50,210 bases of DNA from Candidatus Peribacteraceae bacterium (GTDB taxonomy: Bacteria; Patescibacteriota; Gracilibacteria; Peribacterales; Peribacteraceae). Location of the stretch: NCBI GenBank assembly GCA_030750465.1, contig JASMHZ010000006.1, positions 1 to 50,210 of the forward strand, given 5' to 3'. Below the pieces are notes generated by a model. It did no database searches. It was given only the letters and a program-made list of their open reading frames with translations, and was not told the DNA's origin. Within the stretch, counting starts at the first letter, position 1. Every line of letters begins with the position of its first letter. A program made the translations under genes and the position numbers. Positions 1-50,210 of the stretch are shown piece after piece.

Positions 1-537
1 GCGAGAGTAATCCCTAACGTATTGATCAGCGGATCCCTTACTGCATCCGTAAGGAGAGTGAAAGTCGAGCAGTTGCGCTTCGGAGACTCCTGTCATGTCA
101 CCTGCGAACTTGTATCGGATGTCTCCTTCTTCAACTTCAACATTTTCGAGTCCTCCATATACTTTGTTTGTCGAAGCATAGATAATCGCGGGTTTCTTTG
201 AGCTTTGCCTGACGGCTTCAAGTACATTGAAAGTTCCAAGTGCGTTAATCTCGAAGTCTTCACGCGGATCAACTACTGATGTTGTAACCGCAACTTGAGC
301 CGCCAAGTGCAAAACTATGTCGCACTCTTCGCAGAGCTGATTTAACTTCTCCTGATCAGTTCGAATATCGCCAACAACAATCGTAAGTCCACTCTGGAAG
401 TTTTCTTCCAGAAACTTGCGGTTAATATCCGTTCCCTTGCGTGAAAAGTTGTCGAAGATTACAACCTCCCATCCATTATTCAAAAAATGCTTAGCGGAAT
501 TTACTCCTATGAAGCCTGCTCCGCCTGTAATCAACAT
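1..537 (-). CDS. NAD-dependent nucleotide-sugar epimerase/dehydratase, partial (C-terminus outside window)
   Basis: The minus-strand frame is open from the ATG at 537 to the window edge (179 codons), so only the N-terminal half is visible. It begins MLITGGAGFIG, the GxxGxxG Rossmann loop of extended SDRs, followed by an acidic beta-2 end (DNFSR), a GDIRTD segment, HLAAQVAV and the Ser of IYASTNKVYGG. The YxxxK catalytic pair lies in SPYGCSKGSADQYVRDYSR. That context (HSPYGCSKG, DQYV) resembles CDP-paratose/tyvelose 2-epimerases more than UDP-glucose 4-epimerases, so it probably interconverts an NDP-hexose for a surface glycan. It lies downstream of the GT4 gene on the same strand. A GTG at 552 is an alternative start but would add non-family residues. 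Confidence 0.85.
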   Translation of the reverse strand, partial: MLITGGAGFIGVNSAKHFLNNGWEVVIFDNFSRKGTDINRKFLEENFQSGLTIVVGDIRTDQEKLNQLCEECDIVLHLAAQVAVTTSVVDPREDFEINALGTFNVLEAVRQSSKKPAIIYASTNKVYGGLENVEVEEGDIRYKFAGDMTGVSEAQLLDFHSPYGCSKGSADQYVRDYSR

Positions 538-585
538 TTTTTTTGATGACACAATAGTAAATTGGAATATCACATGCCTCTCCTG

Positions 586-619
586 CCCTGAGCGAGGAGC
601 GGAGCGACGAGTCGAAGGG
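586..619. repeat. GC-rich short repeat between two minus-strand genes
   Basis: The only DNA between the epimerase start and the GT4 stop carries a GC-rich stretch with CCCT at one end, AGGG at the other, and repeated GAGCG/GAGTCG units. It resembles the GC-rich palindromes at 8459, 29193, 39028 and 42665 and is probably a member of a dispersed family. There is no T-run, so a terminator role is not supported. Confidence 0.4.
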
Positions 620-630
620 TTATTAAGATC

Positions 631-1773
631 TTAGACATTGACCGAACGATATAGACTCTCGAACTTTTCGGCAATAGAAGACCAGCTGTTTTTCTCTGCA
701 TACTCTCTACCGGCAAGGCCCAACTTTCTGCGCAAATCTTCATCTTCACAAAGCCTGAGTATCCTGTCCGCAACGCCGTCTATATCGCCATCATCGGCAA
801 TTAAGCCTGTTTGAGAATCTATGACTGCATCTTTGATTCCTCCCGCATCCGTCGCAACAATCGGCTTTCCGCATGCGCTCGCCTCCAAATAAACAATCCC
901 GAATCCTTCGAATTTCAGGTCAACGATCTTCGGTGTATGAACATAAATATCGCACGCTTGGTAGTAGCTGACTAAGTCATCTGCCATTTGCCGCCCCGCA
1001 AACTCAACATGATCCTGCAAACCAAGCTGATCAGTTAATTTCTCAAGCTGACCGCGCCCATTTCCTTCCCCCACCATTACATAATGCACATCCTTTCTCT
1101 TTTGAATGACCTTGCTCAAAGCTTTTAGAACTATGTCATGTCCCTTGCGACCCCATAATCCTCCAACTGTGAGTAATACAATCTTTCCCCTATATTTATC
1201 TAATTTAACTTGGGGTTTTTGAAAGCGTTCGAAATTCACTCCATTATGAATAACTTCAATCGGATAAGTTTTGCCGGCCACGGCACTGCGCGAGTGGCCG
1301 TGGCCGGAATGTTTCTCGATCATTTGCTTGGTGAACAAACTTGGCACCGTAATCTTCTTTGCCTGGCTGTAACACTTCTTTAAAACCAACTTTTCCGGAA
1401 AGTAAGTGAGAGGACGAACTCCATGCGTTCCCTGCGCGCCCATAATGAAAGGCTTCTTGTATTTTTTGGCTGACCGCATTGCGATCATGCAATAAGGAAA
1501 TGCAAACAAGCTATGAACCAGATCAAATTCCGACACATTGATTCTTTTCCAAAACTTTAGCGCCTTTGGCTGATAAAGCCTGAAAATATACTCAGGCAAC
1601 TCATATCTAACTTCGAAAGGCAGACTAAGCTCATTTGCTGATTCTTTTTGTGATTCGGGCAGAAAGAGTGTTATATCAACACCCTTCTCGCTCAGGAATC
1701 TTGTAAGTTCATACGTTATATTCCCGTAACCGTCTTTTGGACTAACTGTGGAGGAGAAAATAGCAGATTTCAT
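631..1773 (-). CDS. GT4-family glycosyltransferase
   Basis: About 380 residues with the GT-B layout of family GT4 (glycosyl transferases group 1). The N-terminal domain has SPKDGYGNITYELTRFL, the usual GG/G-containing acceptor-side opening. The C-terminal donor domain carries VIHNGVNFERF, LLTVGGLWGRKGHD, a VGEG strand, and the EX7E-type region FEGFGIVYLEASACGKPIV with both glutamates. It should transfer a sugar from an NDP donor to a lipid-linked or surface glycan on the cytoplasmic face. ATG 1773 (MKSAIFSS) is chosen; the frame is open to a TTG at 1782. A GC-rich palindrome at 1274-1307 is translated in frame just before the VIHNGV strand, an unusual insertion. Confidence 0.9.
   Translation of the reverse strand: MKSAIFSSTVSPKDGYGNITYELTRFLSEKGVDITLFLPESQKESANELSLPFEVRYELPEYIFRLYQPKALKFWKRINVSEFDLVHSLFAFPYCMIAMRSAKKYKKPFIMGAQGTHGVRPLTYFPEKLVLKKCYSQAKKITVPSLFTKQMIEKHSGHGHSRSAVAGKTYPIEVIHNGVNFERFQKPQVKLDKYRGKIVLLTVGGLWGRKGHDIVLKALSKVIQKRKDVHYVMVGEGNGRGQLEKLTDQLGLQDHVEFAGRQMADDLVSYYQACDIYVHTPKIVDLKFEGFGIVYLEASACGKPIVATDAGGIKDAVIDSQTGLIADDGDIDGVADRILRLCEDEDLRRKLGLAGREYAEKNSWSSIAEKFESLYRSVNV
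1274..1307. repeat. GC-rich palindrome inserted in frame in the GT4 gene
   Basis: A 14-bp near-perfect inverted repeat (CCGGCCACGGCACT and its complement with one extra G) surrounds a 5-nt centre. It is read in frame as SGHGHSRSAVAGK-like sequence between the MIEK helix and the PIEVIHNGV strand. The surrounding gene is AT-richer. The addition keeps the reading frame, as Rickettsia palindromic elements do. Confidence 0.7.
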
Positions 1774-1800
1774 GTAATTCAAGTGCTGTATTAAAGATTT

Positions 1801-1897
1801 AGGCAGGGTAAGTCAGATACGTATTGTAGGTCAGGTAGGTGTTTTATTCGAAAAAACCTACCTTACTTACCGGACCTACCATACCTACCTTACCTAA
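1801..1897. repeat. Inverted short-tandem-repeat element in a divergent spacer
   Basis: The spacer between the GT4 gene (minus) and the nucleotidyltransferase gene (plus) consists mostly of degenerate GTAGGTA/TACCTAC units. The left arm (GTAGGTCAGGTAGGT around 1826-1840) can pair with the CCTACC-rich right arm (1857-1897) across an AT-rich loop. It sits between divergent genes, so it is not a terminator. It matches the arrangement of the repeats at 7016, 9101, 10186, 26119, 31041, 41296 and 44629. Confidence 0.7.
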
Positions 1898-1926
1898 TTA
1901 TCAATTATTTGATAGACTCGCCACCC

Positions 1927-2304
1927 ATGAAAACCGCAGTATTTGTAGGCCGTTTCCAGCCCTTCCACGACGGACATAAAAAGTGCATAGAAAAAATACT
2001 GGAAGATTGCGATCGATGCGTTGTCCTTTCTCGTGACACCAAACAATCTGAAAAAAACCCTTTCGACTTCGAGAAGTGCAAAGCTCTTATCAGAGCCCAG
2101 TTCCCGGATGAAGATAAAGTTATCATTCAAAGACTTGATGATCCCGATTGCGAACTTTCCGTATATATTGGAAGGGACGTTGGTTATGAACTCATACAAC
2201 TGGATGAAAATACCGAATCAATATCGGCAACTGACATTAGAAAAAAACTTTATGCTGATGCGAATAAAGAATTTAAAGAAAATCCTCATCCGATGAAACA
2301 ATGA
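1927..2304 (+). CDS. Small HxGH-motif nucleotidyltransferase (NMNAT/cytidylyltransferase-like)
   Basis: A 125-residue member of the nucleotidylyltransferase superfamily. GRFQPFHDGH (residues 8-17) is the NTP-binding HxGH loop and ISATDIRKKL near the C-terminus is the second, ISxTxxR, motif. NadM-like enzymes of about 170 residues have both, so this is a short version. ATG 1927 puts the first beta strand (KTAVFVGR) at the N-terminus; the frame is open to a TTG at 1909. The stop overlaps the next gene's ATG as ATGA, so translation is coupled to an APS-kinase-like protein. Within a glycan locus a cytidylyl or adenylyl transfer to a small phosphorylated substituent is more likely than NAD synthesis, but the substrate cannot be read from sequence. 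Confidence 0.75.
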   Translation: MKTAVFVGRFQPFHDGHKKCIEKILEDCDRCVVLSRDTKQSEKNPFDFEKCKALIRAQFPDEDKVIIQRLDDPDCELSVYIGRDVGYELIQLDENTESISATDIRKKLYADANKEFKENPHPMKQ

Positions 2305-2831
2305 ATTCAAATCCTCCAATAATTTGGCTAACGGGAAATTCTGGTTCTGGCAAAACTACTCTCGCCTATGGTATCCGCGATTATTTTAACGAATCTGATT
2401 TGGACTCAAACTTTGCAAGAAGAGTAATAGTTCTGGATGGAGACGAAATGCGTTCAACCATCTCGATTGATGAAGGCTTTTCTCCGGAAGACCGCAAAAG
2501 GCATAATCTGAGAGTAGCAAGATTGGCTAAGCTAATGACTGAACATGGTTTCCTTGTGATAGTTGCCGTGATCGCACCATTTAATAAAGCACGCGAAGAA
2601 GTAAGCGTAATTTGCAATCCAAAATGGGTATACCTGAAGCGCTCCGGACTGGAATCCGAGGATAGACCATATGAATCGCCAATTAATCCCGATCTGACTG
2701 TGGATAATGATGAGCTCTCTGTTGATGAGGCCAGAAACACCTTAATTTCTTATCTAAGAGGCCTGGAAATTGGCATACGTAAGCCAAAATCGATGCCCAT
2801 AAAGCACAAAGATAGTGTAATAAAGAGATAG
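2301..2831 (+). CDS. Adenylylsulfate-kinase-like small-molecule kinase
   Basis: 176 residues matching the CysC fold. It has a Walker A loop GNSGSGKTT (12-20), VLDGDEMR (CysC has LDGDNVR), GFSPEDRKRHNLRV (the APS-binding GFSxxDR region), a VIAPFNKAREE strand and the late YESPINPDL motif. CysC enzymes phosphorylate adenylyl sulfate at the 3'-OH. No other sulfate-assimilation gene is present here, and CysC homologues in capsule loci can be repurposed: Campylobacter Cj1415 phosphorylates cytidine diphosphoramidate. I infer a role with the coupled upstream nucleotidyltransferase in activating a non-sugar glycan substituent. The C-terminal 20 residues are basic. Confidence 0.8.
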   Translation: MNSNPPIIWLTGNSGSGKTTLAYGIRDYFNESDLDSNFARRVIVLDGDEMRSTISIDEGFSPEDRKRHNLRVARLAKLMTEHGFLVIVAVIAPFNKAREEVSVICNPKWVYLKRSGLESEDRPYESPINPDLTVDNDELSVDEARNTLISYLRGLEIGIRKPKSMPIKHKDSVIKR

Positions 2832-2850
2832 AATAAAGACTGCAAAGGAT

Positions 2851-2878
2851 TTGACGATATACCCCTTTTTGTTGTAAA
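2851..2878 (+). promoter_or_regulatory. Possible sigma70-type promoter for the 370-residue gene
   Basis: TTGACG (2851-2856) and TGTAAA (2873-2878) are 16 nt apart and end 11 nt before the ATG at 2890. If used, the transcript would be almost leaderless. The -10 match is weak. Confidence 0.3.
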
Positions 2879-2889
2879 AACTACTTATT

Positions 2890-4002
2890 ATGCCTGATCC
2901 AAAAAGACCAGCGGCTTCTGCTGAAGCAACTCCAGGCACTCCCCCATCTCCCGAGACATCGGAGGTCGTTGTTAGATTAGAAGCAATTGTCCAACAAATT
3001 AGAGGACTTGTTGCATGTACAACCGATAAACCAGATGTTGCCGAACCTGATGCAGCAGAGAAAACAATAAACCAAATCGCACGTGCTAAATTCACAGAAT
3101 TCAGAGATCAATGGACTGCTCTTGCAGATGCAGGTCGAATGCAAGAGGCTGGCGATTTATTGGATCAATTATTCGAATATTTCCGCGAGCGCGAACTTCA
3201 TGAAGATAATGATAATAACTTCCTGCTTAAACATGCATTTAATATGTTCATAAGAAATGAGGATATTCGTTTCCTGCAGACCATTGCAGCACGTTTTACA
3301 GAACACGGTGATGCGGATCTACCTGAAAACAAGGACTTGGTAAGCAAAGCACATGAGTTTGGCGCAAGGCACTTAAGAATTCGCGGTTCAGAAATGCTGA
3401 AAGGAGGAGGAGCGGATGCTGATGCGGGGAAACTCTTGATTGAGACTGCTCGTGAAACGCTTAGTCCACTAGTACTCCAATACGAAGAACGCGAAGAATT
3501 TGGTTCAGCGTGCCGTGCAGCATACGAGACGGCCTACACATTTGTACCACTTGAACGTTGGGGAGAAGCAGCTCTCTGCTTCCGAATATCCGCAAGAATG
3601 GCAAGGCAAGATCCACAAGAGACCCTTGGACTATTAATTGCAAACAACGAACATAACTGGGCATTAAAAATGGGAGGAACTCAACCAGTTCCAGAACTTA
3701 TGGATGAATATCGAGAATTCACAAGAGAGGTGAGGAGGATTGCGGCAGAAGGAAACCCGACTGCAAAGAGATGGGTAAGTAATGCGCTTCATGAACAAGG
3801 TGCTACAGCGCTAGAGATTGCACAGGAAACGCGCAGTGCAAATGCAGATGCAAATGTTGATGACTGGATAGCAGAAGTAATTGAATGCTGTGACGCAGTA
3901 ATAAATGATGAGGATGGATATCTTGCAGAACTTGACGAACAAAGAATAATTATAGACAAAGCAACAGCACTCAGGAGAAAAGCAGAATCATTTAAAGATT
4001 AA
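2890..4002 (+). CDS. Unknown acidic, alpha-helical protein
   Basis: 370 residues that I do not recognise. The first 25 are low in complexity and rich in Pro, Ala and Ser (probably disordered). The rest is predicted helical, acidic and without Cys-rich or catalytic signatures. It has TPR/HEAT-like helix spacing in places (for example GRMQEAGDLLDQLFEYF and FVPLERWGEAALCFRISARM). No signal peptide or membrane segment is seen, so it is probably cytoplasmic. It lies alone between the kinase pair and the SpsF-like gene, with 58 and 41 nt spacers, and may be a scaffold or regulator of the glycan locus or an unrelated insertion. There is no frame damage. Confidence 0.75.
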   Translation: MPDPKRPAASAEATPGTPPSPETSEVVVRLEAIVQQIRGLVACTTDKPDVAEPDAAEKTINQIARAKFTEFRDQWTALADAGRMQEAGDLLDQLFEYFRERELHEDNDNNFLLKHAFNMFIRNEDIRFLQTIAARFTEHGDADLPENKDLVSKAHEFGARHLRIRGSEMLKGGGADADAGKLLIETARETLSPLVLQYEEREEFGSACRAAYETAYTFVPLERWGEAALCFRISARMARQDPQETLGLLIANNEHNWALKMGGTQPVPELMDEYREFTREVRRIAAEGNPTAKRWVSNALHEQGATALEIAQETRSANADANVDDWIAEVIECCDAVINDEDGYLAELDEQRIIIDKATALRRKAESFKD

Positions 4003-4043
4003 TATCCTTGGCGCTTTATTAATTCCCAACTAAGATTATCTCC

Positions 4044-4793
4044 ATGCCGCACATTACAGCAATCATCTGTGTACGCATGGGATCCGAAAGGTTTCCGGGC
4101 AAGACTATGAAGCCAATTAACGGCAGGCCTCTTCTTGGAATACTTATAAACCGCGTTAAGCAGTCTAAGCACATAAATAGCATCGTGGTGGCTACTTCGA
4201 TTAATGATGAGAATGACATTATCGAGACTTTTTGTGCAAACGAAGGAGTCCATTGCTTCCGCGGATCGGAAGATGATGTTGCCGGACGGATGCTTGGAGC
4301 TCTGGAAAGTGAAGGAGCTGATATTGGAGTTGAGATTTACGGTGACGGTCCTTTGAATGATCCAAAAATAATTGATAGATGCATTGAGTTTTATCTTGAG
4401 GATGGAACTTGTGATCTTGTGGGGAATGATATGAAAGCAGGCTACCCATCAGGAATGTACAGCGAGACTTTTTCTGTGAAAGCATTCAAAGACTCAACAG
4501 AACGAACTTCGGACCCTGCTATTCGGGAACATGGAACATTGTATTTAAGACAACATCCGGATCTTTATAAAACGATTAATCTTGAACCTCCCGAAGAACT
4601 TAATCGTCCCGATATTCATCTGGATGTGGATACGGAGCACGACTTTTATATAATCGAATCGATTGTAAAAAACCTTGCTCCCAGAAATGACTTCTCGCTA
4701 GAAGAAATACTAGACTATCTGGATGCAAATCCTCTTCTTGCCAAAAGCAACCTGCATGTTGAAAGGAGATGGAAACAATACCAACGCACATAA
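4044..4793 (+). CDS. SpsF-like cytidylyltransferase (acylneuraminate/KDO CTP-transferase family)
   Basis: 249 residues opening with AIICVRMGSERFPGKTMKPI, the CTP-binding R-x-GS-R-x-P-K loop of the NeuA/KdsB/SpsF superfamily. RPLLGILINRV, VVATSINDENDII and the metal-site-like VEIYGDGPLNDP (the usual D-x-P with a PLxDP motif) follow. LDVDTEHDFYIIESI is the late D-x-D metal motif. It most resembles the SpsF/COG1861 branch. It should make a CMP- or CDP-activated sugar; it could be the missing activating enzyme for one of the two nonulosonate pathways here, or belong with the oxidoreductase and aminotransferase that follow with 1-nt overlaps. Confidence 0.8.
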   Translation: MPHITAIICVRMGSERFPGKTMKPINGRPLLGILINRVKQSKHINSIVVATSINDENDIIETFCANEGVHCFRGSEDDVAGRMLGALESEGADIGVEIYGDGPLNDPKIIDRCIEFYLEDGTCDLVGNDMKAGYPSGMYSETFSVKAFKDSTERTSDPAIREHGTLYLRQHPDLYKTINLEPPEELNRPDIHLDVDTEHDFYIIESIVKNLAPRNDFSLEEILDYLDANPLLAKSNLHVERRWKQYQRT

Positions 4794-5734
4794 TGAATGA
4801 TTCTAAGTTCAAATGCGGCATTATTGGAACCGGTTCGTTTGCAGAAGTGCATTCACAAGCGACTACCGAGAATTCTGTAACTACTCTTTCGGGTGTATGT
4901 GATATTGATCCAAGCCGAGGAGAAGAGTTTGCAAATATGTGGAATACAAAAGCTTTTGGAAGTGTAAATGAACTGCTGACTGAAGTTGCTCCTGACATTG
5001 TCGCAATCTGTTCGCCGGATGAAACACATGCAGGCATTGCAAAAGAAGTAATTGAACACGCAAACGCTCCGCGAGTGCTGGTGATCGAAAAACCTCTTTG
5101 CACTTCGACTGAACAATTGGAGATGCTAAGTCAATTACCACAAGATCGAACCAGAATTATTGTTGATCACAGCAGAAGATTTAATTCAGCTCATCAGAGA
5201 TTAAAACAAATGATTGAAGCAGGTGAACTGGGAAATGAATTGATCTCTGTTAACTGGCAATACTACGCAGGCTGGTTCCACACGGGCATTCATGCGATTG
5301 ATACGTTAAGGATGCTTCTAGGCGACCTCTCATTTGTGTATTCCAAAAAAACTCAGGTTGATAGATTCCCGGAAGATCCGCTTTTTGACGTTGAGCTCCA
5401 ATCAGAGAAGTTCCCCGGAGTGCGCATCAATCTGGAAGGAGTTCCCGAAAAGCCATATATGATCTTTGAGTGCGTTTTGCTCTTTAATAAGGGCAGAATC
5501 CGCATTCATTGGGACGATATATTTATCGATCGAGAGAGGCTCGATCGCGCAAAAAGGCCGGCTCTTTGGTTTGAAGAACACTTCAAAGCAGATAGCATAC
5601 ACAAGGCGCTTGATACTATGTACAGCGCATGTGCTGAGTACTTAAGCGGAGGAGATCCTGAGCTCTTGAATCAAGTAAATTTTGAAGAAGCACGCAAGAC
5701 TACCGAAATTCTGCTCGCTGCAATTGAAAACTAA
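4793..5734 (+). CDS. Gfo/Idh/MocA-family sugar oxidoreductase
   Basis: About 313 residues. The Rossmann motif GIIGTGSFAEVH lies at the N-terminus, followed by VCDIDPSRG, AICSPDETHA, the conserved VIEKPLCTS (Gfo/Idh EKP motif) and, in the C-terminal domain, HTGIHAIDTLRMLLGD with the catalytic-type His. It probably oxidises or reduces a sugar or sugar nucleotide hydroxyl with NAD(P). Start: the ATG at 4793 overlaps the previous stop as TAATG and is preferred; an in-frame ATG at 4769 lies directly on a purine-rich AAGGAG and would overlap the upstream gene by 25 nt. The next gene again overlaps by one base, so SpsF-like, oxidoreductase and aminotransferase form a tight unit. Confidence 0.85.
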   Translation: MNDSKFKCGIIGTGSFAEVHSQATTENSVTTLSGVCDIDPSRGEEFANMWNTKAFGSVNELLTEVAPDIVAICSPDETHAGIAKEVIEHANAPRVLVIEKPLCTSTEQLEMLSQLPQDRTRIIVDHSRRFNSAHQRLKQMIEAGELGNELISVNWQYYAGWFHTGIHAIDTLRMLLGDLSFVYSKKTQVDRFPEDPLFDVELQSEKFPGVRINLEGVPEKPYMIFECVLLFNKGRIRIHWDDIFIDRERLDRAKRPALWFEEHFKADSIHKALDTMYSACAEYLSGGDPELLNQVNFEEARKTTEILLAAIEN

Positions 5735-7011
5735 TGAATGACCCATCAACTTCCATTGGCACTGACCAACCCGTGCGCACAAAGCCTTGGAAAGAAAGTA
5801 ATGCCATAGGCGAAGAAGAAAGACTTGCGGTTGAGCGAGTCATGCAGAGTAAAAATCTTTCCATGTTCCAAGGATCTTTTAAACCTAATCCACCTCTGAG
5901 TTTTTTGGGAGGACCGGAAGTGCAAACACTCGAAGCTCTTGCCAAAGATTACATCGGATCGTCTCATGCAATTTCGGTTAACAGCGCAACTTCCGGACTT
6001 TACGCGGCAGTTGGAGCACTTGGCCTTGGATTTGGTGATGAGATGATTGTTTCTCCTTATACAATGAGTGCTTGTGCAACTGCACCGCTCGTTTACGGTG
6101 CAATTCCTGTGTTTGCAGATGTGGAACGGGAGACCGGCTGCTTGGATCCCGATTCAATTAGAGCAAATCTAACACCAAGGACAAAAGCAATACTTGTAGT
6201 TCATCAATTTGGAATTCCCGCGGATATGGATGCGATAATGAGTATTGCCGACGAGCATGATCTGAAAGTTATTGAAGATTGCGCTCAGGCATGGGGAGCG
6301 AGTTTCAAGAATAAGCATGTTGGAACATTCGGCGACATTGGAGTATTTAGCTTCAACGTGCATAAGACCATCCAATGCGGAGAAGGAGGACTTTGTGTCA
6401 CTAATGATTCAGAGATTGCTCTTAGATTACAAATGATCCGCAATCACGGCGAAGCAATTGTTGGCGATACCCAGCACCATGATCTAACTAATATTATTGG
6501 ATTTAATTACAGAATGACTGAAATCAATGCTGCTATTGCGTCAGAACAACTAAAGAAGCTTGACGGCTTAAATGCAATCAGACTGGAACTTGTAAAAACC
6601 GTTTCCGAAGGTATTACTCACCACGAATGCCTAAGTGTTCCAAACCCGGAAGCTGACCGAAGTGCAACTTATTACGTTTATCCACTTCGATATCATGCAG
6701 AAAAATTCAATAACATGCCAAGAGCTGAGTTTGTACAGAAACTTAAGGGGCAAGGAATTATTTTCTACGAAGGATACATGAAACCGCTATACCTGCTTCC
6801 GATTTTCCAAAGCAGAACTGCTTACAAGAACGGCTATCCATGGACCGCGCCGGAAAACAGCGAGTCTGACCCGAACTATGCAAAAGGCGCTTGCCCTGTT
6901 TGTGAAGATTTGTTTGAAAACGAGTTTTTGATGAACTTACATTTGTGTCCACCTCAGACAATTGAAGATGCGATGGATGTGGTGAAGGCAGTTGATGTGG
7001 TGTGTGGTTAA
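5734..7011 (+). CDS. DegT/DnrJ/EryC1-family PLP sugar aminotransferase
   Basis: 425 residues of the sugar aminotransferase family. SVNSATSGLYAAVGALG is the PLP phosphate-binding region, VIEDCAQAWGAS carries the conserved Asp, and FSFNVHKTIQCGEGG carries the Schiff-base Lys at about residue 211. FNYRMTEINAAIASEQL is also typical. The C-terminal part has an unusual Cys-containing insertion (KGACPVCEDLF) near residues 384-395. It should convert a keto-sugar nucleotide to an amino sugar, presumably using the ketone made by the adjacent Gfo/Idh enzyme. Start ATG overlaps the preceding TAA. It is the last gene of its run; a repeat begins 4 nt after its stop. Confidence 0.9.
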   Translation: MNDPSTSIGTDQPVRTKPWKESNAIGEEERLAVERVMQSKNLSMFQGSFKPNPPLSFLGGPEVQTLEALAKDYIGSSHAISVNSATSGLYAAVGALGLGFGDEMIVSPYTMSACATAPLVYGAIPVFADVERETGCLDPDSIRANLTPRTKAILVVHQFGIPADMDAIMSIADEHDLKVIEDCAQAWGASFKNKHVGTFGDIGVFSFNVHKTIQCGEGGLCVTNDSEIALRLQMIRNHGEAIVGDTQHHDLTNIIGFNYRMTEINAAIASEQLKKLDGLNAIRLELVKTVSEGITHHECLSVPNPEADRSATYYVYPLRYHAEKFNNMPRAEFVQKLKGQGIIFYEGYMKPLYLLPIFQSRTAYKNGYPWTAPENSESDPNYAKGACPVCEDLFENEFLMNLHLCPPQTIEDAMDVVKAVDVVCG

Positions 7012-7015
7012 TATC

Positions 7016-7066
7016 GGTCACAAGTCACAAGTCGCAAGTTTTGTCGCAAGTCACAGGTCGCAAGTC
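7016..7066. repeat. Heptamer tandem repeat, left arm flanking the four-helix-bundle gene
   Basis: Imperfect tandem copies of the 7-mer GTCACAA/GTCGCAA. The same unit appears inverted at 7524-7577, so the two blocks form long inverted repeats around the minus-strand four-helix-bundle gene at 7073-7465. Confidence 0.8.
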
Positions 7067-7072
7067 TGATTC

Positions 7073-7465
7073 TTATTTAATAGTAATTGAACGCTTTTTT
7101 CGTTTAGTTGAATTCAAATAATTTATTAGATTTGCTAGTTGTCTTGCAATCTTTACAGCTCTAGCTCTTAAGTCATTAAATTCTTCTTCATTTATGTACT
7201 TTCTATCAAACGCATAATAAATTTGAGATCTTACTTCCGAAGCCGATCGCTTTGCGTAACCTAGAAACTTAGCAAACTCTATATCAGATTGTGAATCATT
7301 GCCCTCAGCAATATTGGACATTATTGAAAGTACAGCTCTAGATATTTGATCCTTCCAATCCAAATCTTGCATTACTGCAGGACGATTATAAAAATCCTGC
7401 AATTTAATATTTAGCTCACGAGCTGCTTGCCATGCATTAATATCTTCAAATGATGCAAATGCCAT
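7073..7465 (-). CDS. Four-helix-bundle protein (S23/TIGR02436-type)
   Basis: 130 residues matching the stand-alone four-helix-bundle family first seen in 23S rRNA intervening sequences. It opens FEDINAWQAARELN, then has KDQISRAVLSIMSNIAEG (the hallmark Q-x-R-A-x-x-S-x-x-x-N-I-A-E-G), FAKFLGYAKRSASEVRSQI and a basic tail. The family is structurally related to Avd of diversity-generating retroelements, but no reverse transcriptase or template repeat is here. Function is unknown. The gene is an isolated minus-strand unit between plus- and minus-strand glycan genes, and inverted arrays of the same heptamer flank both sides, which suggests that gene and repeats moved together. Confidence 0.85.
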   Translation of the reverse strand: MAFASFEDINAWQAARELNIKLQDFYNRPAVMQDLDWKDQISRAVLSIMSNIAEGNDSQSDIEFAKFLGYAKRSASEVRSQIYYAFDRKYINEEEFNDLRARAVKIARQLANLINYLNSTKRKKRSITIK

Positions 7466-7523
7466 AAGCCATGAAATCTAAACCTATTGATAGTATTCTG
7501 CAACAAAATTTGCACTTTTATCC

Positions 7524-7577
7524 TGCGACTTGTGACCTGTGACCTATCCTGTGACTTGCGACTTGTGACCTGTGACC
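7524..7577. repeat. Heptamer tandem repeat, right arm flanking the four-helix-bundle gene
   Basis: Tandem TTGTGAC/CTGTGAC/TTGCGAC units, the reverse complement of the 7016-7066 array. It ends about 17 nt from the stop of the neighbouring capsule-like gene and upstream of the four-helix-bundle start. Confidence 0.8.
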
Positions 7578-7594
7578 CCAAACACATCAACTGC

Positions 7595-9061
7595 TTAGAA
7601 ATACTGTTTCACTTTCTTCCTCATCTCCTCCCCCACAATCACCGCACGCTCTATCCAGGTTTCGGACATGTGTGGAGTTTCCGGTGCACCTGCGTAAGGG
7701 AAGGTTGTTTCTTCCAACGCTTTCATAAAAATCCTCATGTCGCGAAGCGTATGTGTTTGCTGGCCTGAAGTTATTACTTCAACTGCGCGCTTGCAATCTT
7801 CATTTGTATGAACGCGCTGTACACCCGGAGCGTATTGGAAGAACTGGTGCCCGAACATTACTGCTGGTTTGAGTTTGAAGAGTCCCTCTAGGCATGCGAC
7901 TCCTGTTACGGTCGCAACTGCCAATGCATGTTTTGTAAGCTCATGCGTGCTGAAGTATCTGGGTGCCAACACAACCTGTTTAGTAGTTCTAAGTGTTTCG
8001 TAAAACTCAGGACTTCTGCAAAGCTCCTCCTGCGCCGGATGCTCTTTGACATATAACAATACATCAGGCGGAAGATGAGATGCCATTTGCTGAACCATCA
8101 AATCCTGATCTGTGTACACGCCACCGAGAGGGCATGTGGTAGCTTCCGGTTGCATGTGCAAAGGCATATAGATGAATTTCTTACTCAGATCGGGCTCAAC
8201 TGCAATTCTGTCGTACATAAGCGATGTTTTATGTTGCCTTAGTTTTCTTTTCCAAAAAGTTGGAGAAAATACCGATCTAAAAAAGTACTTGGGCTTCTTA
8301 AAAAATATGTGGACTGCAATGCTTCCCCATTTTTTTATGAAACTGTCTGTTTCCAGATGCGGATCTCGCGGACCCATGTACCAAGGATCTTTGTCCTCCA
8401 TTTGATTTTTGCAAAACTCTTCGAAAAGCGGATGTAAATCGATTTCATCTTTCTTGTCGGCCGTAGCCCCGCTCAGCGGGGCGGAGGCTGAGCCTTCGTA
8501 TCTTTTTGCCACTTCTTCCATCTTTTCTTTAATCTCCGTTCCTGTTGTTTCGAAATCCTCTTCCATGGAAGCCACACCAAGTATTGGCATTCGTTCGAAA
8601 AACCAAACTGGAATGCTTTTGAGTTTGCACAAATCATTAATCACTTGATCGTAGCATTGATGTGCGACCGAGTTCATCAGAAGCAAACCGATCTGATGCT
8701 TCTCTATCATGTGATCCCAATATCTAAGGTGATCAAAGTACTGACGCTTACGCTCTTCGTAAGGCATATCCTTGTAATTCGCGTATCTCTCTATCATTGT
8801 CATAAACAGGGCTTCGCATGCACGCATCTTTTCTATCAGCTCCTCATCAAGCGGTGAAATTTCGGACCAATCTGTGCCTGAATAATCTCCTGCCCTTTGC
8901 GGACCAGCTGGAACAAATATCTGCTCTTCGCAATCAATCTCCGGCCATTGCTTTTTGTCATTCATTACATTGATGCAGGTTCCAATCTTAAGGCCCTTGA
9001 AAGTGGTCTCGATCATTGGCTTGCCTGCGGAATCGTCAAAGCCCTTCAAAATAATGTTCAT
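7595..9061 (-). CDS. Capsule-polysaccharide-synthesis-like glycosyltransferase, copy 1
   Basis: 488 residues without a signal peptide. The C-terminal half looks like the GT-B donor domain of the capsule polysaccharide synthesis (KpsS/KpsC-type) family: KFIYMPLHMQPEATTCPLGG, LLYVKEHPAQE, the VTGVACLEGLFKLKPAVMFG region (Gly-rich turn plus Glu), and FFQYAPGVQRV. The N-terminal half contains YEERKRQYFDHLRYWDHMI and a KSIPVWFFERMP strand. It is clearly paralogous to the protein at 18982-20412 (shared YVKEHP, MFGH, FxQYAPGV and IxxEPD-SQKFIY-type blocks). Probably a cytoplasmic transferase building or modifying the surface glycan. Residues around SASAPLSGATADKK are encoded by a GC-rich palindrome and are absent from the paralogue. 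Confidence 0.7.
   Translation of the reverse strand: MNIILKGFDDSAGKPMIETTFKGLKIGTCINVMNDKKQWPEIDCEEQIFVPAGPQRAGDYSGTDWSEISPLDEELIEKMRACEALFMTMIERYANYKDMPYEERKRQYFDHLRYWDHMIEKHQIGLLLMNSVAHQCYDQVINDLCKLKSIPVWFFERMPILGVASMEEDFETTGTEIKEKMEEVAKRYEGSASAPLSGATADKKDEIDLHPLFEEFCKNQMEDKDPWYMGPRDPHLETDSFIKKWGSIAVHIFFKKPKYFFRSVFSPTFWKRKLRQHKTSLMYDRIAVEPDLSKKFIYMPLHMQPEATTCPLGGVYTDQDLMVQQMASHLPPDVLLYVKEHPAQEELCRSPEFYETLRTTKQVVLAPRYFSTHELTKHALAVATVTGVACLEGLFKLKPAVMFGHQFFQYAPGVQRVHTNEDCKRAVEVITSGQQTHTLRDMRIFMKALEETTFPYAGAPETPHMSETWIERAVIVGEEMRKKVKQYF
8459..8494. repeat. GC-rich palindrome inserted in frame in the capsule-like gene
   Basis: GCCCCGCT and its complement AGCGGGGC (8466-8482) form an 8-bp stem with a 1-nt centre, flanked by GCCGTAG and GAGGCTGAG. 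The same flanks (GCCGTAG ... AGGCTGAG) occur in an intergenic repeat at 42668-42693. It is translated in frame as SASAPLSGATA. Confidence 0.7.
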
Positions 9062-9100
9062 GCTAAGAGTATTGCAAATAATTGGAGCTTAAGACATAAA

Positions 9101-9192
9101 AAGAAACAGAAGTTTCAGAAGAACCAGAGGAAACAGAAGAGAATTAGTCGATCCTCTGATTCTTCTGTTTCATCTGTTTCCTCTGTTTCCTT
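9101..9192. repeat. Inverted GAAACAGAG-type tandem repeat in a divergent spacer
   Basis: The left arm has several GAAACAGAAG/GAAACAGAG units and the right arm has CTCTGTTTC/CTTCTGTTTC units separated by about 10 nt, giving a long hairpin. The spacer separates the divergent starts at 9061 and 9238. The same unit builds the elements at 10186-10286 and 44629-44750. Confidence 0.8.
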
Positions 9193-9237
9193 TACAATTT
9201 CACTCCACTTACCTTTCTCTCCTGCTACCATACCCCC

Positions 9238-10185
9238 ATGGAACTGTCTCTGACCAAATGCGCCTCCGTTCAGGAATGGGATGACTTTGCAAAGACCTCT
9301 CCTCAGAGAAATGTTTTCTGCTCCTCTTCATTTTTGAATGCAATGACAGATGAACATGAAGGATATTTCGTTGAAGCAAATGGAGAGAAGCTTTTGGGTG
9401 CAATAACTTTCGGGGACAAACCTTCTCCCCGTCCTTTCACAACGTATCAGGGCGTTTTGTTCGCTGAGTCTGTTTCCGGCGCTAAACCTCACACAAGTAC
9501 AAGCAAACAGATGAAGTTGATTGATTTTCTACTCGAAGAATTAGAAAAGGAGCTACCGCTAATATCGTTTAGTCTGCACCACAGCTTCCCTGATATAAGG
9601 AGCTTCCTTTGGTTTCATTATCACGAACGCGAAAAGGGGATGTTCAATATTAATTCGCGTTATACCGGGCTGATTGATCTTGAAGGAATGGGAAATATGG
9701 AAGAGATGCTTATGGACATAAGAACGGTGCGCAGGCAGGAAGTTCGCAAAGCGGAAAAGAACGGATGGATCGTTGAGGAGTCGACTGACATTAGTTTGCT
9801 TGATGATCTGCATAAAAAAACATTTGATAGGCAGGACATCGAGCGTCCCGAAGAGCATGGAGCACTTGTGAAATCGATTGCCGAATCGGCATTCAAGAAT
9901 AATTACGGAGAAATGCTAATTGCAAAGAAAGACGGAGTTGTTGCCAGTGCGGTTCTGACTCTGTTTGATGACAGATGCACATATTATCTGTTTGGAGCCA
10001 ATGATCCTGAATACAGATCCGATGCATGCGGCAGCATTCTTCTCGCGAATTCAATTCAAAAAGCAAAAGAGCGCGGCCTAAAGTGTTTTGATACCATTGG
10101 AATCAACTCCCCTGCACGAGGTGACTACAAAGTAAGCTTTAACGCAGTACCAACCGTATATTTTGACGTTACCTGGACTAGATAA
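9238..10185 (+). CDS. FemAB/GNAT-like acyl- or aminoacyl-transferase
   Basis: 315 residues matching the FemAB-like GNAT group (PF13480-type). An N-terminal half-domain has NVFCSSSFLNAM and FTTYQGVLF, a central helix has MDIRTVRRQEVRKAEKNGW, and the C-terminal acyltransferase core has GEMLIAKKDGVVASAVLTLF, TYYLFGANDPEYRSDACGS and GLKCFDTIGIN. The RxxVRKAEKxG segment is typical of proteins that add an amino acid or acyl group to glycan or peptide amines. The substrate is unknown; next to aminosugar genes, N-acylation of a glycan is plausible. The stop is followed immediately by a repeat. Confidence 0.75.
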   Translation: MELSLTKCASVQEWDDFAKTSPQRNVFCSSSFLNAMTDEHEGYFVEANGEKLLGAITFGDKPSPRPFTTYQGVLFAESVSGAKPHTSTSKQMKLIDFLLEELEKELPLISFSLHHSFPDIRSFLWFHYHEREKGMFNINSRYTGLIDLEGMGNMEEMLMDIRTVRRQEVRKAEKNGWIVEESTDISLLDDLHKKTFDRQDIERPEEHGALVKSIAESAFKNNYGEMLIAKKDGVVASAVLTLFDDRCTYYLFGANDPEYRSDACGSILLANSIQKAKERGLKCFDTIGINSPARGDYKVSFNAVPTVYFDVTWTR

Positions 10186-10286
10186 GGAAACAGAGGAAAC
10201 AGACGAAACAGAGGTTTGAGAGGATTATTAAATATGACCTTCTTCTGTTTCTTCTGTTTCTTCTGGTTCTTCTGTTTCTTCTGGTT
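10186..10286. repeat. Inverted GAAACAGAG-type tandem repeat after the FemAB-like gene
   Basis: Starts at the base after the TAA stop at 10185. The left arm (10186-10215) is GGAAACAGA-type and the right arm (10239-10286) is TTCTTCTGTTTC-type with two TTCTGGTT variants. It fills nearly the whole spacer before the methyltransferase gene at 10298. Confidence 0.8.
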
Positions 10287-10297
10287 AAAATACAACT

Positions 10298-10903
10298 ATG
10301 TTCCTAAAACTCATTAGAATATTTAGCGAATACGAGGACAAGAGTTTCGATAAGCGATTCGGATGCGACTTTAGCGGAGTTATAGGCGCCAAAGATTTAA
10401 AAACTGATTCTGAATTTAAGGATAATGCCACTTCGTACCATGCGGCATGGTGCAGTTCGATTCGTAAGCTCATAAAGAAAAGTGCGAGCCTTAAGATTAA
10501 GCCTGAGACTTTTATTGATATCGGATGCGGGAAGGGAAAGGTGTGTTTTTATGCGGCGACTCTCAAGAGATTCAAAAAAATCATAGGAATTGATTTTGAT
10601 TCCGAGCTTGTTGCTCAGGCCAACGAATATAAATCTAAATTTGCTGAGTATAATATTGAGTTTCTGCATGCCGATGCCACTGAGTATGATTTAAGCCGCT
10701 TTGAACAGGGCATGATATTTATGTTCAATCCTTTTGATGAAAAGGTGATGAGGATATTTTTGGAAAAGAACCTGAATGCCTTCAAAGAGAAAAAGCATGT
10801 GATTGCTTATTCCAATGACATGCAACACAAAGTAATTGAAGAGATGGGCTTTAAGAAGCTTTGGAGGCATCCAAAGCGTAAAATGTCACTATGGCAGTTA
10901 TGA
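10298..10903 (+). CDS. Class I SAM-dependent methyltransferase
   Basis: 201 residues. Motif I is TFIDIGCGKGKVCFYAA, motif II ends IGIDFDSELV, and an acidic-loop motif III reads FLHADATEYDL. The post-motif strand GMIFMFNPFD holds the NPF(D) seen in small-molecule and N-methyltransferases. About 70 N-terminal residues with YxxAW and aromatic residues precede the Rossmann core. The target cannot be fixed; in this locus O- or N-methylation of a sugar is likely. The stop overlaps the next gene's ATG as ATGA (10900-10903). Confidence 0.85.
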   Translation: MFLKLIRIFSEYEDKSFDKRFGCDFSGVIGAKDLKTDSEFKDNATSYHAAWCSSIRKLIKKSASLKIKPETFIDIGCGKGKVCFYAATLKRFKKIIGIDFDSELVAQANEYKSKFAEYNIEFLHADATEYDLSRFEQGMIFMFNPFDEKVMRIFLEKNLNAFKEKKHVIAYSNDMQHKVIEEMGFKKLWRHPKRKMSLWQL

Positions 10904-11922
10904 TTTTATTTGTTGCCACCGAAGCCGGCGGAGCCAAAGAATTGATTCCTGTAATCAAGCTGGCGAAAGACCAAAAAGTATTTGGATCCGATGTAACTGT
11001 TCCTATCTTTTCTGACTTCGGCATCGAAGCCAAAGAGGCATCGGTAAGCTCAAAGAATGAAGCTGATGAGTTTCTGAAAGAACTTAATCCTGACTCTATA
11101 TGCATGGGAACAACCGGAACGATTAAAGCTGAAAGATATCTGACAGAGTCAGCAAGAGCTCTGGGAATCAAAACCGTTGCAGTACTTGATGAATGGTATA
11201 ACTACAAACTCCGATTCCAAGATGAAGATGAACTTATTGGAAAATACTTGCCTGACATTATTTGCGTGCAAGACGAAACTTCACTTGAACTCGCCAAAGC
11301 CGAAGGTATTCCCGAATCCAATTTAAAAATAACAGGAAGTGTTTCTCTCTCTGAACTTAAGCAAACTGAGCCCCCGGAGTTTCCCGAGATTTTAAAAGCC
11401 GCAGGTGATAGAACTTCGATTCTTTTTGTTTCTGAACCTCTTAAAAAGGCATACGGAGAAAAGGAAGGAGACAAAGGAACGCACGGCGGGTTCATAGGTT
11501 TTCATGAAGAAATTGTGCGCCAGCTTTTAGCTGACGAACTAAGCAAACTTGATAAAGAATTTTTCGTTCTGGAAAAAATGCATCCGTCCCAGAAGGATAC
11601 TCTCGATCCACCCAAGTGCGGACCCAATGTCGAATGGGTTTCATCATCTGACCCGATGCCGATCATTCCTCTTCTTTGGCATGCTGATCTGGTGGTCGGA
11701 ATGAGATCAAAAGCATTACTAGAAGCAGCGATACTTGGGAAACATCCGATCTCGATTCAGCCAAATTCCCCTGATCCCGAAAAATGCACCGCTGTAGGGC
11801 TCGGTGTTTGCAGGCTTTGTACGGATGAGCTGAATATTGAAGAAAGTGCTGGCACACACGAAATATCGGAATTTGAGTTTGTGAATGTCGGTGCAGCCTC
11901 TAATGTCCTTAATTATTTGTAA
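10900..11922 (+). CDS. GT-B-fold protein of unknown activity (glycosyltransferase-like)
   Basis: About 340 residues. It opens ILFVATEAGGAKELIPVI with an early Gly-rich loop as in GT-B/epimerase folds. SICMGTTGTIKAERYLTESARALG, TVAVLDEWYNY, DIICVQDETSLELAKAEGI and LKITGSV follow. The C-terminal domain has LEKMHPSQK and a LLWHADLVVGMRSKALLEAAILGKHPISIQP block that resembles the UDP-binding Gly/Ser-E-A signature of MurG, PseG and WecB-like proteins. I cannot assign the donor or acceptor. The ATG at 10900 (coupled to the methyltransferase stop) is preferred to the ATG at 10891. It is immediately followed by a repeat-bearing 127-nt spacer and pseB. Confidence 0.65.
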   Translation: MILFVATEAGGAKELIPVIKLAKDQKVFGSDVTVPIFSDFGIEAKEASVSSKNEADEFLKELNPDSICMGTTGTIKAERYLTESARALGIKTVAVLDEWYNYKLRFQDEDELIGKYLPDIICVQDETSLELAKAEGIPESNLKITGSVSLSELKQTEPPEFPEILKAAGDRTSILFVSEPLKKAYGEKEGDKGTHGGFIGFHEEIVRQLLADELSKLDKEFFVLEKMHPSQKDTLDPPKCGPNVEWVSSSDPMPIIPLLWHADLVVGMRSKALLEAAILGKHPISIQPNSPDPEKCTAVGLGVCRLCTDELNIEESAGTHEISEFEFVNVGAASNVLNYL

Positions 11923-11936
11923 CATTGGCGAGTAAG

Positions 11937-11993
11937 CCCCCTCTCCTTGTAGGCAGGTGGAGGTGGGAGGAGAGGGGGTTTGGGGGTGAGGTC
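11937..11993. repeat. CCCCCTCTCCT inverted repeat before pseB
   Basis: CCCCCTCTCCT (11937-11947) pairs with AGGAGAGGGGG (11968-11978), followed by TTTGGGGGTGAGGTC. Related sequences are at 14228, 29459 and 32066. It may form a hairpin in RNA between the GT-B gene and pseB but has no U-tract. Confidence 0.7.
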
Positions 11994-12049
11994 AAAAAAC
12001 CCCAGAAAACGCTTCCTTAAGCCGATTCTAACGGATAAGATGCCGTTCA

Positions 12050-13099
12050 ATGGAAGACCTCTCCCAGGCCTCAATACTCGTCACAGGAGGCACCGGCTCA
12101 TTTGGTAAGAAATTCGTAGAAGTGCTTCTGAGGGGAGTTCATCCACGAAAATTAATAGTATTCAGTCGCGATGAGCTAAAGCAGTATGAGATGAAGAATG
12201 ATGGATTTGATGCTCCATGTATGAGGTACTTCATCGGTGATGTAAGAGATAAGGAGAGGCTGGATAGGGCTATGAGAGGAGTTGATATAGTTGTTCACGC
12301 AGCCGCTCTAAAGCACGTTCCTGCATGCGAATACAATCCGATTGAAGCTGTGCAAACGAACATTATGGGAGCTCAGAATATTATTAATTGCGCCATTGAT
12401 ACCGGAGTCAAAAGAGTTCTGGCACTGAGCACGGACAAAGCCGTTAATCCCATCAATCTTTACGGTGCGACTAAACTTTGCGCGGAAAAGCTTTTCGTTC
12501 AGGGTAGTGCATATTCCGGAGTAGGGGGAACAATTTTCAGCTGTGTTCGCTACGGCAACGTTGTTGGAAGCAGAGGAAGCGTGATCCCGTTGTTTATGAA
12601 GCAAAAGCAAACAGGAAAAATCACAATCACTGATGACAGAATGACAAGATTCTGGATTACCTTAGAGCAAGGAGTTCAGTTCGTCTTGAATTCACTTGAA
12701 ACAATGCAGGGCGGAGAGATCTTTATTCCAAAGATTCCAAGTATGAAATTGACTGACCTTGCAGAAGCAATTGCTCCGGGATGCCAGAGAGAAGTTATTG
12801 GAATCCGCCCGGGAGAAAAACTGCACGAGGCTTTGATTTCAGAAGATGAATCTCGCCATACGGTCGAAAAGGAAAATGCATTCGTAATTCAACCCGAAAA
12901 TCCTTTGTGGACCACGGCACATACGGAACTTTCCAACTTGCAAGAAGGATTCAGTTACACAAGCGACAAGAATAGTCACTGGCTTACTGTGGAGGAACTC
13001 AAGCAGATGTTCTATAGTAGTGAGGAATGTCCTCAGCCCTCGCCATCAACGGCGGAAAACCAATCCGCGACACACTACTCCCCTACAGCCGCCAATTAA
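12050..13099 (+). CDS. pseB: UDP-N-acetylglucosamine 4,6-dehydratase (inverting), PseB
   Basis: The first enzyme of CMP-pseudaminic acid synthesis: it makes UDP-2-acetamido-2,6-dideoxy-beta-L-arabino-4-hexulose from UDP-GlcNAc with bound NADP. The protein has ILVTGGTGSFGKK (9-21), FSRDELKQYEM, HAAALKHVPACEYNP, and LSTDKAVNPINLYGATK holding the Asp/Lys pair and the YxxxK (Y138, K142). FSCVRYGNVVGSRGSVIP follows. The family normally ends soon after the W-L-T-V-E-E-L block. Here the frame runs about 25 residues further (SSEECPQPSPSTAENQ...) and overlaps pseC by 73 nt, as if the original stop (a TAG or TGA one frame away at about 13016-13024) was lost by an indel. Confidence 0.93.
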   Translation: MEDLSQASILVTGGTGSFGKKFVEVLLRGVHPRKLIVFSRDELKQYEMKNDGFDAPCMRYFIGDVRDKERLDRAMRGVDIVVHAAALKHVPACEYNPIEAVQTNIMGAQNIINCAIDTGVKRVLALSTDKAVNPINLYGATKLCAEKLFVQGSAYSGVGGTIFSCVRYGNVVGSRGSVIPLFMKQKQTGKITITDDRMTRFWITLEQGVQFVLNSLETMQGGEIFIPKIPSMKLTDLAEAIAPGCQREVIGIRPGEKLHEALISEDESRHTVEKENAFVIQPENPLWTTAHTELSNLQEGFSYTSDKNSHWLTVEELKQMFYSSEECPQPSPSTAENQSATHYSPTAAN

Positions 13100-14223
13100 T
13101 TGGAGCTGAGGATATAGAAGCGGTAATAGAAGTGCTCAAATCGGACTGGCTTACTACAGGACCAAAGATTCAGGAATTCGAAAAAGAGTTCGCTTCTTTC
13201 GTGGGAGCTAATGATGCTGTCGCAGTCAGCAACGGTACTGCCGCCCTGCATGCATCGATGTTTGCAACGGGCATTTCGGAGGGCGATGAAGTTATCGTTC
13301 CCGCAATGACTTTTGTTTCAACCGCAAATTCGGTTGTTTTCCAAAAAGGCACTCCTGTATTTGTTGATACTGACCCTGATTCGCTTTTGATCGACCCAAA
13401 GAAAGTTGAGGAAGCCATAACGAAGAAGACCAAAGCAATTGTTGCAGTGGATTACACGGGACAACCTTGTGATTACGATTCGCTGAGCCAGATTGCGGAA
13501 AAGAATCAGCTGACTCTTATAGCCGATGCATGCCACGCACTTGGCGGGATGAACGAAGGACAATCGGTCGGGTCTTTGGCTGACCTGAGTACGTTCAGCT
13601 TTCATGCGGTTAAGCCAATAGCGACGGGGGAAGGAGGAATGATTACAACAAACAATCCACACTTCCCGAAAGTAATGAGGGAATTCAGAAATCATTGCAT
13701 CTCCAGCGATCATCGCGAGAGGCACGAAGCAGGTTCATGGTTTTATGAAGTGGATCAACTTGGATTTAATTACAGGCTGACTGACTTTCAGTGTGCGCTT
13801 GGTCTTAGCCAACTTAAGAAGGTGCCCAAGTGGACATCGCGCAGACAAGAGATCGCACAAATTTATGACAAAGCATTTTCGAATTTGGAAGAAGTGACCC
13901 CACTTAAAGTCCGCGAGGATGTTTCACATACATACCACTTGTACGTAGTTAAACTTGAATTAGATTCTTTGAGGGTTAATCGCGAAGAGATTTTCAAAGC
14001 GCTTAGAGCCGAGAATATAGGAGTAAACGTTCACTACATCCCCGTACATTTGCATCCATTCTATGTGAACAATTACGGCACCAAAGAGGGCCAATTTCCC
14101 AATGTGGAATCTGCATACGAGAGGATTCTGAGCCTGCCGATGTTTACTGCAATGAACAACGAAGATGTGAAGAGTGTTATCGAAGCAATGGAGAAAGTTA
14201 TTACCCACTATTCGTCAAAATAA
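13027..14223 (+). CDS. pseC: UDP-4-amino-4,6-dideoxy-N-acetyl-beta-L-altrosamine transaminase, PseC
   Basis: A 398-residue DegT-family aminotransferase acting on the PseB product with glutamate and PLP. It begins LAINGGKPIRDTLLPYSRQ, a PseC-typical opening. AVSNGTAALHASMFA is the phosphate-binding region, LIADACHALGG has the conserved Asp, and FSFHAVKPIATGEGG has the catalytic Lys at about residue 196. FNYRLTDFQCALGLSQLKK is also conserved. The ATG at 13027 lies inside the pseB frame (73-nt overlap), but the conserved N-terminus requires it. The order pseB-pseC then pseG-pseH-pseI supports the assignment. Confidence 0.92.
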   Translation: MSSALAINGGKPIRDTLLPYSRQLIGAEDIEAVIEVLKSDWLTTGPKIQEFEKEFASFVGANDAVAVSNGTAALHASMFATGISEGDEVIVPAMTFVSTANSVVFQKGTPVFVDTDPDSLLIDPKKVEEAITKKTKAIVAVDYTGQPCDYDSLSQIAEKNQLTLIADACHALGGMNEGQSVGSLADLSTFSFHAVKPIATGEGGMITTNNPHFPKVMREFRNHCISSDHRERHEAGSWFYEVDQLGFNYRLTDFQCALGLSQLKKVPKWTSRRQEIAQIYDKAFSNLEEVTPLKVREDVSHTYHLYVVKLELDSLRVNREEIFKALRAENIGVNVHYIPVHLHPFYVNNYGTKEGQFPNVESAYERILSLPMFTAMNNEDVKSVIEAMEKVITHYSSK

Positions 14224-14227
14224 GTAT

Positions 14228-14291
14228 CTGCCCCCCCCTCTCCCTGGCCCTCTCCCGAAGGGTGAGGATTAGGGATAGGGAGTTAAAAAGG
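14228..14291. repeat. Pyrimidine-rich CCCTCTCCC palindromic repeat after pseC
   Basis: CCCTCTCCC followed by GAAGGGTGAGG and AGGGATAGGGAG forms an imperfect hairpin starting 4 nt after the pseC stop. It is related to the repeats at 11937, 29459 and 32066. Confidence 0.6.
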
Positions 14292-14349
14292 GAGGTTAAA
14301 AACTATTCAATGTATTAGCTTTAATCACTCAGAATGATACTATTCCTCC

Positions 14350-15087
14350 GTGAATTCACCAGTTGCACTAGTCACAGGCGGTTCGAAGGGCTTGGGAGCG
14401 GAAATAGTACGCGAGCTTGCTGAGGTAGGATGCGACGTTGCTTTTACTTACAGAGAAGACAGCAAATCAGCCGAAGAAGTTGTAAAAGAACTGGAGGGGA
14501 ATGATAAAAACGCTATTGCCATTCAGGCTGATGCATCTGATTTTGATATGGCACATGATGTGGTGGATAAAGTTGTTGAGGAGTTTGGAAGCATAAGCGC
14601 ACTTGTTTGCAACGCAGGATTTTCGAAGATCGCTCCGCTATGGGAGATTGAGGAGGATGATTGGGATGAGGTTGTGAACGCTAATTTGAAAGGAGCTTTC
14701 AATTACATTCACGCTGTCTCCCCGTACTTCATAGAGCAGCGCGGAGGCAAGATAGTTTCAATCGGATCTATAAATGGACTGCGCGCACGCAAAGGAACAG
14801 CTAGTTACAATGCAGCAAAAGCGGGACTAACAGGACTAATCAAAGCCTCTGCTATCGAACTTGGTGAATATAACGTGAATGTGAATTTGGTTGCTCCCGG
14901 TTTTATAGAAACTCCTTCGCAAGTCAATACTCCTGACTCCGTAAGAGATCTTGTTCTGAGTGAGTGTGTTATTAAGAGATTGGGACAGCCCGAAGATATA
15001 GCTCCAATGGTCACATTCCTTTGTTCCGACGCAGCAAGACATATAACAGGTCAGGTTATTAAAGTTGATGCTGGCCAATACATTTAA
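14350..15087 (+). CDS. SDR-family oxidoreductase (FabG-like) in the pseudaminate cluster
   Basis: 245 residues of classical SDR: VALVTGGSKGLGAEIVREL (TGxxxGxG), NAGFSKIAPLW, the active-site Ser in IVSIGSINGL and YNAAKAG (YxxxK), ending GQVIKVDAGQYI. It uses a GTG start at 14350; no ATG gives a full-length Rossmann motif. FabG-like SDRs are not part of the canonical Pse pathway. Between pseC and pseG it probably oxidises or reduces a side group or a ring hydroxyl of a modified nonulosonic acid. A fatty-acid role is unlikely without neighbours for that pathway. Confidence 0.85.
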   Translation: MNSPVALVTGGSKGLGAEIVRELAEVGCDVAFTYREDSKSAEEVVKELEGNDKNAIAIQADASDFDMAHDVVDKVVEEFGSISALVCNAGFSKIAPLWEIEEDDWDEVVNANLKGAFNYIHAVSPYFIEQRGGKIVSIGSINGLRARKGTASYNAAKAGLTGLIKASAIELGEYNVNVNLVAPGFIETPSQVNTPDSVRDLVLSECVIKRLGQPEDIAPMVTFLCSDAARHITGQVIKVDAGQYI

Positions 15088-15097
15088 TCTGTTGAAC

Positions 15098-16108
15098 ATG
15101 CCTGAATCTTTTCTTTTTCGCGCTGACGCCAGTACTAGTATAGGCACGGGCCATGTGATGCGATGTCTTGCTCTTGCTCAAGCCGCACAAGATGAAGGAC
15201 ATTCAACTACTTTTTTGATGAACGGACTTACAGACAGAGTAAAGGAGAATAATTGTGAGGTAGTTGAACTAAAATCAGAGCGAGGATCTTTTTCTGACGC
15301 GAAGGAGACATCTGATCTTGCAAAAAAACTTAATGCGAAATGCATTGTCGACGGATATGCGTTTGCTGACGAATATCAGTACGCTCTTAAACAATCCGGA
15401 GCTCGATTCATGTTGATTGATGACTATGGTCAAGCAACTTCATACTCGGCTGATATGATTTTGAATCAAAATTCGTATGCAGAATCTCTAAGAGATATTT
15501 ATGAAAAGCGATCAAGCGGAAGTGAGCTTCTTTTGGGATCTAAGTACACGATGCTTCGCAGAGAATTTAGAGATATTGATCCCAATCCATCTGTTCCAAT
15601 CAAAGCAAAATCAATTTTGGTTACTCTGGGCGGAGGCGATCCGGATAATGTGACTCTGAGAGTAGTTAAGTTGCTGAGTCAAATTGAAGACATAGAAGCA
15701 ACAATAGTTGTTGGAGGAATGAATCTGCATCTAAATGACATTAAAGTGTCAGCCAAGGATATGAATGTGCTGACTGATGTTCATGATATGCCATCTTTGA
15801 TCTCTGAAGCTGAACTCGCAATTACTGCAGGAGGATCAACGACTTATGAAATGGCATACATGGGAGTACCGACCGTTGCAATCACCATTGCAAACAATCA
15901 GCAACCCGTAGTGGCAGATTTGGGCGAACGAGGAGTAGTGGAATCTATCGGCCGACCTGATGAATGGAGTGATGACGATTTATTGACGATTGTAAGGGGC
16001 CTTATTAACAATCAATCAAAAAGAAAAGAGATGTCCGATAATGGTAGAATGCTGATAGATGGAAAAGGAGCCGAAAGAGTATTGGAAAAATTACTCAAAT
16101 TCGTATGA
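15098..16108 (+). CDS. pseG: UDP-2,4-diacetamido-2,4,6-trideoxy-beta-L-altropyranose hydrolase, PseG
   Basis: Removes UDP from the diacetylated sugar before condensation with PEP. The sequence opens FLFRADASTSIGTGHVMRCLALA, with the G-x-G-H-x-x-R-C-L-x-L-A motif and catalytic His of PseG near residue 18. LVTLGGGDPDNVT starts the UDP-binding domain, and ELAITAGGSTTYEMAYMGVPTV has the MurG-like Gly-rich and Glu signature. The start at 15098 (MPESF) lies 10 nt after the SDR stop; the frame is open upstream to a TTG at 15065. The stop overlaps pseH as ATGA. Confidence 0.92.
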   Translation: MPESFLFRADASTSIGTGHVMRCLALAQAAQDEGHSTTFLMNGLTDRVKENNCEVVELKSERGSFSDAKETSDLAKKLNAKCIVDGYAFADEYQYALKQSGARFMLIDDYGQATSYSADMILNQNSYAESLRDIYEKRSSGSELLLGSKYTMLRREFRDIDPNPSVPIKAKSILVTLGGGDPDNVTLRVVKLLSQIEDIEATIVVGGMNLHLNDIKVSAKDMNVLTDVHDMPSLISEAELAITAGGSTTYEMAYMGVPTVAITIANNQQPVVADLGERGVVESIGRPDEWSDDDLLTIVRGLINNQSKRKEMSDNGRMLIDGKGAERVLEKLLKFV

Positions 16109-16575
16109 CGACTCAATTATCACTTCGCAATGCCTCGCAGAATGACTCACGCCTACTCTGGGAATGGGCAAATGATCCCATAGTTCGCGCATCTGCATTC
16201 AATACTGAACCCATTCCATGGGAAGACCACGAAAATTGGTTTGATAAGAAACTTAAGGATCCAAATTGTTTCATATATATTGCTGAATTATCGAATGAGC
16301 CTATCGGACAAATTCGCTTCAATTGCGATGGCCAAAGCGCAAATATCGATATTCACTTGGCTCCCGAAGCCAGAGGAAAAGGACTCGGAACAAACCTTCT
16401 GACATCCGGAATTGAAAAGATATTTGCAGAATCAGAAATTAATGAAATCCATTCGAGCGTTAAAGTGGAAAATGCGCCATCAAGTAAAATGTTTCTTAAA
16501 ACCGGCTTCTCTGACCTTGGAAAGGGAATTGAAAATGAACAAGAGGTATATAATTACGTTTTAAAAAAATCATGA
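16105..16575 (+). CDS. pseH: GNAT N-acetyltransferase, PseH-like
   Basis: 156 residues of the RimJ/RimL-like GNAT group. LRNASQNDSRLLWEWANDP (the PseH W-x-N-D-P-x-V-R opening), EDHENWFDKKL, IGQIRFNC, and the acetyl-CoA loop APEARGKGLGTNLL (R/Q-x-x-G-x-G) are present, followed by VKVENAPSSKMFLKTGF. In the Pse pathway this enzyme acetylates the 4-amino group of the PseC product. ATGA overlaps link it to pseG upstream and to the formyltransferase downstream. That both an acetyltransferase and a formyltransferase are present means the acyl group at each nitrogen is uncertain. Confidence 0.88.
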   Translation: MTTQLSLRNASQNDSRLLWEWANDPIVRASAFNTEPIPWEDHENWFDKKLKDPNCFIYIAELSNEPIGQIRFNCDGQSANIDIHLAPEARGKGLGTNLLTSGIEKIFAESEINEIHSSVKVENAPSSKMFLKTGFSDLGKGIENEQEVYNYVLKKS

Positions 16576-17249
16576 GCAAAACTTATGTTATATGCGGCTG
16601 TAAATCCTGGAACAAAAGTGTGTTTGATGAAATCATTTCCAAGTTTGATGGTGAGTGGATTTACTTTGGCTCCAAAGAAGAACTTACAAATGAAAATCTG
16701 GATAAAATCAATCCCGACAGAATTTTCTTCCTTCATTGGTCTTGGATTGTGCCGGATGAAATACTTAGTAAGTACGAATGTATCAACTTCCACATGACTG
16801 ATGTGCCTTATGGAAGAGGGGGAAGCCCTTTGCAAAATCTGATTGTTCGGGGGCACAAGGAAACCAAACTAAGCGCACTGAAAATGACCAGTGAGCTGGA
16901 TGCCGGCCCTGTGTATTTGAAGGAACAAATGCCTCTTGATGGAACAGCGCAGGAAATATTGGAACGATCAAGTCAGCTTGCCGGAAAAATGATAGAAAAA
17001 ATTAATTCAGATAATCCCGAGCCAAAAGAACAAGATGGGGAACCGACCATATTTGAAAGAAGAAAGCCGGATCAAAGCGAAATTCCGGACGGGCTCTCTA
17101 TAGAAGAATTATATGACTATATCCGCATGTTGGACGGCGAAGGATACCCTCCGGCATTCGTCAAAAAGAGAGGATTTCGCTATGAATACACCTCTGCAAT
17201 GCTTTATGATGGGCATCTTGAAGCGCGCGTGCGCATAATCCCTGAATAG
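16572..17249 (+). CDS. Sugar N-formyltransferase (methionyl-tRNA formyltransferase family)
   Basis: 225 residues with the formyltransferase fold. The catalytic triad is visible as N72 and H74 in INFHMTDVPYGRGG and D110 in ELDAGPVY, with the same 36-residue His-to-Asp spacing as in Fmt (H108, D144). It lacks the C-terminal tRNA-binding domain of Fmt and instead ends with a short tail, as in sugar N-formyltransferases (VioF, WlaRD, QdtF types). It should move a formyl group from N10-formyl-THF to an aminosugar. ATGA coupling to pseH places it in the nonulosonate pathway. Confidence 0.85.
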   Translation: MSKTYVICGCKSWNKSVFDEIISKFDGEWIYFGSKEELTNENLDKINPDRIFFLHWSWIVPDEILSKYECINFHMTDVPYGRGGSPLQNLIVRGHKETKLSALKMTSELDAGPVYLKEQMPLDGTAQEILERSSQLAGKMIEKINSDNPEPKEQDGEPTIFERRKPDQSEIPDGLSIEELYDYIRMLDGEGYPPAFVKKRGFRYEYTSAMLYDGHLEARVRIIPE

Positions 17250-17253
17250 AGCT

Positions 17254-17934
17254 ATGAACATTCTAGTTGTATCGGCCCACCCTGATGACGAAGTGCTTGG
17301 ATGCGGAGGTACTATTGCGCGCCTATCCGAAGAGGGTCATGAAATATCAATATTAATACTCGGTGAAGGTGTTACTTCCAGATATAAAAACCCGGAAGAA
17401 GCGGATGAAAATGAATTGGCAGAACTGCATGCTCAAGCTGATAGCGTCGGAAAATTCTTGGGAGCCAAGTCGGTTACCTTGGCTGATTTCCCGGATAACA
17501 GATTCGATTCTGTTCCCTTGCTTGAAATTGTTAAGGCTGTGGAAAATGCAATTGATGATGTGAAGCCGGAAATAGTTTATACCCAACATGGCGGTGATTT
17601 GAACATTGATCATGAACGTACATTCCGCGCAGTTATGACAGCAACCCGCCCAATGAAAGATTCAACTGTTAAACGCGTGTACGCATACGAAGTCCCTTCT
17701 TCTACAGAATGGTCATTCCAAAAGTTTGCCCCTAAGTTCACACCAAATGTATTTACGGATATTTCTGATACTGTTGATAAAAAGATAGAGGCTATGGCAA
17801 TGTATGAAGGTGAAGCGCGCGAGTTCCCCCACCCCCGCTCTCCCGAAGCTATAACTGCACATGCCAAATACTGGGGAAGCGCATCCGGATTGGATGCCGC
17901 CGAAGCTTTCGAACTTGTACGCGAGATTCAGTAA
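17254..17934 (+). CDS. PIG-L/LmbE-family zinc deacetylase
   Basis: 226 residues. VSAHPDDEVLGCGGT (A8-H-P-D-D-E13) is the zinc-binding signature and general base, and NIDHERTFRAV supplies the third His. The family removes N-acetyl groups from GlcNAc-type substrates (GlcNAc-PI, MshB, BshB). Next to a formyltransferase, a deacetylate-then-formylate exchange on the sugar nitrogen is an attractive reading, giving an N-formyl nonulosonic acid. The stop overlaps pseI as TAATG. In Legionella and Clostridium nonulosonate loci PIG-L-like genes also occur, which supports a pathway role. Confidence 0.85.
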   Translation: MNILVVSAHPDDEVLGCGGTIARLSEEGHEISILILGEGVTSRYKNPEEADENELAELHAQADSVGKFLGAKSVTLADFPDNRFDSVPLLEIVKAVENAIDDVKPEIVYTQHGGDLNIDHERTFRAVMTATRPMKDSTVKRVYAYEVPSSTEWSFQKFAPKFTPNVFTDISDTVDKKIEAMAMYEGEAREFPHPRSPEAITAHAKYWGSASGLDAAEAFELVREIQ

Positions 17935-19010
17935 TGGAAAGTACGATAACAATAAATGGCCGTAAGATTGGACCCAGTCATCCCGTGTACATCATTGCGG
18001 AAATGTCTGCCAATCATGATCAGGATTACGAAAAAGCAATTCAAATTATTCATTCCATGAAAGAATGCGGAGCTGATGCAGTAAAAATTCAAACATACAC
18101 GCCGGATACAATGACTATTGATTGCGACAAACAAGATTTTATTATTGGCAAAGGAACAATATGGGAAGGCAGGAATCTGCATGAGTTGTATGGAGAGGCT
18201 TTTACGCCATGGGAATGGCAACCGAAGCTAAAAGCAGAAGCTGAAAAACTTGGAATGGATTTGTTTTCAACAGCATATGACGAAACCTCCGTTGATTTTT
18301 TGGAAGAGATGGATATGCCCGCATACAAAATCGCTTCTTTTGAGCTGGTTGATATTCCTCTTCTTAAGAAAATAGCTAAGTTAAATAAGCCAATGATCAT
18401 GTCTACCGGAATGGCAACGCTTGAAGAAATTGCGGATGCAGTTGATGCAGTTAAGTCTGAGTGTAATGAGCAGATAGTTCTTCTTAAATGCACAAGCGCA
18501 TATCCCGCTCCTCCGGAAGATATGAACTTAAGGACAATTCCGGACATGATTAAGCGTTTCAATTGTCCAATAGGGCTTTCTGACCATTCATTGGACTCGA
18601 ATGTTCCTCTGACTGCTGTCAAACTCGGCGCATGTGTTGTAGAAAAACACTACACCCTCAGTCGTTCCAAGGTAGGACCCGACAGCGCGTTTTCTTTGGA
18701 GCCGGAAGAGCTTGCAACAATGATCAAAAATATCCGTTCCGGCGAGCTTGGTGAATTGGATGAAGTAATTCTGGGAAAGGTTAATTACGAACCTTCGGAA
18801 AAAGAAAGCAAGAGCCTTCCATTCAGAAGATCGCTTTACGCTGTTGAAGATATCGCTGAAGGCGAGGAATTTACTTCAAAAAATGTTCGTTCCATACGCC
18901 CCGCAAACGGACTGCCTCCGAAAGAAATCGATAATGTAATCGGCAAAGAAGCATCTGAGAATATAGAGAGAGGAACAGCTCTTAAACGCGAGCTGATTGC
19001 ATCCGCTTAA
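17934..19010 (+). CDS. pseI: Pseudaminic acid synthase, PseI (NeuB family)
   Basis: A 358-residue PEP-dependent nonulosonate synthase. YIIAEMSANHDQDYEKA (IAE-x-x-x-N-H), DAVKIQTYTPDTMT, the lower-barrel MDMPAYKIASFEL, IMSTGMAT, LLKCTSAYPAP, IGLSDHSL and VVEKHYTLSRSKVGPDSAFSL are in order. A C-terminal antifreeze-like SAF domain (LPFRRSLYAVEDIAEGEEF onward, about residues 285-358) is complete. PseI-specific features are YTPDTMTID and WEGRNLHELYGEAFTPWEW. The 3' end overlaps the convergent capsule-like gene by 29 nt. Confidence 0.93.
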   Translation: MESTITINGRKIGPSHPVYIIAEMSANHDQDYEKAIQIIHSMKECGADAVKIQTYTPDTMTIDCDKQDFIIGKGTIWEGRNLHELYGEAFTPWEWQPKLKAEAEKLGMDLFSTAYDETSVDFLEEMDMPAYKIASFELVDIPLLKKIAKLNKPMIMSTGMATLEEIADAVDAVKSECNEQIVLLKCTSAYPAPPEDMNLRTIPDMIKRFNCPIGLSDHSLDSNVPLTAVKLGACVVEKHYTLSRSKVGPDSAFSLEPEELATMIKNIRSGELGELDEVILGKVNYEPSEKESKSLPFRRSLYAVEDIAEGEEFTSKNVRSIRPANGLPPKEIDNVIGKEASENIERGTALKRELIASA

Positions 19011-20412
19011 CTAGTGCTTCTGATATCGCCTTTGTATTCGCCTCATGCGAAAGATTCGACGCCTGTTTTCTATGCCAATCGCAAACCGCAGCCCGCACGC
19101 ATGTATCCTGTATTGCCTTTAGGTACAGTCTGACTTTTTTTAGCTCAGGCTTCTCCCCTCTCTCGAAGATTGCTGACATAGCATTTTTGCAATCTTCCTC
19201 GGTTCTTATCTGGAAAACCCCCGGGGCGTACTGGTAAAACCTGTGTCCAAACATCATCACAGGTTTTTCGCGAAACAGTGCTTCGAATCCTGCTGTACCG
19301 GTTCCTGTGACTACGGCTGAGCAATGCTCGCGTAGTTCAAATGAGCTGGTATCAATCTTCACAAACCTGACATTCTTCAGCTTAGCTAGATCTTGATAGT
19401 AAGCTTCGTTCCTGTACGCAATTCCTTTTTCGTGCTGACGAGGATGTTCCTTTACATATAGCATAACTCCGTCAGGAGCACAGCTTGAAAGTAGCTCTAC
19501 AACCAATTTTTGATTATCGTAAGCTCCCGCCATGGGGCATGTAGAACACTCAGGCTGGAAATGAAGCGGAACATAGATGAATTTCTGTGAGTAATCAGGT
19601 TCAACTGCAAAACTATCGTAAATACGAGCAAGCTTATTTCTATAAAGCTCTGCTTTAAATTTTTTAATTCTTCTTGCCCACGCTTTAAAAGAAAATAGTG
19701 TTGGGATCGATCGAATGAATCCTCCCTTTGCTGCTCGCTGAACCGCATTAGGCCTTTTAAAGGTAATTGGTTTTTTGCCCTGAGGATTTACTTGCTCCTG
19801 ATAATAATTCTCGAAGTATTCATCAAGTGTTACTTGGGCTTCCTGACTTTGTAACTCCTGATATCTGTCTTTAACTTGCACTGCAGACTCCTCCCAATCT
19901 TCAACCAGAAAAGCACAATCCTCCAATGTGGTTGAGTGAAGAATAAGAGTCGGAATTTTTTTAACTTTGCATAGTCCGTAAATAACGTAATCCGGAATTT
20001 CATGAGGCATGATTCCGAAGATCGCAACGTTGATCCTGTTTTTTTCTATAAAGTCGTTCCAAACTCTAAGGTGCAGGTAATACATTCGCTTTCGCTCATC
20101 GAATGTGAACTTTCTAGCATGCTCCAAACGAGTTACCAGATTCATAAACACAGCCTCAGTCGATCGCATCGCATCGATCAGTTCTTCGTCTAAAGGTAGA
20201 AGCTGATTTAGATCCAAGCTTTCGTAATGACCGCCTCGGATGTCGCTTGAATTAAACCAAGGCTGGTTTTCGGAACTGACCTTTGAATATTCACACTTCT
20301 TGTCTCCAATACTTGCTGAGAACTCAAATGAAACCTGCTCCATTAACTGCTCGATCGCCGCATGTGCGGATTCATTTGTGAAGCGGAGGATGATGGCTCT
20401 GGTTGAATTCAT
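18982..20412 (-). CDS. Capsule-polysaccharide-synthesis-like glycosyltransferase, copy 2
   Basis: A paralogue of the 7595-9061 protein. Shared blocks include YVPLHFQPECSTCPMAG, LYVKEHPRQ, a VTGTGTAGFEALFREKPVMMFGH Gly/Glu motif, FYQYAPGV and DERKRMYYLHLRVWNDFI. The N-terminal region is also alignable (RAIILRF against NIILKGF), which favours the ATG at 20412 over a GTG at 20460. No signal peptide. It probably transfers a sugar, possibly the CMP-activated nonulosonate, to the growing surface glycan, since its 3' end abuts pseI. It lacks the palindrome-encoded insertion of copy 1. Its start faces the CBS-dehydrogenase gene across a repeat-bearing spacer. Confidence 0.7.
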   Translation of the reverse strand: MNSTRAIILRFTNESAHAAIEQLMEQVSFEFSASIGDKKCEYSKVSSENQPWFNSSDIRGGHYESLDLNQLLPLDEELIDAMRSTEAVFMNLVTRLEHARKFTFDERKRMYYLHLRVWNDFIEKNRINVAIFGIMPHEIPDYVIYGLCKVKKIPTLILHSTTLEDCAFLVEDWEESAVQVKDRYQELQSQEAQVTLDEYFENYYQEQVNPQGKKPITFKRPNAVQRAAKGGFIRSIPTLFSFKAWARRIKKFKAELYRNKLARIYDSFAVEPDYSQKFIYVPLHFQPECSTCPMAGAYDNQKLVVELLSSCAPDGVMLYVKEHPRQHEKGIAYRNEAYYQDLAKLKNVRFVKIDTSSFELREHCSAVVTGTGTAGFEALFREKPVMMFGHRFYQYAPGVFQIRTEEDCKNAMSAIFERGEKPELKKVRLYLKAIQDTCVRAAVCDWHRKQASNLSHEANTKAISEALVKRMQSARV

Positions 20413-20478
20413 GCCCGAGCAGATTACATATATATTAAGCTCCTTAACACTATTTTCCACAAATAACCGATTCTGGGC

Positions 20479-20584
20479 GCACCCTCCCCCCAGGGGTGGG
20501 TTAAGCTTCAGGGTGGCGGGGTGGTAGTTATATATGGTGATCTCGAAAAATTGCCAGTCAACCCCATCTCAAAAAAAACTTTTT
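20479..20584. repeat. Dispersed ~90-nt element, copy 1
   Basis: From GGTGGGTT through GGGTGGCGGG, GGTAGTTATATATG, TGATCTC and TCTCAAAAAAAACTTTT this matches 42694-42776 with about 80-85% identity by eye and a 6-nt difference near 20505. On the minus strand it lies 70-170 nt upstream of the copy-2 capsule-like gene; the other copy is in the same relation to the YtxH-like gene. It could be a mobile repeat or a shared leader. Confidence 0.7.
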
Positions 20585-20706
20585 ACTGCCCCAACTTTTC
20601 CCCTAGCTCTAGGGCTGAAATAGGGTTTATACGGAAGTGGAACAGTGCTAATTATCTCCCCTCTTTGCTTTCAATTTGGGACCTAAATCCCTAAAATCAC
20701 GCTCCA

Positions 20707-22416
20707 ATGCATAAACGCCTGGAGCCAATAATCATCAGCCCACAGACCACCGTTCGCGATACGATGAATGTTATCGAGAATGGGGTAAGGAACGATCCTC
20801 CTGCTCCATGGGGCATCGCACTTGTAATGGAGAATAATCAGCTGGTCGGGATTGTGACTGACGGAGACATTAGAAGGGCAATCTTGCGAGGTGTTTCTTT
20901 GGAGAATCCAATTGGAACGATAATGACCCGCGATCCTCTGACCGTTAGACATTCGGAAGATCCTGCTGAAATACTGGCTGAGTTCCATCGAATTATCAGA
21001 GAAAGAAATATGCCGGAAAGTCGTTTTCATCACATCATAACTTTGGATGATGCGGGGAGACTCGCTGACGTGATTACTCCTTTTGAACTCTGGAGAAGGA
21101 GCGAAGTGAAGATCAAAACTGTTGCAGTAATAGGACTTGGGTATGTGGGTCTGACGCTTGCACTTACGCTTTGCGAATTTGGAATCAGAGTTATTGGAGT
21201 TGATTTGAATGCGGAAGTTATCGAAAAGCTTAAACGCGGAGAGCCTCACTTCTTCGAAAAAGGTCTGACTACCCTGCTTAAGAAACACGTTAACAAGAAT
21301 CTGCTTCTGAGCACGAAGCTCAATGAACATGCGAGCGATATATTCATCGTATGTGTTGGAACTCCTGTTAATGATAGAGGAAGATCCGATAAGAGTTATC
21401 TGATTAGCGCAATCACCGAAGTTGGAAAGATAATGAAGCCACATGACCTTGTTATCCTTCGCTCAACTGTTCCAATAGGAACTTGCAGGAATTTAGTAGT
21501 TCCAATACTGGAACGCGAGTCGGGCTTAAGCCATGAAACTGAGTTCATGTTGTCTTTCGCGCCGGAAAGGACGATTGAAGGCAAGGCGCTTGAGGAGCTA
21601 AAGACTCTTCCACAGATAATCGGAGGAATAAATAAGCAGAGTTTGGATAATACATCGAAGCTTTTCCAAGTTTTCGCACACACAATCGTGTCAGTTGATA
21701 GTTTGGAAGAGGCTGAAGCTGTAAAATTACTGAATAACACTTTCCGCGACGTTAGCTTCTCTTTTGCAAATGAAGTTTCACAAGCCTTGGATGGATTCGG
21801 TATTAGCGGAAGCTCCGTAATTCGTGCAGCCAACAAAGGATACACAAGGAACCCAATTCCTCTGCCAAGCCCCGGGGTTGGTGGCGCTTGTTTGGTTAAG
21901 GATCCGCACTTGTTTGTGGAGTCCGCACGCTCAACCGGTTACAACCTTCAACTCCCTTTGCTTTCCAGAAATATTAATGAGTCAATGATCGACTTTGTTG
22001 TGGAAAAGATTGATAAGTTTGTAAGTGAACACTGCATTGATCCTGGGAGAGCAAAAATATTCCTGGCCGGCATGGCATTCAAAGGAAATCCGGAGACCTC
22101 TGACCTCAGGCACTCCACATCAGTGGATATTTTGAATATCCTTAGGAGTAGTTATCCAAATATCGAAGTTTTTGACCACGTTGCAAGCAGAAACGATTTG
22201 ATGGCTCTTGGAGCAAATGTAGCAGAAAGTCCCGAACAAGGATTCAGAGGAGCCTCATGCGTTCTGATACTTAATAATCACCTCGAATACCCCGAATGGG
22301 ACATATTTGAGCTGGCATCGACTATGCAAAACCCGGGAATGATATTCGATCCATGGGGACATTACGGCAAAGAACAATTCCACGGACTGCCCCAGATACA
22401 ATATACTGGTTTATAG
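20707..22416 (+). CDS. CBS-domain pair fused to a UDP-glucose/GDP-mannose-dehydrogenase-family enzyme
   Basis: 569 residues. Residues 1-130 are a CBS pair: IISPQTTVRDTMNVI, LVGIVTDGDIRRAIL, IGTIMTRDPLTV and IITLDDAGRLADVITPFEL. From residue 135 a complete nucleotide-sugar 6-dehydrogenase follows: VAVIGLGYVGLTLALTL (NAD loop), GVDLNAEVIEKL, VCVGTPV, LRSTVPIGTC, SFAPERTIEG, EAVKLLNNTFRDV, and the catalytic Cys in SPGVGGACLVKDP. The C-terminal domain has AGMAFKGNPETSDLRHS. It should oxidise an NDP-hexose or NDP-HexNAc C6 to a uronate. CBS pairs in nonulosonate loci are usually fused to nucleotidyltransferases (PtmE type), so this fusion is unusual and suggests adenine-nucleotide or SAM control. 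Confidence 0.88.
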   Translation: MHKRLEPIIISPQTTVRDTMNVIENGVRNDPPAPWGIALVMENNQLVGIVTDGDIRRAILRGVSLENPIGTIMTRDPLTVRHSEDPAEILAEFHRIIRERNMPESRFHHIITLDDAGRLADVITPFELWRRSEVKIKTVAVIGLGYVGLTLALTLCEFGIRVIGVDLNAEVIEKLKRGEPHFFEKGLTTLLKKHVNKNLLLSTKLNEHASDIFIVCVGTPVNDRGRSDKSYLISAITEVGKIMKPHDLVILRSTVPIGTCRNLVVPILERESGLSHETEFMLSFAPERTIEGKALEELKTLPQIIGGINKQSLDNTSKLFQVFAHTIVSVDSLEEAEAVKLLNNTFRDVSFSFANEVSQALDGFGISGSSVIRAANKGYTRNPIPLPSPGVGGACLVKDPHLFVESARSTGYNLQLPLLSRNINESMIDFVVEKIDKFVSEHCIDPGRAKIFLAGMAFKGNPETSDLRHSTSVDILNILRSSYPNIEVFDHVASRNDLMALGANVAESPEQGFRGASCVLILNNHLEYPEWDIFELASTMQNPGMIFDPWGHYGKEQFHGLPQIQYTGL

Positions 22417-23451
22417 ATGGACAGTCAGATCATCATTTGCAATCCCGGATACGGAAACGGACCGTACCTTAGGTGTGCGGAGATTGCCTTGGCTCTGAAG
22501 GAGAAGTTAGGTGAATGCAGAATTGTTATGCCTCTGATTTACGGAGATAAACAGAAGGCAATATTAGAAGAAGAGTTTGGAGCAGGCCACAGAATTGAAT
22601 TTGATGAATGGCTGGGGAAGTTAATCGATTCAATTTCTTTTAAACATGAAAGTTATGAAAATTGGCTCTTAAGTTGGATTGAACATGTCGATCACACTCA
22701 AGATGAGATCAAATCACATTTAGCTGAGCATTACGGCTCTGACTTTATAGAGATTGCAAGATCTCCGATTGTAAGTCTTGGAGGAAGCAAAAGCTTTGCA
22801 GTCCTCTTTACTCGATCTTCAGAAATTCTTTCACGTGCAATAGATGAAGATGCAATTACAATTGATAAAGAACTTCTCAAAAAAGCTTCTGACCGAATGA
22901 GACAACTCGAAAATGGTTTCACAAAAATATTTATTACCGATCCCGGAACTTTCAAAGCTTCTGAGCCTGATGAATCTGTACCGCTGACGGCATCACTTAA
23001 AGATAATTCAACTGAAGTTTCTGAACCAAGCGTCTATGTTTCAGTAAGCGGTATTCCAAACAAAAAGTTAGATGACATTATGAATAAGATTGATCTTCCT
23101 GTTTTCACAAACAAAGATACATCACCTCATATAGTTGCCGACGAGAATATCGTGTTACAAGTTGCCCGCTCAGGCTGGGGCGCATGCTGGATGTCGCTTC
23201 TCTCCGGAACTCCGCTCGTCGTTGCTGAATATGATCCATCTGACGATCCTGAAATTTACTTTAATAATAAAAGAACTGAAGAGCTTGGGATTGGGCTAAT
23301 TCATAAAGGTGAGAAAATTAGCGAGCTGATGTCTAAGCTTCCGAGGCTGAAGAAGTCGATTGAGGATTACAGGTCAGGACTAGAAAAGAAATATGGCACT
23401 CTGGATGGGGCTGAGTATGTTGCTGGCAAAATATCTGCATCAAATCATTGA
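22417..23451 (+). CDS. GT-B-like protein (MurG/PseG-like donor domain), function unassigned
   Basis: 344 residues starting directly after the TAG stop of the dehydrogenase. N-terminal IICNPGYGNGPYLRCAEIALALKEKLG has the G-x-G-x-x-R-C/A pattern of PseG/MurG-like folds. The C-terminal half has VYVSVSGIPNKKLD, VADENIVLQVARSGWGACWMSLLSGTPLVVAEYD and an ELGIG strand, the usual nucleotide-binding arrangement. A long helical, acidic insertion separates the halves. It may be a UDP-sugar hydrolase for the second nonulosonate pathway or a glycosyltransferase. The catalytic His of PseG (G-T-G-H) is not conserved, so a PseG role is doubtful. Confidence 0.6.
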   Translation: MDSQIIICNPGYGNGPYLRCAEIALALKEKLGECRIVMPLIYGDKQKAILEEEFGAGHRIEFDEWLGKLIDSISFKHESYENWLLSWIEHVDHTQDEIKSHLAEHYGSDFIEIARSPIVSLGGSKSFAVLFTRSSEILSRAIDEDAITIDKELLKKASDRMRQLENGFTKIFITDPGTFKASEPDESVPLTASLKDNSTEVSEPSVYVSVSGIPNKKLDDIMNKIDLPVFTNKDTSPHIVADENIVLQVARSGWGACWMSLLSGTPLVVAEYDPSDDPEIYFNNKRTEELGIGLIHKGEKISELMSKLPRLKKSIEDYRSGLEKKYGTLDGAEYVAGKISASNH

Positions 23452-23482
23452 TTCTCCCACAAAAAAGCATAGTATTACCGCC

Positions 23483-24460
23483 ATGGTGAAAATAATCGCA
23501 GAAGTGTGCCAAAACCACGGCGGATCTCGCGATACCCTTAAGGAAATGATATCTGCAGCCGCTGAGGCCGGAGCTGATTACGTGAAAATGCAGACCATTT
23601 ACTCGGAGGACGTGAGCTTTCGAGAGAGGTTTGAGGAGGGAGAAACACTGCCTGATGGAACTGTTAAGACAATCAAAAGACCACAGAAAGATGAAGTTGA
23701 GAGACTCAGGAAATTGGACCTGACTGAGGATGACCACATCTTCTTTATCGAGGAATGCAAAAGAAACAATGTAATTCCATTCACAACTGTTTTTGCAACA
23801 CACAGAATTCCATTTGTCGCTTCCCTCCCCTGGCCGGAGAAAGTTATAAAGGTAGCAAGTTATGACTGTGCAAGTTTGCCGATGTTATCTGAGCTATGCG
23901 ATAACTTTGATCATTTGATAATTTCAACTGGCGCAACTTTCGATGAGGAGATCGAGAAAGCCGCTGAACTTGTTAAGAGTAAAAACAAGAAACTTACATT
24001 CTTGCATTGTGTAACGAGTTACCCCAACACAATGGACATGTGTAATTTGAGTAGGATGCAGTGGCTTAATAAATTCACTGACTCTGTAGGCTGGAGTGAT
24101 CACACTTTGGTTGAAAAAGATGGAATCAAAGCAGCTCAAGCTGCAATTGCACTTGGAGCCGAGTGGATTGAGAGGCACTTTACGATTTTGAACAAAGACC
24201 AAACTAAAGACGGTCCGGTTTCTATTAATCCCTATCTTCTAAGAGAACTTAGAAAGTTTGCGAACTTAGATAAAGAGGATCAACTTAAGATCGTAAGAGA
24301 GGAAGTTCCCGAATTTGAGGTAATGAAAGGCATGCCTGTGCGTGCGATGACCCCAACTGAGCTACTTAATCGCAATTATTACCGCGGAAGATTTGCAACC
24401 AACATTGATGGCGAATGGAAATACAATTGGGAAGAATCTCCCGTGGCTTCAACTGCATAA
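23483..24460 (+). CDS. NeuB-family nonulosonic acid synthase-like protein without a clear SAF domain
   Basis: About 325 residues. VKIIAEVCQNHGGSRDTLKEMI (IAE-x-x-x-N-H-x-G), AGADYVKMQTIYSEDV, PWPEKVIKVASYDCASLPML, LIISTGAT, LTFLHCVTSYPN, SVGWSDHTL and GAEWIERHFTI-L correspond to the NeuB TIM barrel in order. After FEVMKGMPVRAMT the sequence ends with a short MTPTELLNRNYYRGRF tail, too short and different from the antifreeze-like SAF domain that helps bind ManNAc-type substrates in NeuB dimers. It probably condenses PEP with a different aldose. ATG 23483 is chosen because it starts the barrel. Two bases separate it from the cytidylyltransferase gene. Confidence 0.85.
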   Translation: MVKIIAEVCQNHGGSRDTLKEMISAAAEAGADYVKMQTIYSEDVSFRERFEEGETLPDGTVKTIKRPQKDEVERLRKLDLTEDDHIFFIEECKRNNVIPFTTVFATHRIPFVASLPWPEKVIKVASYDCASLPMLSELCDNFDHLIISTGATFDEEIEKAAELVKSKNKKLTFLHCVTSYPNTMDMCNLSRMQWLNKFTDSVGWSDHTLVEKDGIKAAQAAIALGAEWIERHFTILNKDQTKDGPVSINPYLLRELRKFANLDKEDQLKIVREEVPEFEVMKGMPVRAMTPTELLNRNYYRGRFATNIDGEWKYNWEESPVASTA

Positions 24461-24461
24461 T

Positions 24462-25184
24462 ATGGAAAATAATCCCAAAGTCTTAGGCATTATCACAGCA
24501 CGAGGAGGATCCAAAGGGATTCCACGCAAAAACATCAAACCTCTCTGCGGAAGACCGATGATTTGCTACATGATTGATGCAACCTTAAACAGTAAATTGC
24601 TGACCAGATGCGTGGTTTCGACCGATGATGACGAGATTGCCGAAATTGCACGCGAAGCAGGGGCAGAAGTGCCTTTTAAGAGGCCTGCTGAACTGGCTCA
24701 GGACGATACAAGGGACATGCCCGTCCTTCAGCATGCAATCAATTGGATTAAAGATAATGACGGTCAGGAGTTTGACGCGATTATGATGATTCACCCCACT
24801 TCCCCGCTTTGCTTGGGCGAGGATATTGATGCTTGCATAGAAAAAATGATTGAAACTGATGCAGACTCCGTAATGAGCATGGTGGAAGTTACTGATTTTA
24901 ATATCAAGAAACTCAAAGCAATCCGAGATGGTCAAATCGAATCTCTGTTTGCAGAGGAGGGCCGCGAACCGATACCAAGAACAGCGGGACCAAAAGTGTA
25001 TAAAAGAAACGCAGCATTATATCTAACAAAAACTCCCCTGATTATGTCCGGCGATATGATAGGCGAACGAAGTTTCGCGCACATAATGCCACTGGAAAGG
25101 TCTGTGGATGTAAATACTACTATTGATTTTGATATAGCCGAGTTGCAATTGGAAAAACTTAAAACTAAAACTCCAGTAAGCTAA
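24462..25184 (+). CDS. CMP-nonulosonate cytidylyltransferase (NeuA/PseF family)
   Basis: 240 residues. VLGIITARGGSKGIPRKNIKPLCGRPMI contains the ARGGSKGIPxKN CTP loop of NeuA/PseF/LegF. VVSTDDDEIAEIAREAGAEVPFKRPAELAQDD, MMIHPTSPLC and the late VDVNTTIDFDIAEL metal motif follow. It activates a nonulosonic acid as the CMP sugar. There are two synthases (17934 and 23483) but only this one clear NeuA-type enzyme. It is adjacent to the second synthase and may serve both, or the SpsF-like protein at 4044 may serve the first. ATG 24462 places the CTP loop near residue 13; the frame upstream overlaps the synthase. Confidence 0.9.
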   Translation: MENNPKVLGIITARGGSKGIPRKNIKPLCGRPMICYMIDATLNSKLLTRCVVSTDDDEIAEIAREAGAEVPFKRPAELAQDDTRDMPVLQHAINWIKDNDGQEFDAIMMIHPTSPLCLGEDIDACIEKMIETDADSVMSMVEVTDFNIKKLKAIRDGQIESLFAEEGREPIPRTAGPKVYKRNAALYLTKTPLIMSGDMIGERSFAHIMPLERSVDVNTTIDFDIAELQLEKLKTKTPVS

Positions 25185-26122
25185 TGGAACACAAGATTCT
25201 TTGTTACACCGGCTCTCTATTCGCTCCCGAAGGCAAGGAAGTGCTCAAAAGCATCGGATCTGTTGTATTTGAGGAACCTTCCAAAGAAAATCTTGCTGAC
25301 AAAACGATGCTCGTAGTCCAACTTGGAGTGAGCGTTGATAAAGAGATGATCGACTGCGCTCCGAATTTGAAGTTCATAGCTACAGCAACGACAGGACTTG
25401 ACCATATTGATACCAAGTATGCCCAATCTAAGGGAATTGAAGTTGTAAGCCTTAAAGGAGAAGCCGGATTCCTAAACACAATTACCTCAACCGCCGAACT
25501 TGCACTTGGTTTAATTATCTCTCTGACAAGACAGATACCCTCCGCTAATAAGTCAGTCCTGAATGGTGAATGGAACCGCGAGAAGTTCAGAGGAAGTTCT
25601 TTAAGAGGAAAGACTCTTGGAATCGTAGGATATGGAAGGCTTGGAAAGATGATGGAGAGATTTGGAAAGGCGTTTGAGATGAATGTAGTGTTTTCTGACT
25701 CGAATGTGCCCGGAGGCCTTACTCTTGAAGAGCTTTTGGAAATTTCTGACGTAGTCTCGCTCCATGTTCCGCTTGATGAAAGCACAGAAGGATTGATTGG
25801 GACTTATGAATTGCAGATTATGAAACCAGACGCTATCTTGATTAATACTTCACGTGGAAAGATAGTTGATGAAGACTCCGTGATCGGCGCTCTTAAGAGC
25901 GAAATACTAGGAGGATATGGAACCGACGTGCTTTCTGATGAACTTGATTTTTCCGGAGACGAAATTAGGTCGCACTTAGTCAATTATTCAAAGAGCAATC
26001 CAAACGTTTTAATCACTCCTCATATTGGAGGGACAACAGCTGAATCGAGAGAAGCTACTGATATCTTTATAGCCAAGAAAATTAAAAGCTTGGTGCAAGA
26101 GAGCGTATTAACAAGTGGTTAA
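25184..26122 (+). CDS. D-isomer-specific 2-hydroxyacid dehydrogenase
   Basis: 312 residues with the SerA/PdxB/HprA-like layout. MLVVQLGVSVDKEMID and FIATATTGLDHIDTKYA are in the substrate domain. TLGIVGYGRLGKMMERF is the GxGxxG Rossmann loop, VVSLHVPLDES and AILINTSRGKIVDEDSV follow, and VLITPHIGGTTAES has the catalytic His (H-I-G-G). The Arg of INTSRG and a Glu are also in place. Substrate is unknown. At the end of a nonulosonate operon (TAATG overlap with neuA-like gene) it may make or reduce an alpha-keto acid derivative rather than act in serine synthesis. The stop sits inside the next repeat. Confidence 0.85.
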   Translation: MEHKILCYTGSLFAPEGKEVLKSIGSVVFEEPSKENLADKTMLVVQLGVSVDKEMIDCAPNLKFIATATTGLDHIDTKYAQSKGIEVVSLKGEAGFLNTITSTAELALGLIISLTRQIPSANKSVLNGEWNREKFRGSSLRGKTLGIVGYGRLGKMMERFGKAFEMNVVFSDSNVPGGLTLEELLEISDVVSLHVPLDESTEGLIGTYELQIMKPDAILINTSRGKIVDEDSVIGALKSEILGGYGTDVLSDELDFSGDEIRSHLVNYSKSNPNVLITPHIGGTTAESREATDIFIAKKIKSLVQESVLTSG

Positions 26123-26225
26123 ATTGTTAAATTGCTCGACAGAGCGAATTAAATACCCTGACACAAATAATAGAATCATCGATCATGCGTAACGCTCTGA
26201 CGAACAATTTAGCAATTTAACAATT
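26119..26225. repeat. Inverted AATTTAGC/TTAAATTG element, copy 1
   Basis: Starts at the stop of the hydroxyacid dehydrogenase. Arms are TTAAATTGTTAAATTG and AGCAATTTAACAATT, with CGACAGAGCG and CGCTCTGACG inside. The reverse complement of its right half matches the left half of the element at 41296-41400 nearly base for base over about 40 nt (TTGCTAAATTGTTCG, AGAGCGTTACGCATG). Confidence 0.8.
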
Positions 26226-26280
26226 CTACTTTTTTCAACAAAATTCTTACAAAACTATCTTATTCAGTTAAACTTGATTC

Positions 26281-27105
26281 ATGAGTCAGAAGGCTTTTCA
26301 TAATAAATGGGCAAAAATCCGCGAAGGCGGGAAAGATAGTAATCTCGAGGAGAGATCTATTTACGTTGAGAAAGGAAATAAGCCCCGCACGCAAAGGCAA
26401 CTGAGTCTTTATTATTATTTCAGATTTATCCAAAAGCATTTGGAGAAGATTGGAGCGAAGAAGGTTATCGAGCTTGGGTGCGGACGAGGAACAATAGGAC
26501 TTTATTGCAAGACATACATGGGATTGGATGTTTCTCTTATGGATAACGAGGAAGATGCAATAAAGATTGCACGTGAGGCTTTTGGAAGCAGAAATTTGGA
26601 TGCCGAATTTATTGTTGGAGACGCTCTTGATAGCACAATTCCTGAAAATATCTATGATGCAACGGTTTCAATCGGCCTGGCTGAACATTTGGACAACGTG
26701 GACGATTTGTACAGAGAGCAATTTAGAATTCTGCGCCCCGGAGGCGTAATGGTATCGCTTAATATTCCAAAAAAGTTTTCCGTTCAGGAATTAAACGTAG
26801 TTATGCGATCAATTAAAAAAATATTCGGACTATATAAGGATAGTGCAAGACGCGACTATTATCGAAATACATTTAGCGCCAAAGAATATGAAAAGTTTGC
26901 CAAAGATGTCGGATTCACAGACACCAAAGTGACTCATGTTTGCCCGTTCCCGATCTATGTACCGCTTCTTAGGTCGACTGACCGGTTAGTTACAACTATA
27001 AGAAGAGGAATTCTCAAAATCAGATCTCTTGTAATGAGGTATCCGTATAAAACGAATCGCGTGATAGCACATGCGCATTTTCTAGTAGCATTTAAACCCA
27101 TTTAA
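26281..27105 (+). CDS. Class I SAM-dependent methyltransferase (UbiE/MT11-like)
   Basis: 274 residues. VIELGCGRGTIGLYC is motif I, VSLMDNEEDAIKIAREAF ends strand 2 acidic, EFIVGDALDS is motif II, ATVSIGLAEHLDNVD is the SxGLAEHL post-motif, and LRPGGVMVSLNIPK is motif III. The C-terminal part has a basic amphipathic stretch (RRGILKIRSLVMRYPYKTNR) that may touch membrane or a lipid-linked substrate. It is separated from the glycan operon by a 158-nt repeat-bearing spacer, so it may have its own promoter. Confidence 0.85.
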   Translation: MSQKAFHNKWAKIREGGKDSNLEERSIYVEKGNKPRTQRQLSLYYYFRFIQKHLEKIGAKKVIELGCGRGTIGLYCKTYMGLDVSLMDNEEDAIKIAREAFGSRNLDAEFIVGDALDSTIPENIYDATVSIGLAEHLDNVDDLYREQFRILRPGGVMVSLNIPKKFSVQELNVVMRSIKKIFGLYKDSARRDYYRNTFSAKEYEKFAKDVGFTDTKVTHVCPFPIYVPLLRSTDRLVTTIRRGILKIRSLVMRYPYKTNRVIAHAHFLVAFKPI

Positions 27106-27116
27106 GTAGTTCCCCT

Positions 27117-27459
27117 CTCCTTTCTTTTGTCGATACAAAAGAAAGGAGACAAAGAAAAAATCAAGGCAAACACAAACTCGCTCGAAAGCATAATTAGAGA
27201 TATATAGGGGTGCAGAACGAATTGGATGCACTCGGAATTAGAGGCCTTTAGATGTAGAGCCTCATCCAATTCGTTCTTGCGCTAAAGAACTAGAAATACA
27301 AGGCTTTCGAGCTCAAACAGTGTGTTTGCCTTTCTAATAGTTATAGAAATGGAGGGGTCGCCCGCCACGGGGGGTGCGAGGGGCAAGTGGGTGGGGATTG
27401 GCGGGCGTTGATTTTTTTCTTTCCCTCTTTCTTTTTGTATCAAGACAAAAAGAAAGAGG
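27117..27459. repeat. Large nested palindromic element, candidate MITE or structured RNA
   Basis: This is the main content of the 559-nt gene-free stretch 27106-27664. Each end is a perfect hairpin: 14 bp at 27117-27148 (CTCCTTTCTTTTGT) and 15 bp at 27424-27459 (CCTCTTTCTTTTTGT), similar to one another. Between them, AAAGAAAAAATC pairs with GATTTTTTTCTTT, AAGGCAAACACA with TGTGTTTGCCTT (12 bp), CTCGAAAGC with GCTTTCGAG (9 bp), AGAACGAATTGGATG with CATCCAATTCGTTCT (15 bp), and GAGGC with GCCTC. A GCCCGCC/GGCGGGC stem is at 27360-27406. No long ORF is seen. Confidence 0.7.
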
Positions 27460-27467
27460 CTAGAAAA

Positions 27468-27563
27468 TTATCTTTTTCCATAAAACTCCCTGACTACTCT
27501 ATCCCCCGCAAACCCAACAGAAACCATCAGGATTCCGAATAAAATCAACCCGAGCCCTAACAT
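27468..27563 (-). CDS. Possible small single-span membrane peptide
   Basis: A 31-residue ORF (MLGLGLILFGILMVSVGF followed by AGDRVVREFYGKR). It has one hydrophobic helix with Gly spacing and a basic C-terminal tail, the usual topology of small membrane peptides. There is an in-frame stop two codons before the ATG and no clear Shine-Dalgarno. It could instead be the remnant C-terminus of a larger membrane protein cut by the adjacent palindromic element. Confidence 0.3.
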   Translation of the reverse strand: MLGLGLILFGILMVSVGFAGDRVVREFYGKR

Positions 27564-27612
27564 TGGTCAATGTAAACGAATAACCAATAACCTCCATTAG
27601 AAAAGCTAATTT

Positions 27613-27642
27613 TTTACATAAAAACACATTTCTGATTATAAT
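27613..27642 (+). promoter_or_regulatory. Sigma70-type promoter
   Basis: TTTACA (27613-27618) and a perfect TATAAT (27637-27642) are separated by 18 nt, ending 22 nt before the ATG at 27665. It is the best promoter match in the window and drives the small secreted-protein gene. Confidence 0.6.
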
Positions 27643-27664
27643 ATCCCCGACCCTCCCCAATCGT

Positions 27665-27975
27665 ATGAATATCTTTTCGAAAGTACTCTTACCGAGCCTT
27701 CTTATATTCCTGCCGAGCCTTGTTCTGGCGGTATTTGTATCTCCCGGAAACCTGATACTATCCTCTGCTTATAATGGAAAGCCGACTGAATTCGATTACA
27801 AGCTTTATATTCACGCAAATCATCCCAAAGATGAAGAAATGGATGTATCAAGAACTTTAGAGGTGAAGTTTGTATAACCAGAGAAAATGGTAAATGGACT
27901 CTGAATAGTGAGAGGTTTATTATATCTGACATGAAGAAGATTGCTCCACAGTTATGTACCCTAATACCTGACTAA
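27665..27975 (+). pseudogene. Small signal-peptide protein, probably frameshifted
   Basis: The first frame (27665-27877) gives 70 residues: a basic start (MNIFSK), a hydrophobic core (VLLPSLLIFLPSLVLA) ending in A-V-F-like cleavage context, then a polar mature part (SPGNLILSSAYNGKPTEF, DYKLYIHANHPKDEE). It stops at a TAA at 27875. A second frame, open from 27835 and ending at 27973-27975, reads GEVCITRENGKWTLNSERF and IISDMKKIAPQLCTLIPD, which looks like genuine protein with two Cys. A single-base change between 27835 and 27874 would join them into an exported protein of about 103 residues. Alternatively the short first frame is the whole gene. Confidence 0.45.
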
Positions 27976-28053
27976 AAATCATGAATCTTACAATAATAAC
28001 CACTTCGCTGAAACAACATAAGCTAATCACTACATTTATTATAATTGTTATCT

Positions 28054-28128
28054 TGGTAGCCCCAAGGAGAATCGAACTCCTGTTACCAGGATGAAAACCT
28101 GGCGTCCTAACCACTAGACGATGGGGCC
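28054..28128 (-). tRNA. tRNA-Glu (anticodon TTC)
   Basis: On the minus strand GGCCCCA pairs with TGGGGCT (one G-T at the first pair). The anticodon stem is CCAGG/CCTGG with loop TTTTCAT giving anticodon TTC. The T arm has GGAG-TTCGATTC-CTCC, and the D arm has GTGGTTAGGAC. The 3' CCA is encoded (28054-28056). All arms are intact. Confidence 0.95.
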
Positions 28129-28235
28129 ACAGAGATATAAGGATCAGTTGATTCGCACGACCACGACTCCACTTCGCTCTACGAGCTTCGCGGAGCACGT
28201 GGGGCCTAGAACGAGAGTGAGTATATGACATAGAT

Positions 28236-28268
28236 AAAAACCCCGCCAGATAAACTAGCGGGGTTTTT
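28236..28268 (-). terminator. Rho-independent terminator of the 136-residue membrane protein gene
   Basis: AAAAACCCCGC and GCGGGGTTTTT form an 11-bp stem around an 11-nt loop, 10 nt past the minus-strand stop at 28279. Flanking A and T tracts make it usable in both directions. The 107 nt between it and the tRNA hold only a GC-rich palindromic stretch (CCACG ... CGTGG, 28152-28203). Confidence 0.85.
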
Positions 28269-28278
28269 CTGCGGCTTT

Positions 28279-28689
28279 CTATTTCCTCTTAAAACGCTTC
28301 GCTTTCTTATCTAATCCCATCTTCTCTTTAACCTCTTTCATAATTAGCTCAAATTCTTCGTCGGCGATTTCTACTCCATGCGCCTTGAATACTTCCTGCA
28401 TTACAGCATTCTTTTCTGCCTTGTCGTGTGATTTGAACTTTCCAAATTTACCTTTCATCATACCGCCAGAAAGGAGTACGGAGCCAAGGAAGCCAAGAAC
28501 AATAAGCCAAACCCAGAGTTTCTTTAGCTTATCTTTGGACAAGTGCTTAATTGCCCATACGGCAAAAAGTACTATTCCAAGCGTTAGAAGAACGCCGAAG
28601 ATTCCATGCAGTTGCATGAACTGCAAACTGTGAAATGATTTTGTAAAAGGATACATAAATATAAGGATGGAAAGAGTTATCCACTCCAT
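28279..28689 (-). CDS. Small membrane protein, unknown
   Basis: 136 residues that I cannot assign to a family. Three hydrophobic helices are visible: ITLSILIFMYPF, LHGIFGVLLTLGIVLFAVWAI, and LWVWLIVLGFLGSVLLSGGMM. A cytoplasmic, charged C-terminal tail has VMQEVFKAHGVEIADEEFELI and a terminal KKAKRFKRK. A TATAAT overlaps the annotated ATG (28688-28693), so translation may start at the ATG at 28656 instead. It lies between two hairpin terminators and is therefore monocistronic. Confidence 0.75.
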   Translation of the reverse strand: MEWITLSILIFMYPFTKSFHSLQFMQLHGIFGVLLTLGIVLFAVWAIKHLSKDKLKKLWVWLIVLGFLGSVLLSGGMMKGKFGKFKSHDKAEKNAVMQEVFKAHGVEIADEEFELIMKEVKEKMGLDKKAKRFKRK

Positions 28690-28722
28690 TATATCATTTT
28701 TTTACTAAATATTGATATTTCT

Positions 28723-28750
28723 AAAAAACCCCGCCAAAGGCGAGGTTTTC
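28723..28750 (-). terminator. Rho-independent terminator of the zinc-ribbon gene
   Basis: AAAACCCCGCC, a 3-nt AAA loop and GGCGAGGTTTT form a compact stem with one A-C mismatch, 27 nt after the minus-strand stop at 28778. An A-tract on the plus strand (T-tract on the minus) follows. Confidence 0.85.
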
Positions 28751-28777
28751 TTGGTTAATGGCAAAGTGAGAAAATAA

Positions 28778-29056
28778 TTACTCTTTACTAGCCATGAAAC
28801 ACTCTTTACAGAGAACAGGTTTGCCACCTTCTTCCTCTGGACGAGGCTTGAAGGGAACCTGGCACTCTTTGCTGCACTGTGCACAAACAGCGTCGTGCAT
28901 CTGTCGGTTTGCCATGCGGTCTGCCTTTTTGGCAGCGCGGCAATCCTTACAGCGTTGAGGAGCGCTTAGGTCCTTGGAGGCGTAAAACTCCTGTTCACCC
29001 TCTGTGAAGGTGAATTCGTTGCCGCAGTCGCGGCAGGTGATCTGCTGATCAGCCAT
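28778..29056 (-). CDS. Small double zinc-ribbon protein
   Basis: 92 residues with two Cys4 modules. The first is CRDCG (8-12) plus CKDC (about 36-39), with FTFTEGEQEFYASK between, the pattern of the zinc-ribbon zf_Tbcl/CxxC-x(17-19)-CxxC family. The second is CAQCSKECQV (58-67) plus CKECF (83-87). Such small zinc-binding proteins are common in Patescibacteria and Chloroflexi and are suspected to bind nucleic acid or ribosomes; the function is unproven. It is a single gene with its own terminator. Codon use and charge (basic centre, KKADRMANRQM) fit nucleic-acid binding. Confidence 0.85.
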   Translation of the reverse strand: MADQQITCRDCGNEFTFTEGEQEFYASKDLSAPQRCKDCRAAKKADRMANRQMHDAVCAQCSKECQVPFKPRPEEEGGKPVLCKECFMASKE

Positions 29057-29192
29057 AAACGTATAAGAAGGAAATAAATGGACAGCTACCTTCTCACACG
29101 ATCTTAGAATCAGATTGTACTTCCGAAGGTTCTGCTATGGGGAATAGTGGCGGAATTGGGGCTATTGTCAAGAAATATTATCTCCTTATCTC

Positions 29193-29272
29193 CTCTCCCC
29201 CTTCCTGCCCATCCGAAGCTCCGAAGGAACGAAGGAGGGAGAAGGGGGAGAGCCTGCCTGCCGGCAGGCAGG
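29193..29272. repeat. GC-rich palindromes in a 566-nt gene-poor stretch
   Basis: CTCTCCCCCTTC (29193-29204) pairs with GAAGGGGGAGAG (29241-29252), with GAAGCTCCGAAGGAACGAAG between. It is followed by a perfect 20-nt palindrome, CCTGCCTGCCGGCAGGCAGG (29253-29272), a sequence I associate with dispersed repeats in other Patescibacteria. The rest of 29057-29622 holds only the small Cys-rich ORF and the palindrome at 29459. Confidence 0.7.
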
Positions 29273-29295
29273 TACATACAGTGGATCTAGAAGTG

Positions 29296-29346
29296 TCAGC
29301 AATGGCCTCCACCGCAGAAGCCGCAATTACAGTGTTCTCCTGACAT
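29296..29346 (-). CDS. Possible 16-residue Cys/His-rich peptide
   Basis: ATG to TGA encodes MSGEHCNCGFCGGGHC, with four Cys, two His and five Gly. This is a metal-binding-like composition not expected by chance in a non-coding spacer. There is no good Shine-Dalgarno, and its length makes coding status uncertain. It lies about 240 nt upstream of the zinc-ribbon gene on the same strand. Confidence 0.3.
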   Translation of the reverse strand: MSGEHCNCGFCGGGHC

Positions 29347-29458
29347 TATTGATTGGTGGGTTAAGAAATAGATGTTGTTATCCTAATTTCAATCGTTGAC
29401 TAAGTCTGTGAACCTCTTCACAATACGACTGCTTTTCTATTTCTTTGAATATTCAAAT

Positions 29459-29583
29459 CAAACCCTCGTCCCCGACCCTTCTCCCACAGGGAGAAGGGAG
29501 CTACTTCTGTGTTAAAACAAGCCAATCTCCATCATAGAAGTAGCTCCCCTCTCCTTCAAGGAGAGGGGCAGGGGGTGAGGTTG
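29459..29583. repeat. Long CCTCxCCCC-type palindromic repeat
   Basis: The inner stem AGCTACTTCT (29499-29508) pairs with AGAAGTAGCT (29536-29545). Outside are two smaller hairpins, CCCTTCTCCC-ACA-GGGAGAAGGG and CCCCTCTCC-TTCAA-GGAGAGGGG, and the ends CAAACCCTC / GTGAGGTTG. It is the fullest copy of the family also at 11937, 14228 and 32066. Confidence 0.8.
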
Positions 29584-29622
29584 AAAAATTATAAATAATT
29601 CCAGCAGCCATCTCCACTTCTA

Positions 29623-30207
29623 CTACCGCAACAAATAAATTTGCCACGGAAACGGATACCTCTGATCGATAATTTCGAAACCTGCATCTTTAATAATTTT
29701 TGAGAACTTCCTCCTGCCCCAGCAATGCACATGATCCGGTCTGTTCCCAAACCTGAGTATATATTTTAATCTTAAAAAGTTTGAAATTCTGAATAACGGC
29801 TCATTTGGTACGCTCAAAATCAGATAATTTTTGTTCAAAGTCCTTAGTGAACTTAAGGCAGACTTTGTATCCGGCAAGTGCTCCAGAACTTCCAGACACA
29901 TAACAACATCTGTATCTACATTAATCTCCGATGTATTTAGCAAATCACCAGTTTTTAAAATCAAATCAGGATGCAGATTTCGACCTCGCGATAAAGCAGC
30001 TTCATCAATATCTATACCTTCGCATCGAACACTCGGATACTTATTTTTAATCTTATTTATTACGAATCCTTCGGCACACCCCAAATCCAGAACGCTTTTG
30101 CCATTCGTTTTTCCAAAAAGATCCAAGATGTGCACCAAAAACCTTTTAACAAAGAATGCTTGTATCTTGCCCGCATTCATATATTTATCCCAGTTGCCCG
30201 AAGACAT
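29623..30207 (-). CDS. Class I SAM-dependent methyltransferase
   Basis: 194 residues. VLDLGCAEGFVINKI is motif I, CEGIDIDEAALSRGR follows, LKTGDLLNTSEI is motif II, and VVMCLEVLEHLPDTK is the E-V-x-E-H-L post-motif seen in UbiG/Methyltransf_11-type enzymes. LILSVPNEPLF is motif III. The C-terminus is rich in aromatic and basic residues (CWGRRKFSKIIKDAGF). It is 12 nt downstream of pyrK and probably shares its transcript, although a pyrimidine role is not obvious. A lipid or glycan target would fit the family. Confidence 0.85.
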   Translation of the reverse strand: MSSGNWDKYMNAGKIQAFFVKRFLVHILDLFGKTNGKSVLDLGCAEGFVINKIKNKYPSVRCEGIDIDEAALSRGRNLHPDLILKTGDLLNTSEINVDTDVVMCLEVLEHLPDTKSALSSLRTLNKNYLILSVPNEPLFRISNFLRLKYILRFGNRPDHVHCWGRRKFSKIIKDAGFEIIDQRYPFPWQIYLLR

Positions 30208-30219
30208 GTTTCTATCCTA

Positions 30220-31023
30220 CTAGAACTCGTGCTTTCTCCCAACATCATCACGATGATATTTACCAAAGTCGGTGATTTGAACGCATATGTCGTTATTTAT
30301 CACAGGTCCATCAATGCATAACCTGATTCCAAGAGGATCTACCACGCAATTCCCGCATAATCCGTATCCGCATTTCATGTAGCGTTCTAAACTGAGCTGT
30401 GATGGTATCTTTTTATCTGAAGATATTCCGGAAACTGCCTTAAGCATCATCTCGGGACCGCATGCCAAAAACTCATCGAATGATTCCCCTCCTTCGATCA
30501 TTTCACTTAGCTGATTTACGTTGTATCCCTTGTAACCTTCTGACCCATCGTCGGTTGCCACGTGCAAAGTTACACCTTTAAGTGATCCAAGTTCATCGAT
30601 ATAAAGTAAATGATCCTTTGAACGTGCTCCTACAAACACATGAACATCGCAATTGTCTTTGATTGCCTCATGCGCCGTGAAGTACATCGGTGCCGCACCG
30701 TATCCTCCTGCAAGCAGAGCAAGTTTCTGACCTTTCTTCCATTCATAATTCGTTCCAAACGGACCTCTGAGTCCCACCAAGTCCCCTTCTTTCTTCTTTG
30801 CAAGCTCTTTTGTCATGTCCCCGACTGCAAAGAACGTGATTTTGAGTTGCTTGCCATCATCATAGGCAATGCTCATGGGAACTTCATCAACTCCCGGAAG
30901 CCAGATCATTCCAAACTGCCCGGGGCGCGCTCCTAAACTGACTTCAAATGTAAAAGTCTGAACATCAGCCGTTTCTTTCTTCACCGAAGCAATCCTGTAT
31001 GTAGTTGGCAATCGATTCTGCAT
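30220..31023 (-). CDS. pyrK: Dihydroorotate dehydrogenase electron transfer subunit, PyrK
   Basis: 267 residues of the ferredoxin-reductase type that passes electrons from PyrD (class 1B) to NAD+. The FAD domain has RPGQFGMIWLPGVDEVPMSI (R-P-G-Q-F and P-M-S), the NAD domain has LLAGGYGAAPMYFTA and the C-terminus has the [2Fe-2S] cysteines in CGYGLCGNCVV plus a fourth in RLCIDGPV. The C-x4-C-x2-C-x(n)-C arrangement is complete. It lies after pyrD with a 97-nt spacer that holds a tandem-repeat hairpin. Confidence 0.93.
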   Translation of the reverse strand: MQNRLPTTYRIASVKKETADVQTFTFEVSLGARPGQFGMIWLPGVDEVPMSIAYDDGKQLKITFFAVGDMTKELAKKKEGDLVGLRGPFGTNYEWKKGQKLALLAGGYGAAPMYFTAHEAIKDNCDVHVFVGARSKDHLLYIDELGSLKGVTLHVATDDGSEGYKGYNVNQLSEMIEGGESFDEFLACGPEMMLKAVSGISSDKKIPSQLSLERYMKCGYGLCGNCVVDPLGIRLCIDGPVINNDICVQITDFGKYHRDDVGRKHEF

Positions 31024-31040
31024 GCATGAATATTGTATAA

Positions 31041-31130
31041 GTGAATAGTGAAAAGTGAATAGTGAATAGTGCTTTTAAATATTCGATTCTCTTTAGTAAC
31101 TATTCACTTTTAACTATTAACTATTCACTC
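31041..31130. repeat. Inverted heptamer (GTGAATA) tandem repeat between pyrD and pyrK
   Basis: GTGAATA-type heptamers (31041-31071) and their complements (31098-31130) face one another across about 26 nt. The pyrD stop codon (TAG, 31121-31123) lies inside the right arm, so the repeat supplies the last codons of pyrD. Confidence 0.85.
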
Positions 31131-32044
31131 ATAGAACCAATAAGCTCCGAAATTTCGGATACTCCCTCCGTCTCACACCACTCATTCATTTCATCACACA
31201 CTTTTTTGAATACATCCTGCCCGCGCTCGCCAATCGATGTTCCGATTCCGACTAATGAGGCCCCTGCAATCATCATTTCGAGCGCATCTTCTCCTGTATG
31301 CACTCCTCCCGTTCCGATTATGGGAAGTTTCCCACCGGTTGCTTTGTAAACATCGTGTATGCATCTGACTGCGATTGGCTTTAAACCGGGACCGGAGAGT
31401 CCTCCCACCTTATTAGCAAGTATTGGCTGACGGCTTTTGAGGTCAATTGCCATTCCCGGCCCAAAAGTGTTAACCGCCGTGAAGCCATCTGCCCCGGCTT
31501 CCGCGCAAGCAACTGCAATAGCTCCAATATCATCCACATTCGGAGAGAGTTTGATAAATATTGGAACATCTCCGCTTACTTTTTTAACTTCTTCTGTTAC
31601 TTTCTTCGCATCCGGTGCGCTGCAGGCAAAAGGTTTGCCACATTCATCTTCAACATTTGGGCAACTGATGTTAACTTCGAGAAAATCCGGTCCTAGTCCG
31701 CAGATAATCTCTGCAATTGCTACAAAGTCCTCAACTTTTCCCGCAACAATATTCGCAATCAGAGGCGCAGGCTTATCTTTTAGGTACTCGCCAATCTCTT
31801 CGCGCGCTTTTTGGGGACCAGCATCCGGAAGTCCTACAGCATTAAGCGTCCAATGTTCGTTTGCAATAACAGTCGGATTCGGATGACCCTTGTGTTCCCG
31901 GATCCAGAGCGACTTTGTGGTAATTCCACCTGCTCCATTCTCCACAACACGCTTCCAGCTAGAAGCTGTAATACCCCAAATGCCGGAAGCCAATACCGTA
32001 GGGTTTGAAAATTCGACGTTTAGTATTTTTTGGCTGAGGTTCAT
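31121..32044 (-). CDS. pyrD: Dihydroorotate dehydrogenase, class 1B catalytic subunit, PyrD
   Basis: 307 residues. LASGIWGITASSWKRVV opens the barrel, ITTKSLWIREHKGHPNPTV holds the substrate Lys, and the class 1 active-site Cys is in DFLEVNISCPNVEDECG. FIKLSPNVDD, GFTAVNTFGPGMAIDL, GGLSGPGLKPIAVRCI and IIGTGGVHTGEDALEM (FMN-phosphate site) follow. The partner pyrK confirms class 1B (NAD-linked, soluble). ATG 32044 (MNLSQK) fits the family; the frame is open further upstream. The C-terminal MSE and stop are encoded by a heptamer repeat arm. Confidence 0.93.
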   Translation of the reverse strand: MNLSQKILNVEFSNPTVLASGIWGITASSWKRVVENGAGGITTKSLWIREHKGHPNPTVIANEHWTLNAVGLPDAGPQKAREEIGEYLKDKPAPLIANIVAGKVEDFVAIAEIICGLGPDFLEVNISCPNVEDECGKPFACSAPDAKKVTEEVKKVSGDVPIFIKLSPNVDDIGAIAVACAEAGADGFTAVNTFGPGMAIDLKSRQPILANKVGGLSGPGLKPIAVRCIHDVYKATGGKLPIIGTGGVHTGEDALEMMIAGASLVGIGTSIGERGQDVFKKVCDEMNEWCETEGVSEISELIGSMSE

Positions 32045-32065
32045 CAGTTTAATTCTAGCGCAATA

Positions 32066-32195
32066 AACCCTCATCCCCAACCCGACCTCACCCCCAAACC
32101 CTCTCTCCTCTGCGGAGGAGAGGGGGCTTATAAAGAAATATTCCTTTATCTCCCCTTCTCCGGCTTGAAGTTGAAGGGGCCGGGGGATGAGGTCG
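32066..32195. repeat. CCTCATCCCC-type palindromic repeat between pyrG and pyrD
   Basis: Outer arms are AACCCTCATCCCC and GGGGGATGAGGTCGG. Inside are CCTCTCTCCTC-TGC-GGAGGAGAGGG and ATAAAG ... CTTTAT stems. It ends 2 nt from the pyrG stop. It has the same architecture as 29459-29583. Confidence 0.8.
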
Positions 32196-32196
32196 G

Positions 32197-33915
<1,719 letters not shown>

Positions 33916-33980
33916 CTATGTTCTGGGGGACCCGCCCGCTGGGCAGTTTACAGATTTTTGAGCTGATTTCAAGAGAAGAT

Positions 33981-36299
33981 TTAAACCACCAAAATCTTGT
34001 CCGGATCTATGTCATAGTGCTCATATCCGGGCCTTAAGTCCTTTGCCACTTTGCGTCCCGTAAGCTTAGCATTGTAGGCATGTGTTTTAAGTCCTCCTGT
34101 AATGAAATGCTGTGGGATATTTCTCTCTTGCCACCATTCAACCGGATCTCGCCTGAATTTCTCAAATGCATCTCGAGTTTCCATAAGAGAACAAGTAGGC
34201 ACCATTAATTTGAGAATGCATTCATCAGCAAATCCATCCTTTTCACATCGTCTGTATTGTTCAACTAAATGATGCCAATAATGATCATCTTTTGCGGTTG
34301 GCAGCAAGTCTGTTAGAGGTACAGGACATGGAACTGTAAATCGCGTTGTCATATCCACAAGTTCTTCCGTTGTTTCACCCATTGTTCCTCTACCTCCGTT
34401 GACCGTTATAAATCTGTCGCCCCAATAGGCAAGGTTTGTCTGCCTGTGCCTCCTGTGCCTTCCGTCAAATAGTGCGAACGCATGAGCAGAATCATTCGGC
34501 GTTTGGTTCGGTAATACATTCGCAGCTCCAATCAACTGAACTTGAGGATATTTCTGAACAATTTCCGACAGAATCGTCATCCAGCCGGATGAAGCTCCCG
34601 AAGCAATTCCATAGTTAGGGTCATCTTGTAGTCTTGCTTCAATATACGGAGGTAATTGTTCTCTTAAAAGATCTGTCGATTGCTGCGTAAAGGAACAGAA
34701 GAATGAATCGACACTCGATAGATTTCTGAATTGCTCCAATCGATCGATATCGATAAACGAAACTCCCTGCAAAGCTCTTAGACGACCCCCGGGTGCAGAC
34801 CAAAGTATCTGCGATTCCCCTTTTCTGACCATATCACTTAGCGCTTCCATCCATCCGGTCTCTATACTTGTTTCATGATGATCGCTAACCTCATCGGCAA
34901 CACCATTGCCGGTTCGAAGACGGCTCGAAATGTATGTCCAAATGCCGGTTTCTCCCGCAAGTTGTCTGATTTCATGCGGATTGGGCAATGTTTTGCACAC
35001 AAGTGCATATTTCAAAGTATGGTGAGAGCCTGCATTGCGCTGAATAAGTGATTGCAATGCTTGTACTGCAGGATCTGCTTCGAATCTTTCTTGTGCATCA
35101 GCTAATTGTCCCTGAAGATCGCCACAACTAGCTCTTCCATGAACAGCTGCATATCGCGCATCAGCCCAAAGCTCCTCTGGGCTGTCACTTGGAATTAATA
35201 TCACTCCATCTGCTCCAACAATCAGGCCCTCCGCTCCATCAACATCATCTAGTTCTGCGGTGAGCCTAATAATTTCATCTTTTCTCCGGCTATAGAACTG
35301 TTCTCCGGATCTTTCAATGACAGTTCGAGGTACGCTGACTGATGTTCTTTCTGATTCAGGAGTTAGAGGAAATAACTTCCCGTTTAACCTGACTTCTTCC
35401 TGAGATACATCACTCTTTCCGGTGTTCAATTCGGCATGCCTGAGCTGGCTTGTGCCTGCATCTCTCTGGCCTAAACCGGTGCTTATCCAAAGCGAATTGC
35501 TGTGTTTAACATCATCGTGAGTAGTGTCTTCCGACAAGATCAATATATCTTCTAAGCTCGCATCCCAACGAAATCCGCGAATATCAAACGGTGGCAGTAA
35601 ATTTGAATGGCCGTTTCTCTTGCCTCGTTGAGGAGGTTGGAATCTTGCAAGAAAACGTTTGCCACCATCCGCAAGAAGCCAAGGCCAATCATTATCGATA
35701 AGTGCATTTGCCAGATTTCTTCTAAACCATGCATCCAGTTCTAATGGAATTTCTAAATTTCCATCTGCATCGTATTCCAGTTGATCAGAAACGTGAAGCC
35801 TGCCATGCCCAATCATTTCATCCAATTGTTCTCCGCAATACGGCTCAACATTGGGAGGCAGTGTGAAAAGTTCTGCTACCTTAGGGCGTACATCCCCCTG
35901 CTCAAGCAGTCGAGCGAAAGCATCGTAAAGAGGATATTCAATAGTACCGGTATCATTATCTCTGGAAGAAAAGAACTCCAGGTCCGCATGCGCCTGCAGT
36001 TCAAAACCTTCCGGAGTAAATCGAAAGTCATTAATTCTTCCATTAAGTCCGATCCTCGCAAGAAAGCTTCTGATCATTAAATTTACATACTGTTTTACTT
36101 CATCAATTCTCGTTAAATTGTCCTTGAGCATGTCCTGATCCAGGCTTTTATCTCCCAAGTCCTTTTCCCCCCATGTAATAACAGCTTGTGCAACTCCAAC
36201 TTTAAATTCCGTACCATCCCCTTGAATAATACGTTCATTTAATTGCCCAAGAGAAGTAAGCGTTCCATCGCCGGTTTTAGTTATGCGATAAGCGCACAT
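33981..36299 (-). CDS. Large protein with a C-terminal LOG/PpnN-like nucleotide hydrolase motif
   Basis: 772 residues. About 560 N-terminal residues are unfamiliar to me, soluble-looking, with WISTGLGQRDAG and LQGQLADAQERFEADPAVQALQ regions. Residues 565-670 look like the Rossmann core of LOG/lysine-decarboxylase-like proteins: GIASGASSGWMTILSEIV, VQLIGAANVLPNQ, then FITVNGGRGTMGETTEEL, equivalent to the P-G-G-x-G-T-x-x-E signature. LOG and E. coli PpnN split nucleoside 5'-monophosphates into base and ribose 5-phosphate. PpnN (about 454 residues) has extra regulatory domains, so a long N-terminal part is not without precedent. It is last in an operon with a phosphoribosyltransferase and a GuaB-like enzyme (59-nt gap). 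The Pro-to-Asn change in PGGxGT is notable. Confidence 0.6.
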   Translation of the reverse strand: MCAYRITKTGDGTLTSLGQLNERIIQGDGTEFKVGVAQAVITWGEKDLGDKSLDQDMLKDNLTRIDEVKQYVNLMIRSFLARIGLNGRINDFRFTPEGFELQAHADLEFFSSRDNDTGTIEYPLYDAFARLLEQGDVRPKVAELFTLPPNVEPYCGEQLDEMIGHGRLHVSDQLEYDADGNLEIPLELDAWFRRNLANALIDNDWPWLLADGGKRFLARFQPPQRGKRNGHSNLLPPFDIRGFRWDASLEDILILSEDTTHDDVKHSNSLWISTGLGQRDAGTSQLRHAELNTGKSDVSQEEVRLNGKLFPLTPESERTSVSVPRTVIERSGEQFYSRRKDEIIRLTAELDDVDGAEGLIVGADGVILIPSDSPEELWADARYAAVHGRASCGDLQGQLADAQERFEADPAVQALQSLIQRNAGSHHTLKYALVCKTLPNPHEIRQLAGETGIWTYISSRLRTGNGVADEVSDHHETSIETGWMEALSDMVRKGESQILWSAPGGRLRALQGVSFIDIDRLEQFRNLSSVDSFFCSFTQQSTDLLREQLPPYIEARLQDDPNYGIASGASSGWMTILSEIVQKYPQVQLIGAANVLPNQTPNDSAHAFALFDGRHRRHRQTNLAYWGDRFITVNGGRGTMGETTEELVDMTTRFTVPCPVPLTDLLPTAKDDHYWHHLVEQYRRCEKDGFADECILKLMVPTCSLMETRDAFEKFRRDPVEWWQERNIPQHFITGGLKTHAYNAKLTGRKVAKDLRPGYEHYDIDPDKILVV

Positions 36300-36358
36300 T
36301 GCGCATAATATATACTATTTGGCTTATGTGTCAATATATCTCCATCTTTTGTTAACTA

Positions 36359-37180
36359 TCACTTTGTCCTACCCAAATGCTCCGTAAGCAGTACTTGTTT
36401 TTTGTTATCGATAAACTCTCTCCCTCGTCGAGCAATTGAAGCTCGAATGTCATGCAGTAAAGTTTCACCATCAGGCAAGTAAAGACTGGAAACTTGAGAT
36501 CTGGGACCGGAAAGATCAAGTTGAGCAACAACTTTCGGTTCAGGATCATAGATACGACCATTGGTTCCTTTTAAATCACCCATAGTATTTTGCAATCGTT
36601 CGACTCCCCCGTAACCTTTATCTGCCACAAGTACAACACCGACAATATTGTGATTTGTCTGTTCGATTATGCCATGCGTCTGAGCATTCATGGTTCCACC
36701 AGTACTTATTAGATCATCAACAACCGCAAGCTGTTCTTTAGGTTCATGCTTCGTAATACCATCAAAATGCAAGCGAGTTGCCGCAAATTCCATAATCAGC
36801 GGGATAGCCGGTCTATCATCTTTCGGTTGAGTTACACATCTGGATAATCCCATTGGAAGATCAATGTCTTCGGGTAATTGTTGTTGAATCGCGGATGCAA
36901 GAATTGCTCCTCTGTCCTCTTCACTGCTAAGCCTTGTTGCTCTTGTAAATACTTCCGATCCAACATACAACATAAGCCTCGCAATGCTATCTAAGACATA
37001 GCGTGGAGTGGGAGGTGTTTGCTCTGTAAGAGAATTCCACATGAATTTGGTATCTTCGCTACGCTTTCCATTCGCAACCACAGGTTGCAAAGAACAATCA
37101 TCAAGAACTTCGAATAGCACGTGAGCATCTTGTTCAAGTTGTGTTTGCCGATACGCATCTGGTTCATCTATTGGATTCAT
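36359..37180 (-). CDS. Phosphoribosyltransferase-domain protein
   Basis: 273 residues. LAVVDDLISTGGTMNAQ (about 151-167) is a type I PRTase PRPP-binding loop (hydrophobic-VVDD-x-xSTGGT), followed by VGVVLVADKGYGGVERL, the usual strand-and-loop after it. The N-terminal 110 residues and a C-terminal 70-residue tail are extra compared with Apt or Hpt (about 170-180). RPAIPLIMEFAATRLHFDGI may form the hood. It would join a base to PRPP. It lies between the GuaB-like gene (42-nt gap) and the LOG-like gene, so a purine base is the best guess. Confidence 0.8.
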   Translation of the reverse strand: MNPIDEPDAYRQTQLEQDAHVLFEVLDDCSLQPVVANGKRSEDTKFMWNSLTEQTPPTPRYVLDSIARLMLYVGSEVFTRATRLSSEEDRGAILASAIQQQLPEDIDLPMGLSRCVTQPKDDRPAIPLIMEFAATRLHFDGITKHEPKEQLAVVDDLISTGGTMNAQTHGIIEQTNHNIVGVVLVADKGYGGVERLQNTMGDLKGTNGRIYDPEPKVVAQLDLSGPRSQVSSLYLPDGETLLHDIRASIARRGREFIDNKKQVLLTEHLGRTK

Positions 37181-37222
37181 TTTTTGGCGGAAATATTAGT
37201 GGTTATTAGAAAAAATTCAAGC

Positions 37223-38902
37223 TTAAATCTGCATAGGCTTCCCCTCCACGTATCCAGAGGGCCTCTGAAGTATTATTCGAGCAAACCTATACATTTCATC
37301 TATCGTCATAGCTCCTGAATACGTCACTCCAGATGTAATTCCATCAACGTAATGATGAATAATATCTGCTGTAGACATCCTTCCTTCTTTTGGGAATATT
37401 GGAACACCACTTACTCCCTCCGAGCGACTACCGACTATGCGTCTGAATAGCTCTATATCAGATTCTTTACCTTTGCCACCATTTGCTCGAAGAGTAGCTT
37501 CCATTCTTGATGCCATTCCTGCAGATTCAATATACAATCTGCCATCATCTCTTGTTTGCCACCTTGGCGGACTTTCGTGAGTAGCAGTAAATTCAGTTCC
37601 AAGCATGACCTGAGAAGCACCTGCAGCCAAAGCTAATGCTGCATCACGGGGATGCTCTATGCCTCCATCAGCCCAAATGTGCTTTCCATATTTTCTTGCT
37701 TCTTTTGCACATTCCATAACTGCACTAAATTGCGGTACCCCAACTCCAGCCATTATCCTTGTTGAACACATTGCCCCGGGACCCAAACCAACTTTCACAA
37801 TATCAGCTCCCGATGCAAGAATATTCTTGGTCCCCTCTTTTGTTACAACATTTCCCACTATCAAGGTGACAAGACCTTTTGCCCTTTGCTCGATAAGATC
37901 TCTTACTTTTTCAATATTGTCGTAAGCAATCATGCCATTATCTATGTGTGCGGCATCCAAGACAATTCCCCTGACTTGCAAATCAATAAGCAACTTGGCT
38001 CGCTCAACAGGATCATTGTTGAATGCTCCTATTGCAGCTGTCATTGCAAGACCACCTGTTTTTGGATGAATGTGCGGCTGGTACCGCAACCGCATTGGAG
38101 TGTTCATTGTAAACGCACCCACCAATTTTTCTTCATCATCAATAACAGGTAACATCGATAATCTTCTTCGATCCATAATCTCCGTTGCTTCCCGCACACT
38201 CATTTCTGTTCCGGCAGTCGGCCAATCGGTTCTCATTAGTCCAGATGCTCTCTGATCTTCATTAATACCACCTGGAACTTCGTCAAGATTTACTACACCT
38301 TTGTATTTCTTCTGCTTGCCAACAACAGCAACAGCTCTGGCGCCGCGCTTTTGTGCCCAGTGCTGAATCTCTCCTAATCTTGCATTGCCCTTGGACCATA
38401 CTGCCGTTTCATAGTCTGGATTACGCGAGTGCAGGAATTTTGAAGTTCTTCTCATCTGTTTATCAGTAAGATCCTGCGGTAACACTGCATTAGCACCCAT
38501 TCTTGCAGCTGCTTCTGCTTGTCTCTCGCCTGTTACCTTATTCATATTTGAAATTGCAATCGGAGTATTTCCGTATTCGTCTGGAGGCCTGAAATTAACA
38601 TCATCACGAGACAATGAATCCGGAACGCCCAACTCATTGCCTAAAGCTTTTAGAGCTCTTCGATATTCAGCAGCACTCTCAAGTGCTGACTGTTGTAATC
38701 TTGCCAATGTTTCCTTGTCGGTTGATTCTACATCAATTAAACCTTCACTTTCGGTTGCCTGCCAATGAAGAATTCCGACAGACTCCCACTGGCTTGTTGA
38801 AGCCAAATCGCGAACTCTATCTTCATATGAATTATAAGGCCTTAGAGTTACGTCCTCATAAGCAAGATTCTCATCGCCTGACTCGAATAGTAGTTTTGGC
38901 AT
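37223..38902 (-). CDS. IMP dehydrogenase/GMP reductase family protein with CBS domains (GuaB1-like)
   Basis: 559 residues. LAYEDVTLRPYNS is the family opening. IAISNMNKVTGERQAEAAARMG and AVLPQDLTD resemble actinobacterial GuaB1 (ANM-x-x-V-x-G, VLPQD), which acts as a GMP reductase. CBS motifs lie at about 165-270 (MSVREATEIMDRRRLSMLPVID, LVGAFTM). The barrel core has IVLDAAHIDNG, LIVGNVVTKEG, the catalytic Cys379 in GLGPGAMCSTR, and WADGGIEHPRD. The C-terminus has EGVSGVPIF and GITSGVTYSGAMTIDEM. There is an extra helical insert of about 60 residues near 40-105. It reads GMP to IMP or IMP to XMP; I favour reductase but cannot settle it. First gene of its operon. Confidence 0.85.
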   Translation of the reverse strand: MPKLLFESGDENLAYEDVTLRPYNSYEDRVRDLASTSQWESVGILHWQATESEGLIDVESTDKETLARLQQSALESAAEYRRALKALGNELGVPDSLSRDDVNFRPPDEYGNTPIAISNMNKVTGERQAEAAARMGANAVLPQDLTDKQMRRTSKFLHSRNPDYETAVWSKGNARLGEIQHWAQKRGARAVAVVGKQKKYKGVVNLDEVPGGINEDQRASGLMRTDWPTAGTEMSVREATEIMDRRRLSMLPVIDDEEKLVGAFTMNTPMRLRYQPHIHPKTGGLAMTAAIGAFNNDPVERAKLLIDLQVRGIVLDAAHIDNGMIAYDNIEKVRDLIEQRAKGLVTLIVGNVVTKEGTKNILASGADIVKVGLGPGAMCSTRIMAGVGVPQFSAVMECAKEARKYGKHIWADGGIEHPRDAALALAAGASQVMLGTEFTATHESPPRWQTRDDGRLYIESAGMASRMEATLRANGGKGKESDIELFRRIVGSRSEGVSGVPIFPKEGRMSTADIIHHYVDGITSGVTYSGAMTIDEMYRFARIILQRPSGYVEGKPMQI

Positions 38903-38961
38903 AAGAAAAGTGGACTATTATACGAATAATCGCACCATAGTCCACTATTCTGTCAAAATTT

Positions 38962-39027
38962 CTAGAAAAGCCCATTCGCACTATAAAGCCCAACCGTAAG
39001 CACGCTCACGATCGTCATCAACTTAAC
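38962..39027 (-). pseudogene. Remnant of a second hppA: C-terminal fragment
   Basis: Translated on the minus strand this gives [21 protein letters not shown] and a stop, almost identical to the last residues of the intact hppA that ends at 39083 ([21 protein letters not shown]). At the DNA level the two copies differ at many third positions, so this is an old or imported copy. Between the two, 39028-39062 carries a GC-rich palindromic repeat (CCCTCCTTCGCTCC ... GGAGCTACGGAGGG). It probably remains from a tandem hppA pair or from recombination within hppA. Confidence 0.75.
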
Positions 39028-39082
39028 CCTCCTTCGCTCCTTATGGAGCTACGGAGGGCAGGCCGCTAGAAACAAACTAAGA

Positions 39083-41200
39083 TTAAAATATACCCTGTGC
39101 TGAATACAATCCAACAGTGAGTACGCTCACGATAGTCATTAGTTTGACCAGAATATTTATAGAAGGCCCTGAAGTATCCTTGAAAGGATCCCCTACGGTA
39201 TCGCCTACAACAGCTGCCTTATGCGGATCTGAGCCTTTTCCACCTAAGTTTCCCGCTTCAATGTACTTCTTGGCGTTGTCCCATGCTCCTCCGGAATTTG
39301 CCATAGAGATTGCAAGGAGTACTCCTGTTACAAGAGCGCCGGCAAGAAGTCCTCCCAAAGCTTCTGCTCCCAGAACTAAGCCGACGACGACAGGCGAAGC
39401 TACTGCCATAAGACCTGGGAGCATCATCTCTTTGATGGCGGCAGCAGTTGCAATACTTACACAACGCGCTGAGTCCGCTTCCGCTTCTCCCTCCATAAGT
39501 CCCTTGATTGTTCTGAATTGTCGTCTGACTTCTTCGATCATTTTAAACGCCGCACGTCCAACCGCTTTCATTGTCATTGCGGAGAATAGGAATGGAAGTG
39601 TGCCTCCCAAGAGGAGCCCGATAAGAGTAAGTGGATTCATTAAGTTAATTGATTCCAATCCCGCAGCTGTAGAGAATGCTGCAAAGAGCGCGAGCGCTGT
39701 AAGGGCTGCTGAACCGATAGCAAATCCTTTTCCAATTGCAGCCGTGGTATTTCCAGCTGAGTCGAGTGCATCTGTTCTGGCTCTTACTTGTTTTGGAAGT
39801 CCTGCCATTTCTGCAATACCTCCTGCGTTATCCGCAACAGGACCATAAGCATCTACAGCCAAAGTTATTCCAAGAGTTGAAAGCATTCCTACTGCACTTA
39901 TTGCAATTCCATAAAGCCCTGCGGAGAAGTATGCAACTGCAATCGCCAAACATATGAATAGAACAGGAAGAAAGGTGGAGGCGTATCCGAGAGCAAGGCC
40001 ATCAATGATCGTTGTTGCCGCTCCGGTCTTGGAAGCGTCAGCCAAGCCTTTGACTGGTTTGTACTTATCGGAAGTGTAGTACTCCGTAATCATTCCAATA
40101 ATTACTCCAACCACTAATCCTGATATCAATGCAAAGAAAACTCCAAGATATACCGTTTCTGGAAGCATCTGTTTGCTTAAGAAATATGCACCAACAATCA
40201 TTAGGCCTGAAGACAGGAAGATGCCATTCTTAAGAGCACCATGCACATTCTCACCTCCCTTTCTTGTCCTGACTACGAATGTTCCGATTATGCTTACGAT
40301 AATTCCAAAACCGGATATAAATAACGGAAACAAAATTGCAGATTCCATATTCGAACCCCATGCAACCGAGGCTGTAACCCCGATAAGCATCGCCGCAACC
40401 AATGATCCGACATAACTTTCAAACAGATCTGCTCCCATTCCCGCAACATCGCCGACGTTATCTCCAACATTGTCTGCAATAACAGCAGGATTTCTTGGGT
40501 CATCCTCCGGAATTCCTGCTTCGACTTTTCCGACCAAATCAGCCCCTACATCCGCCGCCTTTGTATATATCCCTCCTCCCACACGTCCGAACAAAGCAAC
40601 CGAAGAAGCTCCAAAGCTGAATCCTGCAATTACCTGAAGGGCATCAGGAAGAAATAGGCCGAATTTCTGAGTTAGAACCAGCATTGTTCCAATAAGTCCC
40701 AGAAGACCTAATCCTACAACGGAAAGCCCCATAGTCGCTCCGCTTAGGAAAGCAACTCTGAGTGCCGAAGATAATCCCGTTCTCGCAGCCTGTGTAGTTC
40801 TTACGTTTGCCGCCGTCGCAGTTCTCATCCCAATGAAACCCGCTAGCACAGAGCAAACTGCACCGAAAGCGAAGCTGACTGCAGTATATGGATTGGACCA
40901 TGCGCCTGTGCGAGCATTCTGAAGTCCTGTATCCAGAAAAACAAACAAGAGAATTCCAACGATAATTACAAATACAACTATTACGCTGTACTCACGCTTG
41001 AGGAAAGCCATAGAACCCTGACGAATACTCTTTGCAATCGCCTCCATTTTTTCTGTTCCCTGACCTTTGGTACCAATAATCATTCTAAAGACTGCAGCAA
41101 CTATTAATGCCAATACGGCAGTAATCAGAACTACAAAGAGGGAATTCGAGAATGCATCTGAAAACGGGAGATAAGATGAAGATAAAAATGAATCGATCAT
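39083..41200 (-). CDS. hppA: Membrane-bound ion-pumping pyrophosphatase, HppA (K+-dependent type)
   Basis: 705 residues with about 15-16 membrane helices. It hydrolyses PPi and pumps H+ or Na+. The substrate loop is [35 protein letters not shown]-like (DVGADLVGK, then [16 protein letters not shown]), and [10 protein letters not shown] and [15 protein letters not shown] are the other PPi/Mg sites. The [10 protein letters not shown] motif has Ala where K+-independent pumps have Lys, so this is the K+-dependent class. Ion specificity is not settled by what I can see. PPi from the many nucleotidyl and PRPP reactions encoded nearby would be its substrate. Its C-terminus is duplicated 55 nt downstream. 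Confidence 0.95.
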
Positions 41201-41295
41201 AAATAAAAGGAGAACTAAATCCGTGGCATTGTAAACTATAAACTGCTTTGAAAAAACGGAGATTTGAAGATTTTATTTGTGATGCCAAATGTTCC

Positions 41296-41400
41296 ATTGC
41301 TAAATTGTTCGACAGAGCGTTACGCATGCTAGATGCATCAATTATTAGTATCGGAGTTTGTATCTCGCTCTGCGAACAATTTAGCAATTTAGCAATAATT
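41296..41400. repeat. Inverted AATTTAGC element, copy 2
   Basis: TTGCTAAATTGTTCG / CGAACAATTTAGCAA arms with CAGAGCG and CGCTCTG next to them, in the hppA upstream spacer. The left half matches the inverted right half of 26119-26225, including AGAGCGTTACGCATG. Confidence 0.8.
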
Positions 41401-41434
41401 TTAAAAGGACCACCATTACTGGCAGTCCTTCTGT
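41401..41434 (-). terminator. Hairpin terminator of the Arg-rich secreted protein gene
   Basis: On the minus strand AAGGAC and GTCCTT form a 6-bp stem (loop about 14 nt with inner CCA/TGG pairing) followed by TTAAAATT, 17 nt past the stop at 41451. Confidence 0.5.
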
Positions 41435-41450
41435 TTTGATCGCTTATTGA

Positions 41451-41969
41451 TTAATTATTCTGCATCTCTTCCAAAATATTCCTATCCCGTCCATTTACTC
41501 TGTAGAAATACCCATTTCCTCCACGAATATCCCTTCTGGTTGGACGATCATAAGCTGAACCAGTTTGAATCAATGAAGGAGGCAAAGATGATTGCTCTTC
41601 TTGCCTTCGGAAATACCTGGTGTTTGGCCTGAGGGTGCGGTAACGATCTGAACCTAGTTTGGGTACGCGATTTCTATTTCTTCGTCCCCTATACAACCTA
41701 ATCGTTCTTTCAAGATAAGTTTTCTGTGTAGAAGTGGTAACGCTGGTTCTGCGGTTACGAACCTTGCGTTCCAGAAGAATGGGACGATCGCGGTTATCTC
41801 GAATGAATCGTCGAGATGGTCTTCTTACATCCCTCATATTCTTTATGGATTCGACTTCCATTCTATGCGAAGGCCTAATAAATCCGCTGGAAGGCATATA
41901 GGCAAATGCCGGAGCAATAAACCCGAAAGTAAGGGCAAGGGAAACGGCTGAAACAACTGACTTTTTCAT
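41451..41969 (-). CDS. Secreted, Arg-rich protein of unknown function
   Basis: 172 residues. A standard signal peptide (MKKSVVSAVSLALTFGFIAPAFA, cleavage after AFA near residue 23) leads to a mature part that is strongly basic, with many RR, RN and RD pairs (SRRFIRDNRDRP, YRGRRNRNRVP, RRQEEQ). There are no Cys and no recognised domain. The composition suggests binding to an acidic surface polymer or to nucleic acid outside the cell; this is inference. It is monocistronic, with a hairpin terminator and a 183-nt upstream spacer with no other feature visible. Confidence 0.75.
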   Translation of the reverse strand: MKKSVVSAVSLALTFGFIAPAFAYMPSSGFIRPSHRMEVESIKNMRDVRRPSRRFIRDNRDRPILLERKVRNRRTSVTTSTQKTYLERTIRLYRGRRNRNRVPKLGSDRYRTLRPNTRYFRRQEEQSSLPPSLIQTGSAYDRPTRRDIRGGNGYFYRVNGRDRNILEEMQNN

Positions 41970-42152
41970 GAGTGAAAAGAGGTTACAAAATACAGAGGTA
42001 GCCTATGGTGGCGTAAAAGTGAAAGCAATGCAAATGTATTTCCTGAATACAGATTGTATACAAGGCTAGACTTTGCTGTCTGGAAGCCAAAAATTGGACT
42101 AACGCCCAGAAACTGAACGAATCTTTTACAACAACGGAAAATTGAATCAATA

Positions 42153-42554
42153 CTATTTCTTCTTACGTACTGCCTTTTTAACGCTCCGTTTCGCTTTGGC
42201 AGCACTCTTCTTTACAGACCTTTTGGCTTTCGTGGCCCCCTTCTTTGCCGCTTTCTTTGCCTTGCATGACCCCTTGCAAACCATTGCATCCATCTCCATC
42301 TTGGCTTCTGACACTTTTTTCTTTGCAAAGCTCTTCGCCTTGCCAACATTTTTCTGTACATCATCACTTGCTACAAAATCCTGAACCTGTTTTGCGATTT
42401 TCTTTCCATCTTTCTGAAGATGCTTCCCAAGAAGCTTAGCAGCCTCTTCGGCATCCTTAGCGTTAGCTAACTGATCACGGAGCTTCTTGTTATGTAGAAG
42501 GTATCCTGCCATTGCTCCTCCAAGTGTGCCTACGAGTAGTGAGAGTCTTTTCAT
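42153..42554 (-). CDS. YtxH-like protein with histone-H1-like Lys/Ala tail
   Basis: 133 residues. The first 20 (MKRLSLLVGTLGGAMAGYLL) form a Gly-rich membrane segment, then a helical YtxH-like region (KLRDQLANAKDAEEAAKLLG, QVQDFVASDDVQKNV). After MVCKGSCKAKK the C-terminal 35 residues are Lys/Ala/Arg repeats (ATKAKRSVKKS, AAKAKRSVKKAVRKKK) like bacterial H1-type histones. A membrane anchor plus DNA-binding-like tail could tether the nucleoid to the envelope. KRSVKK occurs twice. It has the dispersed element of 42646 upstream. Confidence 0.75.
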   Translation of the reverse strand: MKRLSLLVGTLGGAMAGYLLHNKKLRDQLANAKDAEEAAKLLGKHLQKDGKKIAKQVQDFVASDDVQKNVGKAKSFAKKKVSEAKMEMDAMVCKGSCKAKKAAKKGATKAKRSVKKSAAKAKRSVKKAVRKKK

Positions 42555-42645
42555 ATATCAGTTGGGAAAGTGCCTCCTATTATAAGGAAGAGGTTAATGA
42601 TATGCGAGCAATAGAAGTTGACGCATATACTCTGATACTTAGATA

Positions 42646-42776
42646 CACCCGCCCCCCAGCCTGTCAGCCGTAGCGCGTAGCGCGAAGGCTGAGGGTGGGT
42701 TTAGGGTGGCGGGCCGGTAGTTACATATGCTGATCTTCAAAAACCTGAAGTCAATACCCTCTCAAAAAAAACTTTT
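42646..42776. repeat. Dispersed element, copy 2, with GC-rich palindrome
   Basis: The part 42694-42776 matches 20495-20584. Before it lies TCAGCC-GTAGCGCGTAGCGCGAA-GGCTGA, whose ends match the in-frame palindrome at 8459. The remainder of 42555-42850 holds only TTCCGCT-CCG-AAGCGGAA (a perfect hairpin near 42819-42836), which might end the proS transcript but has no U-tract. Confidence 0.7.
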
Positions 42777-42850
42777 GAGGACTCCGACTTTTTAGCTTAC
42801 GCAAAGCCCGCAAGACGTTCCGCTCCGAAGCGGAATGCAAACTAAACTTT

Positions 42851-44584
42851 TCATTTATTTAACACCTTCTTAGCCTCCGCAATCTTAACCATATCCACCT
42901 CCCCTGTTGACCTATCCTTAATCTCAATCTGACCATCCTTCAGAGTCTTTTCTGAAACCACGATTCTCTTAGGAACTCCAATCAAATCAGCATCTGCAAG
43001 ACGCGCTCCAACCGAAAGCCCAAGTCGGTCGTCAAATATGCATTCCTTGCCAGATGACTTCAGAGATTCATAAAGCTTAATCGCCTCTTTATAAGGCTCA
43101 TCTCCATCTTTCTTCGCAATTGGAACTATGTGAGCATCTGCCGGCGCGACGCTGCTTGGCCATTTAAGACCATGTTCATCATGAAATATCTCCGCAAGCA
43201 CACCCATAACCCGTGAAGTTCCAAGTCCGTAACAGCCCATATATACCGGCTTGTCTTTTCCATCCTTATCCATATATGTGAAACCGAAGCTGTCGCTGAA
43301 CTTATTATAAAGAGTAAACAGGTTACCAACTTCGCAGGCACGAAAAACTTCATACGGCTTTCCAGTTTCCGGGACCAGATCTCCTTCCCTTGCAATTTTG
43401 ATATCGAAGAATTCTTTAGGCTCATCAACGTCTCTGCCAAAATTCACATTAATGCTGTGCTCATTTGTTTTATTTGCACCGCATTCAAAGTTCTTTCTGC
43501 CCTTTGTTGAATCGTCCCAATAGACCTTAACCTCTTTGGGCAAACCGATTGGACCTGCATAGCCTACTTCAGCTCCTGTAACTTCTTTTACTTTCGCTAC
43601 TGAGGCTAATGTTAGTGATTTACATCCGGCAACCTCTATAAGCTTCTCCTCGTTCATATCGTAACCGCCACGAACAGCTGCTGCGATTACCTTTCCATTG
43701 TCAGTTTCAAAAAGAAGAGTTTTGGTAGTCCTTTCCACTTCGATTTTCAAAAACTCAGCAAGTTCTTCCACTCCGATAATCCCCTTCCCAACTTTGTCCT
43801 CCCTTTCCCTTTCCTCCTCTTTCGGATCTCCCCATGGTGGCGCCAAGCAAGGACATATCTCGCGGTTATAATTTACTTTTGATTTCGGATCATGAAATAC
43901 ATGATCTTCGCCAGTCTCGCAACGAGTTTGAAATTCGACAGAAGGCTCTTTGCTAAAGTCACCACCGGAAGCCAATGCATTTTCAGTTAGATCTCCAATC
44001 CCAATCCTATCAAAGAATGCTTCATATGCTGGTTTGGCTTTTTTGTGCAGATAATCAATCATATCTTTCTCCGTTGTATGAAAACTATAAAGATCTTTCA
44101 TCCTAAACTCACGGCTCCGAAGCAAACCTGACTTTGGACGGGGTTCGTTTCTAAATTTTGTCTGAATTTGATAAGCAGCACATGGAAGATCCTGATAACT
44201 GGAAACGAATCTTTGAAAGATAGGAGTAATTACTTCTTCATGAGTTGAATTCAGCACATATCTCGCATCATTAATGGACTTCGAAGCCTCATTGGCAGGC
44301 CTAGCTTCGAAAAGAACACTGACTGTATCCAATCGATTGGTTTTTTCCCAATTCGCTGTCGGTGAAAGCGCCGGCATAAAAAGCTCTGATCCTATTTTGT
44401 CCATCTCTTCACGCAATATATCCTCAATTTTATCTAAAACCTTCCATCCTAAAGGCAAGAATGAGTAAACTCCCGCCATCGTCTTGTGAATGAATCCCGC
44501 ACGGGTTAATAGATCTACATTAATAGCAGTCGCATCAGTCTGAGACTCTTTGGAAGTCTTTGTGAATAGCTGGGAAAGATACAT
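42851..44584 (-). CDS. proS: Prolyl-tRNA synthetase, bacterial type, ProS
   Basis: 577 residues. Class II core: LLTRAGFIHKTMAGVYSFLPLG (motif 1 region), LNSTHEEVITPIF, FRNEPRPKSGLLRSREFRMKDLYSFH (motif 2), and GCYGLGTSRVMGVLAEI (motif 3). An editing insert of the YbaK type lies between motifs 2 and 3 (about 265-385), with VGYAGPIGLP as the GxxxP loop. The C-terminal anticodon domain has VPIAKKDGDEPYKEA and DDRLGLSVGARLADADLIGVP. The gene has no obvious partner and is preceded by a repeat-bearing spacer. Confidence 0.95.
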   Translation of the reverse strand: MYLSQLFTKTSKESQTDATAINVDLLTRAGFIHKTMAGVYSFLPLGWKVLDKIEDILREEMDKIGSELFMPALSPTANWEKTNRLDTVSVLFEARPANEASKSINDARYVLNSTHEEVITPIFQRFVSSYQDLPCAAYQIQTKFRNEPRPKSGLLRSREFRMKDLYSFHTTEKDMIDYLHKKAKPAYEAFFDRIGIGDLTENALASGGDFSKEPSVEFQTRCETGEDHVFHDPKSKVNYNREICPCLAPPWGDPKEEEREREDKVGKGIIGVEELAEFLKIEVERTTKTLLFETDNGKVIAAAVRGGYDMNEEKLIEVAGCKSLTLASVAKVKEVTGAEVGYAGPIGLPKEVKVYWDDSTKGRKNFECGANKTNEHSINVNFGRDVDEPKEFFDIKIAREGDLVPETGKPYEVFRACEVGNLFTLYNKFSDSFGFTYMDKDGKDKPVYMGCYGLGTSRVMGVLAEIFHDEHGLKWPSSVAPADAHIVPIAKKDGDEPYKEAIKLYESLKSSGKECIFDDRLGLSVGARLADADLIGVPKRIVVSEKTLKDGQIEIKDRSTGEVDMVKIAEAKKVLNK

Positions 44585-44628
44585 GAGATAACTGTATCAA
44601 AATTAAGGATTCAGAGGAAGTACTGTAA

Positions 44629-44750
44629 AAGAGACAGAAGAGACAGAGGAAACAGAAGAAACAGAAGATGTCTTGTCATCACTATCTTCAATCTTATTCA
44701 TAATAAAATCCTCTGAAACCTCTGTTTCCTCTGAAACCTCTGTTTCCTCT
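44629..44750. repeat. Inverted GAAACAGAG-type tandem repeat between the PAP2-like gene and proS
   Basis: Left arm 44629-44669 (GAGACAGAAG and GAAACAGAAG units); right arm 44710-44750 (CTCTGTTTC and CTCTGAAAC units). The right arm ends at the PAP2-like stop codon (44750-44752). It shares its unit with 9101-9192 and 10186-10286, 35 kb away. Confidence 0.85.
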
Positions 44751-45178
44751 CAAGATAGCGCTATGCCCACAAGTGTTACAGTGCCACCGAAAGCTATGCC
44801 AACAGCCACTTCCCGCAATGTATGACCTACTTCATCCGAGAATTTATGTATCTGCTGCATCAAATTAAGCGCTTTCGCATGTTTGCTAACAGTACCGCGG
44901 ACAGCAATGGCATCGTACCAAACGATTCCGGAAAAAACCGCAGCAAGGGCAAAATCAACCGACTCCAACCCTGATTCTCTGCCTACCACAATAAGGAGCG
45001 ATGTTACGAAAGCAGAATGGGAGCTTGGCATACCACCCTGGCGAAACAATAAGCGTTCACCGGATCCTTCACGGATTCTGTTTATCACTTTTACAATTTC
45101 CGATAGAAGCAGAACTGCGATAGGAATAAGAAATGGATATGTACTTAAAAGATTTTGTATATATTGCATGTTTAGCAT
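44750..45178 (-). CDS. Divergent PAP2-family membrane protein (DUF212, YuiD-like)
   Basis: About 142 residues. FLIPIAVLLLSEIVKVI is helix 1, LFRQGGMPSSHSAFVTSLLIVVG has the G-G-M-P-S-S-H-S-A signature, VDFALAAVFSGIVWYDAIAVR has the D-A-x-x-V-R motif, and GHTLREVAVGIAFG the G-H-T-x-x-E-V-x-x-G motif. Family members are small acid-phosphatase/haloperoxidase-related membrane proteins of unknown substrate, perhaps polyprenyl or lipid phosphates. Starts at 45178 or 45169 match the family; the ATG at 45199 would overlap the nuclease gene by 17 nt. Confidence 0.9.
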   Translation of the reverse strand: MLNMQYIQNLLSTYPFLIPIAVLLLSEIVKVINRIREGSGERLLFRQGGMPSSHSAFVTSLLIVVGRESGLESVDFALAAVFSGIVWYDAIAVRGTVSKHAKALNLMQQIHKFSDEVGHTLREVAVGIAFGGTVTLVGIALS

Positions 45179-45182
45179 TGTA

Positions 45183-45953
45183 TCAAACAGCCGCCACATC
45201 GCACACTCCCTTATAAGGACACCTCTTGCAGGCCGTAACTGAGGGGCGCGGTTTAAATTCCCCTTCCTTTATATAGTTGCTGACGGAAGTGATCTGTTTT
45301 ACTGCGTCTTTTAGCTGAGATTCTGATCTTTCGGTCCTAATTTCAGTCACACCATCATCATTAAGATAAAGCATCATTAATTCTGACGGATACTCTTCGA
45401 AAAGCTCCTTAACCGCCATTGCATAGATTGAAAGCTGAAGATCAGCATCAACCTCTTCCTGGGTTCGAGTCGGAGTAGTTTTAAAGTCGATGACCTTGAT
45501 GCCTTTTTCGATACGATCAATTCTCCCACTAACAACAATTCCACCAACATCAATCTTGAAACTCGTTTCAACTCCCATAACCTGACGATTTTCTGATTTC
45601 CACCATTCAAAAAACTTTTTCATGATCTCCTCTCCCCTCTGGCGATGAAAATCGGCTTCGACTCTGCTTTTGTAAGTGTCGATGATGAAAGATTGCTTCC
45701 AAAGATCAATCAGATCTTCGAGTTGAAGGTTGATAGTTGAAGGTTGATTGTTATCAAACATCCCAACCTGATCATTGACCACTGACTTCTGACCACTGTA
45801 TTCCTTTTCCCCAAACTTCTTCAAACAATTATGAACTGAGGAACCGAAACTCTCCGCAGTCGAAATCCCTCGTGGCAGTTTTTTTATACTTTGATACTCG
45901 TATTGCCTCGGGCAAGCCAGGTAGGTACGCAGTTGTGAGTAGCTGAGGGGCAC
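45183..45953 (-). CDS. RecB/AddB-like PD-(D/E)XK nuclease with Fe-S cysteines
   Basis: 256 residues of the PDDEXK_1/Cas4-like group. SYSQLRTYLACPRQYEYQ gives the first Cys, FGSSVHNCLKKF the conserved His, GRIDRIEKGIKVIDFKTT the D-x(n)-D-x-K active site, and DLQLSIYAMAV the Q-x-x-x-Y motif. CKRCPYKGVC supplies the last three Cys of an AddB-type [4Fe-4S] cluster. It should be a DNA exonuclease for repair or recombination. About 25 residues between helix 1 and LEDLIDLWKQ (SVVNDQVGMFDNNQPSTINLQ) are encoded by heptamer repeats. The stop is 4 nt from the preferred start of the PAP2-like gene. Confidence 0.88.
   Translation of the reverse strand: MPLSYSQLRTYLACPRQYEYQSIKKLPRGISTAESFGSSVHNCLKKFGEKEYSGQKSVVNDQVGMFDNNQPSTINLQLEDLIDLWKQSFIIDTYKSRVEADFHRQRGEEIMKKFFEWWKSENRQVMGVETSFKIDVGGIVVSGRIDRIEKGIKVIDFKTTPTRTQEEVDADLQLSIYAMAVKELFEEYPSELMMLYLNDDGVTEIRTERSESQLKDAVKQITSVSNYIKEGEFKPRPSVTACKRCPYKGVCDVAAV
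45720..45799. repeat. Heptamer tandem repeats inside the nuclease gene
   Basis: TTGAAGG/TTGATAG heptamers (45722-45751) and TGACCAC/TGACTTC heptamers (45773-45799) are both in frame in the nuclease. They encode a low-complexity loop that should be variable in relatives. The unit length is that of the intergenic heptamer arrays. Confidence 0.75.
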
Positions 45954-45971
45954 AACAAGTATTATGCACTA

Positions 45972-48900
45972 TTAGCGCACCAAAATATTGTTGTATCTGA
46001 AGAAGTTCTCGAGAATCATGATCTGATTCATTAATTCTATCTCTCGTTTACGCTTTTTCTGAGGATCCGAGATCACTAAATTATCAAGCTCCTCTTTGGC
46101 AGTAGCAAGCTCCTGTTGCTTTTCAAGAAACTTAAGAACTTGAGCATGCTGCTTTGTATCATCCTTCAGCCTTTCATAAAATCTTTCCGGAGTATCGCCC
46201 AGGAAGAAATCTTTGATTTCTACAATTACATCTTCAAGATGCCTTTCTTCCAGTTCATCAATCAAATTATTGAATGCAGAATCAGATTCTTCCCCATTCA
46301 TCTGTTCTTTTACTCGCTTTTGAACCAATTCGGTAATCTCTGAACTTTTTTCTTCAACCATCTTCCCGAATTTCGCAAACATGTACATTTCCAACTCAGT
46401 TTTCTGAGTAGTATCCAACCATGGGAAATTTGCTTCTTCGCATCTTACTTTGAATTCGAGAATTATATTCTCCGATCTCTTATAAATCTGATTTGAAACC
46501 ATAACTCCAAGCATTTCCTTGGCCTTTTCTTTCTCTTCTTCCGTATCTCCCATGGCAGTTTGTATAACTGCCTGTGCATACAGAACCTCAAGTTGCTGTC
46601 TCTCATGATGCTCTCTGTATAGAACCGCTCTATCCTCATCACTTCGAGTGTTATCCAGAATCTTTTCCAAAGTGGCTACTGTTTTGTTGTCATCTGCCTC
46701 TTTCGCCCGCTCCAATTCAGCCTTAAGATCATCTTCATTAGCCATTAGCAGTGCAAAGTACTCTGCATTCTCCATAAGCTTGCGCACGTCCGCACCGGAT
46801 TTTATTGGATGAGTATGACTGTTGCTTTGTGCCTTGATATAAGCCACTTTTGCTTCGACATAAGCCCTGGCCTTTTTTTGAATGGACTCTAATTCTTCGG
46901 GTTTTAGATCCCTCGGCTCTCCATCTTCTCCCATTACCTGTTCCGGCACAGTCATTGTTGTAGTATGACCAACTAACGCTTGTAATTGCTCATCATTCAG
47001 ATCCCTCATTTGCTGAGCTACTCTCTTTATTTCTTCAGTTTGTCTTCCAGATACCCAATCGTAAATCTCCAGAGGCAAACAGAATGCTGACACGAAATTG
47101 TACCATGAACCTCCAAACATAGCTTCCGATTCCTGTCGCACAGACTCGGTGAAACCCTGGGAACGCATCATGGCAATAAGCTCGTGTGCTTCGTGCGAAT
47201 TCATCCAGTCTTCATCTGTCTTTGTGATATCTTCCTGCCACTTGTGATTTTCGTATGCAATGTACAAAGCAGCAGTTATCGGAATAGTTGCAATCGCAAC
47301 CGGTGTTGCAACTGCAGATGCAGCCGCACCTCCAAATCCGGCAACCAGCCAAGCTCCTGCACCAATACCGCACATTCCCAATTCCGCATAAAGATATTTG
47401 TAACGTCCTTCCATGAGTTCTTTTAATTCTTCGTTACTCATATTTTCGATTTCCTCCGCTGTCTCTCCTATTTCTTCCCATACAAACCAGAAGCCGGCAA
47501 TGTCACCAACAACGCCAAGTACATCCAGCACTCTTGCGACTTTTGCCCATCCTCTGAATAATTTTGTTACGTCTTTGCATTTATCAACTGCCGAAACAAA
47601 CTTGGCCACCTTTCTTGGAGAATTCATTGCTTTAGCAAGCCTTCGGGCCTGAGCAACATCGTCAATCGCTCCAAAAGCATCATCCATCTTGCTTAAGATC
47701 CTCGCTGCCTTACCGGAATCCATATGTGATATGTGCTTCGCAAATGCTTTTGCAAATTTCGGATTGGCCTTTAGGATATCCGTCATGTTTTCGGAGATTT
47801 TTAGACCTTTAACAGCTTTAATAACATCTTCGGAAGCACCAAGTTGCTTGAGAATGTCTGCAAACTCATCAACCTTGGTTAGATCAACTGCATCATCCGC
47901 ACCATTTATCACGCTTGCATTCCTAAGTACCTGCCTTGCCTTCTGTTTTTCTTTGAATCTATCTATAAACTCATTATATTTTTTGGTTACTTGCCACCAA
48001 CGCTTCTTGCCGTCTTCCAAAGCCCTGATTTTTTTTGCAATTTTATTTGCGGAAGCGTGTTCGGACTTTATCAATTCAACCGCCCTTTTGGTTGCATCAT
48101 CCATCGACATACCAGTCTGCCTGGCAATACGTTTTGCAATGCCATTATTATCAATGAACTTCATCACATCACCAGCGTCATCCAAATCAACTATGGCAAG
48201 CTTATTAATCAAATCTTTGTAATATTCATACTTGTACATAGCCGTATGCGCCACGGTCCATTTTGCAGTTGCCTTTCCTGCCTTATACATTTTGTGGATT
48301 GCTCCACCGCCAATAATCGCAGCCGAACCGGCACCAATGGTAAACATTATTGGGTTGTTTCTTCTGCATGCATTCAAATCGGTAATAATATTCCATAACC
48401 ACGACCCGGCTTGTTCTTGCAAGTATAAAGCAGTATTAGAGAACTCAATTGCAGCTTCCTCCGACAAACCAAACTGGACGGATATGCCTTCCACGGATAA
48501 TCCGCTTTTTAGAAGTCCTTCCGTAATGTATCCCATAAAAGCATGGTATCGATCAGCTGCAAGATCATGTCTATCATGTTTGTTAAATATAGACACAAGC
48601 TTCATTGCAAGCATTTGAGCAGAAGAACCTCCTCCGCCTTCGGTAATATGGAAAACCTGATAAGCATCCGAGAGATGTATTTTTCCTGATCCGAATATCT
48701 CATCAATCCCATCAACACATTGCTGTTCCATTTCACTCCTGTTCTCCTTATTAATAAACAATGATCCATAGAGTGTCTGTCTTAGATCCTGACTTTCTTT
48801 AACGTGCTTGAGCATTGCCAAAGTTAATTTCGATCTTTCATCTTCGGGTTCCCACGGCAAAATATTGGGGCTGTTTAATACTGTCTCTAAAGCAACATCA

Positions 48901-50210
48901 CCTTGTTGCACACACCACTCAGCTACATCTTTGGAATTTTTGTGGAACGATTCCATGTTTTCGATTGGAAGTCCCAACGATCCAAATACACAACCAAACT
49001 TTTGCTGCTCCATAAATTCGCTTCCCTGCTTGAACATATTTCCGGTCAGATTCGAAAAATCCGGAAGGCTGCATGTTATATTCCAATCCTTTGCCGATTC
49101 GATAACAAAATCTCTGGCTTGAGAGCAACAAACTGAACTACTAGATAAAGCATTGCACACTTCAAGAATAGATAGTTCATTTGCGCTGTTTTTTCCGTAA
49201 TACTCAGCTAGCTCATCTAATCTTTCTCGGTTTTTTGCAAAATAACCTGCAACAAGCATAACCGCATTGAGCATTTTTGCTTTCTTTTCTGGGCTTAGTT
49301 TTTCGAAGTAATCATCAGACTTATATATCTTGTTTATTAGTTTGATGAAGTCCGCATCATCGCCACCTTCATTAATACAACTAAATATCTCACCTAACTT
49401 CAGATCTTTCGAAAGAGACATAATCTCTCTTGCTTCAGTTAACACATCAGAAGGTGAATCCAGACCTAATCCACTTGCAACATCATATTGAAATTCCAAC
49501 CTGTACTTTGCAAAACGCATTCCCAAAGCTTCTGCCCCTGTATCCAATACTTCATCCGCATCAACTCCTTCGTCAGGCTCTTCTGCTTCACCAGATCCTT
49601 CCTCTTCTTCCTCTGCATCTGCATCTCTCTCGCCGTTTTTAATTGCCTCAAGTTCTTCTTTAATCCGATCATATTCCTCTTTCAGCTTAGTTAACTGCTC
49701 CGCTGTTGCATTCTTCATTTGGTCTTTCAATTCTTTTAGCTTAGCTTCGAAATTTTTAATCATTTCTAACTTCTCCTTAAAATCCAGTGCCTTTTTTATT
49801 CCAAAGTATGCGCCTACGCCAACGACTGCAAGTACAGCTCCTCCAAATATGTACTTCCAGAACGAACCCGCTTTTTCTTTGACCGCTCCGACAGCTTTCT
49901 TTGTACCACTTGTGAGAGCGTAAGCAAGCAATCCTCCCGCAACTACTAATGCTCCTATTCCAAGAGCTTTCTTGGCCGTTGATTTCTGTTTCGCTGTCCA
50001 AGTGTCCGGCTTGAACCATTTTGGTGTGTCCTCTGACTCAACAGGTGCTGCTCCTCCTCTTTCCTGTCTGCTGAGTTGCATTTTTCCTTCCAAATCCCCC
50101 ATCATTACCTTAAGCCTTTCTCTGGAGTCGGCACCGACACTTGCATTTAAATATCTTAGGTTCTCGTAAATTTCCTGAAGCTCTTGCTTTTCGAGCGAAT
50201 CGGAAAGCGT
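45972..50210 (-). CDS. Giant membrane/coiled-coil protein, unknown, partial (N-terminus outside window)
   Basis: The frame is open to the window edge (1412 codons visible). An internal ATG at 50105 is not the start, because the 35 preceding codons (ELQEIYENLRYLNASVG...) are open and look helical. Hydrophobic segments: ALGIGALVVAGGLLAYAL (about residue 82) and YIFGGAVLAVVGVGAYFGI (about 120), then a coiled coil (FEAKLKELKDQMKNATAEQL, then DRIKEELEAI) and an acidic run (DADAEEEEEGSGEAEE). Further hydrophobic patches are FTIGAGSAAIIGGGAI (near 48340) and AWLVAGFGGAAASAV plus ATIPITAALYIAY (near 47270-47360). The C-terminal 400 residues are charged helices. I recognise no enzyme. It may be a surface or envelope organiser. 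Confidence 0.75.
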   Translation of the reverse strand, partial: TLSDSLEKQELQEIYENLRYLNASVGADSRERLKVMMGDLEGKMQLSRQERGGAAPVESEDTPKWFKPDTWTAKQKSTAKKALGIGALVVAGGLLAYALTSGTKKAVGAVKEKAGSFWKYIFGGAVLAVVGVGAYFGIKKALDFKEKLEMIKNFEAKLKELKDQMKNATAEQLTKLKEEYDRIKEELEAIKNGERDADAEEEEEGSGEAEEPDEGVDADEVLDTGAEALGMRFAKYRLEFQYDVASGLGLDSPSDVLTEAREIMSLSKDLKLGEIFSCINEGGDDADFIKLINKIYKSDDYFEKLSPEKKAKMLNAVMLVAGYFAKNRERLDELAEYYGKNSANELSILEVCNALSSSSVCCSQARDFVIESAKDWNITCSLPDFSNLTGNMFKQGSEFMEQQKFGCVFGSLGLPIENMESFHKNSKDVAEWCVQQGDVALETVLNSPNILPWEPEDERSKLTLAMLKHVKESQDLRQTLYGSLFINKENRSEMEQQCVDGIDEIFGSGKIHLSDAYQVFHITEGGGGSSAQMLAMKLVSIFNKHDRHDLAADRYHAFMGYITEGLLKSGLSVEGISVQFGLSEEAAIEFSNTALYLQEQAGSWLWNIITDLNACRRNNPIMFTIGAGSAAIIGGGAIHKMYKAGKATAKWTVAHTAMYKYEYYKDLINKLAIVDLDDAGDVMKFIDNNGIAKRIARQTGMSMDDATKRAVELIKSEHASANKIAKKIRALEDGKKRWWQVTKKYNEFIDRFKEKQKARQVLRNASVINGADDAVDLTKVDEFADILKQLGASEDVIKAVKGLKISENMTDILKANPKFAKAFAKHISHMDSGKAARILSKMDDAFGAIDDVAQARRLAKAMNSPRKVAKFVSAVDKCKDVTKLFRGWAKVARVLDVLGVVGDIAGFWFVWEEIGETAEEIENMSNEELKELMEGRYKYLYAELGMCGIGAGAWLVAGFGGAAASAVATPVAIATIPITAALYIAYENHKWQEDITKTDEDWMNSHEAHELIAMMRSQGFTESVRQESEAMFGGSWYNFVSAFCLPLEIYDWVSGRQTEEIKRVAQQMRDLNDEQLQALVGHTTTMTVPEQVMGEDGEPRDLKPEELESIQKKARAYVEAKVAYIKAQSNSHTHPIKSGADVRKLMENAEYFALLMANEDDLKAELERAKEADDNKTVATLEKILDNTRSDEDRAVLYREHHERQQLEVLYAQAVIQTAMGDTEEEKEKAKEMLGVMVSNQIYKRSENIILEFKVRCEEANFPWLDTTQKTELEMYMFAKFGKMVEEKSSEITELVQKRVKEQMNGEESDSAFNNLIDELEERHLEDVIVEIKDFFLGDTPERFYERLKDDTKQHAQVLKFLEKQQELATAKEELDNLVISDPQKKRKREIELMNQIMILENFFRYNNILVR

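Follow-up and report, generated by a model that had tools for sequence, protein, structure and literature searches.

The window analysed here is a 50,210-nucleotide stretch of DNA from an uncultured bacterium of Candidatus Peribacteraceae (Peregrinibacteria), which has a very small genome and is represented by a draft assembly that is 82% complete. Three closely spaced genes lie in it between an hppA-type gene and the genes pyrG-pyrD-pyrK, every gene being on the same strand. The features, with the evidence for each in brackets, are as follows.

39083..41200, minus strand: hppA-type membrane pyrophosphatase, one border of the slot (named from sequence)
37223..38902, minus strand: GuaB1-like, GMP reductase-type gene, 559 aa (ORF, profile and structure-sequence matches, dyad check)
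36359..37180, minus strand: divergent purine-type phosphoribosyltransferase (PRTase) gene, 273 aa (ORF, Pfam/NCBIfam/PDB matches, PRPP loop)
33981..36299, minus strand: giant LOG/PpnN-superfamily gene, 772 aa (ORF, Pfam, profile comparison, motif alignment)
35304..36104, minus strand: part of the giant gene encoding the N-domain, residues 66-332 (hmmsearch, hhalign)
33984..34679, minus strand: part of the giant gene encoding the LOG core, residues 541-772, with R619 and E642 (Pfam, hhalign, alignment, L062 fold)
32197..33912, minus strand: pyrG, CTP synthase, the other border of the slot (profile match, neighbourhood comparison)
31121..32080, minus strand: pyrD, dihydroorotate dehydrogenase (profile match)
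30220..31023, minus strand: pyrK, dihydroorotate dehydrogenase electron-transfer subunit (profile match)

The coordinates and open reading frames given for the trio in a preliminary description of this DNA were confirmed, as were the gaps of 42 nt between the GuaB1-like and PRTase genes and 59 nt between the PRTase and LOG-like genes; a further 68 nt separate the latter from pyrG. Profile hits, and motif residues invariant in relatives, place this observation above chance. The three genes are probably co-transcribed in the window's species, ahead of the CTP synthase gene.

GMP reductase-like and phosphoribosyltransferase-like genes

Profile searches identified an IMPDH domain (E 3.9e-63) and a CBS domain (E 7.4e-10) in the 559-aa protein, whose CBS and IMPDH/GMPR barrel with an active-site Cys (GPGAMC, ending at Cys379) correspond to those of GuaB1-type GMP reductases (NF052358). 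Its best solved-structure match is GMP reductase 7oy9. The flap Arg-Tyr dyad that activates water in IMPDH is retained by E. coli GuaB and by the IMPDHs of relatives G034 and G082, while the GuaB1-like proteins of the window, G003, G034, and G022 lack it; the earlier assignment to GuaB1 thus held. The protein nevertheless differs from that type in an extra N-terminus of ~95 residues and in its NF052358 score, 350 bits against an equivalog cut-off of 675.

The 273-aa protein carries the PRPP loop VVDDLISTGGT at residues 153-163, and shares with adenine and hypoxanthine-guanine PRTases a weak profile similarity, its best NCBIfam matches being adenine and archaeal hypoxanthine/guanine PRTases (E ~2e-7) and its best PDB match an APRT (E 1e-3), in agreement with the purine-type PRTase initially proposed. 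It is larger than those enzymes and scores under all curated cut-offs (e.g., Pfam Pribosyltran, 19.9 bits against 26.3).

The giant LOG/PpnN-like protein

Residues 590-700 of the 772-aa protein match the Lysine_decarbox/LOG domain (PF03641) with 30.7 bits against a curated cut-off of 27, and residues 635-645 hold GGRGTMGETTE, which resembles the PGGxGTxxE-like motif of LOG (cytokinin riboside 5'-monophosphate phosphoribohydrolase; PF03641, TIGR00730). The protein is about four times longer than LOG, and its whole-protein TIGR00730 score is 14.3 bits, under the curated cut-off of 96.35. In profile-profile comparison (hhalign), the LOG region of the giant family reached 95.7% against PpnN and 98.1% against short LOGs, and the best alignment of the C-terminal part was to short LOGs from within this bacterial family. 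The Rossmann/LOG catalytic core is likewise common to PpnN (YgdH), the nucleoside 5'-monophosphate (NMP) nucleosidase of E. coli (PMC6717881), with whose R241 and E264 the R619 and E642 of the window protein align. This Arg and Glu pair is kept in 12/12 aligned giant sequences, with the PpnN spacing of 23 residues (24 in G017).

The LOG-like Rossmann core anticipated for this protein was recovered in an AlphaFold model of a relative, L062, residues 527-828 of which match LOGs and PpnN (Z ~10; rmsd 3.6-4.4 over 165-200 residues; pLDDT of the LOG part mostly 70-90). A model of the window protein itself, built alongside five relatives, had a pLDDT of 37.7 and was not usable; LOG 5its ranked second in its Foldseek list, at only E 0.02. 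A single-protein scan of genome contigs found no relatives and a mixed alignment gave no searchable conserved stretch; a closer alignment led to five named loci.

Searches of the 772-aa protein returned no match to DUF4478 (PAG1, PF14793) or PpnN_C (PAG2, PF11892), the two domains with which PpnN binds (p)ppGpp, while the control PpnN of G016 scored 68.7 and 127.6 bits, respectively. The suggested stringent-type control is possible in principle, since RelA/SpoT domains occur in all 14 genomes checked, but the giant form is without both of these PpnN domains. Published work describes PpnN regulation as a feature unique to Proteobacteria (PMC6717881). The (p)ppGpp-contact residues of PpnN were discarded as a test, the available residue numbers, including those of a review, not fitting the alignment.

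One alternative is that the LOG domain is a non-catalytic, SLOG-like nucleotide sensor that regulates the neighbouring enzymes, with the N-terminal part as effector. SLOG-type matches point this way (YAcAr for G034 at E 5e-4; TRPM and ThsA SLOG domains among the fold matches), as does the degenerate GG-x-GT motif in the giant protein of G034 (PGAQGSEFE), by which activity need not hold for all giants. However, with the Arg and the Glu retained by all giants in the comparison, and the genomic place shared with canonical PpnN, we regard a sensor as improbable. The LOG core and the R619/E642 pair suggest instead an NMP nucleosidase.

An undescribed N-terminal domain

Ahead of its core, and unlike PpnN, the giant protein has an undescribed domain of ~330 residues (the N-domain) followed by a linker of ~200 residues. 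The domain also occurs alone, in G033, G003, and G080, and these stand-alone homologues have no Pfam match. The window protein was found with the N-domain profile at 22.4 bits (hmmsearch; best of 2000 shuffles, 7.9), and the giant family aligned with the stand-alone domain at 97.8% (hhalign). Against PDB sequences, the sole match of the profile was a phage protein at 15 bits (E 0.06), which was rejected. In the L062 model residues 1-180 have pLDDT mostly 70-88, but the fold comparison has little bearing on them.

The stand-alone N-domain adjoins PRAI-like and GTP-cyclohydrolase-II-like genes in G003, G033, and G080, and in G235, from another family of the class, a giant LOG, a PRAI-like gene (PF00697, 1.3e-4), and a GTP cyclohydrolase II gene (PF00925, 9e-18) stand in a row. 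These neighbours have domain matches to GTP cyclohydrolase II (including the PRK07198 family) and PRAI (TrpF), though far under equivalog cut-offs, and profile comparison found no homology between the PRAI-like proteins and the giant family. Such rows would fit a ring-opening route, in which the GTP-cyclohydrolase-II-like enzyme opens the nucleotide ring, the PRAI-like enzyme isomerises the phosphoribosylamine, and the N-domain and/or LOG releases or processes the sugar phosphate; the partner genes are, however, absent from the window's locus and from most giant-LOG loci, and we consider this route unlikely.

The N-domain could itself be the main enzyme, one with no known sequence relative. 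More broadly, and only as a tentative and rather doubtful proposal, it may be a new nucleotide-acting domain central to an undescribed ring-opening or catabolic route for nucleotides in this class of CPR bacteria. If so, it would act in two settings, partnered by GTP-cyclohydrolase-II-like and PRAI-like enzymes in one and joined to a LOG nucleosidase as a fusion in the other, and two different chemistries of nucleotide breakdown would share one genome place.

A variable place beside pyrG

A LOG-superfamily protein is encoded beside pyrG, usually after hppA, in 31/74 genomes of the family: canonical PpnN in 7, a short LOG in 11, and a giant like the window's in 13 (these counts omit a G001 match, E 6e-4, whose 940-aa frame lies apart from pyrG). 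Within the window's genus alone, the place holds the giant (window), PpnN (G001), a short LOG (G004), or the N-domain set (G003); in the last, a sister species, GuaB1 and PRTase are kept and the N-domain, PRAI-like, and GTP-cyclohydrolase-II-like genes replace the giant. The place also holds adenosine deaminase, IMPDH, class-II amidotransferase, PfkB-type kinase, GTP-cyclohydrolase-II-like or PRAI-like genes, or nothing. The conserved feature is the position next to pyrG, not the three-gene operon.

The purine operon originally described stands in part. GuaB1-like genes, present in 6/74 family genomes and always in this place, recur close to the giant protein or N-domain (window, G034, G033, G031, and G003), but no relative was found to have exactly this trio, and the PRTase turned up only within the window's genus; as the trio is known from one 82%-complete draft genome, the operon may have arisen recently, with only loose links between its parts. 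No IMPDH/GMPR-family gene was detected in 9/11 genomes with a full-length giant gene. Each of the three genes might have been added independently to a hot spot beside pyrG, acting alone and forming no functional module with the others, as the narrow range of the PRTase and trio and the strongly varying occupancy of the place even inside one genus would suggest. We find this possible but unlikely: most identified insertions are nucleotide-related, and 5/6 genomes with GuaB1-like genes have the N-domain (hypergeometric 7e-4 per genome; weak, at 0.03, per genus).

Nucleotide-degrading enzymes serve in some defence systems, and nucleotide depletion against phage had been raised for this locus. That idea found no backing in PADLOC, whose only match (GajB, 17 bits over 67 residues) was rejected as chance, and with metabolic neighbours and a fixed position beside pyrG an anti-phage system appears highly improbable.

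Proposed function and significance

We lean towards the 772-aa protein being an NMP nucleosidase that replaces PpnN, has a new domain at its front, and is linked here with a GMP reductase and a purine-type PRTase. This reading is based directly on the order of the genes, on homology, on conserved motifs, and on replacement in the same place; substrate, activity, co-transcription, and the role of the N-domain are what we infer. The giant protein would hydrolyse the N-glycosidic bond of NMPs to give base and ribose 5-phosphate, its core probably gated or regulated by the N-domain in place of the (p)ppGpp-gating domains of PpnN, while the GuaB1-type enzyme would convert GMP to IMP and the PRTase would form NMPs from base and PRPP. 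With all three, the cell could interconvert purine NMPs, salvage them, or break them down. The operon is an unusual combination built from known enzyme kinds, and literature searches yielded nothing that deals directly with an operon of this kind or with the nucleosidases of Patescibacteria.

At one place, and even within one genus, canonical PpnN, short LOGs, and giants that bear a new N-domain replace one another. This makes the lineage, one of very small genomes, a natural series for studying how NMP nucleosidases gain and lose gating domains, and it draws attention to an undescribed domain whose partners recur.

Conservation of the place before pyrG

The three neighboring genes of the preliminary description (GuaB1-like, PRTase, and LOG/PpnN-like) were confirmed in position and in the motifs named for them, and their interpretation as a purine module was partly supported: profiles bore out the gene identities (GuaB1-type, PRTase, and LOG), but what is conserved is the place next to pyrG, not the trio. 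Specifically, the first gene matched GuaB1-type IMPDH/GMPR and CBS profiles, the second weakly matched a purine PRTase profile, and the LOG domain of the third, a giant LOG-superfamily protein, scored above the curated cut-off. The surrounding genes are as follows.

Upstream of the trio, same strand as the trio: hppA-type gene
Downstream of the trio, same strand as the trio: pyrG, pyrD, pyrK

The window genome is a 1.0-Mb draft (82% complete), and in complete genomes of the same group nucleotide synthesis is reported to be essentially complete (PMC4736985). Separately, GC skew within 26000-32000 changes sign near 28 kb, from positive to negative, in the vicinity of a tRNA-Glu (28054-28128).

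We examined the region ahead of pyrG in most of the 74 family genomes, typing genes by homology; the counts are minima because some slots could not be read through. Genes commonly run from proS or uvrC through a small gene and, in many cases, hppA to a variable slot and then pyrG, with a LOG-superfamily protein occupying the slot in at least 31 genomes.

Table. LOG-superfamily proteins in the slot before pyrG, by genome
Full-length giant (725-923 aa): window, G034, G023, G081, G026, G084, G011, G070, G021, G027, G017
Giant truncated by contig end: G083, G019
Canonical PpnN: G001, G015, G016, G024, G065, G082, G096
Short LOG: G004, G008, G018, G020, G032, G060, G063, G088, G091, G094; truncated, G087

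The giant is reduced to a 172-aa remnant in G069, a 480-aa protein of G031 has the N-domain (the front domain of the giant) and no LOG match, and hppA or the small gene directly adjoins pyrG in some genomes (e.g., G071 and G095). The giant gene lies on the strand opposite to pyrG in G023, G027, and G017; PpnN and short LOG genes likewise lie opposite to pyrG. For PpnN identity, DUF4478, LOG, and PpnN_C domains were all detected in the G016 protein, which scores 440 bits vs the PpnN equivalog cut-off of 450.

GuaB1-like genes were found in 6 of 74 genomes (window, its sister species G003, G034, G022, G033, and G031), always in the slot, and the PRTase in the window and G003 only, among 59 relatives searched. 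The strongest rival explanation for the trio is that its genes are separate accretions at a hot spot beside pyrG.

Purine enzymes

Because the aligned GuaB1-like proteins lack the IMPDH Arg-Tyr dyad and the window protein best matches GMP reductase, GMP to IMP is the likelier reaction. GMP synthase is present in 12 of 14 genomes tested, including G003, and was not found in the incomplete window draft. Canonical-type IMPDH occurs in five genomes (G034, G022, G031, G033, and G082), adjoining adenosine deaminase in four.

Several further observations concern these families. At L091 (G082, 3205-6946), class-II glutamine amidotransferase, adenosine deaminase, and IMPDH share the slot with canonical PpnN. 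The GuaB1-like gene at L078 (G031:C14, 3316-5412) looks interrupted: a 597-aa ORF is followed by a matching piece of 76 aa, and the match contains one TAG. An IMPDH-like match at G055:C1:318317-319075 contains 17 in-frame TGA codons, and this genome probably belongs to a lineage within the class in which TGA encodes an amino acid. In addition to normal RelA/SpoT proteins, most family genomes tested carry a weaker RelA_SpoT domain match within a very long open frame (about 920-1300 aa), at G000:C7:14786-15079 and similarly in 11 other family genomes.

The giant protein and its N-domain

Profile comparison matched giant family columns 541-776 to short LOG (98.1%) and 551-689 to PpnN (95.7%). Window Arg619 and Glu642 align to E. 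coli PpnN R241 and E264 (PpnN is crystallized in its E264A form, 9hs3), and the Arg-Glu pair recurs in 12/12 giants compared at a spacing of 23 (24 in G017). A catalytic role for the motif Glu is taken from the LOG/PpnN literature, which predicts one for PGGxGTxxE (PMC6717881). In an AlphaFold model of a relative (L062), the LOG part is well predicted and matches LOGs and PpnN (Z about 10, 165-200 residues, rmsd 3.6-4.4). PpnN as defined in PMC6717881 carries PAG1 (DUF4478) and PAG2 (PpnN_C); domain profile searches found neither in the giant, which is therefore not PpnN by that definition.

Giant family columns 25-323 match stand-alone N-domain proteins of G033, G003, and G080 (97.8%). The window copy is divergent: it reached 22.4 bits over residues 66-332 against a profile from which it had been excluded, with 7.9 the highest score among 2000 shuffles, and it fell below detection in the N-domain profile search of genomes. 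The N-domain has conserved H, D, R, G, R, Q, and E residues, which suggest that it binds a ligand or acts as a catalyst.

For this domain, the strongest alternative is membership in a ring-opening route with GTP-cyclohydrolase-II-like and PRAI-like enzymes. Genes for both are grouped with the stand-alone N-domain in G033, G003, and G080, and in G235 PRAI-like and GTP cyclohydrolase II genes come after the giant gene; G062 has both enzyme genes without the N-domain. The N-domain also occurs in giants outside the family, in G341, G235, and G320, which represent three further families of the class and carry the gene away from pyrG.

In the G080 slot (L117, 236-5733), the N-domain is accompanied by a PRAI-like protein, a DUF84/NTPase_I-T protein, and two GTP-cyclohydrolase-II proteins, one of them matched over two stretches. 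Stand-alone N-domain matches cross one in-frame stop at L074 1637-2470 (G003, TAG) and L033 7232-8116 (G033, TAA), which hints that the gene starts elsewhere or that its 5' end has decayed.

In the favored reading, the putative GMP reductase, PRTase, and nucleosidase would shuttle purine units among GMP, IMP, free base, and ribose 5-phosphate, beside CTP synthase.
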